The translations under genes and the position numbers were made by a program. A stretch of DNA of 64,000 bases from contig NZ_CP118260.1 in NCBI RefSeq assembly GCF_013337045.2, positions 434,001 through 498,000 on the forward strand, written 5' to 3'. Under the pieces are notes generated by a model. That model made no database searches and had not been told where the DNA came from. It was given only the letters and a program-made list of their open reading frames with translations. The stretch comes from Agrobacterium vitis (GTDB taxonomy: Bacteria > Pseudomonadota > Alphaproteobacteria > Rhizobiales > Rhizobiaceae). Within the stretch, counting starts at the first letter, position 1. Each line of letters opens with the position of its first letter. This document shows, in pieces, positions 1 through 64,000 of the stretch.

Positions 1-260
1 ATGAAGCGCAGTGTTTCAACGGTGGCTTTCACCTTGAAGTCTATGGGTATTTCACGACCCTTGCCGTCGTTGACTCTGTTGGCGGTGAAATAACTTGTCT
101 GCGAGAGAAAATAAAATCCCTCAAATGGAGGAATGGCACCCGCATAAAATTGTGAAGCGCCCGGCGCATATTGCGTATTGCTGTTTTCGGCTGCGTTTGC
201 CACGGTCATACAGTTGATGAGTAAAAGTGCTGTCCCCAGCAGCGTCCTTGCTCTTTTCAT
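1..260 (-). CDS. Outer-membrane transporter-like protein, N-terminal part (partial)
   Basis: The reading frame opens at an ATG (258-260) and runs off the left end of the window, so only about 86 residues are visible. The first 23 or so residues form a classical signal peptide (MKRARTLLGTALL, then a hydrophobic core ending ANA), so the product is exported. The mature start (YAPGASQFYAGAIPPFEGFY) resembles the SphA / phenol-degradation 'meta' family of predicted outer-membrane channel proteins; this family call is from memory of its N-terminal pattern. A strong ribosome-binding site, GAGGAG, lies just upstream of the ATG. The rest of the gene is outside the window, so function is inferred only from this segment. 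Confidence 0.7.
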   Translation of the reverse strand, partial: MKRARTLLGTALLLINCMTVANAAENSNTQYAPGASQFYAGAIPPFEGFYFLSQTSYFTANRVNDGKGREIPIDFKVKATVETLRF

Positions 261-447
261 TTTTCGCTCCTCCTCTTGCGATAATTGAAAATATCCCACA
301 GGTGATCGATCACTGAATGTGATGATATTTGAATCTACTGATGTTGCTGTGTTCGGTGCAAAAACGTATTTTTAAATACTATTCACCCTTGGTGATCTGT
401 ATTTCTGTCGTTTTTTGATTGGATATAAGTCCCCAGCAATATTTTAA

Positions 448-708
448 TCACAGCGCCGCCACCCTTGGTGTATGACGACCAATGATAATCTCCCTATTCT
501 CCTCCCATTTCTGGTAGAGAAGGGATTGACGAATGTAAAATTCCAATTCGCAATAGAATGTATTGATTTGATAAATGACCTGAGGCGGAGAGGTCTTGTT
601 TCCACACTGCGGACGTAGCGCCGTGTTGATGAGATTTAGACTATCTCGCATTGCATCTATGCTTGAAGCGACCTCGAAAACAACGCCAAGAGCCGTTGTC
701 GGGGTCAC
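448..708 (-). CDS. Doubtful small hypothetical ORF (86 codons, GTG start)
   Basis: A short open frame with a GTG start and no convincing ribosome-binding site. The product (begins MTPTTALGVVFEVASS, contains two Cys and a run of aromatic and charged residues) matches no family I recognise. The flanking DNA is more AT-rich than the neighbouring genes. It could be a small orphan protein, the remnant of a decayed gene, or chance. It sits downstream of treZ on the same strand, beyond a stem-loop. I list it only because nothing else explains this stretch. Confidence 0.2.
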   Translation of the reverse strand: MTPTTALGVVFEVASSIDAMRDSLNLINTALRPQCGNKTSPPQVIYQINTFYCELEFYIRQSLLYQKWEENREIIIGRHTPRVAAL

Positions 709-745
709 CCCCTATGGCTCCACGAATCGGGTGCAATTTAAGCCG

Positions 746-777
746 AAATTATGCAGCAGATACAATGCGTTACAGCG
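746..777 (+). repeat. Dispersed intergenic repeat, copy A
   Basis: This 32-base stretch, starting AAATTATGCAGCAGATA, matches 25 of 32 positions with 14903-14934 in the same orientation. Both lie just downstream of a gene. In copy B the conserved block is the right flank of a strong hairpin; here only a weak trace of the left arm is left (TTTAAG before it). The family is a common type of rhizobial intergenic element, as far as I recall. Confidence 0.6.
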
Positions 778-801
778 CCAGGCACTCTATGTGGTGCCTG
801 G
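778..801 (-). terminator. Stem-loop downstream of treZ
   Basis: A perfect 8-bp inverted repeat, CCAGGCAC and GTGCCTGG, separated by 8 bases, lies 36 bases beyond the treZ stop codon. There is no following run of T on the minus strand, so it may stabilise the mRNA end rather than terminate transcription by itself. Confidence 0.45.
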
Positions 802-836
802 CCCTGTCGCTCAGATCGGCAGGGTTGCCCTTCGCC

Positions 837-2600
837 TCAGCGAGAGCCGATATGCCAAACAACGGCCCAGGGGCCGAGCTGGTTATCCGGCTGGGCGCCG
901 AACGTGAAAAAGCAATCTCCGCTTGCCTTTACGGGTTTTTTTACATCCTCGGCAGACAGATTGGCGGTGAGTGTCAGGACGTGTTCGCTGAGCGTCCAGC
1001 GCACAGTTATCACGGGTCCCTGGCTGCTATGGCTGGCGACATGGCCGCGCGTATCGCGGAGAAGAGGCGTGATTTTCTCTTTGCGAAGCGCCAGCAATTC
1101 GCGATAAAATTTCAAAATATCGCCGTCTTGCTGGTCTGGTTTCCATGATAATTTGGCGCTGTTGAACGTTGTCTGCGCTGTTGGGTCGGAGGCATCCTCG
1201 GCATCGAAGCCGGGTAGCCTGGACAGTTCCTTGCGTCGTCCCTGCCGTACCGCTTCATTCAGCTCTTCATTGAAATCGCAAAAGAATGGAAAGGGGGTCT
1301 TGGCGCCCCATTCCTCTCCCATGAACAGCATGGGGATCTGCGGGGCCAAAAGATAAACTGCCGCCAGTGCCTTTAGCGCCTCTTTTGGTTGCGATGCGGC
1401 CATTCTGTCGCCCATGGCGCGATTGCCGATCTGGTCATGGTTCTGGACAAAGGAAATGAACGCGGTTGGCGGCAGGTGGGTGCTCGGCATGCCCCTTTGC
1501 TTGCCGCTATAGGGCATGTGTTCGCCTTGATAGACAAAGCCCTCCGCCAGCGCCCGGCCAAGTTTCGACGCGTCATCTGCATAATCCTGGTAATAACCAA
1601 AATTTTCACCGGTGGCAGCGATGTGCAGGACATGGTGAATGTCGTCATTCCACTGCGCGGTGAAATGGATGGGCGCACCATTTTCATTACGCTCAAGCAG
1701 GTCGGCATTGTTGTCTTCATTCTCGACGATCAGATGCACGGCCCGTCCGGGTGCGCAAGCCCGCGTCCGTCTGGCAATATCATGCAGGATATGGGGCTTG
1801 CGCTCGTCCTCTATGGCATGCACCGCGTCGAAGCGCAGTCCGTCAACCCGAAACTCCTCCACCCAGTATATGGCATTGCGCACGACGAATTCACGCACGG
1901 CTTCCGACTGGTCGCCGTCGTAATTGATACCCGCCCCCCAGGGCGTGATGTGCTTGTCGGTAAAGATCGGCGCATAGGTGGGAAGATAATTACCATCAGG
2001 GCCGAAGTGATTGTAGACCACGTCGAGAAAGACACAGATACCCCGCGCATGGGCTTCGTCCACCAGTCGCTTCAGATCTTCCGGTCGGCCATAGCTGCTG
2101 TCGGGCGCATAGGACAATACGCCGTCATAGCCCCAGTTCCACCGGCCCGGAAAATCATTGATCGGCATAAGTTGTAAGGCGGTGACGCCAAGGTTTTTCA
2201 AATGGTCCAGCCGCTCGATGATGGCTGAAAACGTACCGGCGGGCGTGAAGCTTCCCACGTGCAGTTCGTAGATGACGATGTCTTCCCAGGGTAGTCCCTG
2301 CCATTGGGTTTGCTGCCAGGCGTAGGCGGGGTCGATGACTTCGCTTGGCCCATGCACATCGTCAGGCTGGAAGCGTGAGGCGGGATCTGGAACAGCAAGA
2401 CCATCTTCCAGGATGAAATTATAACGGCATCCGGCCCCGACCTCCGGCACTTCGATGCTGTGCCAGCCATTTTCACCGGTTGTCATGGCACGGGGCTCCT
2501 GTCCCTCGATCTTCAGCAGGACCTTTTCCTGGAGCGGCGCCCAGAAGCTGAAAATCGTGCCATTGTCGGTAAGAACCGGGCCAAATATCATATCCTGCAT
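837..2600 (-). CDS. treZ: Malto-oligosyltrehalose trehalohydrolase TreZ
   Basis: 587 residues, the usual length for this GH13 enzyme. It releases free trehalose from the maltooligosyl-trehalose made by TreY, in the cytoplasm. The N-terminal carbohydrate-binding domain (about 1-95, with FSFWAPLQEKV) is followed by the TIM barrel. Catalytic residues are visible: nucleophile Asp258 in GLRFDAV, acid/base Glu293 in LIVENED, and Asp389 in VQNHDQIGN. The start is the ATG at 2600 behind AGGAGA. The partner treY lies divergently 201 bases away instead of in the frequent same-strand glgX-treZ-treY order, so the two genes probably share a control region. Trehalose made this way serves osmotic and desiccation tolerance in rhizobia. 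Confidence 0.95.
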   Translation of the reverse strand: MQDMIFGPVLTDNGTIFSFWAPLQEKVLLKIEGQEPRAMTTGENGWHSIEVPEVGAGCRYNFILEDGLAVPDPASRFQPDDVHGPSEVIDPAYAWQQTQWQGLPWEDIVIYELHVGSFTPAGTFSAIIERLDHLKNLGVTALQLMPINDFPGRWNWGYDGVLSYAPDSSYGRPEDLKRLVDEAHARGICVFLDVVYNHFGPDGNYLPTYAPIFTDKHITPWGAGINYDGDQSEAVREFVVRNAIYWVEEFRVDGLRFDAVHAIEDERKPHILHDIARRTRACAPGRAVHLIVENEDNNADLLERNENGAPIHFTAQWNDDIHHVLHIAATGENFGYYQDYADDASKLGRALAEGFVYQGEHMPYSGKQRGMPSTHLPPTAFISFVQNHDQIGNRAMGDRMAASQPKEALKALAAVYLLAPQIPMLFMGEEWGAKTPFPFFCDFNEELNEAVRQGRRKELSRLPGFDAEDASDPTAQTTFNSAKLSWKPDQQDGDILKFYRELLALRKEKITPLLRDTRGHVASHSSQGPVITVRWTLSEHVLTLTANLSAEDVKKPVKASGDCFFTFGAQPDNQLGPWAVVWHIGSR

Positions 2601-2801
2601 CGTATCTCCTGCGCATTTCTATGGGTGATCGGGGGCTGATCGGGCGAACCGAGGCGTTAACTTCCAAAGCGCTCCGGTGTTCCGTCTTTCCCGGTATTTG
2701 ATGCCCGCCTGTATCGGCATACCCACGCAATTATTGCCCGGGACTGCGTGGAACCGATGGCGGCCAGCCGTGTTACTGGCAGACACCATCAAGAGGGCAG
2801 C

Positions 2802-5333
2802 ATGACCATCCCAACAGCGACCTACCGCCTGCAATTTCGAAACGGCGTAACATTCGATCATGCGATCGACCTTATTGCGCATTTGAAATCGATGAGCATC
2901 AGCCATCTCTATGCATCGCCGATCTTCACGGCCACCCGTGGCTCCACCCACGGTTATGATGTGGTGGATGCCAACGAAATTGACCCGGCCATCGGTGGGA
3001 AAGCCGGTTTCGAGCGGATGTGCGCGGCACTTGCAAAGGCGGATATTGGCCTGATCCTCGATATCGTTCCCAACCATATGGCGGCCTCGGTCGAAAATGC
3101 CTGGTGGTACGACGTGCTGCGCAATGGCAGCCGCAGCGCCCATGCCGGGCATTTCGACATTGACTGGAGCCGGAAACTGACCTTGCCGGTGCTTGGCAAG
3201 ACGCTTGAGGAGGCCCTTGCCGATGGTGAGTTGACTGTCATACGGGATGACAACGCCGACCAGTTCAGCCTTGCCTATTTCGAGACGCATATTCCCTTGA
3301 GCGATGAAAGCATTGCGCAGGCGCTTGTCTCTGAAAACACCGACCGGGCGGACTTGGCTGAAATGCTCGCGGTGCCTGAAAAAGTCAGGGCGTTACTCAA
3401 TGGCCAGCATTGGCAGCTTCAACACTGGAAACAGGCCGCAGAAAGCCTGAGCTATCGCCGCTTTTTCGAAGTCACCGGCCTGGTAGGTGTCTGCGTGGAA
3501 AAACCGCAGGTATTCGACGATAGCCACCGGTTGATCCTCGATCTGGTGCGGTCGGGGCAGGTTCAGGGATTGCGGATCGATCATGTCGATGGGCTGGCTG
3601 ACCCGACTGGCTATCTCGCTCGCCTGCGCGAGGCGACGGGACAGCAGACCTATATCACTGTTGAGAAAATTCTGGGGGCAGGTGAGGTGATTGCGCCAAG
3701 CTGGCCGGTGTCCGGCACGACGGGCTATGAATTCATCACCGCCCTGTCGCAGCTCTACATCGATGGCGACGGGCTGGAGCGCCTTCAGCAGGCCTATAAC
3801 GAGACCGATTCAGGCGCTGCGGACTATGTCAAAGGCCTGCGGGACGCCAAGACCCGAATGGTTCAACGCAACTTCAAGGGCGAAGTCACCCGGCTGGTGG
3901 CGCTGGCGCAATCGATTGGCACCGGCCACGGCGACGACGAACTGCGCAAGGCGATACAGGAATTGCTGATCGCTTTTCCGGTTTACCGGACCTATGGCTA
4001 TCGGGGCGGCCTCGATGCGCAAGACAAAATCGTTCTGGAAAAGGTCGTTGCGCAAGCGCGGCTTTGGGGTGTGGACGAGGGAGCGCTTGGCGTTATTGAG
4101 CGCCTGCTGCTTGGCGGGTTCGAGGCGGCGGCGGCGGATGAATTCCGCACCCGTTTCCAGCAGTTGAGCGGTCCTGTCATGGCCAAGGCCTTGGAAGATA
4201 CGCTGTTCTACCGCTATAATCGCCTGATTGCCGCAAACGAGGTTGGTGGTGAACCCGCCCATCCGCCGGGCGGTGTCCGCGCCTTCCACGCCGCAATGAC
4301 TGAGCGCTTGCAGACCCAGAAGCATGGTCTCACTGCAAGCTCCACCCATGATACCAAGCGTGGGGAGGATGCGCGCGCCCGTCTCTACACACTGTCGGAA
4401 GGGGCCGATGCCTGGATCGACGGTTTGAGCCGTTGGCGCCAGATGCATCGCGGCAATCTCACCTCTCTGCCGGATGGTCCCGCACCCGATCCGAATGTGG
4501 AGTGGATGCTGTACCAGACTTTGGCAGGGATCTGGCTCGCGCCGACCGAAACGCCCGATCCTGCCACGCTGGCCGACCGCTTTCTGGCCTATACTGAAAA
4601 AGCACTTCGGGAGGCCAAGGTGCGAACGGATTGGGCCGAGCCAAACGAGGCTTTCGAACAGGCGGTTCGGGCCTATGCCGAACAGTTGGTGTCACCGGAA
4701 AACCGAAGCTTCCTGACGGATTTCAGCGATACGCTGCGACCCTTCATGATGGCAGGCGAGATTAACAGTCTTTCCCAGACGCTGATCAAGCTCACCGCGC
4801 CGGGCGTGCCGGATATTTATCAGGGAACCGAGGGCAAGGACGATAGCTTGGTCGATCCGGACAATCGTCGCATCATCGATTATCAGGCGTTAGCAGCCGA
4901 GATGAGTGCGCTCGCCGATGAGCGCCCGGTCTCTTTCATTCAGCGCAAGCAAAGGCTGATCCGGGAGGTGCTTGCCCTTCGTAGCCGCCATGCCAGCCTA
5001 TTCAATGATGGTGATTACGTGCCGTTGGAGGTGACGGGCCGTGGCAGGGATCACGTCATCGCTTTCGCTCGGGTACAGGGCAATGATATCGCGTTGACCA
5101 TCGCGCCCAGATTGGTGTTTGGCCGGATCGATCCTGAGACGGCAGGGGTTGCAGCGGCCTTTTGGGCGGATACCAAGCTTGTCTGGCCTGAGAGCGTGCA
5201 GGGACCGTTGCATAATATTCTGTCAGGCCGGTCGTTCAATCGTGAACAGATGCTGGTTTCGAACTTGCTCGAAGGTAACGATATTGCCCTGCTGGTGACG
5301 CCTTCACTCACTGCAACCGACATTCAGCGATAG
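2802..5333 (+). CDS. treY: Malto-oligosyltrehalose synthase TreY
   Basis: 843 residues from the ATG at 2802, which follows AAGAGGG and gives the typical TreY beginning [12 protein letters not shown]; an upstream in-frame start would add 18 unrelated residues. TreY is a GH13 glucosyl isomerase that turns the reducing-end alpha-1,4 bond of maltodextrins into the alpha,alpha-1,1 bond. GH13 motifs are present: [16 protein letters not shown] (nucleophile Asp260), YITVEKI (acid/base Glu) and [14 protein letters not shown]. The PDIYQGTE motif near the C-terminus is also typical. It acts with TreZ, encoded divergently. No glgX/treX debranching enzyme is in the window. Confidence 0.95.
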
Positions 5334-5447
5334 GGGAACCGATCTTGCGCCGGGGTGTTAACTCATCATCCCGGCCAATGGCCCGCTTATGAATGGAGCG
5401 GCGGGGTCCCATAGTTGGGCCTATTTGCATAGAACAAGGAGATTGCC

Positions 5448-5879
5448 ATGAAGATCGAAAAATACGGTTCGGCCCAGTGGTCCGGTGGTTTGAAAGACGG
5501 AAAAGGCAAGATTTCGACGCAGAGCGGCGCGTTGGATGCCTATCCTTACGGGTTCAACACCCGCTTTGAAGGCGTCACCGGCAGCAACCCGGAAGAGCTG
5601 ATCGGTGCGGCCCATGCTGCCTGCTTTACCATGGCCCTATCGATGATGCTGGGCGAGGCCGGACTGACCGCCGAAAGCCTGGAAACCAAGGCCAATGTGA
5701 CCCTGGAAAAGCTGGAGGCCGGTTTCGCCATCACGGCGATCGAGCTTGTCCTGAAGGGCAAGGTGCCGGGAGCCGATGAAGCCCGGTTTACGGACATTGC
5801 CAATCAGGCAAAGGCCGGATGCCCGGTTTCCAAGGCTTTGTCCGCCGTGCCGATCAGCCTGAGCGTAACTCTGGGATAA
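5448..5879 (+). CDS. OsmC/Ohr-family peroxiredoxin
   Basis: 143 residues, full length for the OsmC family, which reduces organic hydroperoxides with a Cys pair. Both redox cysteines are present: Cys59 in AAHAACFTMAL and Cys125 in AGCPVSKAL. The N-terminal GSAQWSGGLKDGKG hairpin and the NPEELIGAAHA helix follow the OsmC pattern more closely than Ohr. The ATG at 5448 is preceded by AAGGAGA. Location after treYZ suggests a shared role in osmotic or dehydration stress, but there is a 114-base gap and no sign of co-transcription. The stop codon lies inside the first unit of a tandem repeat. Confidence 0.9.
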   Translation: MKIEKYGSAQWSGGLKDGKGKISTQSGALDAYPYGFNTRFEGVTGSNPEELIGAAHAACFTMALSMMLGEAGLTAESLETKANVTLEKLEAGFAITAIELVLKGKVPGADEARFTDIANQAKAGCPVSKALSAVPISLSVTLG

Positions 5880-5940
5880 CTCAGCGTTACGCCTGGATAA
5901 GTGGTTACCCTGGGATAACTGATTACCCTGGGATAATGAC
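5864..5940 (+). repeat. Four-unit degenerate tandem repeat across the osmC stop
   Basis: Units of 18-20 bases follow one another at 5864-5883, 5884-5903, 5904-5922 and 5923-5940. They share the pattern gTTACcCTGGGATAAcTga. Units 3 and 4 are nearly identical, while unit 1 contains the last three osmC codons and the stop codon. Each unit carries TGGATAA or GGGATAA, so three further stop codons follow the gene. The array looks like local duplication of the gene end. Confidence 0.75.
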
Positions 5941-6094
5941 CCAGCCATATCCGGTCTGACTTGCAGGTCAGGCCGGTTGCTTGTGCTGTTTTGAAGAGAT
6001 GACAGCGCCCCCCTGTGATAACCGGCTGGCACGTGCTAGGCAAACTCAGCAGCTTGACAATCACCGATCGCTGCCAACCGCGAGGGACGCCGTT

Positions 6095-7018
6095 ATGCCT
6101 ACACTGAGTGACGAGGGCCAAGCGCGTCTGAGCGACATTGCCACCCGCCATGGGGTGAGCTTCGGGGCGGTCGAGCATTTGCTGATGGCGTTGATGGCCG
6201 GGAACGGCTACCAGGCCCAGTTCAACCACCCGGATCTCGGTGGCATGGGGCAATGGTCGCAGGGTGGCATGACCATGGTTGGCGACATGTTCAACAATGG
6301 GCTGAAGGCCCGGGTTGATAATCTTTGCTCGGATATCGCCACGTTGCTGCAAACCAGTGATCTGCATCGCCCGGCATCCGGCTACGCCTCATCCTCGCAA
6401 TCACAATCGCAGGGAAATGGCGGGTTTGGTACCTCTTCGAGCGGTGTCAGTCTCTTCATCCCCGGCAGTCTTTCAGCGGCAAACTGGTGGCCAGCCGATC
6501 TTGGCTTTCCGGCCTCGACCGGCGCTCAGAACAATTTGCGCTATGCGTTTTTCCCGTCAAGCCGCAGACTGGCGATTGATATTGGCGGGCGCATGACAGT
6601 TTACGATACCAGAGACCACCAGATCGGCGGATTTTCCCAGCAACAGGGCGGCGACCAGACGCTGAGCTTCACCTCCCAATACGGTTTGGTGCGGATATCA
6701 GAGCTTGAAGTCGTGTCTCCCGGTGCGACTGCGCCCGTTACGAATGTGGTCGGCGAGGCCGCGACTGCGCCCCTCGCGCCAGTCATGCCACCCGTCGCCA
6801 CTGTTTTTGACCATTCCGAACCAGCGCGTGAGCCTTTGGCACCGGAGATTCAGGCATTTTCGGCAGGCACGTCTCCCATGCCTCCAGCCACTCCCCCGGC
6901 AGCCAGTGACGATGAGATCTTTGCCAAGATCGAGAAACTCGCCGCCCTGCATGGCCGCGGCATCCTGACCGACAAGGAATATCAGGACAAAAAGGCCGAT
7001 CTTCTGTCGAGGCTTTGA
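6095..7018 (+). CDS. SHOCT-domain protein of unknown function
   Basis: 307 residues from the ATG at 6095 (MPTLSDEGQARLSDIA), chosen because CGAGGGA sits 8 bases upstream; an earlier in-frame start lacks one. The N-terminal 80 residues are helical (RLSDIATRHGVSFGAVEHLLMAL). A Ser/Gln-rich linker follows (about 100-115), then a beta-rich central part (ANNLRYAFFPSSRRLAIDIGGRMTVYD-like region, about 150-200), then a Pro/Ala-rich linker. The last 36 residues form a SHOCT helix pair (EIFAKIEKLAALHGRGILT, KEYQDKKADLLSRL). SHOCT domains are short oligomerisation or anchoring modules. No signal peptide or membrane segment is seen. No specific function can be assigned. Confidence 0.8.
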   Translation: MPTLSDEGQARLSDIATRHGVSFGAVEHLLMALMAGNGYQAQFNHPDLGGMGQWSQGGMTMVGDMFNNGLKARVDNLCSDIATLLQTSDLHRPASGYASSSQSQSQGNGGFGTSSSGVSLFIPGSLSAANWWPADLGFPASTGAQNNLRYAFFPSSRRLAIDIGGRMTVYDTRDHQIGGFSQQQGGDQTLSFTSQYGLVRISELEVVSPGATAPVTNVVGEAATAPLAPVMPPVATVFDHSEPAREPLAPEIQAFSAGTSPMPPATPPAASDDEIFAKIEKLAALHGRGILTDKEYQDKKADLLSRL

Positions 7019-7339
7019 TTGCAGACGAATTCTGCTCAATAAGGGACATTCGGGATCTGGGATGATGGGGTGGCGGAACAGGCTGCCGTATAGTTACGCC
7101 TGCATGGCCTTATCGTGTCATTGAAAAAGCGCTGCAAAAATAGGCGCTTAACACTTGTTTTTTCCCACAGCGATAGGTCGTGTTATCCTGCATGCAAATA
7201 GGTCCAGTGGACATCTTTCAATTTAATCTATATATTTTATAGTCAATACATAGTGGCATGAATCGAGGACTGGCAAATTCAACAGGCACTCAGGGCATGC
7301 CTGTAGGGCTATCCTGAATGCCGCTTGATGGAGGGCATC
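7019..7339. other. AT-rich upstream region of the FAD/NAD(P) gene
   Basis: 321 bases without a gene. Bases 7190-7260 are strongly AT-rich and include ATTTAATCTATAT (7221-7233), whose reverse complement matches the ATAGAYTA motif seen upstream of the sulfonate genes, and TTTATAGTC a few bases on. This is the likely promoter and operator of the gene at 7340. Nothing else was recognised. Confidence 0.5.
7221..7233 (-). promoter_or_regulatory. Candidate sulfur-regulon motif (site 1)
   Basis: ATATAGATTAAAT on the minus strand, about 107 bases before the FAD/NAD(P) gene. It shares the ATAGAYTA core with the sites at 11621, 11894, 15659, 17174 and 37383. Confidence 0.35.
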
Positions 7340-8839
7340 ATGCCCCAGTTTATTTCAGGGGTTTCTCACTTGGGGGCTGCCCAAGCGAAAAGCAGCATTT
7401 CACCTGCCCGCAAGACAGTCGTTATTGTCGGTGGAGGGGTTGCCGGGGCGTCCGTGGCGCGGTTTTTGGCGCAGCGGCAGGACGAGGATCTGCAAATTCT
7501 GGTATTTGAGCCGCGATCCACGCTGGGGGCCGGGCTTGCCTATGATACGGATGATCCGGCTCTTCGTCTCAATGTTGAAGCAAACCGGATGATAGCCGAT
7601 GCTAGGGAGCCACTCGCCTTTGCCGAGTGGTTGCGGCAATCCGGCACGCTTGCAGACGATCCGGACGCCCGCGTCGAATGCACAGGCAGTGATGCCACGC
7701 AGGTGTTTGCACGCCGTGAAGCCTTCGGTCGCTTCATGGCGGAACGGATGGCCCCCTATCTCGAAGAGGGTCGTATCCAACATATCCGCGAGACGGTGGA
7801 AACCGTGACCCGGATTGGGAGCCGATGGTTGGTGACCGGCAATTTGGGCGCCTGGATCGAGGCCGATATCGTCGTCATGGCGGCCACCCACCCGGCCCCC
7901 AAGGCACCGCGGGCATTGCAATCAGCCCTGCAAGGTCATCCACGGTTTATTACCAATCCCGTCGCGGGCCAGAGTCTGTGCGGTATCCGTGCGACGGATC
8001 GGGTTCTTGTCGTGGGCATGGGTTTGACGGCAGCGGATATTGTCGCCAGTTTAACGGCCCGTGGCCATCGCGGCGAGATCACCGCTTTTTCACGGCGCGG
8101 CATGTCGTCCCGCGGCCATACTCTTCAGCCCCAGGATTGGTCTTGCTCGTTCAGCGAGGATGATTGTCGCTCGGTAAGGTCGTTGATACGTGCCGTGCGG
8201 CGTGCGGTGTCCGATGCGCAGGCCCATGGCGTCACCTGGCATGCGGTGACCGATGCCCTGCGCAAACAGGGCCAGACCATTTGGGCGCGTCTCAATACGA
8301 CGGAACGAAAACGGCTGTTGCGCCACGCCCGCCGTCTTTGGGACGTGCATCGCTACCGGCTGCCACCCCAGGCGCAGGCTATTTGGCAGGAGAGGATGGC
8401 TGAGGGCAGTCTGACACTTGCCTCAGGCCGGATGATCAAGATCGAGCGGGGTATCGAGACCATCGCCATCGATCTCGTGGCCGCCTCTACCGGGCTGGTG
8501 GAGCGCAAACTGTTCGACTGGGTGGTGCTGGCAACAGGCCCCGATCATGCCAGTGTGTTAAAATCTCAGTCGATGTTTCTGGCGCTGGAAAGCACAGGCC
8601 ACCTCCAGGCCGATGCTTATGGGCTCGGTATCGCCTGCGATGAGGCCGGTCAGGCCATTGCTATCGATGGGCGACCGCAAGCGGATTTGTTCATTGCTGG
8701 ACCACTGGCCCGCGGTACGTTTGGCGAGTTGATGGGCGTTCCAGAAGTCGCCCGGCAGGCCGAACTTGTCGCAGATCGTATCGCCGACGCCGTTATAGTG
8801 AGCCGCAGCATGGCAAGCCATAGCGTCGAAGCGCGATAG
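7340..8839 (+). CDS. FAD/NAD(P)-binding oxidoreductase-like protein
   Basis: 499 residues from the ATG at 7340, which has GGAGGG 5 bases upstream; in-frame TTG (7325) and ATG (7328) starts lack this spacing. The N-terminal Rossmann motif VVIVGGGVAGAS (about 27-38) binds FAD, and a second dinucleotide-binding motif, VLVVGMGLTAADI, lies near residue 223. The pattern fits the FAD-NAD(P)-binding family often annotated beside rhizobial sulfonate transporters. The substrate is unknown. It is convergent with ssuB, 47 bases away, and an AT-rich motif shared with the ssu promoters lies upstream, so a role in sulfur assimilation is an inference from context. Confidence 0.8.
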   Translation: MPQFISGVSHLGAAQAKSSISPARKTVVIVGGGVAGASVARFLAQRQDEDLQILVFEPRSTLGAGLAYDTDDPALRLNVEANRMIADAREPLAFAEWLRQSGTLADDPDARVECTGSDATQVFARREAFGRFMAERMAPYLEEGRIQHIRETVETVTRIGSRWLVTGNLGAWIEADIVVMAATHPAPKAPRALQSALQGHPRFITNPVAGQSLCGIRATDRVLVVGMGLTAADIVASLTARGHRGEITAFSRRGMSSRGHTLQPQDWSCSFSEDDCRSVRSLIRAVRRAVSDAQAHGVTWHAVTDALRKQGQTIWARLNTTERKRLLRHARRLWDVHRYRLPPQAQAIWQERMAEGSLTLASGRMIKIERGIETIAIDLVAASTGLVERKLFDWVVLATGPDHASVLKSQSMFLALESTGHLQADAYGLGIACDEAGQAIAIDGRPQADLFIAGPLARGTFGELMGVPEVARQAELVADRIADAVIVSRSMASHSVEAR

Positions 8840-8848
8840 TAGTGTGCT

Positions 8849-8879
8849 GCCAGCCCGACCGCTTCGGTGCCGGGCTGGC
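8849..8879. terminator. Stem-loop between convergent genes
   Basis: A 9-bp perfect stem, GCCAGCCCG and CGGGCTGGC, with a 13-base loop fills the 47-base gap between the convergent FAD/NAD(P) gene and ssuB. It can act for both directions, although neither side has a strong T-run. Confidence 0.6.
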
Positions 8880-8886
8880 GTAGTCC

Positions 8887-9714
8887 TCATGCAGGGGCCG
8901 CGTCTCCCAGCAGTTTCTCCAATATCTGTGCTTCAATTGCCGCGCATTCCGCCGTGGCGTGCCGCCTTGGGCGTGGCAATGCAACCTTGAGGTCGAGCGC
9001 GATGCGTCCGGCGTCGATGACGACGATCCGGTCGGCGAGGGCGACGGCTTCCGACACATCATGGGTGACCAGCACCGCCGTAAACCGCTGCTTTTGCCAG
9101 ATCCGTTCCAGCAATTGCTGCATTTCGATCCGGGTCAGCGCATCAAGCGCGCCCAGCGGTTCATCCAGCGCCAGAATATGCGGATGCGCCGCCAAGGCGC
9201 GGGCAAGCGCGACGCGCTGTTTCTGGCCGCCGGACAGAACGGAAGGCCATTCACCGGCCCGTGTGCCAAGGCCGACCTCTTCCAACAGGGCGCGGGCTGC
9301 CGAAAGCGCTTCTTTGCCCTTGGCAATTCCGGTCAGTCCAACGGCGACATTGTCGTCGATCTTTGCCCAGGGAAGAAGACGCGGCTCCTGAAACATCATT
9401 CGAACCCGGGCAGCATCGTTCTTGTTGGCATGATGGACAAGTTCGCCGGAGCTTGGCTTATCCAGCCCAGCCAGCAGCCTCAGCAGGGTGCTTTTGCCGC
9501 AGCCGCTCTTGCCGATGATCGCCAGGAACTCACCTTCTGCGACATCAAGGTTTATGCCGTCGAGCACGGTCTGGGTTCCGAAACTCTTTCGGACATTGCG
9601 GAAGGAAAAGGCCGGGCGGGGGCTGGCAAGCACCGGTTGGGATGCCTGTTCCTGTCTTGTTGCAGGATGCGCTTCCTGAACTGGCCGAAGCCGCGTCACT
9701 GTTATTGCGGTCAT
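8887..9714 (-). CDS. ssuB: Aliphatic sulfonate ABC transporter ATPase SsuB
   Basis: 275 residues from the ATG at 9714, which follows GAGGT at the end of ssuC; an upstream in-frame ATG at 9750 would overlap ssuC. The protein is the ATPase of a sulfonate importer. Walker [10 protein letters not shown] is at 68-76, followed by Q-loop [11 protein letters not shown], signature [15 protein letters not shown] and Walker [13 protein letters not shown], then the H-loop VLVTHD. The QEPRLLPW stretch is typical of the SsuB/TauB (NitT) group. The first 35 residues are a poorly conserved extension. It is the last gene of a minus-strand ssuA-ssuC-ssuB operon. Confidence 0.92.
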
Positions 9715-9719
9715 GGGTC

Positions 9720-10562
9720 TTACCTCGCTGTCTGGTAGGCCGGATGCCATTGCAGGAACACGCGCTCCAGGAAACGGGCAAGCAGATCCGCCAGTTTGCC
9801 GAGCAGCGCATAGATGAGAATGGAAAGAACAACCACGTCGATCAGCAGGAACTCACGCGCCTGCATGGCCATGTAACCGAGGCCGGAAGAGGCGGCGATG
9901 GTTTCCGCGACGATCAGCGTCAGCCACATGATGCCAAGGCCATAGCGCAGTCCGGCAAAGATCGCGGGCAGGGCGCCCGGCAGGATAACCTTGCGAAACA
10001 GCCGGTAAGGTTTCATGCCGTAAAGGCGGCCCATCTCCACCAGTTGCGGATCGACGCTCTGGATGCCCAGCAGGGTGTTGACATAGATCGGGAAAAACAC
10101 GCCAAGCGCGACAAGAAAGAGCTTGGCCTCCTCATCGATACCGAACCACAGGATGACCAGCGGGATCAGTGCCAGATGGGGAATATTGCGCACCATCTGC
10201 AAGGTGGTATCGGTAATGCCCCGGCTCAATGCCGACAGGCCGTTGAGCAGACCGAGTGCAAAACCGATGCCGCCGCCAATCGCAAAGCCGGCCAGCGCCC
10301 GTAGGGTGCTGACGCCGATATTGGTTGGCAACTCGCCTGATAACGTCAGCCGCCAGAAGGCTTCTGCGACGGCAGACGGTGCTGGCAGCACGTTTTGCTG
10401 CAATAATCCGGCGCGCGATGATGCTTCCCAGGCAATCAGGATCAGTAAAGGCAGCGCCCAGCCGATGCTGTTGCCAGCCAGACGTGACAGGCCAGCCCCG
10501 AACCATGCAAGTCCCAGCGATGGGGCATGTCCGGCATCTTGTCTGATGTTTGAATTCTGCAT
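9720..10562 (-). CDS. ssuC: Aliphatic sulfonate ABC transporter permease SsuC
   Basis: 280 residues with about six predicted membrane segments, beginning [18 protein letters not shown]. The EAA loop that contacts the ATPase reads near [23 protein letters not shown] (about residues 158-180), the classic permease coupling motif. It belongs to the BPD_transp_1 family and forms the membrane pore of the sulfonate importer together with SsuB. The stop codon is 5 bases from the ssuB start, which indicates translational coupling. The N-terminal 30 residues are a cytoplasmic extension. Confidence 0.92.
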
Positions 10563-10602
10563 CGCTTCAACTCCGGCTCATTATCTTCAGTTGCCTGGGT
10601 CT

Positions 10603-11571
10603 TTAGTTGGCTGGCGCAACCCACACGGCGTCTTTGATGTTGATTTTCTTCGGGATCAGGCCGAGCCGGAAGAAACGGTCTGCCGTCTCTTGCTGGGTCG
10701 CGACGATCTCGTCGGTAATCTTGAAAATGCCGAACTCGGCCCGGTTGGCAGCCAAAGTCTGGGCATTGAGCGGCACGCCGGTAATGTCATGCAGGGCGGC
10801 GGCCAATTGATCGCGATTGTTGGCGGACCATTCCGCTGCGACGGCCAGCGCCTTCAATACGGTCGCCAATGTGTCGGGATGGCTTGCCGCAAAGTCACGA
10901 TTGGCGAGAAAATAGGTTTTGACCTCAAGCACGTCGCTGGAGCGGGCGAGCGTCACCAGCTCGTATCGGGTCTCGGCAATGGCCAGGAACGGGTCCCAGA
11001 CGGCCCAGGCGTCCACCTTGTCGCTGGCAAAGGCTGCCGCCGCATCAGCAGGACCCAGATAGACCGGGATGATCTCGTCAAAGCCGATCCCGGCCTTTTC
11101 CAGGGCAACCACGACGAGGTTATGGGCGCTGGTGCCTTTTCCGACCGCGACCATGCGGCCCTTGAGACCGGCCAGATCCTTGATGCCGGAACTGGCCTTG
11201 ACGACGATGCCTTCTCCCTTGCCATTTGGTGGCAGGGCCGCAGCATAGACAATGGCTGCACCGGATGCCTGCCCGAAAATCGGCGGCGCATCTCCTGTCC
11301 AGCCGACATGGACGGAGCCGACATTCAAAGCCTCGACCAGCGGCGGTCCAGCGGCGAACTCCACCCAGGATACTGAGGTTCCCTGCGCCTTGAGGGCGGC
11401 TTCGATCACGCCCTGCTGGCGTGCGATGACCGGCAGACCGGTTTTCTGGTAGCCGATTTTCAAGGTACCCAATCCTTCGGCCCGAGCGCGGAAGGCAGCG
11501 CCAAGCGTCAGGGATAAAACGAGGGAGCCAAGGGCACCGGTCGCAAACAGGCGGCGGGTCAATTCTGTCAT
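10603..11571 (-). CDS. ssuA: Sulfonate ABC transporter substrate-binding protein SsuA
   Basis: 322 residues. The N-terminus has a signal peptide with a twin-arginine-like motif (TRRLFATG) and ends near RARAEG, so it is periplasmic. The mature protein has the SsuA pattern: LKIGYQKTGLP, VSWVEFAAGPPLVEALN, DAWAVWDPF and FLANRDFA. These residues shape the sulfonate pocket in this family. It is the first gene of the ssuACB operon on the minus strand and shares its upstream region with a paralogous binding gene read in the other direction. The intergenic region holds paired motifs (11621 and 11894) that may coordinate both. Confidence 0.92.
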   Translation of the reverse strand: MTELTRRLFATGALGSLVLSLTLGAAFRARAEGLGTLKIGYQKTGLPVIARQQGVIEAALKAQGTSVSWVEFAAGPPLVEALNVGSVHVGWTGDAPPIFGQASGAAIVYAAALPPNGKGEGIVVKASSGIKDLAGLKGRMVAVGKGTSAHNLVVVALEKAGIGFDEIIPVYLGPADAAAAFASDKVDAWAVWDPFLAIAETRYELVTLARSSDVLEVKTYFLANRDFAASHPDTLATVLKALAVAAEWSANNRDQLAAALHDITGVPLNAQTLAANRAEFGIFKITDEIVATQQETADRFFRLGLIPKKINIKDAVWVAPAN

Positions 11572-11620
11572 GTTGCGTCTCTTGAAAACCTAAGTCCGGG
11601 CGATGGTGTCTTCGATTAAA

Positions 11621-11635
11621 GTATATAGTCTATGG
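11621..11635 (-). promoter_or_regulatory. Candidate sulfur-regulon motif (site 2)
   Basis: CCATAGACTATATAC on the minus strand, 50 bases before the ssuA start. It shares its first 10 bases exactly with site 3. Confidence 0.45.
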
Positions 11636-11893
11636 AAATAATGGAGATAATATCGATCAATATTCTGCAAATTGCGGAAACAAATTTCCCCATTAGTGCG
11701 GCTTTTAGGTTGGGATGTGCGTCGAGGATGTCCTTTGATGGTAGGGACCTGTGCTGGGTGAAAACCGGCTCTGTTCGTGCAGGTCGGGATCTGGGCATTC
11801 GGGAAAGACGAAATTCCGACCCTTGGAGACGGTAAAATGGCGGCAGGAAATTTCCGCAGTCGCCCATAAAGCGAAAAATATTCCTTACAAATT

Positions 11894-11907
11894 CCATAGA
11901 CTAAATC
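11894..11907 (+). promoter_or_regulatory. Candidate sulfur-regulon motif (site 3)
   Basis: CCATAGACTAAATC on the plus strand, 48 bases before the start of the second sulfonate-binding gene. The distance and orientation mirror site 2. Confidence 0.45.
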
Positions 11908-11954
11908 ATCATATAGGCCTGACGAATGCGACAGACCAAAGGAAGAGACCGTTG

Positions 11955-12920
11955 ATGATCAACCGCAGACAGACCCTTGGCTTGCTTGGCGCTACCGGCA
12001 CCATCCTCGCCTTGCCAGCAATCCGTACCGCCCAGGCGGCAACCACGACATTGCGGATCGGCTGGCAGAAGAATGGTGTGCTGGCACTGGCCAAGCGCAC
12101 GGGCGCGCTGGAAAAGCGTCTGGCTGCACGCGGCGTCACTGTGACCTGGGCCGAATTCACCTCCGGCCCGCCGCTGCTGGAAGCGCTGGGTGCCGGTGCG
12201 CTCGATTTCGGTCCGACAGGAGATGTGCCGCCACTGTTTGCCCAGGCGGCGGGCGGCAATCTTCTTTATGTCGGCACGTATAAGGGAGCACCCTCCGGCA
12301 CGGCATTGCTTGTGCACAAGGATTCGCCGATCCAGACGATTGCCGATCTCAAGGGAAAGAAGCTAGCCTTCAAGCGCGGCTCAAGCGCCCATAATTTCGT
12401 GGTCAAGGCGCTGAAAACGGCCGGATTGACGCCAGCCGATGTCAAGGCAGCGGATCTGTCGCCTGCCGATGCGGGGGCGGCATTCAAATCTGGAAATGTC
12501 GATGCCTGGGCGATCTGGGACCCTTATTTTGCCGTGGCCGAGACCGATCCCAATGCCAGGGTGCTGACGACGGCCAGCGGCATTGTCGATAGCTGGAGCT
12601 TCTATTTCGGCAATGGTGATTTCACCACTAAAAACCCGGAGGTGATCACTGAGGTTATCGATGAATTGCGCAAGACCGGTGTTTGGGCCCAGAGCCATCT
12701 GGATGAAACCATCACCGCGCTTGCCGAAATCACCGGCGTGCCGCGCGACACGACAAAGACCGTGCTGACCCGGCCCGGCGCCGATCTGGGTAGCGTTTCC
12801 ACCCTGAACGATGAGGCCATCGCCTATCAGCAGGCCTTGGCCGACGAGTTTCACGCCCTGCAAATCCTGCCGAAGCCTTTGAAGATCGCCGAGATCGTCT
12901 GGCGTCCGAAGGCCAGCTGA
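11955..12920 (+). CDS. Second sulfonate ABC substrate-binding protein (SsuA paralogue)
   Basis: 321 residues from the ATG at 11955 with GGAAGAG upstream; the frame is open for 68 more codons upstream, but that part has no signal and the Tat peptide starts here (NRRQTLGLLGATG, ending AAQAATT-like). The mature part matches SsuA: LRIGWQKNGVLALAK, VTWAEFTSGPPLLEALG, DAWAIWDPYFA, YFGNGDF. It is a paralogue of the divergent protein at 10603-11571. With ssuD 25 bases downstream it forms a binding-protein/monooxygenase unit that lacks its own ATPase and permease, so it may hand substrates to the SsuBC pair across the promoter. Confidence 0.9.
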   Translation: MINRRQTLGLLGATGTILALPAIRTAQAATTTLRIGWQKNGVLALAKRTGALEKRLAARGVTVTWAEFTSGPPLLEALGAGALDFGPTGDVPPLFAQAAGGNLLYVGTYKGAPSGTALLVHKDSPIQTIADLKGKKLAFKRGSSAHNFVVKALKTAGLTPADVKAADLSPADAGAAFKSGNVDAWAIWDPYFAVAETDPNARVLTTASGIVDSWSFYFGNGDFTTKNPEVITEVIDELRKTGVWAQSHLDETITALAEITGVPRDTTKTVLTRPGADLGSVSTLNDEAIAYQQALADEFHALQILPKPLKIAEIVWRPKAS

Positions 12921-12945
12921 ACCATTTTCATGAAAGGACTTGTCC

Positions 12946-14136
12946 ATGTCTAAAACGTCCAATGCGCAAAATGCGCGGCCCATCGATTTTCTCTGGTTCA
13001 TCCCCACGTCGGGTGACGGCACCTATCTCGGCTCCAACGATCTGACCCGTCCGGTCGATCACGGTTATCTGCGTGAGATTGCCAGCGCCGTCGACCGGCT
13101 CGGCTATTACGGTGTTTTGCTGCCAACGGGGGTCGCCTGTGAGGAATCCTTCGTGACGGCGGCATCGCTGGCTGCCCATACGCAGAAACTGAAATTTCTG
13201 GTCGCCATTCGCCCCGGCACGGCATCGCCCGCCTATTACGCGCGGTTGGCCGTGGCCCTGGACCGGGTCTCGAATGGTCGCACGCTGCTGAATATCGTTG
13301 TCGGCGGCAGCCCGACGGAGTTGGCGGGTGACGGCATTTTTGTCTCCCATGACGAACGCTATGCCCATGCCGACGAGTTTTTCACCGTCTGGGAAGATCT
13401 TCTGAGCAAGGGCCATGCCGACCTGAATGGCAAATATATTCGTGCCGAAGGCGCCCGTCTGGGCTTCCCGCCGGTGCAATCGCCGCGCCCGCCGCTTTAT
13501 TTCGGCGGCTCTTCGGAGGCCGGGATCGACTTTGCCGCCCGTCGCGTTGACAAATACCTGACCTGGGGCGAACCGCCAGCGCAGGTCAAGGAAAAGGTCG
13601 AGGCTGTGCGCGCTGCTGCTGCCCGCAGCGGGCGGGATGTCTCCTTTGGCATCCGTCTGCATTTTATCGTCCGCGAAACCGACGAAGAGGCCTGGGCTGC
13701 CGCAGACAAGCTGATCTCTAAACTGTCCGATGAAACCATCCGCGAAACCCAGGCCCGCTTTGCCAAGGAATCCGATTCTGTCGGCCAACGCCGCATGACT
13801 GAATTGCACAATGGCCGGCGCGACAAGCTGGAAGTCTCGCCCAATCTTTGGGCTGGGGTGGGGCTGGTACGGGCAGGGGCCGGTACGGCCCTGGTCGGTT
13901 CGCCGGAAACAGTGGCGGAACGCCTGCGGGAATATCAGGCCATCGGCATTGATACGGTGATCGGCTCCGGCTATCCGCATCTGGAAGAAGCCTACCGTGT
14001 AGCGGAATTGCTGTTTCCGAAGCTTGGCCTGGGCAGGTCGAGCGAAAACGACATTAAGCACAGCGATTTCGCCGATTCGAAAGTTTTTGCCGGCGGAGGC
14101 CATTCGGGCGGTTTCCGGGTCGTTTCAGGGTCCTGA
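12946..14136 (+). CDS. ssuD: FMNH2-dependent alkanesulfonate monooxygenase SsuD
   Basis: 396 residues, near the usual 380 of SsuD, with a Gly/Ser-rich C-terminal tail. It cleaves the C-S bond of alkanesulfonates to aldehyde and sulfite using FMNH2 and oxygen, in the cytoplasm. The bacterial luciferase-like fold begins [17 protein letters not shown], and the conserved active-site Cys is in [11 protein letters not shown]. The region [16 protein letters not shown] is also typical. The ATG at 12946 follows GAAAGGA. FMNH2 must come from a flavin reductase; the candidate is the separate gene at 15028-15576, 1 kb downstream on the opposite strand. Confidence 0.94.
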
Positions 14137-14405
14137 CGCTCTGCAAGTATCGCTTATTCACTATGCCGCCCTGGGTTGTTCCGGGGTGGCCTTGCCTTTT
14201 TTGATGCTTCCATGCAACGAACGGCGGTGAAACGTCGGTCGTTCTGACGTTTGCCAGCCACAATCCCTTGCGGCAAAGCTTGAATGTGAAATACATAATT
14301 TTTATATGTTTTTAAAATTCATGCTGTAGTTTGGCTTTATTGCCATGGTGAAATGCGGATGGGGTCGAGATTTGTCGGTCCGGAATGTTGGGAAAGCAGA
14401 CAGTC

Positions 14406-14873
14406 ATGCTGACGAAAAAAGGCAAATACGGTTTGAAAGCGCTGGTGGATCTGGCTCAGCTTGGACCGGGTGAAACAGCGTTCATCAGCGAGATTGCGCT
14501 TAGAAACAACATTCCGAAGAAGTTTCTCGACACCATTCTGCTTGAATTGCGCAATGGTGGCATCCTGCGTTCCAAGAAAGGCCCGGGCGGCGGTTACTCC
14601 CTGTCGCATCCCGCCAGTGAAATCCGCATTGGCCACGCCATTCGTCTGCTGGATGGGCCGCTTGCGCCGATCCGTTGCGCCAGCCGCACCGCTTTTGAGG
14701 CTTGCGACGATTGTGCCGACCCGGTCAACTGTCAGGTGAGGCGGTCGATGACCCAGGTGCGCGACGCCATCGCTTCTATTCTCGACAATATGACCCTGGA
14801 ACAATTCGTCGCTACGCCAAGCCTGAATGAGCTGACGCAGGATGAGCAGCAGGAAAAACGCGCTACTGCATAA
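14406..14873 (+). CDS. Rrf2-family transcriptional regulator with four Cys
   Basis: 155 residues from the ATG at 14406 (MLTKKGKYGLKALVDLA, the typical Rrf2 start); another ATG at 14385 would add 7 residues. The winged helix-turn-helix spans about 1-65 with wing RSKKGPGGGYSLS. Cysteines 91, 100, 103 and 109 lie where IscR and RirA hold an Fe-S cluster, though the spacing (C-x8-C-x2-C-x5-C) differs from both. Placed between ssuD and a flavin reductase, it is the best candidate local regulator of sulfur genes, with the ATAGAYTA motif as a possible operator. CymR-like sensing of cysteine status would be an alternative. Confidence 0.85.
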   Translation: MLTKKGKYGLKALVDLAQLGPGETAFISEIALRNNIPKKFLDTILLELRNGGILRSKKGPGGGYSLSHPASEIRIGHAIRLLDGPLAPIRCASRTAFEACDDCADPVNCQVRRSMTQVRDAIASILDNMTLEQFVATPSLNELTQDEQQEKRATA

Positions 14874-14940
14874 TTCCTTAAATCCTCATGGATTTAAGGG
14901 TAAAATTATGCGGCGAATATAAAGCGCTACGGCGGACCTC
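14868..14940 (+). repeat. Dispersed intergenic repeat, copy B, with long hairpin
   Basis: The stem has two parts, GCATAATT plus CCTTAAATCC (14868-14885) and GGATTTAAGG plus AATTATGC (14890-14911), with a 4-base bulge. The hairpin begins inside the last codons of the Rrf2 gene. The block at 14903-14934 matches 25 of 32 bases with copy A at 746-777. Confidence 0.75.
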
Positions 14941-14969
14941 CAGTATGAAACATGTCCGTCAAATACAAA

Positions 14970-15015
14970 AATCAGCCTGCCGGATCTGAATAATCCGGCA
15001 GGCTGATTTTTTGTT
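14970..15015. terminator. Strong bidirectional terminator
   Basis: A perfect 16-bp stem, AATCAGCCTGCCGGAT and its complement, with a 7-base loop. It is followed by TTTTTTGTTTT on the plus strand and TTTTTG on the minus strand. It lies between the convergent Rrf2 gene and the flavin reductase gene. Confidence 0.9.
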
Positions 15016-15027
15016 TTGGCCGAAAAG

Positions 15028-15576
15028 TCAGCCCAAAATCGGTGTGAAATTGCCGTAACGGCCGTTCTGATAGGCCAGTGGGTTTCCTTCGCCGAGCTGG
15101 ATCGAAATGACCCGGCCAATGATGATGCCGTGGCTATGGCGGTCGATGATCTCTTCCACTTCGCAGTCGATTGCGGCGAGCGCACCGACCAGCAGCGATG
15201 CGCCGCTAGGCCCAACCAGCCAGTTTGACCCGTCATAGCGGGCCTCTCCCTTCAGCCCCCCAACGCCGGCAAAACGATTGGCGACAGGCTCGTCATGGCT
15301 GGCAAGGATGTTGAGGCCGAAATGACCGTATTTCCGGATCACCGGATAGCTGGAAGATGTCCGGTTGATATTGACGATAACCGTTGGAGGATCGACCGAC
15401 AAAGCCGTGGCGGAGGTGACGGTTGCACCCGTGCGCTCTGCCCCCTGGCCCGCCGTGATCACCGAAACCTGGCCGCTGACGTGGCGCATTGCCGATTTCA
15501 GCAGACCCGGCTCGACGGAAGGCTGCGGATAGGCCGTAGCGTTGGCGTCCTTGCGCGGCATGGTGAGGATCGTCAT
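15028..15576 (-). CDS. Flavin reductase (NAD(P)H:FMN type)
   Basis: 182 residues from the ATG at 15576, which follows TGGAGA; the frame stays open for 25 more codons upstream without a start signal. The protein belongs to the flavin reductase-like domain family with FMN contacts in GATVTSATALSVDPP and TSSSYPVIRKYGHFGLNIL, and the GGLKGEARYD motif. It would supply FMNH2 to SsuD and perhaps to the SfnB-like enzyme upstream. The ATAGATTATATT motif lies 83 bases before the start, which places it in the same inferred sulfur regulon. It is a single-gene unit ended by the bidirectional terminator at 14970. Confidence 0.88.
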   Translation of the reverse strand: MTILTMPRKDANATAYPQPSVEPGLLKSAMRHVSGQVSVITAGQGAERTGATVTSATALSVDPPTVIVNINRTSSSYPVIRKYGHFGLNILASHDEPVANRFAGVGGLKGEARYDGSNWLVGPSGASLLVGALAAIDCEVEEIIDRHSHGIIIGRVISIQLGEGNPLAYQNGRYGNFTPILG

Positions 15577-15658
15577 GAGCAATCTCCAAATGGCTGTCTG
15601 TTTCTGACTGTCAAAATGGAATCTTACGGCTCTTTTGTCAAAGTAATCCATAATTTTA

Positions 15659-15670
15659 ATAGATTATATT
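15659..15670 (+). promoter_or_regulatory. Candidate sulfur-regulon motif (site 4)
   Basis: ATAGATTATATT, 83 bases before the flavin reductase start. Here the ATAGA core lies on the strand opposite to the gene. Confidence 0.35.
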
Positions 15671-15767
15671 ATGAGAAGAAAATTCTAAAAAATGGCGGTC
15701 TTCTGCATTCCCTAACCCGTAAACATGTCAATGCTACCACGCAGTCGTTATAATGTGCCATAAACGC

Positions 15768-15804
15768 GAGACCCTATCCGGTTCACGCTGAACCAGATGG
15801 GCTC
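15768..15804. repeat. Imperfect palindrome (REP-like)
   Basis: The arms GAG.CCC.ATC.GGTTCA and TGAACC.GAT.GGG.CTC surround a CGC loop. The structure has many paired bases interrupted by single mismatches at regular intervals, as in the short palindromic elements found between rhizobial genes. Confidence 0.6.
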
Positions 15805-15827
15805 TTATGTCTCTTGGTTTCGTTTGT

Positions 15828-15859
15828 CTTAGGAAAAGCCGGAGACCACTTTTCCTAAG
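15828..15859. terminator. Stem-loop downstream of the acyl-CoA dehydrogenase gene
   Basis: A perfect 11-bp stem, CTTAGGAAAAG and CTTTTCCTAAG, with a 10-base loop, 29 bases beyond the stop codon of the minus-strand gene at 15888. Confidence 0.6.
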
Positions 15860-15887
15860 CCAAACTCTGGCAGCATTCATCGATAAG

Positions 15888-17060
15888 TCATCCGTTGGAA
15901 TCATCATCTGAAAAGCCGCTCAAGCCAAGTGTGCCCTTGCGCAAAAGCGAAACGATGATACCGGCGTCAGCGCTTTGGAACTCGGCTACGCCAAGAGGCG
16001 CGGTTGCATGCGCAAAGCGTGGGTCCGCTGCGACAGAATGAGCGATTGTCGAAGCTTCCAAGGCGGCTGCATTGGCTGCCGATGCGATCAGGAAGGCGGT
16101 ATGTCGATGCCGGTCCTGTGTGCCGATCTGGGCGGCATCAATGGCGCTGGCGGCTTTTTCGATTACGGCTTCGGCTGTTGCCAATCGCAGGGCGGCATCA
16201 GCGATGGCGCCGGTTTTTGATGGGTCAAAATCGGCTTCGAACGTGTCATGTGGCAGATGAGAGGGGGCCAATACCGGGTTTCCGAACAATTGGCCGAATG
16301 CGGCTTTGCCTCTCCCCAGTTCCACCGCTGCCTGCAAGAGAAGATCCATGGCCTGAGGCACATCCGGCCCCTGTGCCGGACGCCGGGCCTGCAATTGCGC
16401 GTCCTTTTCGCCTCTCTGGTCACGAAATAGCACCGGTTCACCCCGATCCGGCTGGCTTTTGTCTGAAAGGGAATTGGCGATCGGCGTTATCGCCGCCGCT
16501 GCGGCGGGGAAAAACAGATGGGCCGGCTCTTCAGCCTGATCATGGACGGACACTATGATCCAGTCGGCAGAGGTGGCATTCGGCGAAGCCATGCCGGTGC
16601 CATTCAATGACCAGCCAAGTCCATTATAGGAAAGGTGCAGGCCGCTGTCTTTCTGGCCTGCCGCAGACGGCGCTTTGACGCGCGCTAAGCGCATGCCTGC
16701 CAGTGCGGCAGCAAAGAAATAGGATTTCTGTGCTTCGCTGCCATGGCTGCGTAACAATTCCAATGCACTATAATGACCGGCAAGCATGGCCCCTAGGGTG
16801 GGACAAGCCTTTGCCAGGACACAGCAAATGGTCGATAACAACACATTTGAAACGTCGATCCCGCCATAATCGGTCGAGACGGAAATGCCGAGAAGCCCTG
16901 ACCTCAGCAGATGGTCGAGGATTGCTTTTTGATAGGACCCGTCATCTGCTGGTTCTGCGCTTTCGGCCAGTATATGCGCGGCGCCTAGGGCTTCGTCCTC
17001 GGCTTTGATGAAGGCAACTGGTCTAGCCAGTCGGTCGAAAACGGGCGAGAATGTTCCCAT
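15888..17060 (-). CDS. SfnB-like acyl-CoA dehydrogenase family protein (sulfur acquisition)
   Basis: 390 residues with an acyl-CoA dehydrogenase N-terminal domain (HLLRSGLLGISVSTDYGGIDVSN, about 50-72) and a helical C-terminal domain (AALRLATAEAVIEKAA, ASTIAHSVAADPRFAHA). This pattern is that of the SfnB/DszC group of flavin-dependent enzymes linked to sulfone and organosulfur use. Residues about 200-240 (SDKSQPDRGEPVLFRDQ and following) do not resemble the usual middle domain that packs on the flavin, so the protein is divergent or partly decayed. Context, and the ATAGAYTA-like site 114 bases upstream, place it with the sulfur genes. The substrate is unknown. Confidence 0.75.
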   Translation of the reverse strand: MGTFSPVFDRLARPVAFIKAEDEALGAAHILAESAEPADDGSYQKAILDHLLRSGLLGISVSTDYGGIDVSNVLLSTICCVLAKACPTLGAMLAGHYSALELLRSHGSEAQKSYFFAAALAGMRLARVKAPSAAGQKDSGLHLSYNGLGWSLNGTGMASPNATSADWIIVSVHDQAEEPAHLFFPAAAAAITPIANSLSDKSQPDRGEPVLFRDQRGEKDAQLQARRPAQGPDVPQAMDLLLQAAVELGRGKAAFGQLFGNPVLAPSHLPHDTFEADFDPSKTGAIADAALRLATAEAVIEKAASAIDAAQIGTQDRHRHTAFLIASAANAAALEASTIAHSVAADPRFAHATAPLGVAEFQSADAGIIVSLLRKGTLGLSGFSDDDSNG

Positions 17061-17173
17061 GACGGCATCTCCCTTTTGTCTCGATTTCGAAATTCCGGGC
17101 CAGTGAGGTATCTTGCCGCTTCACGAGAGCCGCAGCCCGCCAAACAGGTGGGCAATAAACGATATTATCATAT

Positions 17174-17190
17174 CGATAGATTTTGTATAG
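17174..17190 (+). promoter_or_regulatory. Candidate sulfur-regulon motif (site 5)
   Basis: CGATAGATTTTGTATAG, 114 bases before the acyl-CoA dehydrogenase start. It is the weakest match: ATAGATT is kept, and the rest differs. Confidence 0.25.
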
Positions 17191-17232
17191 TTTCCTTTTC
17201 AAAGGGTTGTGGGCGTCTGTGACGTCGTTGTT

Positions 17233-18144
17233 TCAGCCCTCATTGAGCCTGGCTTCGAGCAACAGTTTTACCAGCCAATCCACGAAGACCCGGACCTTGT
17301 TGCTCAAATGCCGGTTCGGCGGATAGACGATGTAGAGAGGAAGCGGCTCACGCCTCCAGTCTGCCAGCACCTGCACCAATTCGCCTGATGCGATGAGGCT
17401 GGCGGCCATGAACCGGGGAATTGGCGCAATGCCGAGGCCGTTCTGGGCGCAGGTCATATAGGTGCGGCTATCGTTGACAGACACGATGTAGCGGGCGCTG
17501 ATTTCCAGCTCTTCTTTGTCCTTTTTGAACGTGAACGGCATTTTCCGGCTATTGTTGCTGCTGAAATAGTTCACGCAATAGTGGTGGTTTTCCAGCTCGC
17601 GCGGATGGGCCGGGATGCCGAATTTTTCGATATAGCGGGGGGCGACGCAGGTGATCATTTCCACGTCGCAAACCCGTCTGGCGATCAGTGACTGATCGGA
17701 CGGCGTGCCAGCCCGCAAGGCGCAATCGACGTTTTCGGCAAGATAATCGACCATCCGGTCGCTGACGCCGAGATCGATGTGCATATCTGGAAATTTCTGA
17801 TGAAAGTCGCAGAGGGACGGCACGACGATCCAGTCGGAAAAGGCACCGGACATTTCGACACGCAAGCGCCCGCGGGGTGTGCTTTGCGCATTGGAAAGAC
17901 TTTCGTCCAGCTCAGCCAGTTCCGAAACGATCTGGACCGCTCGCTCATAATACAAGGCCCCGTCCGTGGTTACCATGACGCGGCGGGTGGTCCGGTTGAG
18001 CAGTTTGGTTTGCAAATGGGCTTCCAACCCCTGGATGAGATTGGTGACCGTCGCCTTTGGCATATCAAGCCGTTCAGCCGCTCGGGTAAAATTGCCGGTT
18101 TCCACCACGCGAATGAAGGCGCGCATTGCCGAGAGCTGGTCCAT
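17233..18144 (-). CDS. LysR-family transcriptional regulator
   Basis: 303 residues from the ATG at 18144 (MDQLSAMRAFIRVVETGNF), the common LysR beginning; a GTG 30 bases upstream is also in frame. The winged HTH covers 1-60 (FTRAAERLDMPKATVTNLIQ), and the effector-binding domain follows. The pattern is that of the CrgA/AaeR-like group of aromatic- or stress-responsive regulators. It is divergent from the hydrolase-fold/RND operon, with 208 bases between them, and a 20-bp palindrome at 18223-18242 is a possible operator. It therefore probably controls the efflux operon. Confidence 0.9.
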   Translation of the reverse strand: MDQLSAMRAFIRVVETGNFTRAAERLDMPKATVTNLIQGLEAHLQTKLLNRTTRRVMVTTDGALYYERAVQIVSELAELDESLSNAQSTPRGRLRVEMSGAFSDWIVVPSLCDFHQKFPDMHIDLGVSDRMVDYLAENVDCALRAGTPSDQSLIARRVCDVEMITCVAPRYIEKFGIPAHPRELENHHYCVNYFSSNNSRKMPFTFKKDKEELEISARYIVSVNDSRTYMTCAQNGLGIAPIPRFMAASLIASGELVQVLADWRREPLPLYIVYPPNRHLSNKVRVFVDWLVKLLLEARLNEG

Positions 18145-18222
18145 GGGAGTTGGCCTTGTTGATGTGCGTTGCACTATTATTCGAAAATCCGAACAGTGTT
18201 GTAAGAAAACGCCAGCTTGTTC

Positions 18223-18242
18223 CTATTGGCGAATAACAATAG
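18223..18242. promoter_or_regulatory. Palindrome in the LysR/efflux divergent region
   Basis: CTATTG and CAATAG separated by 8 bases, AT-rich in the middle, in the 208-base gap between the LysR gene and the hydrolase-fold gene. A smaller inverted repeat, TTCG and CGAA, lies at 18180-18193. Either could be a LysR binding site. Confidence 0.35.
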
Positions 18243-18352
18243 ATTTTAACTGAAATTGCAAGCGTGCATATCCTATCTCGTCTCGGGGGCTGCTGGTCAG
18301 ACCAGGGAAAATTAGAGGCCCCGAACGTCGGGGCTTAAGGAAAGTTGAAGCA

Positions 18353-19162
18353 ATGTCGGTGCCAATGCCGGTGCAAGTGAAAGATATGGTGCTGGACAAG
18401 GTGGCCGTCGGGCCGGTGTCGGCGCGTGTCTATCAGGGTGCCGAATATGGCAAGGGGCCGCCGGTCGTGTTGTTTTTTCATGGTGGTGCCTTCATGGCAT
18501 CCGGCGTGGTGGACAGTTCGGTGGCGGCCTGTCTGGCGAGGACCGGCGCTATCGTGGTGGTGCCGGACTACAATGCGCCGCTTGGGCCAGTCTTCCCCAG
18601 TCCGCTTGAGGTGGGTTTTTCGATCTTCTCCTATCTCGCCAATAAGCGTGCCGGGCTTGGCGACCGTAAATCGCTGCTGTTGCTGGCAGGCGTGGAGGCG
18701 GGTGGTAATATTGCCGCCAGCGTCGCGCTGAAGGCGCGGGATCATTTCGCTGACCAACTTGACGGCCAGATCCTGCTGTCGCCGCTGCTCGATCCATTCA
18801 TGGGGACGGCTTCCATTCGTGAAGCTGAAGCCATCGGCATGCGGGAGCGCTGGGCGGAAGGCTGGAGCCGCTATCTCAGCGGTGGCGGATGCCATCCTTA
18901 TGCGGCACCTTGCCTCTGTTCGCGTCTCACAGGCGTTGCACCCGCCTTGGTTTTGAGCGCTGAGGACGATCCTTTGCGCGATGAAAGCCTTGGGTTCGCG
19001 CAAAGCCTGAAACAGGCCGGCGTTAAAACCTGTAGCCAGATCCTGCCTTCGGGTAAGGGTTGGTCATCTATCTATGGCGGCAAACAGATCCATGCATCGA
19101 CATGGGAGCCTGAGCTTGAAAGCCAGTTCGAAGACTTCGTTAAACAGATCAACATTCGCTAG
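18353..19162 (+). CDS. Alpha/beta-hydrolase fold protein lacking catalytic Ser and His
   Basis: 269 residues of the hormone-sensitive-lipase-like esterase type. The oxyanion motif FFHGGAF (41-47) is intact, but the nucleophile elbow reads GVEAGGN (113-119) where GDSAGGN is expected, so Glu115 replaces the catalytic Ser. The acid motif SAEDDPLRDES is present. The C-terminal motif that should contain the catalytic His reads SGKGWSSIYGG, with no His. It is thus probably not an esterase; it may bind a ligand or act as a scaffold. It is the first gene of an operon with the RND genes, 58 bases before the adaptor start. The ATG at 18353 follows AGGAAAG. Confidence 0.88.
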   Translation: MSVPMPVQVKDMVLDKVAVGPVSARVYQGAEYGKGPPVVLFFHGGAFMASGVVDSSVAACLARTGAIVVVPDYNAPLGPVFPSPLEVGFSIFSYLANKRAGLGDRKSLLLLAGVEAGGNIAASVALKARDHFADQLDGQILLSPLLDPFMGTASIREAEAIGMRERWAEGWSRYLSGGGCHPYAAPCLCSRLTGVAPALVLSAEDDPLRDESLGFAQSLKQAGVKTCSQILPSGKGWSSIYGGKQIHASTWEPELESQFEDFVKQINIR

Positions 19163-19220
19163 AATGTCGTGAAACCTGAATGAACAATGGCGGCCTGTGG
19201 GGGCCGCAAGGAGATTGCCA

Positions 19221-20411
19221 ATGTCATCCAGAAAACAACGCTGGGCCCTTATGGGCGCCGGCCTGGGCCTTGTTGTGTCCATTTCAGCTGTATCCGTGGT
19301 TCTTCAATTGCCGATGAGTGTTGCGGCAACGGCGGCCTCGGTGGCTGCACCGGCTCCTGCCGTGCCGGTCACGGTTTCCAAGGTTTCCAGCCGGAATTTC
19401 ACCCATTGGGAGCTGTTTTCCGGCCGTCTCGAGGCCGTTGAACGCGTCGATGTGCGGCCACGGGTCGGCGGAGCCATCCAATCCGTCCATTTCCGTGAGG
19501 GCGCGCTGGTCAAGGCAGGCGATCTGCTGTTCACCATCGATCCCGCCCCTTATCAGGCCGCTGTTGATCAGGCGGAAGGCCAGTTTGCTTCAGCCGAAGC
19601 CAAGGTCGATCTTGCCAGGATCGAACTGGACCGCGGCTTGAAACTATCGGGCAACAGCACGATTTCGCAAAGCGATATGGACCAGCGTCGCAATAGCTTT
19701 ACCCAGGCTCAAGCGGCCATGGGAACCGCCAGAGCACAGCTGCAATCGGCTCAACTGGAGCTGGATTATACTCAGGTGCGCGCGCCGGTCTCCGGTCGCG
19801 TTGGTAAGCTAGAGGTTACGGCTGGCAATCTGGTGGCCTCGGGGTCGTCTTCTTCCGTCTTGACCACACTGGTGTCTGTCGACCCGATCTATGCCAGCTT
19901 CAATGTCAGCGAACAGCTGGTGGCCAAGGCTCTGTCGCAACTGCCGCAAACCGGAGCTGCCTTGGCCGACATCGACCGCATCCCCGTTGAAATCGGTACT
20001 TTGGCCGATGATGGCACGCCGATCAAAGGCAAGCTGCAATTGATCAACAACCAGGTCGATGCCGCCAGCGGTACGATTGGCGTGCGCGCCGTCTTCGACA
20101 ATCCGGGCGGCAGGCTTATTCCTGGCCAGTTCGTGCGGGTGCGCATGGGCCAACCAGTGCCGGAAAACAAGATCCTGGTCAGCGAACGGGCAATTGGCAC
20201 CGATCAGGACAAGAAATTCGTTTTCGTTGTCGATGGCGATAACAAGGTGAATTACCGCCAGATCCAGCTGGGCGCCGTGGCCGAAGGCCAGCGTGTGGTG
20301 GAAAGCGGGCTTGCTCCTGGCGATACGATTGTCGTCAACGGCCTGCAACGCATCAAACCGGGCGCAATCGTTGCGCCGCAGCCGGAAGAAAAGCTCGCGG
20401 CGTCGAAGTAA
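19221..20411 (+). CDS. RND efflux periplasmic adaptor (membrane fusion protein)
   Basis: 396 residues from the ATG at 19221, preceded by AAGGAGA. An N-terminal membrane anchor (ALMGAGLGLVVSISAVSVVL, about 9-28) is followed by a lipoyl-like half (RVDVRPRVGGAIQSVHF), a coiled-coil hairpin (about 115-170, with ELDRGLKLSGNSTISQSDMD), the second lipoyl half (YTQVRAPVSGRVGKLEV) and a beta-barrel domain (FNVSEQLVAKAL). It bridges the inner-membrane pump to an outer-membrane channel of the TolC type, which is not encoded here. It is 180 bases upstream of the pump gene, a wide gap that contains a stem-loop. Confidence 0.93.
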   Translation: MSSRKQRWALMGAGLGLVVSISAVSVVLQLPMSVAATAASVAAPAPAVPVTVSKVSSRNFTHWELFSGRLEAVERVDVRPRVGGAIQSVHFREGALVKAGDLLFTIDPAPYQAAVDQAEGQFASAEAKVDLARIELDRGLKLSGNSTISQSDMDQRRNSFTQAQAAMGTARAQLQSAQLELDYTQVRAPVSGRVGKLEVTAGNLVASGSSSSVLTTLVSVDPIYASFNVSEQLVAKALSQLPQTGAALADIDRIPVEIGTLADDGTPIKGKLQLINNQVDAASGTIGVRAVFDNPGGRLIPGQFVRVRMGQPVPENKILVSERAIGTDQDKKFVFVVDGDNKVNYRQIQLGAVAEGQRVVESGLAPGDTIVVNGLQRIKPGAIVAPQPEEKLAASK

Positions 20412-20478
20412 GCATAGTCTCCGCATCGACCTGATGCCTCGTCCGTAAGCTGCGAACACTCGTCAGGTCCAATATCCT

Positions 20479-20500
20479 CCCGGCAGCAAAGGCCGCCGGG
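20479..20500 (+). promoter_or_regulatory. Stem-loop between adaptor and pump genes
   Basis: CCCGGC and GCCGGG flank a 10-base loop (extended by CCT and AGG with one bulge) in the 180-base gap. It may reduce read-through or protect the upstream mRNA. There is no T-run. Confidence 0.4.
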
Positions 20501-20591
20501 CAGGACTGTCATATCCATATCCACCGTTTGTCGGACGAAACATCGCTTTTGTCCGAGGGCGGAGTTGTTTCACGCCGGAGAGGGCTTTGAA

Positions 20592-23500
20592 ATGAACATT
20601 TCCCGATTTTTTGTCGACCGCCCGGTGTTTGCCGGGGTGCTGTCGGTGCTGATCGTCGTGGCCGGATTGATCGGCATGCGGTCGCTGCCGATTTCCGAAT
20701 ATCCCGATGTCGTGCCGCCGTCGATTGTCGTGCGCGCCACCTATCCTGGCGCCAATCCGAAGGTGATTGCCGAAACCGTGGCGACGCCGCTGGAAGAACA
20801 GATCAACGGCGTCGAGGGCATGCTTTATATGTCGAGCCAGGCGACCTCGGACGGCGTGATGACGCTGACCGTGACCTTCAAGCTCGGCACCGACCCTGAT
20901 CAGGCCCAGCAATTGGTGCAGAACCGGGTGTCGCAGGCCGAGCCGCGTCTGCCGGAAGAGGTCAAGAGCCTCGGCGTGACCACGGTCAAAAGCTCTCCCG
21001 ATCTGATGATGGTCGTCAACCTGATCTCTCCAGACAATCGCTATGACATTACCTACCTGCGCAATTACGGCGTCCTGAACATCAAGGATCGGCTGGCGCG
21101 GATTGCGGGCGTCGGTCAGGTGCAGATCTTCGGCTCCGGCGATTATTCCATGCGTATCTGGATCGATCCGCAGCAGGCGGCAGAGCACGGACTGGCGGCC
21201 AGCGATATTACCACCGCCATCCGCGCCCAGAATGTCCAGGCCGCAGCCGGGATCATCGGTGGGTCGCCAAGCCTGCCGGGGGTTGATGTACAGCTGAATG
21301 TCAACGCCCAGGGGCGGCTGCAAACGCCAGAGGATTTTGGCAATATCATCGTCAAAAGCGGTGCAAATGGCCAGATTACCCGATTGCGCGATGTTGCCCG
21401 CGTCGAGCTTGGCGCTTCCGATTACGCGCTCCGCTCCCTGCTGGACAGCAAGGCTGCAGTCGCCATTCCGGTCTTTCAGGCGCCGGGCTCCAATGCCATC
21501 ACCATTTCCGATGAAGTGGTGAGGACCATGGATGAGCTGCAATTGGCGATGCCTGAAGGCGTGAAATACGAAATTGTCTACGACACCACCAAATTCGTCC
21601 GCTCTTCCATCGAAAAAGTGGTCGATACCCTACTGGAAGCTGTGGCGCTGGTCGTGCTGGTCGTCATCCTCTTCCTCCAGACCTGGCGGGCGTCGATCAT
21701 TCCGCTGATCGCGGTTCCGGTGTCGATCATCGGCACATTTGCCGTGATGTATGCCTTTGGCTTTTCCATCAACGCACTCAGCCTGTTCGGCCTGGTTCTG
21801 GCCATCGGCATCGTGGTGGATGATGCCATCGTCGTTGTCGAAAATGTCGAGCGCAATATCGAAAATGGCCTGTCGCCGCGTCAGGCGACCTACCGTGCCA
21901 TGAAGGAAGTGTCGGGGCCGATTATCGCCATTGCCCTGGTTCTGGTGGCGGTATTCGTGCCGCTGGCCTTCATTTCCGGTCTGTCGGGCCAGTTCTATCG
22001 CCAGTTCGCCTTGACCATCGCCATCTCGACCGTGATCTCGGCGCTGAATTCGCTGACCCTGTCACCGGCGCTTGCCGCTCTGCTTCTGAAGGGCCATCAT
22101 GCCCCGAAGGACCGGCTGACGCGCGGCCTGGATTTTCTGCTGGGCTGGTTTTTCCGAGGCTTCAACCGGGTGTTCGGCGCTGGCTCCCATGCCTACGGGA
22201 AAAGCGTCGGTGGCTTGCTGTCACGCAAAAGCATCGTCATGGTCGTTTATCTCGCCCTGGCCGGTGCCACTTATGGCCTGTTCAATGCCGTGCCGGGCGG
22301 ATTCGTGCCAGCACAGGACAAGCAATATCTGATCGGCTTTGCCCAGTTGCCGGATGCTGCCAGCCTTGACCGCACGGAAGATGTGATCAAGCGGATGAGC
22401 GACATTGCACTTGCCCAGCCGGGCGTGGCTCACGCCATCGCCTTTCCGGGCCTGTCGATCAATGGTTTCACCAATTCCTCCAATGCTGGCATTGTCTTCG
22501 TCACCCTGAAGGATTTCGACGAGCGCAAGACGCCTGATCTGTCCGGTGGGGCGATTGCCATGCAGTTGAACCAGAAGTTTTCCTCCATCCAGGATGCCTT
22601 CATCGCCATGTTCCCGCCGCCGCCCGTCCAGGGTCTCGGCACGACTGGCGGTTTCAAGCTGCAATTGGAAGATCGGGCGGGACTGGGGTATCAGGCGCTG
22701 GATGAAGCCACCAAGGCTGTGCTGGCCAAGGCCTACCAGACTCCGGAGCTGACCGGCCTGTTTTCCAGCTTCCAGATCAATGTGCCGCAGCTCTATGCCG
22801 ATCTTGATCGCGCCAAGGCCGAACAACTCGGTGTCTCCGTCACCGATGTGTTCCAGACCCTGCAAATCTATCTGGGTTCGCTCTACGTCAATGACTTCAA
22901 TGCTTTTGGGCGCACATACAGCGTTCGCGCCCAGGCCGATGCAAAATTTCGGGCCACGTCCGACAATATCGGTCAGTTGAAGGTGCGCTCGGCATCGGGC
23001 CAGATGATCCCGCTGTCTGCTCTGCTGCGGGTTGATCCGACCACGGGGCCGGAACGCACCAACCGCTATAACGGCTTTCTGGCTGCCGACATCAATGGCG
23101 GCCCAGCACCCGGCTTCTCGTCCGGCCAGGCCCAGGCGGCAATCGAAAAGATCACAGCCGACGTCTTGCCGAAAGGCATCGGCTACGAATGGACCGATCT
23201 GACCTATCAGCAGATCCTGGCGGGAAGCTCAGGCTTCCTGGTGTTTCCACTGGCTTTGCTTCTGGTCTATCTTGTGCTTGCCGCGCAATATGAAAGCTTG
23301 ACCCTGCCTTTGGCTATCATCATGATCGTGCCGATGGGGGTATTGGCGGCGCTGACCGGGATCTGGCTGACCGGAGGAGACAATAATATCTTCACCCAGA
23401 TCGGCCTGATTGTTCTTGTCGGGCTCTCGGCCAAAAACGCGATCCTGATCGTCGAATTTGCGCGGGAGCTGGAATTTGAAGGCAGGACACCGGTTCAGGC

Positions 23501-23792
23501 GGCTGTTGAGGCCAGCCGGTTGCGTCTACGTCCGATCCTGATGACCTCCATGGCCTTCATCATGGGCGTCGTTCCGCTGGTCACCTCAACCGGTGCCGGG
23601 GCCGAAATGCGCGCGGCCATGGGTATTGCGGTGTTTTCCGGCATGATTGGCGTGACGTTCTTCGGCATTTTCATGACGCCGGTCTTTTACGTGCTGATCC
23701 GCAAACTGGCCGGCAATCGTCCGCTGGTGCAGCATGTCAACGATGACCATGATCAGGACAATGACAGGCCAATGCGTATGGCGGCCGAATAA
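20592..23792 (+). CDS. RND-family multidrug efflux permease (HAE1 type)
   Basis: 1066 residues, the usual size for AcrB/MexF-like pumps, from the ATG at 20592 with GGAGAGG upstream. It starts MNISRFFVDRPVFAGVLS, has 12 predicted membrane segments and two large periplasmic loops. The proton-relay region in TM4 reads GLVLAIGIVVDDAIVVVENVERN-like with the two Asp residues present. The C-terminal half repeats the fold (GLIVLVGLSAKNAILIVEFA). It exports hydrophobic or aromatic compounds using the proton gradient. Sequence style is closest to MexF-like rhizobial pumps. Which compounds it exports cannot be seen. Confidence 0.94.
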   Translation: MNISRFFVDRPVFAGVLSVLIVVAGLIGMRSLPISEYPDVVPPSIVVRATYPGANPKVIAETVATPLEEQINGVEGMLYMSSQATSDGVMTLTVTFKLGTDPDQAQQLVQNRVSQAEPRLPEEVKSLGVTTVKSSPDLMMVVNLISPDNRYDITYLRNYGVLNIKDRLARIAGVGQVQIFGSGDYSMRIWIDPQQAAEHGLAASDITTAIRAQNVQAAAGIIGGSPSLPGVDVQLNVNAQGRLQTPEDFGNIIVKSGANGQITRLRDVARVELGASDYALRSLLDSKAAVAIPVFQAPGSNAITISDEVVRTMDELQLAMPEGVKYEIVYDTTKFVRSSIEKVVDTLLEAVALVVLVVILFLQTWRASIIPLIAVPVSIIGTFAVMYAFGFSINALSLFGLVLAIGIVVDDAIVVVENVERNIENGLSPRQATYRAMKEVSGPIIAIALVLVAVFVPLAFISGLSGQFYRQFALTIAISTVISALNSLTLSPALAALLLKGHHAPKDRLTRGLDFLLGWFFRGFNRVFGAGSHAYGKSVGGLLSRKSIVMVVYLALAGATYGLFNAVPGGFVPAQDKQYLIGFAQLPDAASLDRTEDVIKRMSDIALAQPGVAHAIAFPGLSINGFTNSSNAGIVFVTLKDFDERKTPDLSGGAIAMQLNQKFSSIQDAFIAMFPPPPVQGLGTTGGFKLQLEDRAGLGYQALDEATKAVLAKAYQTPELTGLFSSFQINVPQLYADLDRAKAEQLGVSVTDVFQTLQIYLGSLYVNDFNAFGRTYSVRAQADAKFRATSDNIGQLKVRSASGQMIPLSALLRVDPTTGPERTNRYNGFLAADINGGPAPGFSSGQAQAAIEKITADVLPKGIGYEWTDLTYQQILAGSSGFLVFPLALLLVYLVLAAQYESLTLPLAIIMIVPMGVLAALTGIWLTGGDNNIFTQIGLIVLVGLSAKNAILIVEFARELEFEGRTPVQAAVEASRLRLRPILMTSMAFIMGVVPLVTSTGAGAEMRAAMGIAVFSGMIGVTFFGIFMTPVFYVLIRKLAGNRPLVQHVNDDHDQDNDRPMRMAAE

Positions 23793-23803
23793 AAGAAGGG
23801 TCA

Positions 23804-23875
23804 TTCGAGACTTGGTATAAGGCAAACGATGTGCCGTTGCGCTTTTGAGGCGCAGCGGCACTTCACTGTTTATCC
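23804..23875 (+). repeat. Hairpin element with conserved flanks, copy 1 (also terminator)
   Basis: TTCGAGACTTGGTATAA (23804-23820) precedes a 12-bp stem, GTGCCGTTGCGC and GCGCAGCGGCAC (23831-23861), and CTGTTTATC follows (23867-23875). The same two flanks surround another hairpin at 44970-45030. Here it lies between the convergent RND and LysR genes and can serve as a terminator. Confidence 0.7.
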
Positions 23876-23902
23876 TCTATTTTTACGGCTCGACGACAGC
23901 GC

Positions 23903-24859
23903 TTAGCCGGAAACCATGTCATGCTCCCTGTCCCGGTCGGGTTCCACTTTTCCCTGGCAAACCCTCGCTGCTGCCTCGTGCATCTGGGATCGGAACCAGA
24001 CCAGTGCGGGATCGCGAGTGCGATAGCTATGCCATTGAAGGCACTGTTGTAATGGTGGCAGAGGGAAAGGCGGGTCCATGATGCGGATACCGCCCAGATT
24101 GAGCATGCATTCCGCCAGGCTGCGCTGAACCATGGCAATGCGTTCCGAGCCACGGATAAGGAAGGGCAGGGACGCAAAGGAAAAGGTCGAAATCTCCACC
24201 TTGATCTTCAGGCCGAGCTTGTCGCAGGCGCGCTGGGCAAAGGTCTCGCCACCATTGGGCGGCTGCATCACCACATGACCTGCGGCAAGAAAATCATTTT
24301 CCGTCATAGGCCCTTCGGCCAGCGGCCCGTCCGCATCCACCACGCAACAGATCTGGTCTTCCAGAAAAGGCTCGGATGGATGATTGGTCGAGCAAAAGTC
24401 GCTTGGCGCCACCAGAAGATCCGCTTCTCCGCGCTCAAGAAGGAGATGGGGATAGTTCTGTTGTGGCTGGAAATGGATTTGCACACCTGGGGCCAGCGCC
24501 GACACCTGTCGCAAAAACGGCGGTATGATCGTGTTGAGCGTATAGTCGGACACGATGAGGTTGATGCTGCGGGTTGATTCATGAGGAATGAAGGACGGCG
24601 TCGACACAACGGCGGCCTCGATGCGCACGATTATGTCGCGCAAGGGCAGTTCCAATGAGGCGGCGAGCGGTGACAATTCCATGGATCGCCCGACCTGAAT
24701 CAAAAGCGGATCGTCGAAATAATCGCGCAGGCGCCCAAGGGCATTGCTCATCGCCGATTGGGTGATGAACATTTCGTCTGCGGCCCGGCTGACATTGCGA
24801 ACCCTGATCAGCGTGTCGAGCGCCACCAGAAGATTAAGGTCCAGATTCTTAAAGCGCAT
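23903..24859 (-). CDS. NodD-like LysR-family transcriptional regulator
   Basis: 318 residues starting MRFKNLDLNLLVALDTLI, the characteristic beginning of the NodD branch of LysR regulators. The HTH is in RNVSRAADEMFITQSAMSNALGRLRDYF (about 20-47, shortened here). NodD-branch proteins sense flavonoids or related aromatic compounds. It is divergent from the ten-gene catabolic operon starting at 25091, with 231 bases between, so it is the probable activator of that operon. A 21-bp AT-rich palindrome at 24925 lies in the gap. No nod genes are in the window, so a role in nodulation is not implied. Confidence 0.9.
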   Translation of the reverse strand: MRFKNLDLNLLVALDTLIRVRNVSRAADEMFITQSAMSNALGRLRDYFDDPLLIQVGRSMELSPLAASLELPLRDIIVRIEAAVVSTPSFIPHESTRSINLIVSDYTLNTIIPPFLRQVSALAPGVQIHFQPQQNYPHLLLERGEADLLVAPSDFCSTNHPSEPFLEDQICCVVDADGPLAEGPMTENDFLAAGHVVMQPPNGGETFAQRACDKLGLKIKVEISTFSFASLPFLIRGSERIAMVQRSLAECMLNLGGIRIMDPPFPLPPLQQCLQWHSYRTRDPALVWFRSQMHEAAARVCQGKVEPDRDREHDMVSG

Positions 24860-24924
24860 GATTATCCCCCTCCCAAGGAATTCCTCGAATGACCAGCCAA
24901 ACTATCGGTCGATCTATCGTTTGA

Positions 24925-24945
24925 TGTATTTATTTTAAAAATACA
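24925..24945. promoter_or_regulatory. Candidate LysR operator of the catabolic operon
   Basis: TGTATTT and AAATACA separated by 7 bases form an inverted repeat of LysR-box size (a T-N11-A type centre can be drawn). A direct repeat, CTATCG, occurs just upstream at 24902 and 24914. Both are in the divergent gap between the NodD-like gene and the operon. Confidence 0.45.
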
Positions 24946-25090
24946 GATCATTCATCAATGCAATTTGTAAACGATTTTTTCTTGGGTACATCTTGGTGCC
25001 GGGAGGATTTATCGTTGCCTGGTCTTGATGCTGGCAGCGCTGGTCTCCCATCGCCTAAATCGCCCGAGGAAGCGAGTTCGAGGAGACCCG

Positions 25091-26263
25091 ATGTTCAAGT
25101 ATTTTCCGACCAATTATGTCTGGAACCTGTCTGTTGATCTATCAATCGAGATGGGTGCCCGGATGGGCGAGATCGAAGAAATGTGCGCCCCGTTGCAGGA
25201 CGCGGCCAAAGCGCCTGATGCAGCCGGCACTCAAGCGTTCCGCGAGACCTGGATCAAGATGGCGGACAAGCTGGTGTCCCTCGCCGAGGAAGACGAAGCC
25301 AAGGGCCGGTTGATTTCTGCGGGTGACAAATTGATCCGTGCCGCCAATTACATGCTGACTGCGGAACGTCTGCTGGCCCATGGTTCCGAGGGCCGGGTAG
25401 CCTTGTATCAGCGCGTTCTGGATGCGTTCGAAAAGGGCTTGAAACTGTCCGGCTCATCCTGTCGCCGGGTAGAAATTCCCTATGAGGGCAAGCATCTTTC
25501 TGCTCTTTACGTACCCGCCGAAGGCGTCGAAGGTGCCGCACCGCTTCTGGTCCAGGTCAATGGTCTCGACAGTACCAAGGAAATGAAGTTTTTGGTTGGG
25601 TTGCCGGTCTGGCTTGCCAAGCGCGGCGTCGCTTCGCTGATCGTCGATCAGCCAGGGACGGGGGAAGCCCTTCGCCTGCAAGGACTGACGGCCCGCTACG
25701 ACAGCGAGCATTGGGCAAGCCGTGTGGTCGATTGGCTGGAGGACCGGCCGGATATCGATGCCAAGCGGATTGGCATGGAAGGGGTGTCGCTTGGCGGTTA
25801 CTATTGTCCCCGCGCGGTCGCCTTCGAGCCGCGCTTTGCCTGCGGTGTTGCCTGGGGTGCCAATCACGATTGGCGCGATGTTCAGAAAAAGCGTCTCGCC
25901 CGTGAGGGCAATCTCCCCGTTCCGCATTACTGGGGCCACGTCATGTGGGTCTGGGGCGCCAAGGATATGGACGACTTCATGGAGATTGCTGAGAAGGTTC
26001 ATCTCAATGGCATTCTCGACCGGATTCATGCGCCTTTCCTTGTCACCCATGGTGAAAAAGACAGCCAGATTCCTCTTCAATGGGCTCATGCCACCTATGA
26101 TCAGCTGGTCAATAGTCCCAACCGCGAACTGAAGATTTTCGACGAGCGTACCGGTGGCGTCCAGCATTCCAGCTTCGACAATTCGGCAAATGCCGGTGCC
26201 TATATTGCCGATTGGGTGGCGGAGGTCCTGGGTGGACGCATCGCAGTCAGGAAAAACCCATGA
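25091..26263 (+). CDS. Alpha/beta hydrolase (2,6-dihydroxypseudooxynicotine hydrolase-like)
   Basis: 390 residues from the ATG at 25091, preceded by GAGGAG. An N-terminal helical cap (about 1-120) precedes an alpha/beta-hydrolase core. The triad is intact: Ser233 in GVSLGGYY, Asp324 in THGEKDSQ and His359 in VQHSSFD. The layout resembles the FrsA/DUF1100 group that contains 2,6-dihydroxypseudooxynicotine hydrolase, which cleaves a C-C bond next to a carbonyl on an aromatic substrate; that would suit a ring-fission product. It is the first gene of the catabolic operon, and its stop codon overlaps the next start (ATGA). Confidence 0.85.
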   Translation: MFKYFPTNYVWNLSVDLSIEMGARMGEIEEMCAPLQDAAKAPDAAGTQAFRETWIKMADKLVSLAEEDEAKGRLISAGDKLIRAANYMLTAERLLAHGSEGRVALYQRVLDAFEKGLKLSGSSCRRVEIPYEGKHLSALYVPAEGVEGAAPLLVQVNGLDSTKEMKFLVGLPVWLAKRGVASLIVDQPGTGEALRLQGLTARYDSEHWASRVVDWLEDRPDIDAKRIGMEGVSLGGYYCPRAVAFEPRFACGVAWGANHDWRDVQKKRLAREGNLPVPHYWGHVMWVWGAKDMDDFMEIAEKVHLNGILDRIHAPFLVTHGEKDSQIPLQWAHATYDQLVNSPNRELKIFDERTGGVQHSSFDNSANAGAYIADWVAEVLGGRIAVRKNP

Positions 26264-26940
26264 CCATTAAACTCATGATCTGTGGACGCCGTCGGCTGGG
26301 CCAAACGCTTACCGAACATCGCGCACATATGAAGGACCATCACGGCAAGCTCGTGCTGGATTATATCGCGCTTGATCCGGTGAAAGCACCGCAGCGCTAT
26401 GTTCAAAATCATGCTTTCGATGGTGTCTATTTTGGCGGTACGCCGCAGGTCAAGGCATTGTCGATTGGTCTGGATTTCGTCACCGAGGTCTGGGCTCAGG
26501 ATCTGGCAGGGTTGAAGGCGTCACGCGAGACGCCGTTCTATCTGCAATATCTACAGCCCGACGAGCCGGAAATGGTCGATGACGCCACTCTGATCGGCAC
26601 GCCTTGCTCGGAAGAAATAATCATTCCGGTGCAATCGCGCGAAGGTGCTGTGAAGGTATTCCTGGCCTGGTTTGGTGAAAAGCCGCATGCAAGCGCTGTT
26701 ACGGATGTGATCAATACGGTCTCTCACGGGTTGCTTGGATATTGCCGCAACACCCCGCTGTTTCCCGGCCCGGTCACAGCCATCGACGAATACTGGCTGC
26801 CGAATGAGGCTGCCGGTGTCGCTTTCGCAACAGCCTGCCGCGACGCCATCAGCGGACTTCGCCTCGGCGATACCGGCTTTAGCCTGACCATTGCCCGCGA
26901 ATACGTTCTCCACGCCGGTCACGTAGACCTCGCCAAATAA
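26260..26940 (+). CDS. EthD-domain protein
   Basis: 226 residues, starting at an ATG that overlaps the stop codon of the hydrolase gene. The N-terminal half (IKLMICGRRRLGQTLTEHRAHMKDHHGKL) has the dimeric ferredoxin-like EthD pattern, and a second similar half follows (VKVFLAWFGEKP). EthD-type proteins act as small oxygenases, cyclases or decarboxylases in aromatic and polyketide metabolism, and some have no known activity. Its tight coupling to the hydrolase gene supports a shared pathway step. The exact reaction cannot be assigned. Confidence 0.8.
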   Translation: MTIKLMICGRRRLGQTLTEHRAHMKDHHGKLVLDYIALDPVKAPQRYVQNHAFDGVYFGGTPQVKALSIGLDFVTEVWAQDLAGLKASRETPFYLQYLQPDEPEMVDDATLIGTPCSEEIIIPVQSREGAVKVFLAWFGEKPHASAVTDVINTVSHGLLGYCRNTPLFPGPVTAIDEYWLPNEAAGVAFATACRDAISGLRLGDTGFSLTIAREYVLHAGHVDLAK

Positions 26941-26972
26941 AAGCCAGACGTCATGAAAGAAAGGAATGTCCC

Positions 26973-27920
26973 ATGAACATCATTGGACCCGATTATCTTG
27001 TCTTTGGTGTCGATAATGTCGCCGCCAGTTGCGAGTATCTTACGGCTTTCGGCTTGAAGCCGGTTGATGTGACGGATGCCGGTGGGCTGTTCGAAGCTTT
27101 GGACGGCACGGGCGTTATCGTTCGCCATAAGTCCGATCCGTCCCTTCCGCCGCCGTTGCCGACCTCGAACATGTTGCGCCAGCAGGTATATGGGGTGCGC
27201 ACAGCCGAAGATCTGGATGCGATCGAAGCAGAGTTGTCCAAGGACCGCCGCGTCACGCGACTGTCCAACGGGTCGATCGAAGTGAAGGATAGTCATGGCT
27301 TCGAGCTCAAGTTCCAGGTGTCGATCCGCCGGAAACTCGACATGCCAGCCGAAAAGATCAACGCGCCCGGCGCACCCGCCCAGCGCAAACCGAATGAAAT
27401 CGGCGTTTGGGAAGACATGCCGGCACTGCCACGGTCGCTCAGCCATGTGGTGTTGTTCGTACCCGACATCCAGGTCGCAACCGAGTTTTATTGTGATCGC
27501 CTCGGCTTCGTCGTCACCGATACATTGAGCGGAGCAGGTCCGTTCCTGCGGCCCAAGGCCAATGACGATCATCACACACTCTTCTTCATTCGCACGCCGG
27601 ATTACATGAAAGGCTGTGAGCATCTTGCCTTCCATATGGGTGGCCCGACGGAGTTGATGGTTGCGGGAACGCGCTTTGTCAAAAAGGGCTATCAGAGTTT
27701 CTGGGGGCCTGGCCGCCACAAGTTCGGATCGAACTGGTTCTGGTATTTCAACAGCCCCCTTGGCTGTCACTTCGAATACGACGCCGACATGGACAAGCAC
27801 GACGATACATGGGTGGGCCGCGACGTGCCGATCAGTGCCGAGGCGTCTCAGCTCTTCCTGTTCGAAATGCGCGAGAAGTGGATGCCCGGTGGCGGTCCGC
27901 CTCCCGGTGCCAAGTCCTGA
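26973..27920 (+). CDS. Extradiol ring-cleavage dioxygenase (VOC superfamily)
   Basis: 315 residues with two vicinal-oxygen-chelate modules, about 1-115 and 145-280. The second module has a metal triad of the extradiol type: His in LSHVVLF, His in EHLAFHM, and Glu in GCHFEYDADMD. Such enzymes cleave catechol-type rings next to the hydroxyls using Fe(II). It follows the EthD gene by 32 bases and precedes a Rieske protein and an FAD monooxygenase, which together would hydroxylate then open a ring. By layout it is the counterpart of FdeC in the naringenin cluster of Herbaspirillum, a comparison made from memory. Confidence 0.85.
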   Translation: MNIIGPDYLVFGVDNVAASCEYLTAFGLKPVDVTDAGGLFEALDGTGVIVRHKSDPSLPPPLPTSNMLRQQVYGVRTAEDLDAIEAELSKDRRVTRLSNGSIEVKDSHGFELKFQVSIRRKLDMPAEKINAPGAPAQRKPNEIGVWEDMPALPRSLSHVVLFVPDIQVATEFYCDRLGFVVTDTLSGAGPFLRPKANDDHHTLFFIRTPDYMKGCEHLAFHMGGPTELMVAGTRFVKKGYQSFWGPGRHKFGSNWFWYFNSPLGCHFEYDADMDKHDDTWVGRDVPISAEASQLFLFEMREKWMPGGGPPPGAKS

Positions 27921-27937
27921 CGTGATGGAAAGAGGCC

Positions 27938-28297
27938 ATGTCATCCCGACAATTCCTCTGCCGACAGGACGCCGTTGGCGAGGGTGAGGCTAAAGGTTTC
28001 GGCCCGCTTGAAGGCTTCCGTCGCAAGATCATCGTGGTCAGACGCGACGGCAAGCTCCATGCCTGGCTCGATGCTTGCCCGCATTATTCCAGTGGAACGC
28101 CGATGGCCTGGAAGACGGATGCTTATTTCAACGGCGAGAAAACGCATCTCGCCTGCCATTCCCATGGCGCCTTGTTCGATTTGGAGACGGGAGAATGTGT
28201 GCTTGGCCCCTGCCTGGGGCAAGGACTGACACGGGTGGATATTGCAGTGGGTGAGGAAGGCGAGGTTTTCGCTTTGGTAACTGCGGAGGAGGAGTGA
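27938..28297 (+). CDS. Rieske [2Fe-2S] ferredoxin-like protein
   Basis: 119 residues. The two cluster motifs are present: CPH in DACPHYSSGTPM and CHSH in LACHSHGALFD, with the usual 25-30 residue spacing. The short length and single domain mark it as a soluble electron carrier rather than an oxygenase alpha subunit. It probably passes electrons to an oxygenase in the same operon, or keeps the extradiol iron reduced. The gene sits 17 bases after the dioxygenase gene, and its TGA is 2 bases before the monooxygenase ATG. Confidence 0.88.
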   Translation: MSSRQFLCRQDAVGEGEAKGFGPLEGFRRKIIVVRRDGKLHAWLDACPHYSSGTPMAWKTDAYFNGEKTHLACHSHGALFDLETGECVLGPCLGQGLTRVDIAVGEEGEVFALVTAEEE

Positions 28298-28299
28298 AC

Positions 28300-29430
28300 A
28301 TGAATTCGGGTATCAAGAAGATCCTGATTATCGGCGGTGGATTTTCGGGAATGACGGCGGCACTTCAGCTGTCGCGAGAGGGGTTTGAGGTCGATCTCGT
28401 GGAGATCGATGCAGGATGGCGCTCCTATGGGGCAGGCATCAGCCTGCACGGCTCGACGCTCAGGGTGCTGCGCCAACTCGGCCTCCTGGATCGCTTCATG
28501 GAGGAGGGTTATGCCAGTGACGGCGTGCAATTGCGCGGGCCTGATGATGCCGTGCTCTTTACACTGCCAACCCCCCGGGTGGCTGGCGACGATATTCCCG
28601 GTGGCGGCGGCATCATGCGCCCGGCGCTTGCCAAAATCCTGTCAGAGGCTGTGCGGGCTTCAACAGCCAAGATTCGCCTGGGCGTGACATTTACCGATAT
28701 CGTCCAGAGCGAAGACGGAGCACAGGTCAGCTTTAGCGACGGCAGTTCAGACCGATTCGATCTTGTCGTTGGGGCGGACGGGCTGTTTTCCGCTGTTCGT
28801 TCCAAAACCTTTCCCCATGCGCCAAAGCCCCGTTTCATCGGCCAGTCGGTCTGGCGCGCCGTTTTGCCAAGACCGGAGGAACTGGAAACCATCACGATGT
28901 GGATGGGTCCGAAACTCAAGGTCGGTTTGAATGGCGTCAACAAAAGCCAGGCCTATCTGTTCCTGACCGAAGATCGCCCCACCAATGATTTCGTGGCTCC
29001 GGAACTGTTCGTCGAGACCCTGCGCGGCTTGCTGGAGCGTTTTGCCTCGCCGATCATCCGAGGAATTGCTGCGCAATTGTCAGCTGAGCACAAGATCATT
29101 TACCGGCCACTGGAACAGATGTTGTTGCCCCGTCCATGGTTTCAGGGGCGGGTGGTTCTGATCGGCGACGCCGTTCACGCCACGACACCGCATCTGGCCG
29201 CCGGTGCCTGTATCGGTATCGAGGATGCCATGGTGCTGGCCGAGGAACTGGTGAAGGGCAGCGATATCGATGGTGCGCTTGCCACTTTCGAGGCACGGCG
29301 CTGGGAGCGGTGTCGGATGGTGGTCGAGAACTCGGGTCGTCTGGCCGATATCGAGATCCATGGCGGCAGCCGTGAAGAGCATGCCTCGATCATGAAAGTT
29401 TCGATGAAAACCCTGGCGGAAGCGATCTGA
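28300..29430 (+). CDS. FAD-dependent aromatic monooxygenase
   Basis: 376 residues from the ATG at 28300, with GGAGGAG upstream. It belongs to the class A flavin hydroxylases (salicylate- or p-hydroxybenzoate-hydroxylase type). The dinucleotide motif IIGGGFSGM (10-18), the DLVVGADGLFSAVRS stretch and the GDAVHATTPHLAAGACIGIEDA motif are all present. Such enzymes add a hydroxyl group to a phenolic ring using NAD(P)H and oxygen. In this operon it would prepare the ring for the extradiol dioxygenase, as FdeE does with naringenin in Herbaspirillum. The actual substrate is not visible. Confidence 0.9.
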   Translation: MNSGIKKILIIGGGFSGMTAALQLSREGFEVDLVEIDAGWRSYGAGISLHGSTLRVLRQLGLLDRFMEEGYASDGVQLRGPDDAVLFTLPTPRVAGDDIPGGGGIMRPALAKILSEAVRASTAKIRLGVTFTDIVQSEDGAQVSFSDGSSDRFDLVVGADGLFSAVRSKTFPHAPKPRFIGQSVWRAVLPRPEELETITMWMGPKLKVGLNGVNKSQAYLFLTEDRPTNDFVAPELFVETLRGLLERFASPIIRGIAAQLSAEHKIIYRPLEQMLLPRPWFQGRVVLIGDAVHATTPHLAAGACIGIEDAMVLAEELVKGSDIDGALATFEARRWERCRMVVENSGRLADIEIHGGSREEHASIMKVSMKTLAEAI

Positions 29431-29566
29431 CCTCGGGGATTATCGAGCATGGTAGTCAATACTAAAATTAATTAAATAGTTGATTTTATGTAATTATTTT
29501 CGACGGCGTTCCGATTGGGAGATCGGACGCGTTTGTCGGCGCATGAAAACAACCGGAGGAGATGGA

Positions 29567-30685
29567 ATGTCAGGACAGAAATTTGGAGTGGCCGGGTCGA
29601 TTGCGCTCGTCATCGGTCACTTCTCGGGCATGCTTGACTTGATTGCTCTTCCCGTCTGGGTTGGTGCGCTTGTCGAACGCTTCGGGTTCAGCCCGCAGCA
29701 GGCGGGCGGTATCGTCACCTTGTTCCTGGTCGGTGCAGTGGTTGCGAGCCTTATTGTCGCGCCTCGTTTCAACCAGATGAACCAAAGGCTCTGGGCCTCC
29801 ATGGGTTTTGCCGTTGCCGCTGCCGCTTTTTGGGGCGCATCGAGACAGACGGCTTTTGTGCCGCTTGCGCTTTTGCATCTGACCGCCGGTGTCGCGGTCG
29901 GCACGGCCCTTTCGATGGTGCATGGAACTATAGGGCAAGCGGCCAATCCGCACCGGCTATACGCCATGGCTGGCATAGCGCTTGGGCTTTTCGCCATTGT
30001 TTTGCTGGCAGCCATACCGCAGCTGTTGATCGTCTATGGTGGCTCTGTTCTTTTCTATGTATTCACCGGCATCATGGTGATTGCCGCCCTCAGCTGTGCG
30101 TTTCTGTTTCGCAATCCCGTCCATGCCGTTGTGCCAGAAAAAAAGCCCTTTAGCCGGGCAATGTGGTTCACAATCTTTGGCATCAGCATTCTGACCTTCA
30201 ACCAGTCCATGGTGTTTTCCTTCGTCGAAGTCATCGGTAAATCGCGCGGGTTTTCCGCAGAGAGCGTGCTGGCCGTTCTCATCGCGCTGGGCTTCGTCAA
30301 TTTCATATTGCCATCTCCGCTGGCTGCTTTTTTGCAGACGCGCGTCTCCGCCACGACCGTGACCCAGATTGGACCGGCGGTACAGGTCATCCTGGCGATC
30401 ATCGTGACCTCGGTGACCATTTTTCCGGTCTGGGCGGTTGCGGCCTCCCTGTTTGTCTCCGTGCAGATCTTCACCCATAACTTCGCGTTCGGCCGCCTTG
30501 CAAAACTCGATCCGACCGGACGTGCCGTTGCAGCGACCCCAGCGATGCTGATGGTGGGTGCCGCACTTGGGCCGATTGTCGGCGGTGCATTGGGTGAAAA
30601 TTTTGGCTTCGCGGCGCTGGGCGTGACGGCCGTGGCGGTCGGCGCTGCATCTATCGGCTTCTTTACCAAGGCGAAAACAGCATGA
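29567..30685 (+). CDS. MFS transporter
   Basis: 372 residues from the ATG at 29567, which follows GGAGGAGATG; an upstream in-frame ATG lacks a good site. The chain is almost wholly hydrophobic with about 11-12 membrane segments, and it starts GSIALVIGHFSGMLDLIALPVWVG. No binding-site motif identifies the substrate. As a gene within the aromatic catabolic operon it probably imports the substrate or exports an intermediate. It overlaps the next start by 4 bases (ATGA). A 136-base gap precedes it, so a secondary promoter is possible. Confidence 0.85.
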   Translation: MSGQKFGVAGSIALVIGHFSGMLDLIALPVWVGALVERFGFSPQQAGGIVTLFLVGAVVASLIVAPRFNQMNQRLWASMGFAVAAAAFWGASRQTAFVPLALLHLTAGVAVGTALSMVHGTIGQAANPHRLYAMAGIALGLFAIVLLAAIPQLLIVYGGSVLFYVFTGIMVIAALSCAFLFRNPVHAVVPEKKPFSRAMWFTIFGISILTFNQSMVFSFVEVIGKSRGFSAESVLAVLIALGFVNFILPSPLAAFLQTRVSATTVTQIGPAVQVILAIIVTSVTIFPVWAVAASLFVSVQIFTHNFAFGRLAKLDPTGRAVAATPAMLMVGAALGPIVGGALGENFGFAALGVTAVAVGAASIGFFTKAKTA

Positions 30686-31263
30686 CACAATTTCCTGACA
30701 TTACCCGTATCGTCACCGGCCATGCGAGCGATGGCCGCTCCATCCTCAGCGAAGTCGGACCTTTGCCCAAAGTGGTTGAAATCAATGCCATTCCCGGCAC
30801 CATGTTTCACGAAGTGTGGGAGACTGGCGAAAGCCCTGCGCGGATCGATAATGGTGCCGATCCAACCCTCGGGCCTCTTATCCTTCCCCCTCCAGCTGGC
30901 GGAACGCGCATCCGTTTTGTCGATATTCCGCCGGATACCGAGGATTTTTTGAAAACCGGTGCAGAGCGAATGAATGTGGCCTTCGAGCAATTGGGCGACA
31001 CAGCTGCATCGACGGTGGAGGAGCATTCCCCGCATCCGCTGATGCATCGCACGGAATCCGTTGATTACGGCGTTGTCATTGAAGGCGAGATGACCCTGGT
31101 CCTTGATGATGGTGAGGTGCTGTTAAAGCAAGGTTCCGTCGTTATCCAGCGCGGCACCAACCATGCCTGGGCCAATCGGTCCGGCAAGACGTGCCGTATG
31201 CTCTTCATCCTTGTCGCAGGGGTCTACGATCCCGCCATCACCGCAAGCCTTGCCGGACGATGA
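30682..31263 (+). CDS. Cupin-domain protein
   Basis: 193 residues, translationally coupled to the MFS gene. The C-terminal cupin barrel shows motif 1 (MHRTESVDYGVVIEGEMTL-like) and motif 2 (GSVVIQRGTNHAWANRSG). The His and Glu positions fit metal binding. The first 90 residues are an extension with no recognisable domain. Small cupins in such operons include isomerases, dioxygenases and regulators of unknown chemistry. It is too short to be a bicupin gentisate dioxygenase. Confidence 0.82.
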   Translation: MTQFPDITRIVTGHASDGRSILSEVGPLPKVVEINAIPGTMFHEVWETGESPARIDNGADPTLGPLILPPPAGGTRIRFVDIPPDTEDFLKTGAERMNVAFEQLGDTAASTVEEHSPHPLMHRTESVDYGVVIEGEMTLVLDDGEVLLKQGSVVIQRGTNHAWANRSGKTCRMLFILVAGVYDPAITASLAGR

Positions 31264-31302
31264 TAGCCGGGTGCCACCAATAACAGCAGGAATGAGGTCA
31301 TC

Positions 31303-32280
31303 ATGAAGTTTGCAACCTATCACGATGGAAGCCGCGACGGCCAACTCTGGATCGTTTCGCGTGATTTGAAGCGGGCAGTTCCGGCAACCGGCATTGCGTT
31401 GTCCCTGCTTGCCGCGCTGGAAGATTGGGATGCCTTAGCTCCCCGCCTTCTCGAACTGTATGAACGGCTCAATGCAGGAGATGAACCCTTTGCCACCAGC
31501 TTCCAGCCGGAACGGTGTCTGGCGCCCTTGCCGCGGGCACCACAATGGCTGGATGCCTCCGCCTTCCTCAACCATGGCCGGTTGATGGATAAAGCTTTCG
31601 ACAATCCGATCAACCCGGATTTTGAGACGGTACCCTTGATCTATCAGGGGGCAAGCGATGATTTTCGCGGTCCGCTGGCAGGCGTGGAGTTTCTTGACGA
31701 CGCGCTGCTGATCGATATGGAAGGCGAGTTCGGCGTTATTCTTGCCGATGTGCCGATGGGCGTGACACCGGAAAATGCCATCGATCACGTCCGTCTGCTG
31801 GTACAGATCAACGACTGGTCGCTGCGCGCTCTTGGGCCGCGCGAAATGCGGGCGGGTTTCGGGTTTCTCCAGGCCAAACCATCGACGGCCTTTGCACCGG
31901 TCGCCATCACGCCGGACGAGATCGGGCCGCATTGGTCCAACGGTCGAGTTGGCCTGTCGTTGCATGTGGCGATCAACGGGCGGCGGGTTGGTGATGCGCA
32001 TGGAAGCGAGATGCATTTTTCCTTCGGGGAATTGATCGCTCATTGCGCCCGCAGCCGGCGTTTATCAGCTGGAACCATTCTGGGTTCCGGCACGGTGTCC
32101 AATGCAGACCGTGCCGCCGGTTCATCCTGCATTTCCGAAATCCGGGTGATCGAGCTTCTGGATGAAGGCAAGGCGCGGACACCTTTTCTGACCTGGGGTG
32201 ACCAGGTACGGATGGAGGCGCGGCTGCCGGATGGGACAACGCCTTTCGGGGTGATCGATCAGGCGGTGGTGAAGGCCTGA
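31303..32280 (+). CDS. Fumarylacetoacetate hydrolase family protein
   Basis: 325 residues, a full-length FAH-fold protein. The metal-binding Glu/Asp pattern is seen in LIDMEGEFGVILADV and in VQINDWSLR, and the conserved GAGTIL-like GTILGSGTVSN segment is near the C-terminus. Such enzymes hydrolyse or hydrate acylpyruvates left after ring fission, yielding central metabolites. It starts with its own ATG 39 bases after the cupin gene and its stop overlaps the next ATG (TGATG). It suits a late step in the pathway. Confidence 0.88.
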   Translation: MKFATYHDGSRDGQLWIVSRDLKRAVPATGIALSLLAALEDWDALAPRLLELYERLNAGDEPFATSFQPERCLAPLPRAPQWLDASAFLNHGRLMDKAFDNPINPDFETVPLIYQGASDDFRGPLAGVEFLDDALLIDMEGEFGVILADVPMGVTPENAIDHVRLLVQINDWSLRALGPREMRAGFGFLQAKPSTAFAPVAITPDEIGPHWSNGRVGLSLHVAINGRRVGDAHGSEMHFSFGELIAHCARSRRLSAGTILGSGTVSNADRAAGSSCISEIRVIELLDEGKARTPFLTWGDQVRMEARLPDGTTPFGVIDQAVVKA

Positions 32281-33200
32281 TGCGTATTCTCGTCACCGGT
32301 GCTGATGGCTTTCTGGGGCGCGGGCTCGTGGCGCGGCTAGCATCGTCTTATGGTCAGGCAAAGCGGATCGTTGCCACCGACCGGGTCTTTGCCCAATCCG
32401 TCCCCGACGGGATCGAGGCCTTGGTCGGTGATCTCGGCGATTCCGGTTTTCTGCATACATTGCTGGAACCCGGTTTCGATCTTGTCTTCCATCTGGCCAG
32501 CGTTCCCGGAGGACTTGCCGAGCGCGAACAGGCGCTGGGGCATGGTGCAAACCTGCTGGCGCCGATTGCTTTGGCGCAAGGCGTGGCACTTCGCCAGCCC
32601 GGTGCCAGGCTGGTTTTTGCCTCTTCCATCGCCGTCTATGGTGCGCTTGGAGCGGCAACCGTCACGGCGCAGACGCTTGCCGCGCCGCAGCTGACCTATG
32701 GCGCCCACAAGTTGATGAGTGAAATCCTGTTGTCCGACATGACACGACGCGGTGCGCTTTCAGCCATCAGTCTGCGGTTTCCCGGCATTGTCGCACGGCC
32801 TGCGACCGATAGCGGGCATGGTTCGGCCTTTATGAGCCTGCTTTTCCACCGGATTGCTGCTGGGGAAGCCTATGGCTGTCCGGTTCCGGCCAGCAGCACC
32901 TGCTGGTGGGTGTCGCGTCAGGCGGCGGTGGATATGCTGCTGCATTCAGCTGAGCTGAAGGATAGCGCCGTAACCGTTGTCCAGCCGCCGGTGCTGTTTG
33001 CAACGGCTGGCGAGGTGGCCACGGCGGTCGCCCGTCATGTGGGTAAAACCGCAGTGGTCGAATGGGGCGAGGATGACACGCTCCGCCGCCTGTTTGGTGC
33101 CATGCCGCCACTTGATGCTGCTACGGCGTTGGCGGCGGGATTCAAGGCCGATGCCGATCTCGATGCGCTTGCCAAAGCCGCACTTTCAGGAGAGCCATGA
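32280..33200 (+). CDS. NAD-dependent epimerase/dehydratase (DenD-like extended SDR)
   Basis: 306 residues. The Rossmann motif is VTGADGFLG (5-13), the catalytic Ser is in FASSIAVYG, and YGAHK gives the Tyr and Lys. The style, including LASVPGGLAEREQ, matches the D-erythronate dehydrogenase (DenD) group, which oxidises small hydroxy acids with NAD. The start ATG overlaps the stop of the FAH gene by one base, so the two are coupled. In this context it may act on a hydroxy-acid side product of ring breakdown. It could also be unrelated to erythronate. Confidence 0.85.
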   Translation: MRILVTGADGFLGRGLVARLASSYGQAKRIVATDRVFAQSVPDGIEALVGDLGDSGFLHTLLEPGFDLVFHLASVPGGLAEREQALGHGANLLAPIALAQGVALRQPGARLVFASSIAVYGALGAATVTAQTLAAPQLTYGAHKLMSEILLSDMTRRGALSAISLRFPGIVARPATDSGHGSAFMSLLFHRIAAGEAYGCPVPASSTCWWVSRQAAVDMLLHSAELKDSAVTVVQPPVLFATAGEVATAVARHVGKTAVVEWGEDDTLRRLFGAMPPLDAATALAAGFKADADLDALAKAALSGEP

Positions 33201-33973
33201 TGAAGATTATCGATCTGTCCGTTGCTATCGAAAACGATGTTCCCGCCGATCCGCCGGGTCTTGGTCCCAAAATCACCTACACGAACCATGCGGAAGGCTC
33301 GGAAGAGGTTTTGCGCTTCTTCCCTGGCCTCGACATGGCCGATGTCCCCGGTGGGGAGGGTTGGGCCGTGGAACAGTTGAACCTGACCGCCCATGCCGGT
33401 ACGCATCTTGATGCGCCCTGGCATTTCGCATCCACGATGAATAATGGTGACCGCGCCTGGACCATTGATGAAGTGCCGCTCGATTGGTGCATCCGCCCGG
33501 GTGTGAAGCTGGATCTGCGGCATTTGCCGGATGGCTCAATCGCAACGGCAACCGATCTTCAGTCAGCCTTGGCAGTGGCCGGTCATACGCTTCAGCCTTT
33601 CGATGTGGTGCTGGTCAATACCGCTGCCGGTGCAGCCTATGGGCGACCGGATTACCTGGGCCGTGGCTGTGGCATCGGACGTGAGGCAACCCATTGGCTG
33701 ATGGCGCAAGGCGTTCATATCGCTGGAACCGACGCCTGGTCCTGGGATGCGCCCTTTCCGGTCACGGCCAAACGGTTTGCGGAAACCAGGGATGCAGGAT
33801 TGATCTGGGAAGGCCATAAAGCCGCCCGCGAAGGCATTTTCCTGCATATGGAAAAACTGACACGGCTGGAGGAATTGCCCGGCTCCGGCTTCACCGTCTC
33901 CTGCCTGCCAGTGAAGATCAAGGGCGGCTCGGCGGGCTGGTGCCGTGCCGTGGCGATTTTCCCGGAGGGTTAA
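33197..33973 (+). CDS. Cyclase-family (kynurenine-formamidase-like) hydrolase
   Basis: 258 residues, starting at an ATG that overlaps the previous stop codon and has AGGAGAG upstream. The family motif HAGTHLDAPWHF (metal-binding His and Asp) is complete. Members hydrolyse amide, ester or lactone bonds, for example isatin or formylkynurenine, and use a divalent metal. It is the last gene of the catabolic operon, ending exactly where a palindromic element starts. Lactone opening would be a reasonable role here. Confidence 0.87.
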   Translation: MMKIIDLSVAIENDVPADPPGLGPKITYTNHAEGSEEVLRFFPGLDMADVPGGEGWAVEQLNLTAHAGTHLDAPWHFASTMNNGDRAWTIDEVPLDWCIRPGVKLDLRHLPDGSIATATDLQSALAVAGHTLQPFDVVLVNTAAGAAYGRPDYLGRGCGIGREATHWLMAQGVHIAGTDAWSWDAPFPVTAKRFAETRDAGLIWEGHKAAREGIFLHMEKLTRLEELPGSGFTVSCLPVKIKGGSAGWCRAVAIFPEG

Positions 33974-34113
33974 CAGTCTATCCAAGAATTGCCGCTGGCC
34001 GTCTGCAAATGGCAATTTCTGCGCTTCCAGTGCTCACGTACTTTAAGTACGCTCCGCGCCGGTTCTCGAAATCACCATTTTCGCCAGGCCAACAGCAATT
34101 CTTGAACAGACTG
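33974..34113. repeat. 140-bp palindromic intergenic element (RIME/ERIC-like)
   Basis: The whole element is one imperfect palindrome that starts right after the stop codon of the cyclase gene. Left end CAGTCTATCCAAGAATTG pairs with right end CAATTCTTGAACAGACTG, and the centre is the perfect CGTACTTTAAGTACG (34037-34051). Transcribed, it would fold into a long hairpin. Similar palindromic units are dispersed between genes in many rhizobial genomes; no second copy was found in this window. Confidence 0.85.
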
Positions 34114-34140
34114 TAAGACAATTTCGTCGTATGCCAATCT

Positions 34141-34175
34141 GCTGCGCCCGCCGTTATAAAAAACACGGGCGCAGC
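34141..34175. terminator. Stem-loop terminator between convergent operons
   Basis: A perfect 10-bp GC-rich stem, GCTGCGCCCG and CGGGCGCAGC, encloses an AT-rich 15-base loop. It lies 24 bases after the stop codon of the minus-strand ABC ATPase gene and is also downstream of the plus-strand catabolic operon. Confidence 0.6.
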
Positions 34176-34198
34176 GTTTCAAATCGTAGCTGTTCAGC

Positions 34199-35509
34199 CT
34201 ATTCCGGGTTTTCCAGGCTGAACATTTCGGTGCGTTCGTCATAGGCGAACAATTCGGCATAGCGCGCCCAGGAAACGATGGTCTTCAAGGTATCGTCGGC
34301 GTAGGATTCGCTCATGTAATCCTCCAGCTCGTTGCGGAACCGCGCTGCCGGTGCGGTGTGGCTTGGGCGTTCATCCAGAACCCGGCGGATCAGGCCCATC
34401 AGCGGCACATAGCTGACCAGATGCTCGGCAAACAGTTTCTTGCGGGCATCGGTTTCCAGATGGGCAAAGCGCGTTCCGGCCTCGGTCAGCACCAGATCGC
34501 CTTCGCTCAGATGGGCAAAGCGCAAAAGCTGGAGCGCTTCGCCAAGATGAAACAGCTCATCGGCCTCCAGTTGCAACTGTCCGGCCAGTACCGGAAGATC
34601 GGCGCGGCCATGATAGGGTGCGCCTGCGAGCGCTTCGATCAGGCCCGACAGGATATTGGTCGAAACCGGCTCCAGTACCATGCCCATGCCGGTGCCGGGA
34701 ATACCATCCATGGCGGGCAGGCGCGGTTCGGCGCGCGCTGTCATCAGCGCGTAGATGCTGTCCACGAGCTGGCGGAACACCGGGTCAAGCCGGTTGCGCG
34801 GATGCGGCAGATCGACCTTCAATTCGCGCGCTACCCGGCCTGGGTTGGAGGAAAACACCAGGATGCGGTCGCACATAAGCACCGCTTCCTCGATATTGTG
34901 GGTAACGATCAGCACGGATTTGATTGGCAGACGGCCTTCGATCCACAGATCGATCATGTCGGTGCGCAGGGTTTCGGCGGTTAGTACGTCGAGGGCGGAA
35001 AAGGGCTCATCCATTAACAGCAGATCAGGATGGACCACCAGGGCGCGGGCAAAGCCGACGCGCTGGCGCATGCCGCCGGACAGCTCTTTCGGATAGGCGT
35101 TTTCAAACCCGTCGAGGCCGATCAGGTCGATGGCGGCCAATGCAAGCGAGCGGCGCTCAGTGCGGTCGACGCCCTTGGCTTCCAGACCGAGTTCGACATT
35201 CTGAAGTACGGTCAGCCAGGGAAACAGGGCGAAGGACTGGAAGACCATCGAGATGCCGGGCGGTGGCCCATCGATTTCGGTGCCGCGATAGCGGGCGCTG
35301 CCCGAAGACGGTGACAGCAAGCCGGCAATGATGCGCAGCAACGTCGATTTTCCGGAGCCGGAGCGGCCGAGCAGGCCGACGATTTCGCCTTCCTTGATGG
35401 CGAGATCGACATTTTCGAGCACGACAACATCATTGCCGCTGGCCTTGGGAAAGGAACGGGAGACCTGGGCGATATCGATCAGCGGGGACTTCGTGATAAG
35501 ATCAAGCAT
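34199..35509 (-). CDS. NitT/TauT-type ABC ATPase with AAA-associated C-terminal domain
   Basis: 436 residues from the ATG at 35509, which has AAGGA upstream; an earlier ATG is also in frame. The N-terminal 250 residues are an ABC ATPase: Walker A GRSGSGKST, signature [15 protein letters not shown], Walker B LLMDEPFSALD. The last 150 residues (YHGRADLPVLAGQLQLEADELF onwards, shortened here) match the AAA-associated domain found on some nitrate/sulfonate-type ATPases. Its partner is the fused permease upstream. No binding protein is adjacent, so the substrate is unknown; sulfonate, nitrate or an organic anion are possible. Confidence 0.88.
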   Translation of the reverse strand: MLDLITKSPLIDIAQVSRSFPKASGNDVVVLENVDLAIKEGEIVGLLGRSGSGKSTLLRIIAGLLSPSSGSARYRGTEIDGPPPGISMVFQSFALFPWLTVLQNVELGLEAKGVDRTERRSLALAAIDLIGLDGFENAYPKELSGGMRQRVGFARALVVHPDLLLMDEPFSALDVLTAETLRTDMIDLWIEGRLPIKSVLIVTHNIEEAVLMCDRILVFSSNPGRVARELKVDLPHPRNRLDPVFRQLVDSIYALMTARAEPRLPAMDGIPGTGMGMVLEPVSTNILSGLIEALAGAPYHGRADLPVLAGQLQLEADELFHLGEALQLLRFAHLSEGDLVLTEAGTRFAHLETDARKKLFAEHLVSYVPLMGLIRRVLDERPSHTAPAARFRNELEDYMSESYADDTLKTIVSWARYAELFAYDERTEMFSLENPE

Positions 35510-35590
35510 GGGAACAATCCTTTTGTCGGATGACATCATGTCTGTGGTGTTTGGGAATGCCGAAACATTCGCGATTGATGGTTGATGGTA

Positions 35591-37324
35591 TCAGCCCAGG
35601 CGCAGGCGGCTTTCGCCATAGGCATAGAGCGGGCGCCAGACCAGCCGGTTGAACAGCGTCACGAAGGTACACATGACGATGATGCCGAGCACGACCCGTG
35701 GGAAATCACCTGCCGTCGTCGCATTGGCGATGTAGGAGCCAAGGCCCGGCGTGGTCAGTTGGGTGTCGCCCCAGCTTGCCACTTCTGCGACGATGCTGGC
35801 ATTCCAGGAGCCGCCCGATGCCGTGATGGCGCCGGTGATGTAATAGGGGAAGATGCCGGGCAGGATGACCTTGAACCACCAGCGCCAGCCGGTGATGTGG
35901 AAACTGCGGGCCGCTTCCTTGAGATCGCTTGGAAAGGCGCTGGCACCGGCGATCACGTTGAACAGGATGTACCATTGCGTCCCGAGGATCATTAGCGGGC
36001 TCAGCCAGATATCGGCATTGAGACCGAAATGCACGATCACCACCACGAACACCGGAAAGGCGATATTGGCAGGGAAGGCCGCCAGGAACTGGGCAAGCGG
36101 CTGGACCTTTTCCGAGAGTTTCGGACGCAGGCCGATCCACACCCCGACCGGCACCCAGACCAAGGTTGCGATGGCCATCAGCACGATGACACGCAACAGG
36201 GTAATGGAGCCGTAGAGGATAACGGTCGGTATTTCCGACCAGCCGATGCTGGCACGCAGATAATCGAAGCTGATATAGGCGGCCCATGCGGCCATGCCCG
36301 CAATGATGGCAATCCAGATCCAGTCGATGGCGCGTGATGTGGCGGGGCTGGCAACCTTGGAGCCGAGGCTTGGCAGTTTCGGCAGGCGCAGGGTCCAGAC
36401 CTGACGAGCCAGCCAGTTCAGCGGAGCGACCAGCAGGCGGGTGACGCGGGCCTTGCGAAACAGGTCGAGCATCCAGGAACTGGGAGCGACGCCCGAGGCC
36501 GTGGTTTCGAAACGAAACTTGTCAGCCCAGGCCACCAGCGGACGGAACATCAACTGGTCATACAGCAGGATAATGGCCAGCATGGCGATGACAGCATAGA
36601 ACACCGCGAGGATATCCTGTTGCTTGATGGCCAAAGCAACGTAAGAACCGATCCCCGGCAGGGTGATCGTGGTGTTGCCGACGGTAATGGCTTCAGATGC
36701 GACCACGAAGAACCAGCCGCCGGACATCGACATCATGGTGTTCCAGACCAGGCCAGGCATGGCAAAGGGCACGTCAAGCCGCCAGAAGCGCTGCCAGCCG
36801 CTCAGCTGGAAGCTACGGGTGGCTTCTTCCAGATCCTTCGGCTGGCTGCGCATCGACTGATACATGCTGAAGGTCATGTTCCAGGCCTGGCTGGTGAAGA
36901 TCGCAAACACCGATGCCAGTTCCGCACCGATGACCCGTCCGGGAAACAGGTTGAGGAAGAAGGTGACCGTAAAGGTCAGGAAGCCGAGAATCGGTACCGA
37001 TTGCAGGATGTCGAGGACCGGGATCATCACCATTTCGGCGCGGCGGCTCTTGGCGGCAACCGAAGCATAGATCAGCGTGAACACCAGCGAAAACAGGATA
37101 GCTGCCAGCATGCGTAGAATGGTGCGCAGCGCATAGATCGGCAGATTGGTGGGATCGAGCGACATCGGAGCGGCATCGAGCACCGATAGCGGAACGGTCG
37201 TCACCCGCTCACCATAGGCAAACAGCACGATGACGCCGATAATCAGTAGCAGCGCCATCAAGTCCCAATGGTTCGGAAGATGGGAGCGGCGGATGGCAAG
37301 CGGAGCGAATTTTGGATGGATCAT
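35591..37324 (-). CDS. Fused double ABC permease (NitT/TauT type)
   Basis: 577 residues, about twice the usual length. Two BPD_transp_1 domains follow one another, about 80-270 and 350-570, each with an EAA loop (SMRSQPKDLEEATRSFQLSG, and SAFPSDLKEAARSFHITG). One chain can therefore form the whole pore, with the ATPase at 34199 powering it. The sequence upstream contains GTAGTCTATTTTGG (37383-37396), whose complement has the ATAGACTA core seen at the ssu promoters, which hints at a sulfur-related substrate. The gap to the ATPase start is 81 bases. Such fused permeases are a known minority type. Confidence 0.9.
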   Translation of the reverse strand: MIHPKFAPLAIRRSHLPNHWDLMALLLIIGVIVLFAYGERVTTVPLSVLDAAPMSLDPTNLPIYALRTILRMLAAILFSLVFTLIYASVAAKSRRAEMVMIPVLDILQSVPILGFLTFTVTFFLNLFPGRVIGAELASVFAIFTSQAWNMTFSMYQSMRSQPKDLEEATRSFQLSGWQRFWRLDVPFAMPGLVWNTMMSMSGGWFFVVASEAITVGNTTITLPGIGSYVALAIKQQDILAVFYAVIAMLAIILLYDQLMFRPLVAWADKFRFETTASGVAPSSWMLDLFRKARVTRLLVAPLNWLARQVWTLRLPKLPSLGSKVASPATSRAIDWIWIAIIAGMAAWAAYISFDYLRASIGWSEIPTVILYGSITLLRVIVLMAIATLVWVPVGVWIGLRPKLSEKVQPLAQFLAAFPANIAFPVFVVVIVHFGLNADIWLSPLMILGTQWYILFNVIAGASAFPSDLKEAARSFHITGWRWWFKVILPGIFPYYITGAITASGGSWNASIVAEVASWGDTQLTTPGLGSYIANATTAGDFPRVVLGIIVMCTFVTLFNRLVWRPLYAYGESRLRLG

Positions 37325-37664
37325 GGGACGGGCCTATATTTCGCGAAGCGTCACAGGGAGGGATGACACTGCAATTTTAGGGGTAGTCTATTTTGGGCTG
37401 GCAATTTCAGGCTGGACGGCTTGATCCGTAGATCCCCGAAGCGCCTGATAATCCTATAGAATGGTGCGCGACCTCGTGCCACCGCGCTTAAGGAAAGGCA
37501 GACAAGGCTTAGGCATAGGCAAGATATACTTTTGTATATTCAGCCCTGCGGGACTGTCGCTGCGGCGCTTTCCTGCGTAATTTGGAGTGGGCCGATCCGG
37601 CCCTCGATGTTTTGCGAGAGGGCGTCTACCTTTTGCGCAAAGAAACAGCCATGGCCACTGAAGG
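37325..37664. promoter_or_regulatory. Divergent gap between the fused permease and the sensor kinase
   Basis: 340 bases without a defensible gene. The left part carries the ATAGACTA-type motif (37383-37396) near the permease start. The right part ends with GAAGG directly against the kinase ATG. An open frame on the minus strand (37454-37768) runs into the kinase gene and is judged a shadow. No strong palindrome was found. Confidence 0.5.
37383..37396 (-). promoter_or_regulatory. Candidate sulfur-regulon motif (site 6)
   Basis: CCAAAATAGACTAC on the minus strand, about 59 bases before the fused permease start. It shares ATAGACTA with sites 2 and 3. Confidence 0.35.
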
Positions 37665-38735
37665 ATGAAACACATTCTGTTTTCGCAGCACCAGAACCGG
37701 CCAAAACTCAGGGCGGTGTTTATCCTGTTCCTGCTAGTCTGTATTTTTGCTGCCGATACGATCACCAATTTCGAGATCGCTTTTGCGGTGTTTTATATCG
37801 CGGTCATTCTGATCGCTATCGGCTTCCTGTCGATGCGCGGCGTCGTCGCGCTGGCCATGATCTGTATTGGTCTGACGGTGCTCAGCCTGTTCCTGACCCG
37901 GCGCGGATCGTTCGAATCCGGGCTGCTGAATTGCGGCATCAGCACGTGTGCTATTGGGGTGACGACCTATCTCGCCTTGAAAATCGTTGCCGCCCAGGCG
38001 GCTATTTATGATGCGCAGGCGCAGTTTTCCCGCATGGCGCGGCTGACACGGCTGGGTGAGTTGACCGCCTCGATAGCCCATGAGGTCAATCAGCCGCTGG
38101 CTGCCGTGGCCACCAGTGCCGATGCCTGCCGCCGCTGGCTCGATCATACGCCGCCCAATCTGGATCGCGCCCGTCAGGCGGCGGAGCGGATCGTCGGCGA
38201 GGTGAAACGTGCCAGCGATGTCATCGTGCGGGTCCGGCGGCTGGCCAGGAGCGAACCGCCGCAACGCGAAAGCTTCGACCTCAATGCGGCAACGACCGAG
38301 GCCATCGGCTTGGCCGAACACGAACTTGAGCGCAACAGCATCGCCCTTGAGATGGCCCTTGCGGACGATCTGCCGCCGGTGCTGGCCGATCGTATCCAGA
38401 TCCAGCAGGTGATCGGCAATCTCCTGCTCAATGCCATCGAGGCCATGGCGGCTGTTCCCAGTTTCAAACGGGAGCTTTTGGTCTCGACCTTTCTCGATGG
38501 CGATGACAGGATCGTGCTTGCCGTCGCCGATTCCGGTCCCGGCATGAAACAATCGACGCTGGATCATCTGTTCGAAGCGTTCTGGACAACCAAGGAAAGC
38601 GGCATGGGCATCGGCCTTGCCATCAGCCGCTCCATCATTGAGGCGCATGGTGGACGTATTTCCGTGACGTCGGCGCATCGCATGGGCACGGTCGTTCAAT
38701 TCAGCCTGCCCCTAAGCGAAGAGAATAAGGCATGA
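37665..38735 (+). CDS. Membrane-bound sensor histidine kinase (FixL-type kinase core, no PAS)
   Basis: 356 residues. The first 110 have about three or four membrane segments (AVFILFLLVCIFAADTITNF, VALAMICIGLTVLSLFL) and almost no periplasmic part, so it may sense a membrane signal. The kinase core has His in SIAHEVNQPLAAVATS (about 141), an N-box in NLLLNAIEAM, and G-boxes VADSGPGM and GMGIGLAISRS. This HEVNQPL type is the one that pairs with FixJ-like regulators. Its stop overlaps the response regulator start (ATGA). The ATG at 37665 has a poorly spaced ribosome site, so the true start is not certain. Confidence 0.9.
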   Translation: MKHILFSQHQNRPKLRAVFILFLLVCIFAADTITNFEIAFAVFYIAVILIAIGFLSMRGVVALAMICIGLTVLSLFLTRRGSFESGLLNCGISTCAIGVTTYLALKIVAAQAAIYDAQAQFSRMARLTRLGELTASIAHEVNQPLAAVATSADACRRWLDHTPPNLDRARQAAERIVGEVKRASDVIVRVRRLARSEPPQRESFDLNAATTEAIGLAEHELERNSIALEMALADDLPPVLADRIQIQQVIGNLLLNAIEAMAAVPSFKRELLVSTFLDGDDRIVLAVADSGPGMKQSTLDHLFEAFWTTKESGMGIGLAISRSIIEAHGGRISVTSAHRMGTVVQFSLPLSEENKA

Positions 38736-39370
38736 TGGCCAACCCACCGCACCAGGATGAACATGAGCCGGTTGTCTATGTGATCGATGATGACGCCTCG
38801 GTGCGCGCCGCCTTGGAGGATCTGCTTGCCTCCGTCGGCCTTGCGGTTTGCGCCTATGGGTCCACCCAGGAATTCATGGCGACGCCGCTTGCCAATGCGC
38901 CCGGGTGTCTGGTGCTTGATGTACGGATGCCTGGGCAGAGCGGCCTTGAGTTTCACCAGCAGATGGCGAAACTGGGTATACGGCTGCCGGTGATTTTCAT
39001 CACCGGTCATGGTGATATCCCCATGTCGGTCAAGGCGATGAAAAATGGCGCTATCGAGTTCCTGACCAAACCGTTTCGCGACCAGGATCTGCTGGACGCA
39101 ATTCAGCAAGGCATCGAAAATGACCGCGCGCAGCGACGGCTGGATCACCTGTCCTCTGGCCTGCGGGAGTTATGGCAAACGCTGACGCCGGGCGAGCGGG
39201 AGGTCATGGAACTCGTTGTCCAGGGGCGTCTCAACAAACAGATTGCCGGGGATCTCGGTGTCAGTGAAATCACCGTCAAGGTTCGCCGCGCCCAGTTGAT
39301 GCGCAAACTCAATGCCAAATCCGTTGCCGATCTGGTGCGGATCTGGGATCGGCTTGCGGTGCCGGATTGA
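38732..39370 (+). CDS. FixJ/TodT-type response regulator (LuxR HTH)
   Basis: 212 residues. The receiver domain (12-125) has the acidic pocket in IDDDAS, the phosphorylatable Asp in LDVRMPGQSG, Thr in FITGHGD and Lys in LTKPFRD. The C-terminal LuxR HTH (LTPGEREVMELVVQG, GVSEITVKVRRAQLM) binds DNA. It is coupled to the kinase gene by a 4-base overlap. Possible targets are the neighbouring ABC units, but no binding site can be identified. Confidence 0.93.
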   Translation: MMANPPHQDEHEPVVYVIDDDASVRAALEDLLASVGLAVCAYGSTQEFMATPLANAPGCLVLDVRMPGQSGLEFHQQMAKLGIRLPVIFITGHGDIPMSVKAMKNGAIEFLTKPFRDQDLLDAIQQGIENDRAQRRLDHLSSGLRELWQTLTPGEREVMELVVQGRLNKQIAGDLGVSEITVKVRRAQLMRKLNAKSVADLVRIWDRLAVPD

Positions 39371-39374
39371 GAGG

Positions 39375-39410
39375 ATAGCGCCGCGCACTCAAGATGCACG
39401 GCGCTATTAT
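39375..39410. terminator. Bidirectional terminator
   Basis: A 9-bp perfect stem, ATAGCGCCG and CGGCGCTAT, surrounds a 15-base loop with additional partial pairing, followed by TATTATT. It fills the 55-base gap between the convergent response regulator and isomerase genes. Confidence 0.75.
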
Positions 39411-39425
39411 TAGCAATAACCAAAA

Positions 39426-40331
39426 TCAGCGCAGGTTCACCAGCTTCGCCAGTTCGCGGGCGCGGTCCAGGCAGCGGGGCTGCTGGTCGAGGAAGCGTTC
39501 GGCGCCGATTTCCATGATCAGCATGGTGTCGGGCAGGAAAGTGAGTTCTGCAAAGATCTCATCCCAGGCGATATCGCCCCAGCCAAGCGGCAGATGCAGG
39601 TCGCCGATGCCGAGTGCGGTTGCTTCCGCGTTATGGAAGAATTCCTTCATCGTGCAAGGCAGGCCAAAGCTGTCATGGACGTGGAGATGGCCGGTTACCG
39701 GTGCCATGGCGCGCAATTGGTCGCGGAAATCCAGTCCCTTGAAGGTGGATTCGATATAGGCATGGGAAAAGTCGATCAGGGCGACGACATGGTCATGGCC
39801 GATGGCCTTGACCGTTTCGGCCACCTGGCTTGGTGTCTGGCGATATTGGCCGGTCTCGGTGGTGAAGATGTTTTCAAGCGCGATGCGCACGCCATAACCC
39901 TTGGCGATATCGGCCATTTCCAGCAGAGCCTCGCGCTCCATCTTGTCGAGATCCGCACCGTCAACGCCGTCTACCGGCTGGGCTGCACCCGAATGGTGAA
40001 CGAGGATACCAGCACCAAGCCGGTCGCACAGTTCCAGCATGGCGCGAACCACGTTCTTTTGCAGATGCAGATGCTCGCGGTCCATGAAATTGGAACTGAC
40101 CTGGCCGTGCAAGGACAGTTTCTTGAAGCTGTATTGGCTGACAATGTCAGCGACGCGCTGGGTGCGATCTTCGATAATACGGCCACCAGAGATGATTTCT
40201 TCGCCATAGATACCGATTTCGCAGGCCGTCGCGCCGGAATCGGCGATTTCACGCAGTGAAGCGTCCAGTGTCGTCAGATCGCCCTTGCCGGTGCGATTGC
40301 AAAAGCCAATGGCGGAAATAGTGTCGGTCAT
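39426..40331 (-). CDS. Sugar phosphate isomerase/epimerase (TIM barrel)
   Basis: 301 residues of the AP-endonuclease-2-like TIM-barrel family. Metal-binding residues are likely in [28 protein letters not shown] and HVHDS. The ATG overlaps the stop codon of the ugpC-like gene, so the enzyme is made together with the importer. In other bacteria the equivalent position holds the glycerophosphodiesterase ugpQ; a TIM-barrel isomerase here suggests that the importer carries a sugar phosphate or a polyol-like substrate. The precise reaction is unknown. Confidence 0.85.
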
Positions 40332-41476
40332 GAAAGAACTCCAATGGTCTGTGTCGATGAGGTCTGGTTATGGGCGGAAGGGCTGTTTGCGGTGCCAGTC
40401 ATGGGAGAAAAGTCGATCCGCTTCTGGCTCTCGCTGTCGAAGAAGTGCAATTGCTGCTGCGGGAGAAGCAGCCCGATCGTGTCACCAGCCGTCACCTGCG
40501 CTTCTTCGGGGACAGCAATGGCAAAAGGCTGGCCAGCCAATTCGCAATGGACGACGCGGCCAACACCCAGTTCTTCGACGAATTCGATGAGTGCAGGTAC
40601 GCCCTGGCCGTGGCTGGCAAGACGGCATTGTTCCGGGCGGATGCCGACGATCACATCGCGGCCGCGCAAAGTATGGGCGACGACCGGATCGATTTCGACC
40701 GATGCACCGCTGATGCGAATGGTGGAGGTTTCCACTTCGACGCGGGCGTCGAACAGGTTCATGGCCGGGGAGCCGATAAACGAGGCGACGAACGTGGTGG
40801 CCGGGCGATGATAGATGTCGAGCGGTCTGCCGACCTGTTCCACATGGCCACGGTTCATCACCACCAGCCGGTCCGCAAGTGTCATCGCTTCCACCTGGTC
40901 ATGGGTCACGAAGACCGAGGTTGCCGAGAGGCGCTGGTGCAGTTTGCGGATTTCGGCGCGCATGGTGACGCGCAGCTTGGCGTCGAGATTGGACAGTGGC
41001 TCATCGAACAGAAAGACCTTCGGCTCGCGGATAATGGCGCGGGCCATGGCGACGCGCTGGCGCTGGCCACCGGAAAGGGCGGCGGGCCGACGGTCGAGAT
41101 AGTCCTGCAAGCCGACGATTTTTGCGGTCTCAAGAATGCGCCGGTCACGCTCGGCTTTGGCAACGCCAGCCACTTTCAGCGCATAGCCGATATTGCCGGC
41201 CACCGACATATGTGGGTAAAGCGCGTAATTCTGGAACACCATGGCGCAACCGCGCTCGCGTGGCTCCAATGTGTTGACGACACGTCCATCGATAGCGATT
41301 TCGCCTGAGGTAATGTCTTCGAGCCCGGCGATCATCCGCAGCAGCGTGGATTTGCCGCAGCCGGAGGGACCGAGAATGACCACGAATTCACCTGAGCCAA
41401 ACAGCAGATCTATGCCATGCAGGGTCGGCGTCTTGCCGTAGCTTTTGCGCACTGCGCGGATGTCGATATCAGCCAT
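40328..41476 (-). CDS. ugpC: Glycerol-3-phosphate-type ABC ATPase UgpC
   Basis: 382 residues from the ATG at 41476 ([16 protein letters not shown]); the frame is open for 33 more codons into the upstream permease gene without a start signal. It is a MalK/UgpC-class ATPase: Walker [10 protein letters not shown], signature [15 protein letters not shown], Walker [12 protein letters not shown]. The C-terminal TOBE/OB domains ([14 protein letters not shown]) follow. It powers the UgpAE pore, and its stop overlaps the isomerase start. The gene order ugpB-A-E-C matches the usual ugp operon. Confidence 0.9.
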
Positions 41477-41516
41477 TGTCTTTGAACCTTGTTGTTCTTG
41501 CAGGCGCTTTTCAGCG

Positions 41517-42404
41517 TCACTTTTCCGTGGAGACCAGACCGCGCACGAACCAGCGTTGCAGCACGGCAACCACAACCAGTGGCGGGGCCATGATCATCAG
41601 GGAACCGGCGAGCGTGACGTTCCAATCGGGGATGCCATTGTCAGACGGCAGCAGTGAGCGCAGCGACATCATCACCGTCTTGTAGTTCGGGTCGGTCACC
41701 ATCAGCAGCGGCCAGAGATACTGGTTCCAGCCATAGACGAACATGATGGTGGTCAGCGCCAGCATGTTGGTGCGCGAGAGTGGCAGCAGCATTTCAAAGA
41801 AGAAACGGATTGGCCCGGACCCGTCCATGCGTGCTGCCTCAGCCAATTCATTGGGCAGGGTCATGAAAAACTGCCGGTAGAGAAAGGTACCGGTTGCCGT
41901 GGCGACCAGCGGTAGGGTCAGGCCCGCATAGGTGTTGAGCAGGTTCCACTCGATCTTGATGTCGATGCCAAACAGCGTGGACAGGATGGATTTGACCGGC
42001 TGGAACAGATCGGCTGCTACCGCATAGGTCGGCACGACCCGGACTTCGAGCGGCAGCATTAGGGTGATGAACACGCCCCAGAAAAACACGTGTTTCAGCG
42101 GCGTGCGGAAAAACACGATGGCAAAGGCGGTCATGGCCGATAGTGCGACTTTTCCGAGCGTCACCAGGGCCGCCATGATCAGGCTGTTGGTCATGGCCGT
42201 GCCGAGATCGGCCCGCGTCCATGCCTGGCTGGCATTGGTCAGGAACTCGCCCTGCGGCAGGAAGCTGAAGGGAACGGCATTGACCTGCGGCATCGTCTGG
42301 CTGGCGCCAGCGATCACCACGATGAATGGTCCGATCAGCAGCAGGAGTCCCAGGACCATGATGGCATAGGTTACGGCGTTGGCGATTGGTGTGCGCTGGA
42401 TCAT
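41517..42404 (-). CDS. ugpE: Glycerol-3-phosphate-type ABC permease UgpE
   Basis: 295 residues with six predicted membrane segments, starting [21 protein letters not shown]. The EAA loop is near [20 protein letters not shown]. It pairs with UgpA to form the pore of a CUT1-family importer. It is 7 bases after ugpA, and there are 40 bases between it and the ugpC start, so all are co-transcribed. Confidence 0.9.
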
Positions 42405-42411
42405 TCCGGCC

Positions 42412-43302
42412 TCACTTGTAATGCACGCGCTTCTCGATGAAGCGGAACTGGATGAAGGTGCAGATCATGATCAGCCCGATCAGAATGATGCTCTGGGCCG
42501 ATGCGCCGGAATAGTTGAGACCTTTGAACGCCTCGTCGACGATCCTGTAGACCATGACTTCTGTACCGTGGTTCGGCCCGCCGCCCGTCATCGAATGGAC
42601 GATGCCGAATGTGTCGGCGCCAACGAAGCCTTCCGTCATCATGGTGACGAGCAGAAAAAACAGGGTGGGCGCAAGCAGCGGCACCTGCACGTCGAATGCG
42701 CGGCGCAAGGGACCGGCGCCATCCATGGCGGCGGCTTCGCTAAGCGCACGCGGTACAGATTGAAGGCCTGCCAGCAGGAAGATGAATGTATAGCCCGACC
42801 ATTTCCAGATGAAGACGATGATAACAAGCGCCAGCGCATGGCTGCCGTATTTGGCCGGGTTCCAGAGATCTGGAGAAAAGGAATTGACCATGGCCGCCAG
42901 CCCGCGGTCGGGCGCCAGGATGAAGCGGAAGGCAATACCCGCTGCCGGTCCGGCAATGGCGAAGGGCAGGATGTAGAAAAACCGGAAGAAACCGGTGCCG
43001 GGCAATTGCCGGTCGACCGCAAGCGCCAGCACAAGGCCGATGAGAATGGCGAAGAACGGACCGACGGTGGCAAAGATCAAGCTGACAGAGACCGAATTCC
43101 AGTAGAATGGATCGGTCAGTGCTTCCTTGAAATTGGCAAGACCGACGAATTCCGCAGCACCACCAAACGGTGGTTCAAGGGTGAAGGCCCAATTCACCAC
43201 CGCAGCCACCGGCCAGTAGAAGAACAGGATGATCAGGATGATCTGCGGCAGCGCAAACAGGATAGGAAGCCACCAGTTCTTGAAAACGGCGCGTTGTTCC
43301 AT
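42412..43302 (-). CDS. ugpA: Glycerol-3-phosphate-type ABC permease UgpA
   Basis: 296 residues from the ATG at 43302 (MEQRAVFKNWWLPILFALP); 21 further in-frame codons upstream look non-coding. Six membrane segments are predicted, with the EAA loop in RALSEAAAMDGAGPLRRAF. It is the partner of UgpE. The ribosome-binding site is weak, so it may depend on coupling with ugpB, 76 bases upstream. Confidence 0.9.
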   Translation of the reverse strand: MEQRAVFKNWWLPILFALPQIILIILFFYWPVAAVVNWAFTLEPPFGGAAEFVGLANFKEALTDPFYWNSVSVSLIFATVGPFFAILIGLVLALAVDRQLPGTGFFRFFYILPFAIAGPAAGIAFRFILAPDRGLAAMVNSFSPDLWNPAKYGSHALALVIIVFIWKWSGYTFIFLLAGLQSVPRALSEAAAMDGAGPLRRAFDVQVPLLAPTLFFLLVTMMTEGFVGADTFGIVHSMTGGGPNHGTEVMVYRIVDEAFKGLNYSGASAQSIILIGLIMICTFIQFRFIEKRVHYK

Positions 43303-43378
43303 GTCGTGACCAATATGCTGGAATGAAGGAGGAAGCCCGCCGATCCGGCAGGCTTCCGGGAGCAATGACCGCCGAGGC

Positions 43379-44722
43379 TTAGTTCAGCTTCTGACCGGCA
43401 TAGGTCTTTTCAAAGCGGCGCAGGATGGCGTTGCCACGCTCGACCGTCTGGTCCAGCTGGGTCTGCACATCGGCATTCTGCATGAAGATCGCCTCAAACG
43501 AGGTCGAGACTTCCTTGCGGATCTGGGTGAAGCTGCCCAGGCGGATACCGCGGCTGGTATCGGATGTCGGCGTGTAGGTCAGGCTGGCAATGGCCAGTTC
43601 ACGGCCCTTGTAAGGTGCCTTATCGTAGAAACCATTGGCTTTCATGGCATCGAAACCGGTCTTGGTGACAGGAATATAGCCTGTGACCGTTGACCACCAT
43701 TGCACCATATCCGGCTGCCCGAGGAAGTTGAGGAAGGCAGCAGCCCCCTTGTATTCGGCTTCCGGACGACCGGCGAGAACCCAGAGCGAAGCCCCGCCCA
43801 CCAGCGAATTCTGGCGCTCGGTACCCTTCCAGACCGGCAGCATGGCGACATCCCATTTGACGTCAGCGGGCAGCGTCTTGCCGACGGTGCCGTGGTCGGC
43901 AATCGACGACTGGATCATCTGGCAGGTCTGCGAGGTGAAGGCCGGGACGACATCCATGCCGAGCTGCTTGGTCTTGACCACGAACAGCTTCTCGTCCTGC
44001 ATCTTCTTGAAGAATTTCACATGGTCAACGAACTTGGTTTTGTTGAAAACCAGTTCAGCATCGAGACCCTGATAGCCATTGGCCTTGGTGGCGATTGGCT
44101 GGTTGTGGATGGCGGAAAACTGTTCCAGCATCGACCATGGATCGAAATTGAAGCCCAGCGGGCATTCATAGCCAGCGGCTTTCAGCTTGCGGGCTGCTTC
44201 CTCGACATGTTCCCAGGTATCCGGCTTGAAGGTAATGCCAGCCTTCTCAAACGCGCTGACATTATAATAGAACATCGCGGTCGAGGAGTTGAACGGGAAG
44301 GACTGCAATTCGCCGCCAGCCGTGGCGTAGTAATTGGCGATGCCGCCGAAATAATTATTCCAGTCGATCTTGTAGCCATTGTCGGCCATCAGTTTCTTGG
44401 CGGGAATAAAGGCCTTGGACAGCATCAGGTCCAGCGTGCCTGCATCGTAGATCTGGGCGATGGCTGGCTGCTTCTTGGCGCGGTAGGCGGCAATGGTGTT
44501 TTGCAGGGTGGTATCGTAATCGTTCTGCGAGGTGCAGACAATTTCGAAATTGGCCTGGCTGTCGTTGAACTTGCGGCAGGCGTCCTGGACGCGCTCGCCA
44601 AGGTCGCCGCTCAGGCCATGCCAGAACTCGAACTTGACCTTTTCGGCCATAGCCGGTGCTGCCCCCAGCGTCGTAGCGGCCAATAGGCCAGCCAGCAAGG
44701 TTTTCAAAGCGTAGATTTTCAT
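43379..44722 (-). CDS. ugpB: Glycerol-3-phosphate-type periplasmic binding protein UgpB
   Basis: 447 residues with a Sec signal peptide (MKIYALKTLLAGLLAATTLG, ending AMAEKV). The mature protein begins VKFEFWHGLSGDLGERVQ, the typical UgpB start, and has FPFNSSTAMFYYN and DPWSMLEQFSA, which fit the substrate cleft. UgpB proteins bind sn-glycerol-3-phosphate or glycerophosphodiesters. It is the first gene of the ugpBAEC-isomerase operon. I found no convincing Pho box upstream, so phosphate control is not shown. Another phosphorylated or polyol ligand remains possible. Confidence 0.9.
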   Translation of the reverse strand: MKIYALKTLLAGLLAATTLGAAPAMAEKVKFEFWHGLSGDLGERVQDACRKFNDSQANFEIVCTSQNDYDTTLQNTIAAYRAKKQPAIAQIYDAGTLDLMLSKAFIPAKKLMADNGYKIDWNNYFGGIANYYATAGGELQSFPFNSSTAMFYYNVSAFEKAGITFKPDTWEHVEEAARKLKAAGYECPLGFNFDPWSMLEQFSAIHNQPIATKANGYQGLDAELVFNKTKFVDHVKFFKKMQDEKLFVVKTKQLGMDVVPAFTSQTCQMIQSSIADHGTVGKTLPADVKWDVAMLPVWKGTERQNSLVGGASLWVLAGRPEAEYKGAAAFLNFLGQPDMVQWWSTVTGYIPVTKTGFDAMKANGFYDKAPYKGRELAIASLTYTPTSDTSRGIRLGSFTQIRKEVSTSFEAIFMQNADVQTQLDQTVERGNAILRRFEKTYAGQKLN

Positions 44723-45031
44723 CGCAAATGCCTCGTTTTCAGGAAAACAATTCCGCTTTACCCCCGGAAATTGAGGGGGTTCTAACGGGCATTTATGATG
44801 GCTCGACTACGCTTCCGTGACGTTGGGGTGAAGATTTTTCGTCTGATTGATGACAGGCTAATACGAAGAGCCATTGAAAATGACTCTTCGTATTCCACTT
44901 TCGAATATCTCAAGCCTCTAATGCATTTGAGATATTCGAAACTCCTTCAAGTCGAGGATGCACAGCATCTTCGAGACTTGGTATAATCGACAGCGCCGCG
45001 CTTTCTATAGAGCGCGGTGCTGTTTATCGGT
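44723..45031. other. Repeat-rich gap upstream of ugpB
   Basis: 309 bases containing a small palindrome (ACCCCC and GGGGGT, 44760-44780) in the ugpB leader and three consecutive strong hairpins (44861-45030) downstream of the next importer on the minus strand. A short open frame (44795-44986) lies over the hairpins and is not considered a gene. Confidence 0.6.
44861..45030. repeat. Three-hairpin mosaic element (copy 2 of the flank-conserved hairpin)
   Basis: Hairpin 1 (44861-44893): ATACGAAGAGCCATT pairs with AATGACTCTTCGTAT around GAA. Hairpin 2 (44900-44940): TTCGAATATCTCAA pairs with TTGAGATATTCGAA. Then TTCGAGACTTGGTATAA (44970-44986), and hairpin 3 with stem CAGCGCCGCGCT and AGCGCGGTGCTG, ending TGTTTATC. 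The last part matches the element at 23804-23875, with different stem bases. Confidence 0.75.
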
Positions 45032-45874
45032 TCACGCCGCTGGTTGCTGTTTTGCCCTGGCAACGATTTGCGTCGGGCTAACGAATTGCAGGGCGATGAC
45101 CAGCCAGAACAGGGTGGTGACCATATAGACCACGGCCATGGCATCGATGGATTGCGATGCGCGAACCCCGGACGCGAAGACCGCATAGTAGAGCGATACT
45201 ACCAGCGTTTGCGTCGTCGGCCCGGCAATCAGGAAGGTCAACTCGAACATGGCGATGGTGCGCACCAGCACCAGCAGCAGCGCGGCCAGCATGCCAGGCA
45301 ACAGCAGCGGTAGCAGGATGCGGGTGAACAGGCTCCAGGTGCCAGCCCCGAAGACCTTGGCCGCGGCCTCAATGCGCGGGTCGATCTGCTCGATGAAGGG
45401 GATCATGACCAGAATGACGAAGGGCAGGGACGGCACGAGATTGATCAGCACTACGCCCCAGAAGGTACCGCCAAGGCCGACCTGATAGAGAACCGTGGCC
45501 AGCGGAATGCCATAGGTAAGCGGCGGCACCAGAAGCGGCAGCAGGAAGGTGAGAATGACCAGCTTTTTGCCGGGAAAATCCCGCCGGGCCAGCGCATAGG
45601 CGGTCATCACTCCGAGCAGGCCGGAAATAATCACCACCGTAAAAGTGATCTGGAAGGTGACGGCGACGACGCTGGACAGCTGAAACTCGCTCCAGGCGTC
45701 GGAATACCAGCGGGTGGTCCAGCCGGTCGGCAGCCATGTACCCAGCCAACGCCGGGCAAAGGAGTTGACCACGACGGAGGCAATCACCGCCACGAGGTTG
45801 AGGATGAACAGCCCGGCGAGCGCCCAGACCGCCATACGCCAGAGTTTTGAGCCGATGCCCTGATCGCGGATCAT
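45032..45874 (-). CDS. ABC transporter permease (PotC-like)
   Basis: 280 residues with six predicted membrane segments (AVWALAGLFILNLVAVIASVV at the start) and an EAA-type loop near DPRIEAAAKVFGAGTWSLFTRI. It pairs with the permease at 45878. The start is 3 bases after the stop of that gene, so they are coupled. Family: spermidine/putrescine, thiamine or iron-type importers; the substrate is not determined. Confidence 0.88.
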   Translation of the reverse strand: MIRDQGIGSKLWRMAVWALAGLFILNLVAVIASVVVNSFARRWLGTWLPTGWTTRWYSDAWSEFQLSSVVAVTFQITFTVVIISGLLGVMTAYALARRDFPGKKLVILTFLLPLLVPPLTYGIPLATVLYQVGLGGTFWGVVLINLVPSLPFVILVMIPFIEQIDPRIEAAAKVFGAGTWSLFTRILLPLLLPGMLAALLLVLVRTIAMFELTFLIAGPTTQTLVVSLYYAVFASGVRASQSIDAMAVVYMVTTLFWLVIALQFVSPTQIVARAKQQPAA

Positions 45875-45877
45875 GAT

Positions 45878-46756
45878 CTAGCCTTTCGTTCCGGCGACGG
45901 GGCCGCGATAGAAGAGGGAGCGCAAGGCCAGGATGGCCGCGACGATTGCCAGTTCGATAACGCCCATGATGATGGCGATGGCCGAGCCCAGCGAGTGATT
46001 ATATTGCTCGAAGGCGGCCTGATAGGCAGCAATCGAAATCACCCGCGTTGGCCCGGCGGGTGCACCGAGCAACACAGCCGAGGGAAAGACCGCAAACGCT
46101 TGCACGAAGGACAGGCAGAAGGTGACGGCAAGGCCCGGCACCAGCAGCGGCAGAAACACGTTCATGAAGCGCTTGCGGGCATTGGCCCCCAATGTTGCCG
46201 CCGCCTGTTCGATGGCTGGATCGATGCCGGTGACGTAGGACAGCGTCAGCAGGAAGGCGAAAGGAAAGCCCGAAATCAGCAGCGACGCAAATACGCCCCA
46301 GTAATTGTTGGTGAGCTTGACCGGCGTATCGAGAATGCCGATCAGGATCAGGCTGCGGTTGAACCAGCCTTGGGGGCCGAGAAAAGTCAAAAGACCGTCC
46401 GCGATAAAGACGGTGCCGAGTGTGACCGGCAGCACGAGAATGGTGGTCAAAAAACGTTGGCGCGTCATGAGCCGCACCCGGAAGGCAATCGGCAAGGCCA
46501 AAGCCAGATTGACCACCGTGACCGGCAGCGCCAGCCAAAGCGTGGCGGAAATGGTCTTGTATTGAAACGGGTCGGTGAAGAAGGTGACGTAATTGGTGTA
46601 CCAGGCGCCCTCTGCTGGTGTCAGCGAGTCGATTACGCCGAAGATGAACGGATAGATGAACAGCGCGAGGATGACCAGCAAGCCTGGCAATACCAGGAGC
46701 GTCGTGCCGTCTATCCCCCTGGCTGCAAGCGAGACACGAAGCGAAGACTGGCTCAT
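45878..46756 (-). CDS. ABC transporter permease (PotB-like)
   Basis: 292 residues with six predicted membrane segments and an EAA-like loop, DPAIEQAAATLGANARKRFMN. The ATG overlaps the stop codon of the ATPase gene by 4 bases. It forms the heterodimeric pore with the product of 45032. This order, binding protein, ATPase, PotB-like, PotC-like, is typical for polyamine/iron/thiamine class importers. Confidence 0.88.
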   Translation of the reverse strand: MSQSSLRVSLAARGIDGTTLLVLPGLLVILALFIYPFIFGVIDSLTPAEGAWYTNYVTFFTDPFQYKTISATLWLALPVTVVNLALALPIAFRVRLMTRQRFLTTILVLPVTLGTVFIADGLLTFLGPQGWFNRSLILIGILDTPVKLTNNYWGVFASLLISGFPFAFLLTLSYVTGIDPAIEQAAATLGANARKRFMNVFLPLLVPGLAVTFCLSFVQAFAVFPSAVLLGAPAGPTRVISIAAYQAAFEQYNHSLGSAIAIIMGVIELAIVAAILALRSLFYRGPVAGTKG

Positions 46757-47850
46757 GCATCACCCTTAAAGATCAATGCACGGCCTTCTGCCGGACGAAC
46801 ACTGGTGGCGGTGCCGCGTGGCAGCACTGTATCCGAGCGAAAATGAACCTCTGCGCCGTCGCTGGCTTCTGCGGCGCCAAAATAGGCTCTACCACGATAT
46901 TCCATGGATTTGACCGTCACTGGAATGCCGCTGCCATCCTGAACGGCGATCATATCCTCCGGTCTGACGCTGAGCACAGCCGCATCGCCGACCTGTACCG
47001 ATTGGCGGGGCGTGCCGACAGTGGTTGCGCCCGCGGCTTCGATCTGGGCCTCATTGCCGGATACGGCTGTGATACGCCCGGCAATTCGGGTGCGAAAACC
47101 CATGAAATCGGCGACATCCACATGGTTCGGGCGCATGTAAAGATCTTCCGGCGTACCGATCTGGCGGATGTGACCCTGGCTCATCACCACGATCCGGTCT
47201 GCCATCGACAGCGCTTCGTCCTGATCGTGGGTGACGTAGATGGTCGTGGAGCCGATCTGGTCGTGAATGGCGCGGATATCGGCGCGCATTTCCAGGCGCA
47301 GCTTGGCATCGAGGTTGGAAAGCGGCTCATCCATCAACACGACCGGCGGGCGAATGACGATGGCGCGGGCAATGGCGACACGCTGCTGCTGGCCGCCGGA
47401 GAGTTGTCCTGGTAATTTATCCGCCTGCGAACCGAGCCGCACCAGCTCAAGGGCGGCTTCGATGCGGCGGTCGGCTTGCGTGCCTTTGATGCCTTGCATG
47501 GAGAGGCCGAAGCCGACATTGCGCCGCACGGTCATGTGGGGAAACAGCGCGTAGCTCTGGAAAACCATGCCGAAGCCGCGCTTTTCCGGCTCCAACTGAT
47601 CGATGCGCTGGCCGCCGACCCGGATTTCGCCACCCGTCAGCGGCAAAAGCCCGGCGATACAGTTCAGCGCGGTGGATTTTCCGCAGCCGGAAGGGCCGAG
47701 CAACGCGATGAATTCGCCCGGCTCGATAGCGAGATCGATACCGTCAAGCGCTTTATAGGCCCCGAAGGCACGGCGAAGGCCGACAAGCTCAAGACGCGCG
47801 CCTTGTTTGGGCTGTGTACCCGGTGTCGATAATGGGGCTGGCGAGACCAA
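46753..47850 (-). CDS. ABC transporter ATPase (PotA/UgpC-like), TTG start
   Basis: 365 residues. The start codon is a TTG at 47850, supported by GGAGA 6 bases upstream and the absence of a nearby ATG. Walker A is GPSGCGKST, signature LSGGQQQRVAIARAI, Walker [12 protein letters not shown], and a C-terminal TOBE domain (DAAVLSVRPEDMIAV) follows. It powers the permease pair downstream. A GC-rich stem-loop separates it from the binding protein gene. Confidence 0.9.
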   Translation of the reverse strand: MVSPAPLSTPGTQPKQGARLELVGLRRAFGAYKALDGIDLAIEPGEFIALLGPSGCGKSTALNCIAGLLPLTGGEIRVGGQRIDQLEPEKRGFGMVFQSYALFPHMTVRRNVGFGLSMQGIKGTQADRRIEAALELVRLGSQADKLPGQLSGGQQQRVAIARAIVIRPPVVLMDEPLSNLDAKLRLEMRADIRAIHDQIGSTTIYVTHDQDEALSMADRIVVMSQGHIRQIGTPEDLYMRPNHVDVADFMGFRTRIAGRITAVSGNEAQIEAAGATTVGTPRQSVQVGDAAVLSVRPEDMIAVQDGSGIPVTVKSMEYRGRAYFGAAEASDGAEVHFRSDTVLPRGTATSVRPAEGRALIFKGDA

Positions 47851-47885
47851 GTTAATCTCCTGTCTGCGGAAAAATCATAAGTAAG

Positions 47886-47966
47886 CCCTCCCGGACCCGG
47901 AGATCCGAGGGAAAAATATGTGAATGATTGCGTATAGGCCCCGCCGCGCCAAAGGCTCCGCGGGGC
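47886..47966 (-). promoter_or_regulatory. Two stem-loops between binding-protein and ATPase genes
   Basis: In the order of minus-strand transcription there is first GCCCCGC and GCGGGGC (47938-47966), then CCCTC and GAGGG (47886-47911). Stem-loops at this place often limit transcription into the membrane genes so that more binding protein is made. Confidence 0.55.
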
Positions 47967-47972
47967 AAAGAC

Positions 47973-49148
47973 TCAGCCCTTGGCGGCGCCGATCTTTTCG
48001 TCCCAGATGCGGAAGGCATCGACGATCTTCGATGGATCGAGCGGCACTTCCAGCGGGTTATTGGCGATCCAGCCGTCATATTCCTTGCGGCCAAATTCGG
48101 CGATGGCGTCCTGGCTCTTCTGGGGCGCCATGGAAATCGTCACATCCTTGACCGCCGGGCCGGGATAGAAATAGCCGTCGTCAAAGGCAATCGCCTGTTG
48201 CTGGGGCTGAAGAATGAAGTTGATCACATCCAGCAGGACCGCGAGCTTTTCTTCCGAAACACCCTTCGGAATAACGGCGTAATGGGCGTCAGTGACCCAG
48301 TGGAAGCCCTTGAGGGTCGCTACCTTGGCCTCTTCCGGCACGATGCCGAGCACGCGGGGATTTATGTCCCAGCCGGTGGTAGTGACGACAATATCGCGGG
48401 TACCCTCGCCAAGCTCCTTCATCACCTGCGTGGTGCCGGTGCCGTAATATTCGACGTTTTCGCCGATTGCCTTCAGGTAATCCCAGGTCTTGGCCCAGCC
48501 GTTGACAGGATCTTTGGGGTCCTTATCACCCAGCAGGTAAGGAAGACCCATCAGGAAGGTCCGGCCCGGACCGGAATTGGCGGGGCGCGCATACATGAAA
48601 CGCTTTGGATTGGCCTTGGTCCAGGCCAGCAGTTCCTCGGCAGTGCCCGGCACCTGCTTGACCCTGTCAGGCATATATTCGATCAACGGCCCGGATGGAT
48701 AATAGGTGACAACGACGCCCTGGTTCTGAGCAAGCGCCTGCATCTTGAAGGCTTGCGGCAGCAGGATTTTCTCAAGATCCGGCAGGTCAGCCTTATGGGC
48801 GGACAAATCAACCCAAAGCCCTTGCGAAAGGCCAGCCGCCAGCGCATCCGTTCCGGTCAGCACCAGGTCGATATCGACCTTGCCTGCGGCCTGCTGCGCC
48901 TTGAGTTTTGACGGCAATTCCGGGGCAGGGGCCTTTGTGAAGGCAAAACGCGACACCCATTGCGGCTTTGCCGCAGCATATTTCTCAAACATGCCCTGGG
49001 TCAGCGCCAGGTTGCCGGCCACGTCAGCGACAGTGATGGTGACAGGACTAGCCGGTTGTTTGGGGGCAGCCATGCCAAGGCGCGGCAACAGGCCGAGCCC
49101 GGCAACACCAGCGGCCGTACCCATGAATGTTCTTCTATTGATCGTCAC
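47973..49148 (-). CDS. Tat-exported ABC substrate-binding protein, substrate unknown
   Basis: 391 residues from a GTG at 49148. This start is preferred because GGAGG is 8 bases upstream; the ATG at 49154 is only 2 bases from that site. A twin-arginine signal (NRRTFMGTAAGVAGLGLLP) indicates folding before export. The mature protein is an extracellular solute-binding fold of the PotD/YnjB size class (KVDIDLVLTGTDALAAG, WVDLSAH). Together with 45032-47850 it makes a complete importer. Export by Tat hints at a bound cofactor or fast folding, not at a particular substrate. Confidence 0.88.
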   Translation of the reverse strand: MTINRRTFMGTAAGVAGLGLLPRLGMAAPKQPASPVTITVADVAGNLALTQGMFEKYAAAKPQWVSRFAFTKAPAPELPSKLKAQQAAGKVDIDLVLTGTDALAAGLSQGLWVDLSAHKADLPDLEKILLPQAFKMQALAQNQGVVVTYYPSGPLIEYMPDRVKQVPGTAEELLAWTKANPKRFMYARPANSGPGRTFLMGLPYLLGDKDPKDPVNGWAKTWDYLKAIGENVEYYGTGTTQVMKELGEGTRDIVVTTTGWDINPRVLGIVPEEAKVATLKGFHWVTDAHYAVIPKGVSEEKLAVLLDVINFILQPQQQAIAFDDGYFYPGPAVKDVTISMAPQKSQDAIAEFGRKEYDGWIANNPLEVPLDPSKIVDAFRIWDEKIGAAKG

Positions 49149-49342
49149 CAACATATCCTCCCAGATTTCCACCCTCGGAAAGGGCTCCCGAAGATAGTGA
49201 TATGTTAGTATGCGACTTGATGTCAACGTATAGATGCAGGCATATTATCGTGACGACATGCATCCTGCTTTTCAGATCTGTCCCGGAAGAGGGCGATGGG
49301 AGCCCCATAAGTCCGGAGAGCCATTGTTAATGGTTCCTCGTC

Positions 49343-51088
49343 TTAGGCGATGTGGCCAGCGGCAATCGCCGCTTCAACCTGCGGCCTGTATTGCAGGATG
49401 GCGGCGGCGTGCATTCCGGTCCAGCCTTGGAGCAGCGAGCCGCGCCCGAAGGGTGGTGAGAAATATTCGACCGAGCCGATCCAGCCATTTTCAAGACTGG
49501 TCTGCCACCAGCGCAGCATCGGATAGTCCCAGCCGTCCATACCGTATTTCAATCGCTGTTCAGCATAGAGGCCGGAAAGATAGGGCCAGTCGGAGCCATT
49601 GTGATAGCGATAGGCAAAGGCGGACTTGGCACGGGTATCGGCGGGCCGCTTGAAAGGCGGCCAGGCGCACATCACACCCCAGTCGCCATAGGGTTGGCGT
49701 GCATTGTTGCGGGTTTCCAGCAGGGCCGCGACATGGCCAAGCACGTTTCTGGCCCGTTCACCTGACACGGCATCGAACCGCAGCAGCGTCAGGCTGTCGA
49801 GCGTCAGGTGGTCCTCGACGAAATCGCTTTTCAGGCCGTAATCGGCATACCAGCCATGGGGGGTGAGAAGCGCTTCATCCAGCGATGCGCGGGCCTTGAT
49901 TGCCGTCTGTTTCGCCTCTTTGGCCACAGCCTCGTCCTGATGGGGGCCGAATTCTGCTATTGCATCCAGCGCGCCGATCCAGAGTCCGAGATCATAGGCG
50001 ACATAGCCATGGCGATAAACGTTGTCTGCCCAGTCGCGGTCGTGCCGGGGTTTGACGGCCAAGCCGTTTCCAGCAGTGTCGAAGCCTTGATAGCGGCGGA
50101 AAATCGCTTCGATGGTCTTCCAGTGACGGGTAAGGACGGTTTTGTCGCCGGTGGTGCGGATATAATCGCCAATCGTCAAGATGAAGAACAGCGGACTGTC
50201 GAAATGATCGCTCCACCAATCGGTGCGCCGCAGGTGTTCCATCCTGTAGTCATCGGAGGTGGTGCGGAATTTCTCCCACTCCTCGCCCTGTTTCGGACCG
50301 GTCAGAATGACGCCGCTCGGGCTTTCGCCATCAGGTTGGATGCCGGTTGCCAGCAGGTCGATCTGACCCCGTACCGCATCCGGTTCGAGGTGCAGCAAGG
50401 CCTGCAAGGTCCAGTAGCCGTCGCGGTAATAGGTGCGCGTCGGGGCGCTATAGGCCTGGCCTGCGGCAAGCCCTAGAAAAGAGCCGTCTTCGGCGCGGCG
50501 AATGCTGGAGAGCGAGGCATGGGCGCTCTGAATTGCCATGCTGCGCATCAGCGGTGGCGCTTGGGGCAGCAGATCGCAGCGCGTCACATGGGCCTTGCTC
50601 TCGGCGATGATCGTCTCAACGGGCAGGGCCATGCCCCGTTCGGCTTCCGCGTCGCTGGCACCCGCGGCAACGACGATCACGCCGTCGCCCTTGTCTTCGA
50701 CAATGGCCACGCCCCATGGTGTGCGGATGATCCGCCTTGCGCCGCTGCGCGTCACTTTTTCCGGCTTGGTCAGCGTTCCCCACCAGGCGCAGCGGCGTGC
50801 CGGGCGTGTGGATTTCAAATGGCTGCCGGTCAGCACAAGGACTGGGGCGGATTGGGCGACATAGAGGCCATGGTCTTTGCCGGTCATCTGGTTCGGCGCA
50901 TAGACGAACGGGCCGCTCCAAGAGTGAAGGGCGATGTTTGCGATCCGGCCGCAGCCCCAGAGTGACAGTTCAAGCCGTCCTTCCGGCAGAAAATCACCTT
51001 GCAGGCGCGGTGCCATGAACGCCAATTGCAGGGGCAATTCGCTTTCGACAAGGCCGTCTGGCCGTGCATTCGCCTTGGCTTTATCCAT
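49343..51088 (-). CDS. Glycoside hydrolase, alpha/alpha-barrel (MGH1/trehalase-like)
   Basis: 581 residues. The N-terminal 200 form a beta-rich domain; the C-terminal part is an alpha/alpha six-hairpin fold recognised by YYRDGYWTLQALLHLEP, the DNVYRHGYVAYDLGLWI segment and NGSDWPYLSGLYAEQ. The acidic residues in YYRDGYW and DWADNVY are candidates for catalysis, as in GH63/GH15-like clans. No signal peptide is seen, so it would act on imported oligosaccharides. It lies 16 bases from the ROK gene on the same strand and opposite to a family-5 importer, which together suggest glycoside use. Confidence 0.8.
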   Translation of the reverse strand: MDKAKANARPDGLVESELPLQLAFMAPRLQGDFLPEGRLELSLWGCGRIANIALHSWSGPFVYAPNQMTGKDHGLYVAQSAPVLVLTGSHLKSTRPARRCAWWGTLTKPEKVTRSGARRIIRTPWGVAIVEDKGDGVIVVAAGASDAEAERGMALPVETIIAESKAHVTRCDLLPQAPPLMRSMAIQSAHASLSSIRRAEDGSFLGLAAGQAYSAPTRTYYRDGYWTLQALLHLEPDAVRGQIDLLATGIQPDGESPSGVILTGPKQGEEWEKFRTTSDDYRMEHLRRTDWWSDHFDSPLFFILTIGDYIRTTGDKTVLTRHWKTIEAIFRRYQGFDTAGNGLAVKPRHDRDWADNVYRHGYVAYDLGLWIGALDAIAEFGPHQDEAVAKEAKQTAIKARASLDEALLTPHGWYADYGLKSDFVEDHLTLDSLTLLRFDAVSGERARNVLGHVAALLETRNNARQPYGDWGVMCAWPPFKRPADTRAKSAFAYRYHNGSDWPYLSGLYAEQRLKYGMDGWDYPMLRWWQTSLENGWIGSVEYFSPPFGRGSLLQGWTGMHAAAILQYRPQVEAAIAAGHIA

Positions 51089-51104
51089 GTCTCTCCCCTG
51101 TCTG

Positions 51105-52121
51105 TTATCGGTTTTTCGTATCGGATTGTCCCGGATGAGGGACGCGGTTTTTCAAGGCCAGTGCCACGGCACCAATCATGCCCGCCTGCATGCCGAGCCG
51201 GCTTTGTTTCAGCGGGCTTTCGAACGGCAGCAAGGGTCCCAGATGCGCCTGGAGAAGGGTGAAGAATTCCGGCTGGGAGCCGATGCCACCACCAATCACC
51301 GTGACAGCCGGGTCCAGCAGCGCATGGACGGCGGCGATACCGATCGATGCCTGTTTTGCCACACTGTCGATGGCAGACCGGGCCTGTTCATTGCCTGATC
51401 GTGCCAGTGAAAACAGGTCGGCAACGGTCTCGCCGTCTGTTGTGAATCGTTGGCGGATGCCGCTGGTGCCGACGCCATCTTCGTAAAGTCCGTTTTCTGA
51501 CAAGGGTGCTGTCTCATGGGGAGATGCGCCGATCGGCAGATAGGCAATTTCGCCAGCCCGGCCAGCCGCCCCGCGCCATGGCTCTCCATCCAGGACTATG
51601 CCCATGCCAACGCCGGTTCCGAACGAAACGAACACCAGTGAACCAAGCCCTTGACCGGCGCCAACCCATGCTTCGCCATAGGCGGCGAGATTGACATCAT
51701 TTTCCACCGTCACGGGGCAGGAGATGAAGCGCGACATCAGGTCCGCGAGGGGCCTGTCAACCGGCAGAGCCAGGTTGGGAGAAAGAGAGGAAAGGCCGGT
51801 TTTAGGATCAACGGCGCTGGGAACGCCAATCACGATATTGTCCAGCTCTTGCGCCAAGGCGCCCACATCCGAAAGGAGGGTGGTAATTAACCTTGCCATT
51901 TGCGCGAGAACGGGTGCATCTTCGCCGTGCAGCGTGGGTTCTTCCCGTGTGGCAACAATCTGCTCCTGGCTGCGGGCAATGCCGGCCAGAATTTTTGTGC
52001 CGCCAAGGTCGATGCCAATGACCCAGCCATTGCCGGGGCCACGACCAGAGATCCGCGCACGGCCCGATTCATCTTCCCGAGGGCTTGCGGTGTTTAGCAA
52101 ATGCTTCGCCGAGCTGGGCAC
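51105..52121 (-). CDS. ROK-family sugar kinase (no HTH), GTG start
   Basis: 338 residues from a GTG at 52121 with CAGGAA upstream. The phosphate-binding motif GIDLGGTKILAG starts near residue 36, the catalytic Asp is in VENDVNLAAYGEA, and the C-terminal GGGIGSQPEFF motif is present. Only about 35 residues precede the kinase domain, so there is no DNA-binding domain and it is a kinase rather than a repressor. The Cys cluster that binds zinc in many ROK kinases is missing; SENGLYEDGVG stands in its place. It probably phosphorylates the sugar freed by the adjacent hydrolase. Confidence 0.87.
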   Translation of the reverse strand: MPSSAKHLLNTASPREDESGRARISGRGPGNGWVIGIDLGGTKILAGIARSQEQIVATREEPTLHGEDAPVLAQMARLITTLLSDVGALAQELDNIVIGVPSAVDPKTGLSSLSPNLALPVDRPLADLMSRFISCPVTVENDVNLAAYGEAWVGAGQGLGSLVFVSFGTGVGMGIVLDGEPWRGAAGRAGEIAYLPIGASPHETAPLSENGLYEDGVGTSGIRQRFTTDGETVADLFSLARSGNEQARSAIDSVAKQASIGIAAVHALLDPAVTVIGGGIGSQPEFFTLLQAHLGPLLPFESPLKQSRLGMQAGMIGAVALALKNRVPHPGQSDTKNR

Positions 52122-52139
52122 AATTGCATTTCCTGTTTT

Positions 52140-52186
52140 GTTCGGTGTGTTGACGAACTATTATGGACTGGTATCTGCCCTGTCAA
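52140..52186 (-). promoter_or_regulatory. Promoter and operator for the ROK gene
   Basis: On the minus strand, TTGACA (52181-52186) and CATAAT (52160-52165) form a sigma70-like pair with a 15-base spacer. Directly downstream lies the palindrome GTTCGGTGTGTTGACGAAC (52140-52158; arms GTTCG and CGAAC). Confidence 0.5.
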
Positions 52187-52304
52187 GTCTCTCTCGCCAA
52201 CAGGCAGAACGTCGTGGAGTTGCCGGTCAAGGAGCGGCTAACCTCAGGCTCAACCCCTGCAATCGCCCTGTTTGGCGGGCTTTTATCCTTCTCCACGAAT
52301 TCGC

Positions 52305-52350
52305 TTGACACATAGCGGCAAATCCTATTTCGTTCGTCATGTCAACGAAC
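52305..52350 (+). promoter_or_regulatory. Promoter and operator for the family-5 importer
   Basis: TTGACA (52305-52310) and TATTTC (52326-52331) are spaced as in the opposing promoter. The palindrome GTTCGTCATGTCAACGAAC (52332-52350; arms GTTCGT and ACGAAC, 7-base spacer) follows at once. It has the same length and arm sequence as the site at 52140, which suggests one repressor for both operons. Confidence 0.55.
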
Positions 52351-52635
52351 CAATTAAGAAGTTTCAGGGCGATTTCGATCCGGTTCTGACTGGCGGAGGT
52401 GGCCGGACAAGACGATGACATACTGCATGATTGCATCGGGTTTTCAGGATTCGAGCGGGAAATTATGCAGGCAAAAGAAAATGCTACAGCGATTTTGTGG
52501 ATGTGGTGACCGCACGGCGCTGTATTTCCCATCATCCGCCGTCTCGCCTGCAAGGGAACAGCAAGGTGAAACCGGCCCGCGCAATTGCGTGAACCAAAGC
52601 TTGAGTTCACCGGTGGCCATCAGGAGGAAAATTCG

Positions 52636-54537
52636 ATGCAGAAAAGCGTTTTGAAATGGGTTGGCGGTGGTTTTGGCGTCATGCTGTCGCTGACCAATGC
52701 CTATGCGTTCGGCGAGGCGCCGATGTTGAAGAGCCAGGTCGATGCGGGCAAGCTCCCGCCGGTCGAGCAGCGCCTTCCCAAGAAGCCTGCCATCATTCCT
52801 GTTTATACCGAGATCGGCACCTATGGCGGCACGCTCCGGCGCGCCTATAGCGGCATCGGTGACCGCATGGGGTCCACCAAACTGATCGAAGAGCGCGCCT
52901 TGAAGTTGCAGCAATCGTCCGACGGCAAGGTCGATCTGGTGCAGCGTTTTGTCGAAAGCTGGTCGGCCAATGCCGATTCAACCGAATTTACCTTCACGCT
53001 GCTCGATGGCATGAAATGGTCCGATGGCGTGCCGGTCACCACGGAAGATGTGAAATTCTGGTATGAGGACCTGTTCCTCAATACCGATCTCAATCCCAGC
53101 CCTCCCGGCTTCCTGTTTTCCGGCGGCAAGCCGATGAAGCTCGATATTGTCGATGCGCATACGTTCAAGGTCAGCTTTGCCCAGCCTTATGCGCTGTTTC
53201 CTTATGTTCTGGCGGTTCAATCGACGGGATGGCCGGGCCTCGACAAGCCGAGTTTTATTCAGCCGGCTCATTATCTGAAGAAATTCCTGCCGAAATACAG
53301 CACGCCGGCAGAGCTGGACGCCATCGTCAAGGCCAAGGGTGTTCCCAACTGGCGGGCGCTCTGGGATCTGAAAGGCGTGATCCAGGCATGGTGGTTGAAC
53401 CCGGATCTGCCGGTCGTGACCGCCTGGAAGGTCGTGACGCCGCCACCGGCCAGCACCATCGTTTTCGAGCGTAATCCTTATTACTGGGCAACCGACAAGG
53501 CTGGCAACCAACTCCCGTATATCGACCGGATCGAAGCCAAGCTCTTCCAGGACCACCAGGCGGTTAACCTGATGATCGTTCAGGGCCAGATCGACTTCCA
53601 GTCGCGTTTTGTTGAGGCGCGGGATTACCCGCTGCTCAAGGAAAACGAACAGGCCGGAAATTACACCGTTCACCCTTGGAAGAGCGGCGAAAACCTGGCG
53701 ATCATTCCCAATATCAACGATACCGACGAGGTGAAACGCAAGCTGTTTGACGATATTCGCTTTCGCGAAGCGTTGAGCATCTCGATTGACCGCGAAGCCA
53801 TCAACGAGACAGTGTTTTCTGGTCTGGCCATGCCAAGAGCCGCCGCGCCAGCCAAGGGGTCGCCTTACTATGACCCCGAATTCGAGACCAAGTGGACCGG
53901 TCTCGATATTGATCGCGCCAATACGTTGTTGGACGAGATCGGCCTGAAAAAGGGTAGCGATGGGTTCCGCACCGGGCCGGATGGCAAGCGCCTCAGCCTG
54001 GTGATCGAGACGATTGACGAGAATATTCCGCCTGAGATGGTCGAGGTGATCCGTCAGGGCTGGCAGCAGATTGGCATTGAAGGACTGATCCGTTCGGTCG
54101 ATGAAACCGCCAGCTTGCAGCATATCAAATCTGGCAATTTCGATATCATCACCGCCTATGCCGACCGGTTGCTTATGCCGCAGGCCGATCCAACCCTGCT
54201 GCTTGGCCGGGAATCCTACGCCAACGCCTATTTCGAATGGTACAATTCCGCTGGCAAGAGCGGCACGGAGCCGCCGAAGGATCACCCGATCCGCAAGCTG
54301 TTTGCGGCCTGGACTGCCGCGTCAAGCTCCAAGACCGTGGATGAAGCCAACCAGCATATGAAGGACATGATCAACGTCATGAAGGACAATGTCTGGATGA
54401 TCGGTCTTGTCGGCGAATCTGTCACGCCCTTCGTCGTCAACAACAAGATCGGCAATTTCCCCGATGTGATGACCAACGAAGAAGCCCTGCGCAATGAAGG
54501 CAATGCCATTCCGGCGCAGCTGTTCTTCAAGAAGTGA
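52636..54537 (+). CDS. Family-5 ABC substrate-binding protein (Dpp/Opp type)
   Basis: 633 residues, longer than the usual 530-550, from the ATG at 52636 behind CAGGAGG. A signal peptide ends at NAYAFGE, so the protein is periplasmic. The family-5 fold is seen in FTLLDGMKWSDGVPVTTEDVKFW-type residues (about 116-138) and in the IRFREALSISIDREAIN-type segment near 375. Large members of this family in rhizobia often bind oligosaccharides or opines rather than peptides. With the ROK kinase and glycoside hydrolase opposite, a glycoside ligand is the better guess. It is the first gene of the importer operon. Confidence 0.9.
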   Translation: MQKSVLKWVGGGFGVMLSLTNAYAFGEAPMLKSQVDAGKLPPVEQRLPKKPAIIPVYTEIGTYGGTLRRAYSGIGDRMGSTKLIEERALKLQQSSDGKVDLVQRFVESWSANADSTEFTFTLLDGMKWSDGVPVTTEDVKFWYEDLFLNTDLNPSPPGFLFSGGKPMKLDIVDAHTFKVSFAQPYALFPYVLAVQSTGWPGLDKPSFIQPAHYLKKFLPKYSTPAELDAIVKAKGVPNWRALWDLKGVIQAWWLNPDLPVVTAWKVVTPPPASTIVFERNPYYWATDKAGNQLPYIDRIEAKLFQDHQAVNLMIVQGQIDFQSRFVEARDYPLLKENEQAGNYTVHPWKSGENLAIIPNINDTDEVKRKLFDDIRFREALSISIDREAINETVFSGLAMPRAAAPAKGSPYYDPEFETKWTGLDIDRANTLLDEIGLKKGSDGFRTGPDGKRLSLVIETIDENIPPEMVEVIRQGWQQIGIEGLIRSVDETASLQHIKSGNFDIITAYADRLLMPQADPTLLLGRESYANAYFEWYNSAGKSGTEPPKDHPIRKLFAAWTAASSSKTVDEANQHMKDMINVMKDNVWMIGLVGESVTPFVVNNKIGNFPDVMTNEEALRNEGNAIPAQLFFKK

Positions 54538-54545
54538 TCGATGAC

Positions 54546-54572
54546 GGCGGCCTTGCATCTTTGCAGGCCGCC
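54546..54572 (+). promoter_or_regulatory. Stem-loop after the binding-protein gene
   Basis: GGCGGCCTTGCA pairs with TGCAGGCCGCC (one bulged T) 8 bases after the stop codon. It probably lowers transcription of the downstream membrane genes and stabilises the binding-protein mRNA. A second short hairpin, GTCATT and AATGAC (54714-54728), lies close to the next gene. Confidence 0.65.
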
Positions 54573-54756
54573 GCAAATTTCCTTGTGGGCGAGGACGCGA
54601 TGGAACAACGCCCTATCAGGGCTTGACGATGCTCACGTATCCTCGCGCGCAAGGGAATGCACATATCTCAAATCTATCAGCGGTTTAAGGTGTCTGCAAA
54701 AGGAATAGGAAGGGTCATTTTCAATGACACTTCGTCGGAATGGTCGGGAGAAAGTG

Positions 54757-55743
54757 ATGACATCCTATATCTTGAACCGGTTTGCCTGGGCCATTCCCAT
54801 GCTGTTCCTGGTTTCCATCGCCGCCTTTACGGTCATCCAGCTGCCTCCGGGTGATTATGCCACAGCGCTTGTCGCGGAAATGCGGGCGAATGGCGATACC
54901 CCGCCTGAGGGCACCGAGGAGCGGTTGCGCCATCAGCTTGGCCTCGACCGTCCGATGTATGAGCAATATTCGCAGTGGATCGGCAATATCGTTCTGCACG
55001 GTGATTTCGGCACTTCCTTGACCTATAACCAGCCGGTCTCCAACCTGATCTGGGGCCGGTTGGCCTTGACGCTGGCAATCTCCTTTTCATCGCTGTTGCT
55101 CACCTGGGTGATCGCCATCCCGATTGGTGTCTATGCAGCTGCGCGCCAATATTCGTTTCTCGATTATTTCTTTACGGTTTTTGGCTTTCTCGGTCGGGGG
55201 TTCCCGGAGTTTCTCTCGGCCCTGATCCTGATGTGGCTGGCCTATTCCTGGATGGGAATGAATGTCGGCGGGCTGTTTTCACCGCAGATGCAGGACGCGC
55301 CCTGGAGCATCGCCAAGGTCGCCGACATGCTCGGCCATTTGTGGATACCGTTGCTGGTGCTTTCGACCAGCGGTGCGGCTGGCCTGATCCGCATCGTGCG
55401 CGCCAATATGCTGGATGAGCTGAACAAGCCCTATGTCGAAACCGCGATGGCGCAAGGCCTGACGGAATGGAGCGTCATCTGGCGTTATCCAGTGCGGGTG
55501 GCGCTTAATCCGTTCATTTCCACCATTGGTTGGGCGCTGCCAGCGCTAATTTCCGGCGATGTTATCACATCCGTGGTCTTGAACCTGCCGACCACCGGAC
55601 CGCTGCTGCTGCGTGCGCTGCAAAGCCAGGACATGTATCTGTCGGGAAGCTTCATCCTCATTCTCGGCGTCTTCACCATCCTCGGCACCATCGTGTCCGA
55701 TATCCTGCTGGCGGTCTCCGATCCGCGCATCCGCTACCGATAG
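54757..55743 (+). CDS. ABC permease, DppB type
   Basis: 328 residues from the ATG at 54757 (MTSYILNRFAWAIPML) with GGGAGAA upstream; the frame continues 11 codons earlier without a site. Six membrane segments are predicted and the family's EAA region is in VETAMAQGLTEWSVIWRYPV. It forms the pore with the DppC-type protein. A 219-base gap with stem-loops separates it from the binding-protein gene, which still appears to be in the same operon. Confidence 0.9.
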   Translation: MTSYILNRFAWAIPMLFLVSIAAFTVIQLPPGDYATALVAEMRANGDTPPEGTEERLRHQLGLDRPMYEQYSQWIGNIVLHGDFGTSLTYNQPVSNLIWGRLALTLAISFSSLLLTWVIAIPIGVYAAARQYSFLDYFFTVFGFLGRGFPEFLSALILMWLAYSWMGMNVGGLFSPQMQDAPWSIAKVADMLGHLWIPLLVLSTSGAAGLIRIVRANMLDELNKPYVETAMAQGLTEWSVIWRYPVRVALNPFISTIGWALPALISGDVITSVVLNLPTTGPLLLRALQSQDMYLSGSFILILGVFTILGTIVSDILLAVSDPRIRYR

Positions 55744-55752
55744 GAGCAGACC

Positions 55753-56892
55753 ATGACCAATGTAACGCTCAACGACATGGATGAAGCCCGGCCCGAAGCC
55801 GGGCGCGCGGAAAAGCTCTACCAGGCCAGCCCCCGGCAATTGATGTGGTGGCGCTTCAAGCGTCATAAGGTGGCGATGGTTTCGGGGATGATCCTCATCC
55901 TGGCCTATCTGGTCACGGGGCTAGCCGAATTCACGGCACCCTATGATGCATTCCAGGGCAATGCTCGTACGACATTGCTGCCGCCCCAGGCCTTGCATCT
56001 GTTTGACGAGGAGGGAAATTTCCACGGCCCCTTCGTCTATGCGACGACCCGCACGCGCGATCCCGTAACCTTGAGGCCGATGTACAAGCCGGATACGTCG
56101 AAGATCGTGCCGATCCGGTTTTTCGTTCAGGGACAGACCTATCGGTTCTGGGGCTTGATCGAGGGGAACCTGCGTCTGTTCGGTGCTGCCGGGCAGGATA
56201 AGATCAACCTGCTCGGCACCGATACGCTGGGACGCGATGTGCTGTCGCGACTGATCTATGGCGGGCGTATCTCGCTATCGGTCGGGTTGATCGGCGTTGC
56301 CGTCAGTTTCGTTCTCGGCCTGACGCTGGGGTCGATTTCCGGTTATTTCGGCGGGATCACCGACAATATCGTCCAGCGCGGCATGGAATTCCTGCGTTGC
56401 ATTCCGACCATACCCTTATGGATGGGCCTTGCCGCAGCGCTGCCGATCACCTGGGACCCGCTGTTTGTCTATTTCCTCGTGACGCTGCTGTTGTCGCTGA
56501 TCGGCTGGACCTATGTGTCCCGCACCGTTCGGGGCCGGTTCCTGTCGGTGAAGAATGAGGATTTCGTGCTGGCCGCCCGGTTTTGCGGCACGTCGGAATC
56601 TCGGATCATCACCCGGCACATGCTGCCATCGATGACCAGCTATATCATCGCCGCGCTGACGCTTTCCGTGCCGGACATGATCCTTGGGGAGACGGCGTTG
56701 AGCTTTCTTGGCCTTGGCCTGCGTCCGCCAGTGGTCAGCTGGGGCGTGTTGCTGCAAGAGGCGCAAAACCTGCGCACTATCTCGCAGGCGCCCTGGCTGC
56801 TGGCGCCGGGGGCGGCCATCGTCATCGTCGTCCTTGCCTTCAATTTTCTCGGCGATGGCCTGCGTGACGCAGCCGATCCCTATAGCAAATGA
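55753..56892 (+). CDS. ABC permease, DppC type
   Basis: 379 residues, longer than the usual 300 because about 90 residues of periplasmic sequence follow the first membrane segment (FHGPFVYATTRTRDPVTL). This extra loop fits the larger binding protein. The GTDTLGRDVLSRLIYGGRISL motif and the coupling loop ARFCGTSESRIITRHMLPS are typical for DppC. Its stop overlaps the next ATG. Confidence 0.9.
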   Translation: MTNVTLNDMDEARPEAGRAEKLYQASPRQLMWWRFKRHKVAMVSGMILILAYLVTGLAEFTAPYDAFQGNARTTLLPPQALHLFDEEGNFHGPFVYATTRTRDPVTLRPMYKPDTSKIVPIRFFVQGQTYRFWGLIEGNLRLFGAAGQDKINLLGTDTLGRDVLSRLIYGGRISLSVGLIGVAVSFVLGLTLGSISGYFGGITDNIVQRGMEFLRCIPTIPLWMGLAAALPITWDPLFVYFLVTLLLSLIGWTYVSRTVRGRFLSVKNEDFVLAARFCGTSESRIITRHMLPSMTSYIIAALTLSVPDMILGETALSFLGLGLRPPVVSWGVLLQEAQNLRTISQAPWLLAPGAAIVIVVLAFNFLGDGLRDAADPYSK

Positions 56893-57935
56893 GTGACGTC
56901 ATGCCCGAAGAGAGCGTAAAGCCTGTCATCGAGATCGATAATCTCAAGGTTCACTTTCAGGTCCGTGAAGGCGTGGTCAAGGCTGTCGATGGCGTCAGTT
57001 TGAAGCTGATGCCGGGTGAAGTGCTTGGCATCGTTGGCGAAAGCGGCTCCGGAAAATCGATTACGGTGCGGGCAATTATGCAATTGCTGCCCAAGGTTGG
57101 CAAGATTTCCGATGGCCAGATCCTGTTCAACGGCGTTCCCGGCAAGACGACCGACATCGCCAAGCTGGATCGCAATGGCCGCGACATGCGCGCCCTGCGC
57201 GGTGGCCGGATCGGCATGATCTTTCAGGAGCCGATGACGGCATTGTCGCCGGTGCACACCATTGGCCATCAGGTGATGACGCCGATCCTGCTGCACAGCC
57301 AAGGCAGCAAGGCGGATGCTGAAAAACGGGCACGAGAAGTGCTCGACATGGTCCGGCTGCCCCGTATCGACGAGATGATGCGCAGCTATCCGCACCAGCT
57401 TTCCGGCGGCATGCGCCAGCGCGCCATGATCGCCATCGCGCTCGCCTGCCGACCCCAGGTGTTGATTGCCGACGAGCCGACAACGGCGCTGGACGTGACC
57501 ACCGAGGCGCAAATCCTTGATCTGCTGAAGGAATTGAGGGCAGAGCTTGGCATGTCGATCATCTTCATCACCCATAATTTCGGCGTGGTCGCCGATATCG
57601 CTGACCGGGTCTCGGTGATGTATCTCGGCAACGTCGTGGAAACCGGGAGGACCGAGGATATTTTCTACGATCCGAAACACCCTTATACGCGGGCCTTGCT
57701 CAATTCCATCCCAAGACTTGGGGCTGCGAAACAGCACCGGCTGAACACCATTCCTGGCATGATCCCCGATCCCTTCAACCTGCCTGACGGTTGCGTGTTT
57801 CACCCCAGATGCGAGCTTGCCAGGGATGGAGACTGTCGTCGGATATACCCAGCCGTAACCCGGATTGATGACGAACGCATGGCCCGTTGCCATGTTGTCG
57901 CGGAAGCGATGCAAGCAGGGAGTGCCGCGCAATGA
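56889..57935 (+). CDS. ABC ATPase, DppD type
   Basis: 348 residues starting at an ATG that overlaps the previous stop. Walker A is GESGSGKSI, the signature [15 protein letters not shown], and Walker [13 protein letters not shown]. The C-terminal oligopeptide-transporter extension with [17 protein letters not shown] holds a Cys cluster (the four-Cys Fe-S or metal motif seen in DppD/OppD). It works with the DppF-type ATPase. Confidence 0.92.
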
Positions 57936-58963
57936 CGGAGCTATCCATGGCACCCGAGCTATTGATGGATGTCGCTGATCTGAAGAAACATTTTCCGATC
58001 CATTCCGGCTTTCTCGGACGCCAGACCGGCGCCGTGCGTGCGGTGGAGAATGTCAGTTTTCAATTGCGCAAAGGCGAGACCCTGGGACTGGTCGGCGAAA
58101 GCGGTTCTGGCAAATCCACCGTCGCCCGGCTGCTGCTGCGGGCCTTTCCGGTCACTGAAGGACGGGTGACATTCCGCCGCCGCAACGGATCACTGATCGA
58201 CATCGCCAAGGCGGGCAATGCCGAGATGCGCGAATTGCGCGATGAGGTCCAGATGATCTTTCAGGACCCGTATTCGTCGCTCAATCCGCGCCTGCGATTG
58301 CTGGAGATTATCGGTGAGCCGCTGATCAACAAGAAGGTGGCGAAATCGGAAATCGAGGACCGGGTGGCGGAGCTATTAAAGCTCGTTGGTCTTCGTCCCG
58401 AATTCATGAGCCGTTATCCGCATGCCTTTTCCGGCGGCCAGCGCCAGCGTATCGGCATTGCACGGGCGCTTGCCGTCAACCCCAGTTTCATCGCTGCCGA
58501 CGAAGCGGTTTCGGCACTGGATGTCTCGGTCGCAGCCCAGGTGGTCAACCTGATGCAGGATTTGCAAGAACAGTTCGGCCTGACCTATCTGTTCATCACC
58601 CATGACCTGTCGATGGTCGAGCATATCGCCAACCGGGTTGGTGTGATGTATCTGGGCAGGCTGGTGGAAATTGCCGATACGGCAAGTCTGTTCGACAAGC
58701 CACGCCATCCCTATACCGAGGCCTTGCTGTCATCTGTGCCGCAGCCAGATCCCCGCGCCAACGCCGCCAAGAAGCGGATCATCCTCAAGGGTGAAATCCC
58801 CAATGCCGCCAAGCCGCCGTCCGGCTGCGTTTTTCATCCCCGCTGTCCCTATGCGACCGATATCTGCCGTCAGGTGGAGCCACAGCTGGAAGCGCTAGAT
58901 GGCAGCGACAATGCTGTGCGCTGTCATCGTGCAGCGGAACTGGATCTGGCGGGCGTTCGCTGA
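57932..58963 (+). CDS. ABC ATPase, DppF type
   Basis: 343 residues from the ATG at 57932, which overlaps the stop of the DppD-type gene; the frame is open for 15 more codons into that gene. Walker A is GESGSGKST, the signature FSGGQRQRIGIARAL, and Walker B FIAADEAVSALD, with Ala in place of the usual Pro after the catalytic Glu. The C-terminal Cys motif CVFHPRCPYATDICRQ is present. It is the last gene of the importer operon. Confidence 0.92.
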   Translation: MTELSMAPELLMDVADLKKHFPIHSGFLGRQTGAVRAVENVSFQLRKGETLGLVGESGSGKSTVARLLLRAFPVTEGRVTFRRRNGSLIDIAKAGNAEMRELRDEVQMIFQDPYSSLNPRLRLLEIIGEPLINKKVAKSEIEDRVAELLKLVGLRPEFMSRYPHAFSGGQRQRIGIARALAVNPSFIAADEAVSALDVSVAAQVVNLMQDLQEQFGLTYLFITHDLSMVEHIANRVGVMYLGRLVEIADTASLFDKPRHPYTEALLSSVPQPDPRANAAKKRIILKGEIPNAAKPPSGCVFHPRCPYATDICRQVEPQLEALDGSDNAVRCHRAAELDLAGVR

Positions 58964-59119
58964 AAGGTGCACGAAGGGCGATCACTCTGCGCCGATGCAG
59001 GTCCTTGCGCAAATGTGACTCGATTTGCAGCGCAAACTGTGCAGTAGAATGCGCGATTGGGCTGGCGCGGACGTTTGGACGGTTCTGTGCTAGGCAAAGC
59101 ATATGTGAGAGTATCGGCA

Positions 59120-59776
59120 TTGCGGATTCTGGTTGTCGAAGATGATGTCATTCTGGGTTCTTCCCTGAAGAAGGCCTTTGAGAAACACGCCTATGGCGTG
59201 GATCTGATGCGTGATGGCGAATCCGGGCTGCTTGCCATTCAGGATAATGACTATGCTGTTGTTATTCTGGATGTGAACCTGCCGAAAGCCAGCGGTTTCG
59301 AGGTGGTTCGAACCTTGCGCGCCAGCGGCAACAAGGTTCCGGTCCTGCTGCTGACGGCGCTGGACAGTATCCGCTCGCGGGTCGAGGGCCTGGATGAAGG
59401 GGCCGACGATTACCTGGTCAAGCCTTTCGATCTGGACGAGCTTCTGGCGCGCGTGCGGGCGCTTGCCCGCCGGTATGAAGGGCGCACCGAGACATTGATC
59501 CGGTGCGGCAATGTCGAGCTTGACCCTTCCGCGATGATCGCCCGCCAGAATGGCACGCCCCTGCATGTGGCTGGCAAGGAGTTCCATCTGCTCAAGCTGC
59601 TGATGGAGCGTGCCGGGCGCTATGTGACCAAAAGCGATATCGAATACGCCCTCTACGATATTTCGGCGATGGTGGAGAGCAATACGATAGAAGTAACGAT
59701 CTACAGTCTGCGCAAAAAATTAGGCGCCGATTTCATCAAATCCATCAGAGGCGTCGGCTATATGGTCGAGCGGTGA
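59120..59776 (+). CDS. OmpR/TctD-type response regulator, TTG start
   Basis: 218 residues if translation begins at the TTG at 59120, which gives the usual MRILVVEDDVILG start and has GAGAG 8 bases upstream. Earlier in-frame GTG (59105) and TTG (59057) codons are alternatives. The receiver has Asp in ILDVNLPKASG, Thr in LLTALDS and Lys in LVKPFDL. The C-terminal winged helix (GKEFHLLKLLMERAGRYVT, NTIEVTIYSLRKKLG) binds DNA. The sensor gene follows 3 bases after the stop. Confidence 0.88.
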   Translation: MRILVVEDDVILGSSLKKAFEKHAYGVDLMRDGESGLLAIQDNDYAVVILDVNLPKASGFEVVRTLRASGNKVPVLLLTALDSIRSRVEGLDEGADDYLVKPFDLDELLARVRALARRYEGRTETLIRCGNVELDPSAMIARQNGTPLHVAGKEFHLLKLLMERAGRYVTKSDIEYALYDISAMVESNTIEVTIYSLRKKLGADFIKSIRGVGYMVER

Positions 59777-59779
59777 CAC

Positions 59780-61162
59780 GTGACACTCAGTCAAAGACTG
59801 TTCCTGAGAATTCTGCCGACGCTGATCATTACCATCGCGCTTGTCGGCGCCTTTGCGTATCGAAGCGCCGACCGCGAGATCGAAAATATCTATGATGCGG
59901 AGTTGATCAACGACGCCAATACGCTTTGGGTCCTTCTCAACCATCCGCTCGCCAAGAATTCGGACAAGCCGATTGTCCAGATCCCGGATCTGGATTTCAA
60001 CATGGACGATCAACTGTCCCTGAACGAAGATGCCGATGATTACGCCGACGCCCATGCCTTCCGGGCCTGGAAGAATGGCCATCTGGTCATGGTCAGCAGC
60101 AATTCCTTTCCGGAATCGGTGCCGGAATTCAAGCGCGGCTTTTCCAATTTCAAGATCAACAACGAAGCCTGGCGGGTCTATTCCCTGCCCATCCCCAATT
60201 CCGAAGTCACGATCGAAGTGGCTGAGAAAATGGCGCTGCGCGACGGGCTGGTTGCCAATATCATTCTCAACCTGTCCTTTCCATTGATGATCCTGGTGCC
60301 GGCCATCGCCATTGTTGTGTGGTTCGTCATTCATAATGGCCTCAACCATATCCGGGTGCTTGTCCGGCAGATCAGGTCACGGACGCCCGACGATCTTTCG
60401 GCAATTTCCACCGATGGTCTGCCGCGCGATCTTGTGCCGCTGGTCGGCTCGCTCAATCAGTTCATGGAAAAGCTGCGTATATCCCTGACGCTTGAACGCC
60501 GCTTTGCCGATCTCGCCGCCCATCAGTTGCGCACGCCGCAGGCTGGCATAAAGCTGCTGCTGCAATTGATCGAGCGGTCGGATTCGGAGGAGGAGCGACA
60601 GGCGTTGATGAAGGATCTGACCGCCAGCAATGAGCGGGCGATGCATCTGATCGAGCAGATGCTCAATCTGGCCCGCGTTAGTCATCAGCCTCTGAACCTG
60701 CAACAGGCCAATCTGTTCGATCTGGTTGCCAAGGTGCTGGCAGATTTCGGTCCGGTCTTCAACGAACGGCGTTTGCAGGTTGAACTTTCTGGAGATGAAG
60801 AGGCACTGGTGGCCACCGACAGCAGCTTGTTGCGAATGATGATCGACAATATCGTTGACAATGCCATCAAATATTCCCCGGATGCTGGCGCAATCCAGGT
60901 TACGATTACCTCGAAAGGGGCCTGCTGGTGTGTTTCAGTCAATGACAGCGGCCCGGGCATTCCCGTTCAGCATCGTGACAAGGTTTTTCAGCAATTCTAC
61001 CGGTTGCCGACAACCGAGCCCGAGGGGACCGGGCTTGGCCTTGCCATCGCCGCTGCAATTGCGGCCCGACTGTCGGTCGATATCGAACTGGGTATGCCTG
61101 ATTGGGGCTATGGCTTGCGCATGGACCTGCTTGTGCCAGCGGGGACGCTCACTGCGGCTTGA
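59780..61162 (+). CDS. TctE-like sensor histidine kinase, GTG start
   Basis: 460 residues from a GTG at 59780. Membrane segment 1 (LRILPTLIITIALVGAFAY) and segment 2 (LSFPLMILVPAIAIVVWFVI, near 170) enclose a periplasmic sensor part of about 140 residues, rich in Asp and Asn (LDFNMDDQLSLNEDADDYAD), as in 2CSK_N sensors. The kinase core has His in LAAHQLRTPQAG, the N-box in NIVDNAIKYSP and the G-boxes VNDSGPGIP and GTGLGLAIA. TctE-type kinases often control neighbouring importers, which could be the family-5 importer upstream or the operon downstream. Confidence 0.92.
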   Translation: MTLSQRLFLRILPTLIITIALVGAFAYRSADREIENIYDAELINDANTLWVLLNHPLAKNSDKPIVQIPDLDFNMDDQLSLNEDADDYADAHAFRAWKNGHLVMVSSNSFPESVPEFKRGFSNFKINNEAWRVYSLPIPNSEVTIEVAEKMALRDGLVANIILNLSFPLMILVPAIAIVVWFVIHNGLNHIRVLVRQIRSRTPDDLSAISTDGLPRDLVPLVGSLNQFMEKLRISLTLERRFADLAAHQLRTPQAGIKLLLQLIERSDSEEERQALMKDLTASNERAMHLIEQMLNLARVSHQPLNLQQANLFDLVAKVLADFGPVFNERRLQVELSGDEEALVATDSSLLRMMIDNIVDNAIKYSPDAGAIQVTITSKGACWCVSVNDSGPGIPVQHRDKVFQQFYRLPTTEPEGTGLGLAIAAAIAARLSVDIELGMPDWGYGLRMDLLVPAGTLTAA

Positions 61163-61339
61163 CTGGCAGCTCACAGTCATAGGCTGTAAATAAATGATTA
61201 TAAAACAAAATTTTTAATGCGCTGAAGACGCCGCATGGCCGAGCGGTAAAAAATCGACATTTAAGTTTCACTTCATTTTCGCCTAATCCAGCTTTCAGTT
61301 CGCGGTTCTAGGGTTGCTTCACAGATTGAAGGAACCACC

Positions 61340-62044
61340 ATGCAAGCTTTCTGCGATTTTGACGGCACGATATCGAAACAGGATGTGACCGACCTGGTGC
61401 TGGAGCGCTTTGCTCTGCCCGAGTGGACGGACCTGGAGGCGCAATGGGATGCAGGAGAGATCAATTCCGCTGAATGCATGCGGGCTCAGATCCGTCTGCT
61501 TCAGGCTTACCGGCATGAGATCGACCGGTTTCTCGGCGAGGTCGAAATCGACGCTGGCTTTGCCGAATTCCGCCGCTACTGCCTGCAGAACCATATCCGC
61601 CTGACCATCGTCAGCGATGGCGTCGATTATTTCATTCGCCGTGTTCTCAGCCATCACGGCATCACCGATATCGAGGTGATCGCCAACCGGATGCTGGAAC
61701 CGTCTTGTGGCAACCCGACGGTCTTCGACCTCGACCATCCCTTTGCCCGCACTGGCTGCCTAACCGGATCGGGTGTCTGCAAATGCAATATCATCCGGTC
61801 TGGCGATGCGGATCACATCTATATCGGCGATGGCCGCTCGGATTTCTGCGTCTCCAGCCATGCAGCCAAGCTGATCTTTGCCAAATCCAAACTGGCGATC
61901 CATTGCCAGGAAAACCGGATCCCCTTCATCGCTTACCGCGATTTCACCGATATCACAGCCGCACTCAAGACCTTGAAAACCAAATCCCTGGCGATCGGGG
62001 CTGGTGCTGCTGTGACGACTGTTCCTGCATCGAAAATAGCATAG
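61340..62044 (+). CDS. MtnX-like HAD-superfamily phosphatase
   Basis: 234 residues. The HAD motif I is FCDFDGTISKQD (4-15), motif II TIVSDGVDYF, and motif IV YIGDGRSDFCVS. The family includes MtnX, which dephosphorylates a keto-pentenyl phosphate of the methionine salvage pathway, as well as phosphoserine-type phosphatases. No other methionine-salvage gene is present here, so a different phosphorylated substrate is likely. It is the first gene of an operon with an aminotransferase (13 bases apart) and an arginase-fold protein. Confidence 0.85.
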   Translation: MQAFCDFDGTISKQDVTDLVLERFALPEWTDLEAQWDAGEINSAECMRAQIRLLQAYRHEIDRFLGEVEIDAGFAEFRRYCLQNHIRLTIVSDGVDYFIRRVLSHHGITDIEVIANRMLEPSCGNPTVFDLDHPFARTGCLTGSGVCKCNIIRSGDADHIYIGDGRSDFCVSSHAAKLIFAKSKLAIHCQENRIPFIAYRDFTDITAALKTLKTKSLAIGAGAAVTTVPASKIA

Positions 62045-62057
62045 GAAAAATAAGGAC

Positions 62058-63470
62058 ATGCGTGCAACGCTCAAGATTGCCGAACCACCCGTCGTTTCGC
62101 GTTCGGAAGACGAGTTGAGAGAACTCGAGAACCTCTATTGTTCTCACGGTGATACCGTCCACTATACGGATAAGCCGAAATTCTTCGAAGGCTGCGAAGG
62201 CTCCTTTGTCTACGACGCCAGCCAGACGCCATTTCTCGACCTGCAAATGTGGTATTCCGCCGTCAATTTCGGCTATCGCAACGAGCGGCTGAACAATGCG
62301 GCCCATCGGCAGCTCGACCAGCTTCCGCAGGTGGCATCCCAATATCTGCACCGCGAGAAAGTCGAGCTTGCCGCGCTGATTGCCCGCGATGCCGAGCAGA
62401 AGTTTGGCCATAAGGGCCGCGTCCATTTCAATGTCGGCGGCTCGCAGGCTGTCGAGGATTCGCTGAAGTTGGTGCGCAATTTCACCGGTGGCAAAAGCCT
62501 GATGTTTGCCTTTGAGGGTGGCTATCATGGCCGCACGCTCGGCGCGAGTGCGATCACCTCAAGCTATCGTTATCGGCGCCGCTACGGCCATTTCAGCGAC
62601 CGCGCCCAGTTTATCGAGTTTCCCTATCACTTCCGCGGCCCCAAGGGCATGTCGAAGGAAGAATATGGTGAGGTCTGCGTCCAGAAATTCGCTCGCCTGT
62701 TCGAAAGCGAATATAACGGCGTCTGGGACCCCAAAGCCGGTAAATCCGAATATGCCGCTTTCTATGTCGAGCCGATCCAGGGCACGGGCGGCTATGTCAT
62801 TCCGCCAATGAATTTCTTCACCGGTTTGAAGAAAGTGCTTGACGATCACGGCATCCTAATGGTTGTCGATGAGATCCAGATGGGCGTCTACCGCACCGGC
62901 AAGCTGTGGTCCATCGAGCATTTTGGCGTATCACCTGATGTTCTGGTGTTCGGCAAGGCCATTACCAATGGTCTCAATCCGCTCTCCGGCATCTGGGCGC
63001 GCGAGGAGATGATCAATCCGACGATCTTCCCCCCCGGCTCGACCCATTCGACCTTCGCCAGCAATCCGATGGGGACCGCTGTTGCACTGGAAACCATGAA
63101 AATGGTCGGCGAGGGTGATTTTGGTGCCAGCGTCATGGAAAAAGGCGCCCGCTTCCTCGATGGCCTGAAGGTTCTCGAAAAACGGCATGCCATCGTCGGT
63201 GATGTCGATGGTCTCGGCCTCGCCCTGCGGATGGAAATCTGCAAGGAAGATGGGTTTACCCCTGACAAGGCAACGCTCGACTGGATGTCGGACGAAGGCA
63301 TGAAGGGTGATATGGTTGTCGATGGCAAGACCTATGGTCTGGTGCTTGATGTCGGCGGCTACCATAAGAACGTCATCACGCTGGCTCCCAACCTGATGAT
63401 CAGCAACAGCGAAATCGATCTGGCGCTCACCCTGCTTGATCAGCTGCTGACCCGCGCTGCACGGAGATAG
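62058..63470 (+). CDS. Class III (PLP) aminotransferase
   Basis: 470 residues, full length. The PLP lysine is in VFGKAITNGLNPLSG, the Asp contacting the pyridine ring in VVDEIQMGVYRTGK, and the phosphate-binding Gly/Ser in NVGGSQAVEDSLK. It belongs to the ornithine/GABA/diamino-acid group of fold I enzymes. Standing between an MtnX-like phosphatase and an arginase-fold protein, it probably transfers an omega-amino group to or from a small amine or guanidine compound. The specific substrate cannot be read from the sequence. Confidence 0.92.
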   Translation: MRATLKIAEPPVVSRSEDELRELENLYCSHGDTVHYTDKPKFFEGCEGSFVYDASQTPFLDLQMWYSAVNFGYRNERLNNAAHRQLDQLPQVASQYLHREKVELAALIARDAEQKFGHKGRVHFNVGGSQAVEDSLKLVRNFTGGKSLMFAFEGGYHGRTLGASAITSSYRYRRRYGHFSDRAQFIEFPYHFRGPKGMSKEEYGEVCVQKFARLFESEYNGVWDPKAGKSEYAAFYVEPIQGTGGYVIPPMNFFTGLKKVLDDHGILMVVDEIQMGVYRTGKLWSIEHFGVSPDVLVFGKAITNGLNPLSGIWAREEMINPTIFPPGSTHSTFASNPMGTAVALETMKMVGEGDFGASVMEKGARFLDGLKVLEKRHAIVGDVDGLGLALRMEICKEDGFTPDKATLDWMSDEGMKGDMVVDGKTYGLVLDVGGYHKNVITLAPNLMISNSEIDLALTLLDQLLTRAARR

Positions 63471-63474
63471 AGCC

Positions 63475-64000
63475 GTGCAACTCCTGCTTCTTCATCTCGA
63501 CGACGCGCTGGAGTTGCAGCCTGAATTCATGCGCTCTTGCAAAATGGCTGGCGCGCATGAACTCAACGAACAGCAAAGCGGCAGGGCGGTGCGTCTCTGG
63601 GGTCGGCAAGCCGCGCTCGATACGCTCTGGCGGAAGATCAGGCAGGCGGGACGGCAGGGGTCTGCCGAACCGCGCCTCTGCTTCATGGGGTCGGGCGATT
63701 TTCACCATGTCACATCACTGCTGATCGATCAGGCCCTGGAAAGCCGCAGCGAGCGGGTTACCGTCATTCATATCGACAATCATCCAGACTGGGTGCATTT
63801 CGACGGTGGCATGCATTGCGGCTCCTGGGTGAACCGCACCCTTGCCAATCCGCAGGTCGATAAAGTCATCACCATCGGCGTCTGTAGCAATGATCTTGAG
63901 ACGCCAGAGCGCAAGGGCGCAAATCTCGACCTGCTCGCCAGTGGTCGGCTGGAGCTTTATCCGTACATGCATCCGCCAAGCCGGGTGAAGGCCAGTTACG
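63475..64000 (+). CDS. Arginase/ureohydrolase-fold protein, N-terminal part (partial)
   Basis: A frame opening with GTG at 63475, 4 bases after the aminotransferase stop, and still open at the window end (175 codons seen). The upstream AGGAGA-like ACGGAGATAGAGCC supports the start. Metal-binding motifs of ureohydrolases are present in altered form: GSGDFHH near residue 72 for the usual GGDHS, and IDNHPDW near 100 for DAHxD, followed by GGMHCGSW. These changes separate it from ordinary arginases and agmatinases. The substrate may be another guanidino or amide compound. The C-terminal half is not visible. Confidence 0.8.
   Translation, partial: MQLLLLHLDDALELQPEFMRSCKMAGAHELNEQQSGRAVRLWGRQAALDTLWRKIRQAGRQGSAEPRLCFMGSGDFHHVTSLLIDQALESRSERVTVIHIDNHPDWVHFDGGMHCGSWVNRTLANPQVDKVITIGVCSNDLETPERKGANLDLLASGRLELYPYMHPPSRVKASY

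What the first reader, a model, noticed from the sequence alone, without database searches (positions are those of the whole stretch)
23903..33973. Ten-gene aromatic (possibly flavonoid) catabolic operon under a NodD-like regulator
Seen: a NodD-branch LysR gene is divergent from ten closely packed genes, several with ATGA overlaps: a C-C/ester hydrolase with intact triad, EthD, two-module extradiol dioxygenase with a His-His-Glu triad, Rieske ferredoxin, class A FAD hydroxylase, MFS, cupin, FAH hydrolase, SDR and a metal cyclase. Known: class A hydroxylase plus extradiol dioxygenase is a ring hydroxylation and cleavage pair, and from memory the naringenin (fde) cluster of Herbaspirillum seropedicae has this set under a LysR regulator. 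Inference: a rhizobial pathway for a flavonoid or related plant phenolic, with extra steps (EthD, cupin, DenD-like SDR, cyclase).
Basis: partly seen in the sequence, partly recalled or inferred. Interest (0 to 1): 0.8.

Follow-up and report, generated by a model that had tools for sequence, protein, structure and literature searches.

The report
Flavonoid-degradation operon in an Agrobacterium relative
This stretch is very probably a flavonoid-degrading gene set of the kind already worked out in the plant bacterium Herbaspirillum, here in what looks like a relative of the grapevine bacterium Agrobacterium vitis, with one extra enzyme gene of unknown role.

Summary
In detail: a NodD-like LysR gene (23903-24859, minus) faces ten closely packed plus-strand genes (25091-33973), three junctions being ATGA overlaps. 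In Herbaspirillum the LysR gene is followed by exactly ten genes, fdeA-J. The window holds fdeR and nine of the ten (B-J), plus an EthD gene between fdeB and fdeC; fdeG stands last. An fdeA-type orthologue lies about 24 kb away at window 1-299 (minus). FdeE (C-8 hydroxylase) is 60% identical to Herbaspirillum seropedicae FdeE, best hit both ways at genome level; FdeC is 62% and FdeB 74% identical to Herbaspirillum. The isoflavone (ifc) branch fits worse. NodA is absent from the genome (control rings), so this is no nodulator; the host looks like the Agrobacterium/Allorhizobium vitis group (inferred). The cassette is patchy: 7 of 35 other same-genus genomes. Two side results: the EthD protein has few relatives (67 others) and a predicted fold shared with, among several enzymes, bacterial chalcone isomerase; and many betaproteobacterial fdeR upstream regions carry a nod-box-like half-site, though the window's own does not. 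NodD-likeness of FdeR is already published. New member of a known kind; the substrate is inferred, not shown.

The parts
23903..24859 (-). fdeR: NodD-like LysR regulator, divergent
   Evidence: LysR domains; 71% to R. rhizoryzae, 43-46% to the LysR at the same place in Herbaspirillum and Burkholderia anthina, 31-36% to NodD-type proteins
24860..25090 (.). fdeR-fdeB intergenic region, probable promoter/operator; block 24947-24974 conserved in related cassettes; dyad GTATTT-N7-AAATAC at 24926-24944, full in L116 and L117, nearly so in L122
   Evidence: alignment, positions; nod-box profile not significant here (p=0.67)
25091..26263 (+). fdeB: alpha/beta hydrolase, C-C hydrolase type
   Evidence: 74% to Herbaspirillum AP02; solved relatives 2,6-dihydroxypseudooxynicotine hydrolase 2jbw and yellowish-green-1-type hydrolases
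26260..26940 (+). EthD-domain protein, accessory gene not in the Herbaspirillum fde loci
   Evidence: PF07110; 67 other relatives found; model pLDDT 91.6; no match in L107 or L112
26973..27920 (+). fdeC: type I extradiol (VOC) dioxygenase, A-ring cleavage
   Evidence: 62% to Herbaspirillum AP02; a 75% relative, P0064, is named 'naringenin degradation protein FdeC' by its source; His158/His221/Glu268
27938..28297 (+). fdeD: Rieske ferredoxin
   Evidence: PF00355; 42% to Herbaspirillum
28294..29430 (+). fdeE: class A FAD monooxygenase, flavonoid C-8 hydroxylase
   Evidence: 59.6% to an H. seropedicae protein taken as FdeE (P0122); best hit both ways at genome level; tree
29567..30685 (+). fdeF: MFS transporter
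   Evidence: PF07690; 47% to Herbaspirillum
30682..31263 (+). fdeH: cupin
   Evidence: 71% to Herbaspirillum; cupins IfcD1/D2 act late in the related isoflavone pathway (PMC11069340)
31303..32280 (+). fdeI: fumarylacetoacetate-hydrolase family
   Evidence: 58% to Herbaspirillum; close solved relative 3lzk
32280..33200 (+). fdeJ: NAD-dependent epimerase/dehydrogenase (SDR)
   Evidence: 39% to Herbaspirillum at the same place after fdeI
33197..33973 (+). fdeG: metal-dependent cyclase/hydrolase, moved to the 3' end
   Evidence: PF04199; 59% to Herbaspirillum, where it lies between fdeF and fdeH
1..299 (-). first part of a displaced fdeA-type outer-membrane protein (Phenol_MetA_deg); it runs out of the window to G000:C2:433370
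   Evidence: PF13557; 63-65% to the gene beside fdeR in relatives L119/L118; 32% to Herbaspirillum FdeA

Best explanation
The region is an fde-type operon for oxidative degradation of a flavonoid (most likely a flavanone such as naringenin, perhaps also related flavones or isoflavones). A flavonoid bound by FdeR turns on the divergent operon. FdeE, with FdeD as electron carrier, hydroxylates the A ring at C-8. FdeC cleaves the new catechol. FdeB, FdeI and FdeG hydrolyse the fission product and lactone and release a C4 acid. FdeH and FdeJ finish the remaining C-ring part, leaving a 4-hydroxyphenyl ketone for other pathways. FdeF and the displaced FdeA handle transport. EthD is an accessory acid-base enzyme at an unknown step. 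By homology to tested proteins: FdeR sensing, FdeE/FdeD hydroxylation, FdeC cleavage. Inferred only: the steps of FdeB, F, G, H, I, J and EthD, and the substrate in this strain.
For: In Herbaspirillum sp. AP02 (L112) fdeR is followed by ten genes: Phenol_MetA protein, hydrolase, dioxygenase, Rieske, FAD hydroxylase, MFS, cyclase, cupin, FAH, SDR. Published anchors fit this order: fdeA is first after fdeR (PMC10799723, passages); FdeC is Hsero_1005 and FdeE Hsero_1007 (PMC10755750, passages); FdeE works with Rieske carrier FdeD (PMC8552027, passages). Window identities to L112: R 43, B 74, C 62, D 42, E 59, F 47, G 59, H 71, I 58, J 39%. An H. seropedicae FdeE (P0122) finds the window gene first in the window's genome at 60%, next hit 31%; the window FdeE finds the fde locus first in the AP02 genome at 59%, next 47%. 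The FdeE tree sets the window and H. seropedicae FdeE apart from the Bradyrhizobium ifc-type protein (98/98). FdeE hydroxylates many flavonoids at C-8 (PMC11303751, passages). FdeR answers naringenin, chrysin and daidzein (PMC10799723) and pinocembrin (PMC6548992, passages).
Against: No experiment on this strain. The window's FdeR is only 43% identical to Herbaspirillum FdeR and its operator region does not match the nod-box-like site of many others, so its inducer may differ. fdeA is not in the operon, fdeG is moved and an extra EthD gene is present. FdeD, FdeF and FdeJ are weakly conserved (39-47%). Disrupting the FdeB-like hydrolase gene in the ifc cluster did not stop daidzein loss (PMC11069340). 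The ifc and fde branches share FdeC-type enzymes, so FdeC does not tell the substrate class.
Confidence: 0.85

Rival explanations
1. It is an isoflavone (ifc-type) operon: the same chemistry, but the hydroxylase is specific for isoflavones.
For: The ifc cluster is fde-like and shares a close FdeC (IfcB is 65.8% identical to FdeC) and a hydrolase similar to pseudooxynicotine hydrolase (PMC11069340).
Against: IfcA is only 36.3% identical to FdeE, while the window protein is 59.6% to FdeE and 35.8% to the presumptive IfcA of Bradyrhizobium elkanii; the cupin/FAH/SDR/cyclase block follows fde. IfcA itself was not held, so a proxy was used.
Confidence: 0.05
2. A fde-derived operon whose substrate has shifted to another flavonoid class or plant phenolic (chalcones, dihydrochalcones, flavan-3-ols, stilbenes of grapevine), with EthD as the adapting step.
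Confidence: 0.1
3. An operon for a non-flavonoid aromatic (for example a hydroxylated biphenyl, polyketide or N-heterocycle), sharing only folds with fde.
For: Class A hydroxylases, VOC dioxygenases and FAH hydrolases are widespread; solved relatives of the hydroxylase are named for nicotinate, salicylate and other substrates.
Against: Those relatives are distant, while identity to fde proteins is 39-74% for ten genes in one block, with best hits both ways for FdeE.
Confidence: 0.04

Closest known systems
fde (flavonoid degradation) operon of Herbaspirillum seropedicae SmR1, compared here through Herbaspirillum sp. AP02 (L112) and ASV7 (L107)
   Same: FdeR divergent; fdeB-J all present; order B-C-D-E-F and H-I-J kept; catalytic residues kept
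   Different: fdeA displaced about 24 kb; fdeG moved to the end; extra EthD gene between fdeB and fdeC; operator block different
Burkholderia anthina plasmid fde-type cluster (L029)
   Same: same set including an EthD gene between hydrolase and dioxygenase
   Different: EthD only 36% identical, with an N-terminal extension that looks to me like a twin-arginine leader; fdeA-type gene in place; fdeG before fdeH
Rhizobiaceae cassettes in the same genus (L116-L122) and in Rhizobium rhizoryzae (L026)
   Same: window gene order, fdeG last
   Different: no EthD in L120, L122, L026; no fdeH, I, J in the stretch held for L121; an fdeA-type gene beside fdeR in L118-L121 and L026
ifc isoflavone cluster of Variovorax sp. 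V35 and its likeness in Bradyrhizobium elkanii (L028)
   Same: class A hydroxylase, FdeC-type dioxygenase, cupin; FdeR-like LysR in L028
   Different: hydroxylase about 36% identical; other neighbouring genes
NodD / nod box of rhizobia
   Same: NodD-like regulator, divergent arrangement; flavonoid signal (known for FdeR of Herbaspirillum)
   Different: faces catabolic, not nodulation genes; the window's operator is not a recognisable nod box
fde-like cluster of Pseudomonas thivervalensis SC5 (PMC8515041, passages)
   Same: published earlier as similar to the Herbaspirillum naringenin genes, so spread of fde beyond Herbaspirillum is already in print
   Different: not compared here

Membership tests
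fde flavonoid-degradation operon | FdeE-type C-8 hydroxylase, orthologous to Herbaspirillum FdeE | tested here: met
   59.6% identity, best hit both ways at genome level, tree branch 98/98 apart from the ifc proxy
fde flavonoid-degradation operon | FdeC-type extradiol dioxygenase with 2-His-1-Glu site | tested here: met
   62% identity; His158, His221, Glu268
fde flavonoid-degradation operon | Rieske carrier fdeD next to fdeC and fdeE | tested here: met
   42% identity, same place
fde flavonoid-degradation operon | divergent FdeR, NodD-like LysR | tested here: met
   43% identity, same arrangement; tree
fde flavonoid-degradation operon | fdeA as first gene of the operon | tested here: not met
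   no such gene next to fdeR here; an orthologous gene lies about 24 kb away. The same queries found an fdeA-type gene in only 22 of 80 fde-type loci, so it is not a constant feature
fde flavonoid-degradation operon | remaining genes fdeB, F, G, H, I, J present | tested here: met
   39-74% identity, one block
fde flavonoid-degradation operon | induction by and growth on naringenin | not testable with these tools
   needs the strain
ifc isoflavone cluster | IfcA-clade hydroxylase | tested here: not met
   35.8% to a presumptive IfcA proxy (B. elkanii), on the other side of a 98/98 branch; IfcA of strain V35 itself not held, and the proxy sits on a long branch
NodD / nod-box regulation | nod-box half-site upstream of the regulated operon | tested here: not met
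   window p=0.67, L116 0.80, L117 0.46 against 60 shuffles each
bacterial chalcone isomerase (for EthD) | two ferredoxin-like domains | tested here: met
bacterial chalcone isomerase (for EthD) | detectable sequence relationship and catalytic His33 | tested here: inconclusive
   no chalcone isomerase found by profile at E<=1; EthD has an invariant His28, but a His there is recalled as common to EthD proteins and no residue alignment was made

The most novel reading that the evidence does not exclude
The nodulation switch and the flavonoid-catabolism switch are one regulatory module. FdeR and NodD are close regulators (43% identity between Herbaspirillum AP02 FdeR and S. meliloti NodD1) with the same signal class and the same divergent layout, and many fde operons carry a nod-box-like half-site in nod-box orientation. 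NodD/nod box would then have been recruited from flavonoid catabolism, or the reverse. In the window's lineage this operator has drifted, and a small EthD family, perhaps a chalcone-isomerase-like enzyme, has joined the operon to widen its substrates.
Probability: 0.25. Interest if true: 0.7.

Novelty: new member of a known kind. Interest (0 to 1): 0.42.

Why it matters
It places a nearly complete flavonoid A-ring degradation pathway in a plant-associated Rhizobiaceae lineage without NodA, where breaking down host flavonoids could feed or protect the bacterium. It also gives a concrete test of how the flavonoid sensor of nodulation relates to flavonoid catabolism, and names one accessory gene (EthD) whose part in flavonoid breakdown is open.

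Tried and rejected
ifc membership: considered because FdeC and IfcB are close; rejected on the hydroxylase. Rhizobial symbiont: rejected, NodA absent (the first search had no ringing control). RND pump and ABC transporter as parts of the system: not supported; among nine other Rhizobiaceae loci (L116-L123, L026) the RND pair is found only in L116 and L117 and the ABC pair only in L116, L117 and L122. Against this, a 68% RND relative lies about 2.4 kb beyond fdeJ in Herbaspirillum ASV7 (L107, same call), so efflux beside fde is not excluded. T-N11-A LysR boxes: 15 in the intergenic region, 15.8 expected from shuffles. Promoter and terminator scan: no more than shuffles give. Direct alignment of the window's operator with Herbaspirillum's: not significant (p 0.07, not on the block, and 0.16); of 18 such tests on nine Rhizobiaceae regions 6 gave p<=0.05, one of them (L107 with L118) outside the block. 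H. seropedicae naringenin RNA-seq paper PMC4440368: the word 'fde' does not occur. Bark-beetle paper PMC6064089: no gene cluster or fde. Original fde papers: Wassem 2017 and Marin 2016 not held; Marin 2013 was not looked up; all three are known only through citing papers. Literature on fde in Agrobacterium vitis: four papers hold the words, seen as a listing only, none about it by title. No literature search was made for EthD with fde, so I do not claim that it is unreported. The first FdeE tree (43 rows) held long spurious rows and was rebuilt with five dropped. For the nod-box count, 27 of 96 candidate loci were left out beforehand because no LysR match of at least 38% identity was found; the control set is small (17 regions, some near-duplicates, best 7.2 bits). 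Fold neighbours of EthD do not single out one function.
Full report
WHAT IS THERE. The extradiol enzyme keeps His158, His221 and Glu268, the hydrolase its Ser-Asp-His, the Rieske protein its Cys/His pairs, the hydroxylase its GxGxxG and GD motifs.

IDENTITY. The original fde papers were not held (Wassem 2017 and Marin 2016; Marin 2013 not looked up), so I rebuilt the reference from a named genome. In Herbaspirillum sp. AP02 (L112) the LysR gene is followed by exactly ten genes: Phenol_MetA outer-membrane protein, hydrolase, dioxygenase, Rieske, FAD hydroxylase, MFS, cyclase, cupin, FAH, SDR. Passages in four open papers anchor this to fdeA-J: fdeA is the first gene after fdeR and the operon is FdeR-activated (PMC10799723); FdeC is Hsero_1005 and FdeE Hsero_1007 (PMC10755750); FdeED is a flavin hydroxylase with a Rieske carrier, and FdeA resembles a phenol-degradation protein (PMC8552027); FdeE hydroxylates flavonoids at C-8 (PMC11303751). 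Letters B and F to J are assigned by position, not from a published table. The window then reads fdeR / fdeB, EthD, fdeC, fdeD, fdeE, fdeF, fdeH, fdeI, fdeJ, fdeG, with 39-74% identity to L112 for the ten shared genes.

TESTS. Proteins labelled H. seropedicae (P0122, P0126, P0127; taken as FdeE because they are 91-92% identical to the AP02 protein) are 59-60% identical to the window hydroxylase. P0122 finds the window gene first in the window's genome (60%, next 31%) and the window protein finds the fde locus first in AP02's genome (59%, next 47%). In a tree of 38 rows the window and H. seropedicae FdeE fall on the same side of a 98/98 branch, apart from the B. elkanii ifc-type protein; long branches make the place of the latter unsure (the first tree had five more rows). 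One 75% relative of FdeC, of the 120 listed, carries the name 'naringenin degradation protein FdeC'.

DISTRIBUTION. At 60 bits or more, of 80 loci: hydrolase 77, hydroxylase 76, Rieske 74, cyclase 67, FAH 63, LysR 63, MFS 60, SDR 48, cupin 46, EthD 3; hydrolase-dioxygenase-Rieske-hydroxylase in order in 66; all window genes but EthD in 32; LysR divergent and upstream of the hydrolase in 53. Fourteen of the 80 loci are shorter than 20 kb, so these are lower bounds. In a search of 60 genomes (the window's own and 59 others), 7 of 35 others of the genus have a close copy (85% or more) and 0 of 24 from other families do: patchy, as for a gained and lost trait. That fde-like clusters occur outside Herbaspirillum is already in print, for Pseudomonas thivervalensis (PMC8515041, passages).

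HOST. The contig is 1,147,840 bases, the length given for the EthD record P0241; EthD relatives at 84-88% are named Agrobacterium vitis, and P0262 (Allorhizobium sp. BGMRC 0089) lies on a contig of 487,673 bases, the length of same-genus contig G026:C33. So the host is most likely of the Agrobacterium/Allorhizobium vitis group (inference). NodA is absent; the R. etli plasmid rings as control.

REGULATOR AND OPERATOR. FdeR is NodD-like; this is published (title of Wassem 2017 seen in a reference list; paper not held). In a tree of 30 LysR rows, six NodD-type rows form one group beside the FdeR rows; NahR and LeuO lie farther off; the order among the deep FdeR rows and NodD is not resolved. I built a profile of the nod-box 3' half from 9 nodA upstream regions (2 of 11 fetched gave no box by my pattern) and scanned 69 fdeR upstream regions (27 of 96 candidates left out beforehand for lack of a LysR match of at least 38%): 45 reach p<=0.05 against 60 shuffles each, 35 beat all shuffles. 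At 8 bits or more: 38 of 69 fde regions (35 in nod-box orientation) against 0 of 17 other LysR upstream regions. Herbaspirillum has ATCAAAACAATCCATTTGATCAATAT against nod box ATCCAAACAATCAATTTTACCAATCT. The window itself fails (p=0.67), and so do L116-L121 (p 0.10 to 0.80); L122 and L026 pass weakly (p 0.016, 0.033). The window's clade has its own conserved block (24947-24974). No paper in the library holds both 'nod box' and 'FdeR'; eight hold 'NodD' and 'FdeR', seen as a listing, one of them in passages.

MECHANISM. Published steps, from a citing paper: C-8 hydroxylation by FdeE; A-ring cleavage by FdeC; [quoted passage not shown] In the sister ifc pathway the cupins IfcD1/D2 act on a pyranone intermediate (PMC11069340, three sections read), which suggests a late C-ring step for FdeH. 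A relative of FdeB cuts a C-C bond, FdeI is of the fumarylacetoacetase type, FdeG is distantly related to isatin hydrolase. The assignment of these steps in the window is inference.

VERDICT. An ordinary but well-supported member of a known operon kind, in a Rhizobiaceae host, with one accessory gene and a family-level hint that FdeR and NodD share operator design.

Noticed in passing
window 19218-23792: RND efflux pair (membrane-fusion protein and pump) directly upstream of fdeR; of nine other Rhizobiaceae loci only the two nearest keep it; a 68% relative of the pump lies beyond fdeJ in Herbaspirillum L107.
   Followed up: partly
window 34199-37324 (minus): ABC transporter ATPase and permease, convergent with the operon; kept in L116, L117 and L122.
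   Followed up: partly
L143:117-5121 (G000:C2:415116-420120), about 14-19 kb left of the window: A second aromatic cluster: FMN dehydrogenase, another VOC extradiol dioxygenase and a large FAD_binding_3 hydroxylase, with a branched-chain-type ABC permease farther on.
   Followed up: no
L123:8443-10555: In same-genus genome G029 a second FdeC-like gene (74%) divergent from an FdeR-like LysR (49%), with only a partial Rieske match and no hydrolase or FdeE match in the stretch; frames nearby look to me like transposases. Function unclear.
   Followed up: no
L027:10985-13091: Roseomonas mucosa plasmid: the hydroxylase of an fde-type cluster is annotated in two pieces on either side of an IS5 transposase.
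   Followed up: no
L028 and L027: fde/ifc-type clusters of Bradyrhizobium elkanii and Roseomonas mucosa both neighbour FCD regulator, ornithine-cyclodeaminase-like, dihydrodipicolinate-synthase-like and semialdehyde dehydrogenase genes, perhaps for the released acid.
   Followed up: no
G060:C14:47715-48824 (L137): A second FdeE-like hydroxylase (47%) in the Herbaspirillum AP02 genome, grouping with one in R. rhizoryzae.
   Followed up: partly
L029:9132-9968: Burkholderia anthina EthD starts with a leader that looks twin-arginine-like and is absent from the window's protein, hinting at export there.
   Followed up: no
69 fdeR upstream regions in fetched loci: Nod-box-like half-sites, strongest in Duganella-type, Herbaspirillum and Ralstonia loci.
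   Followed up: partly
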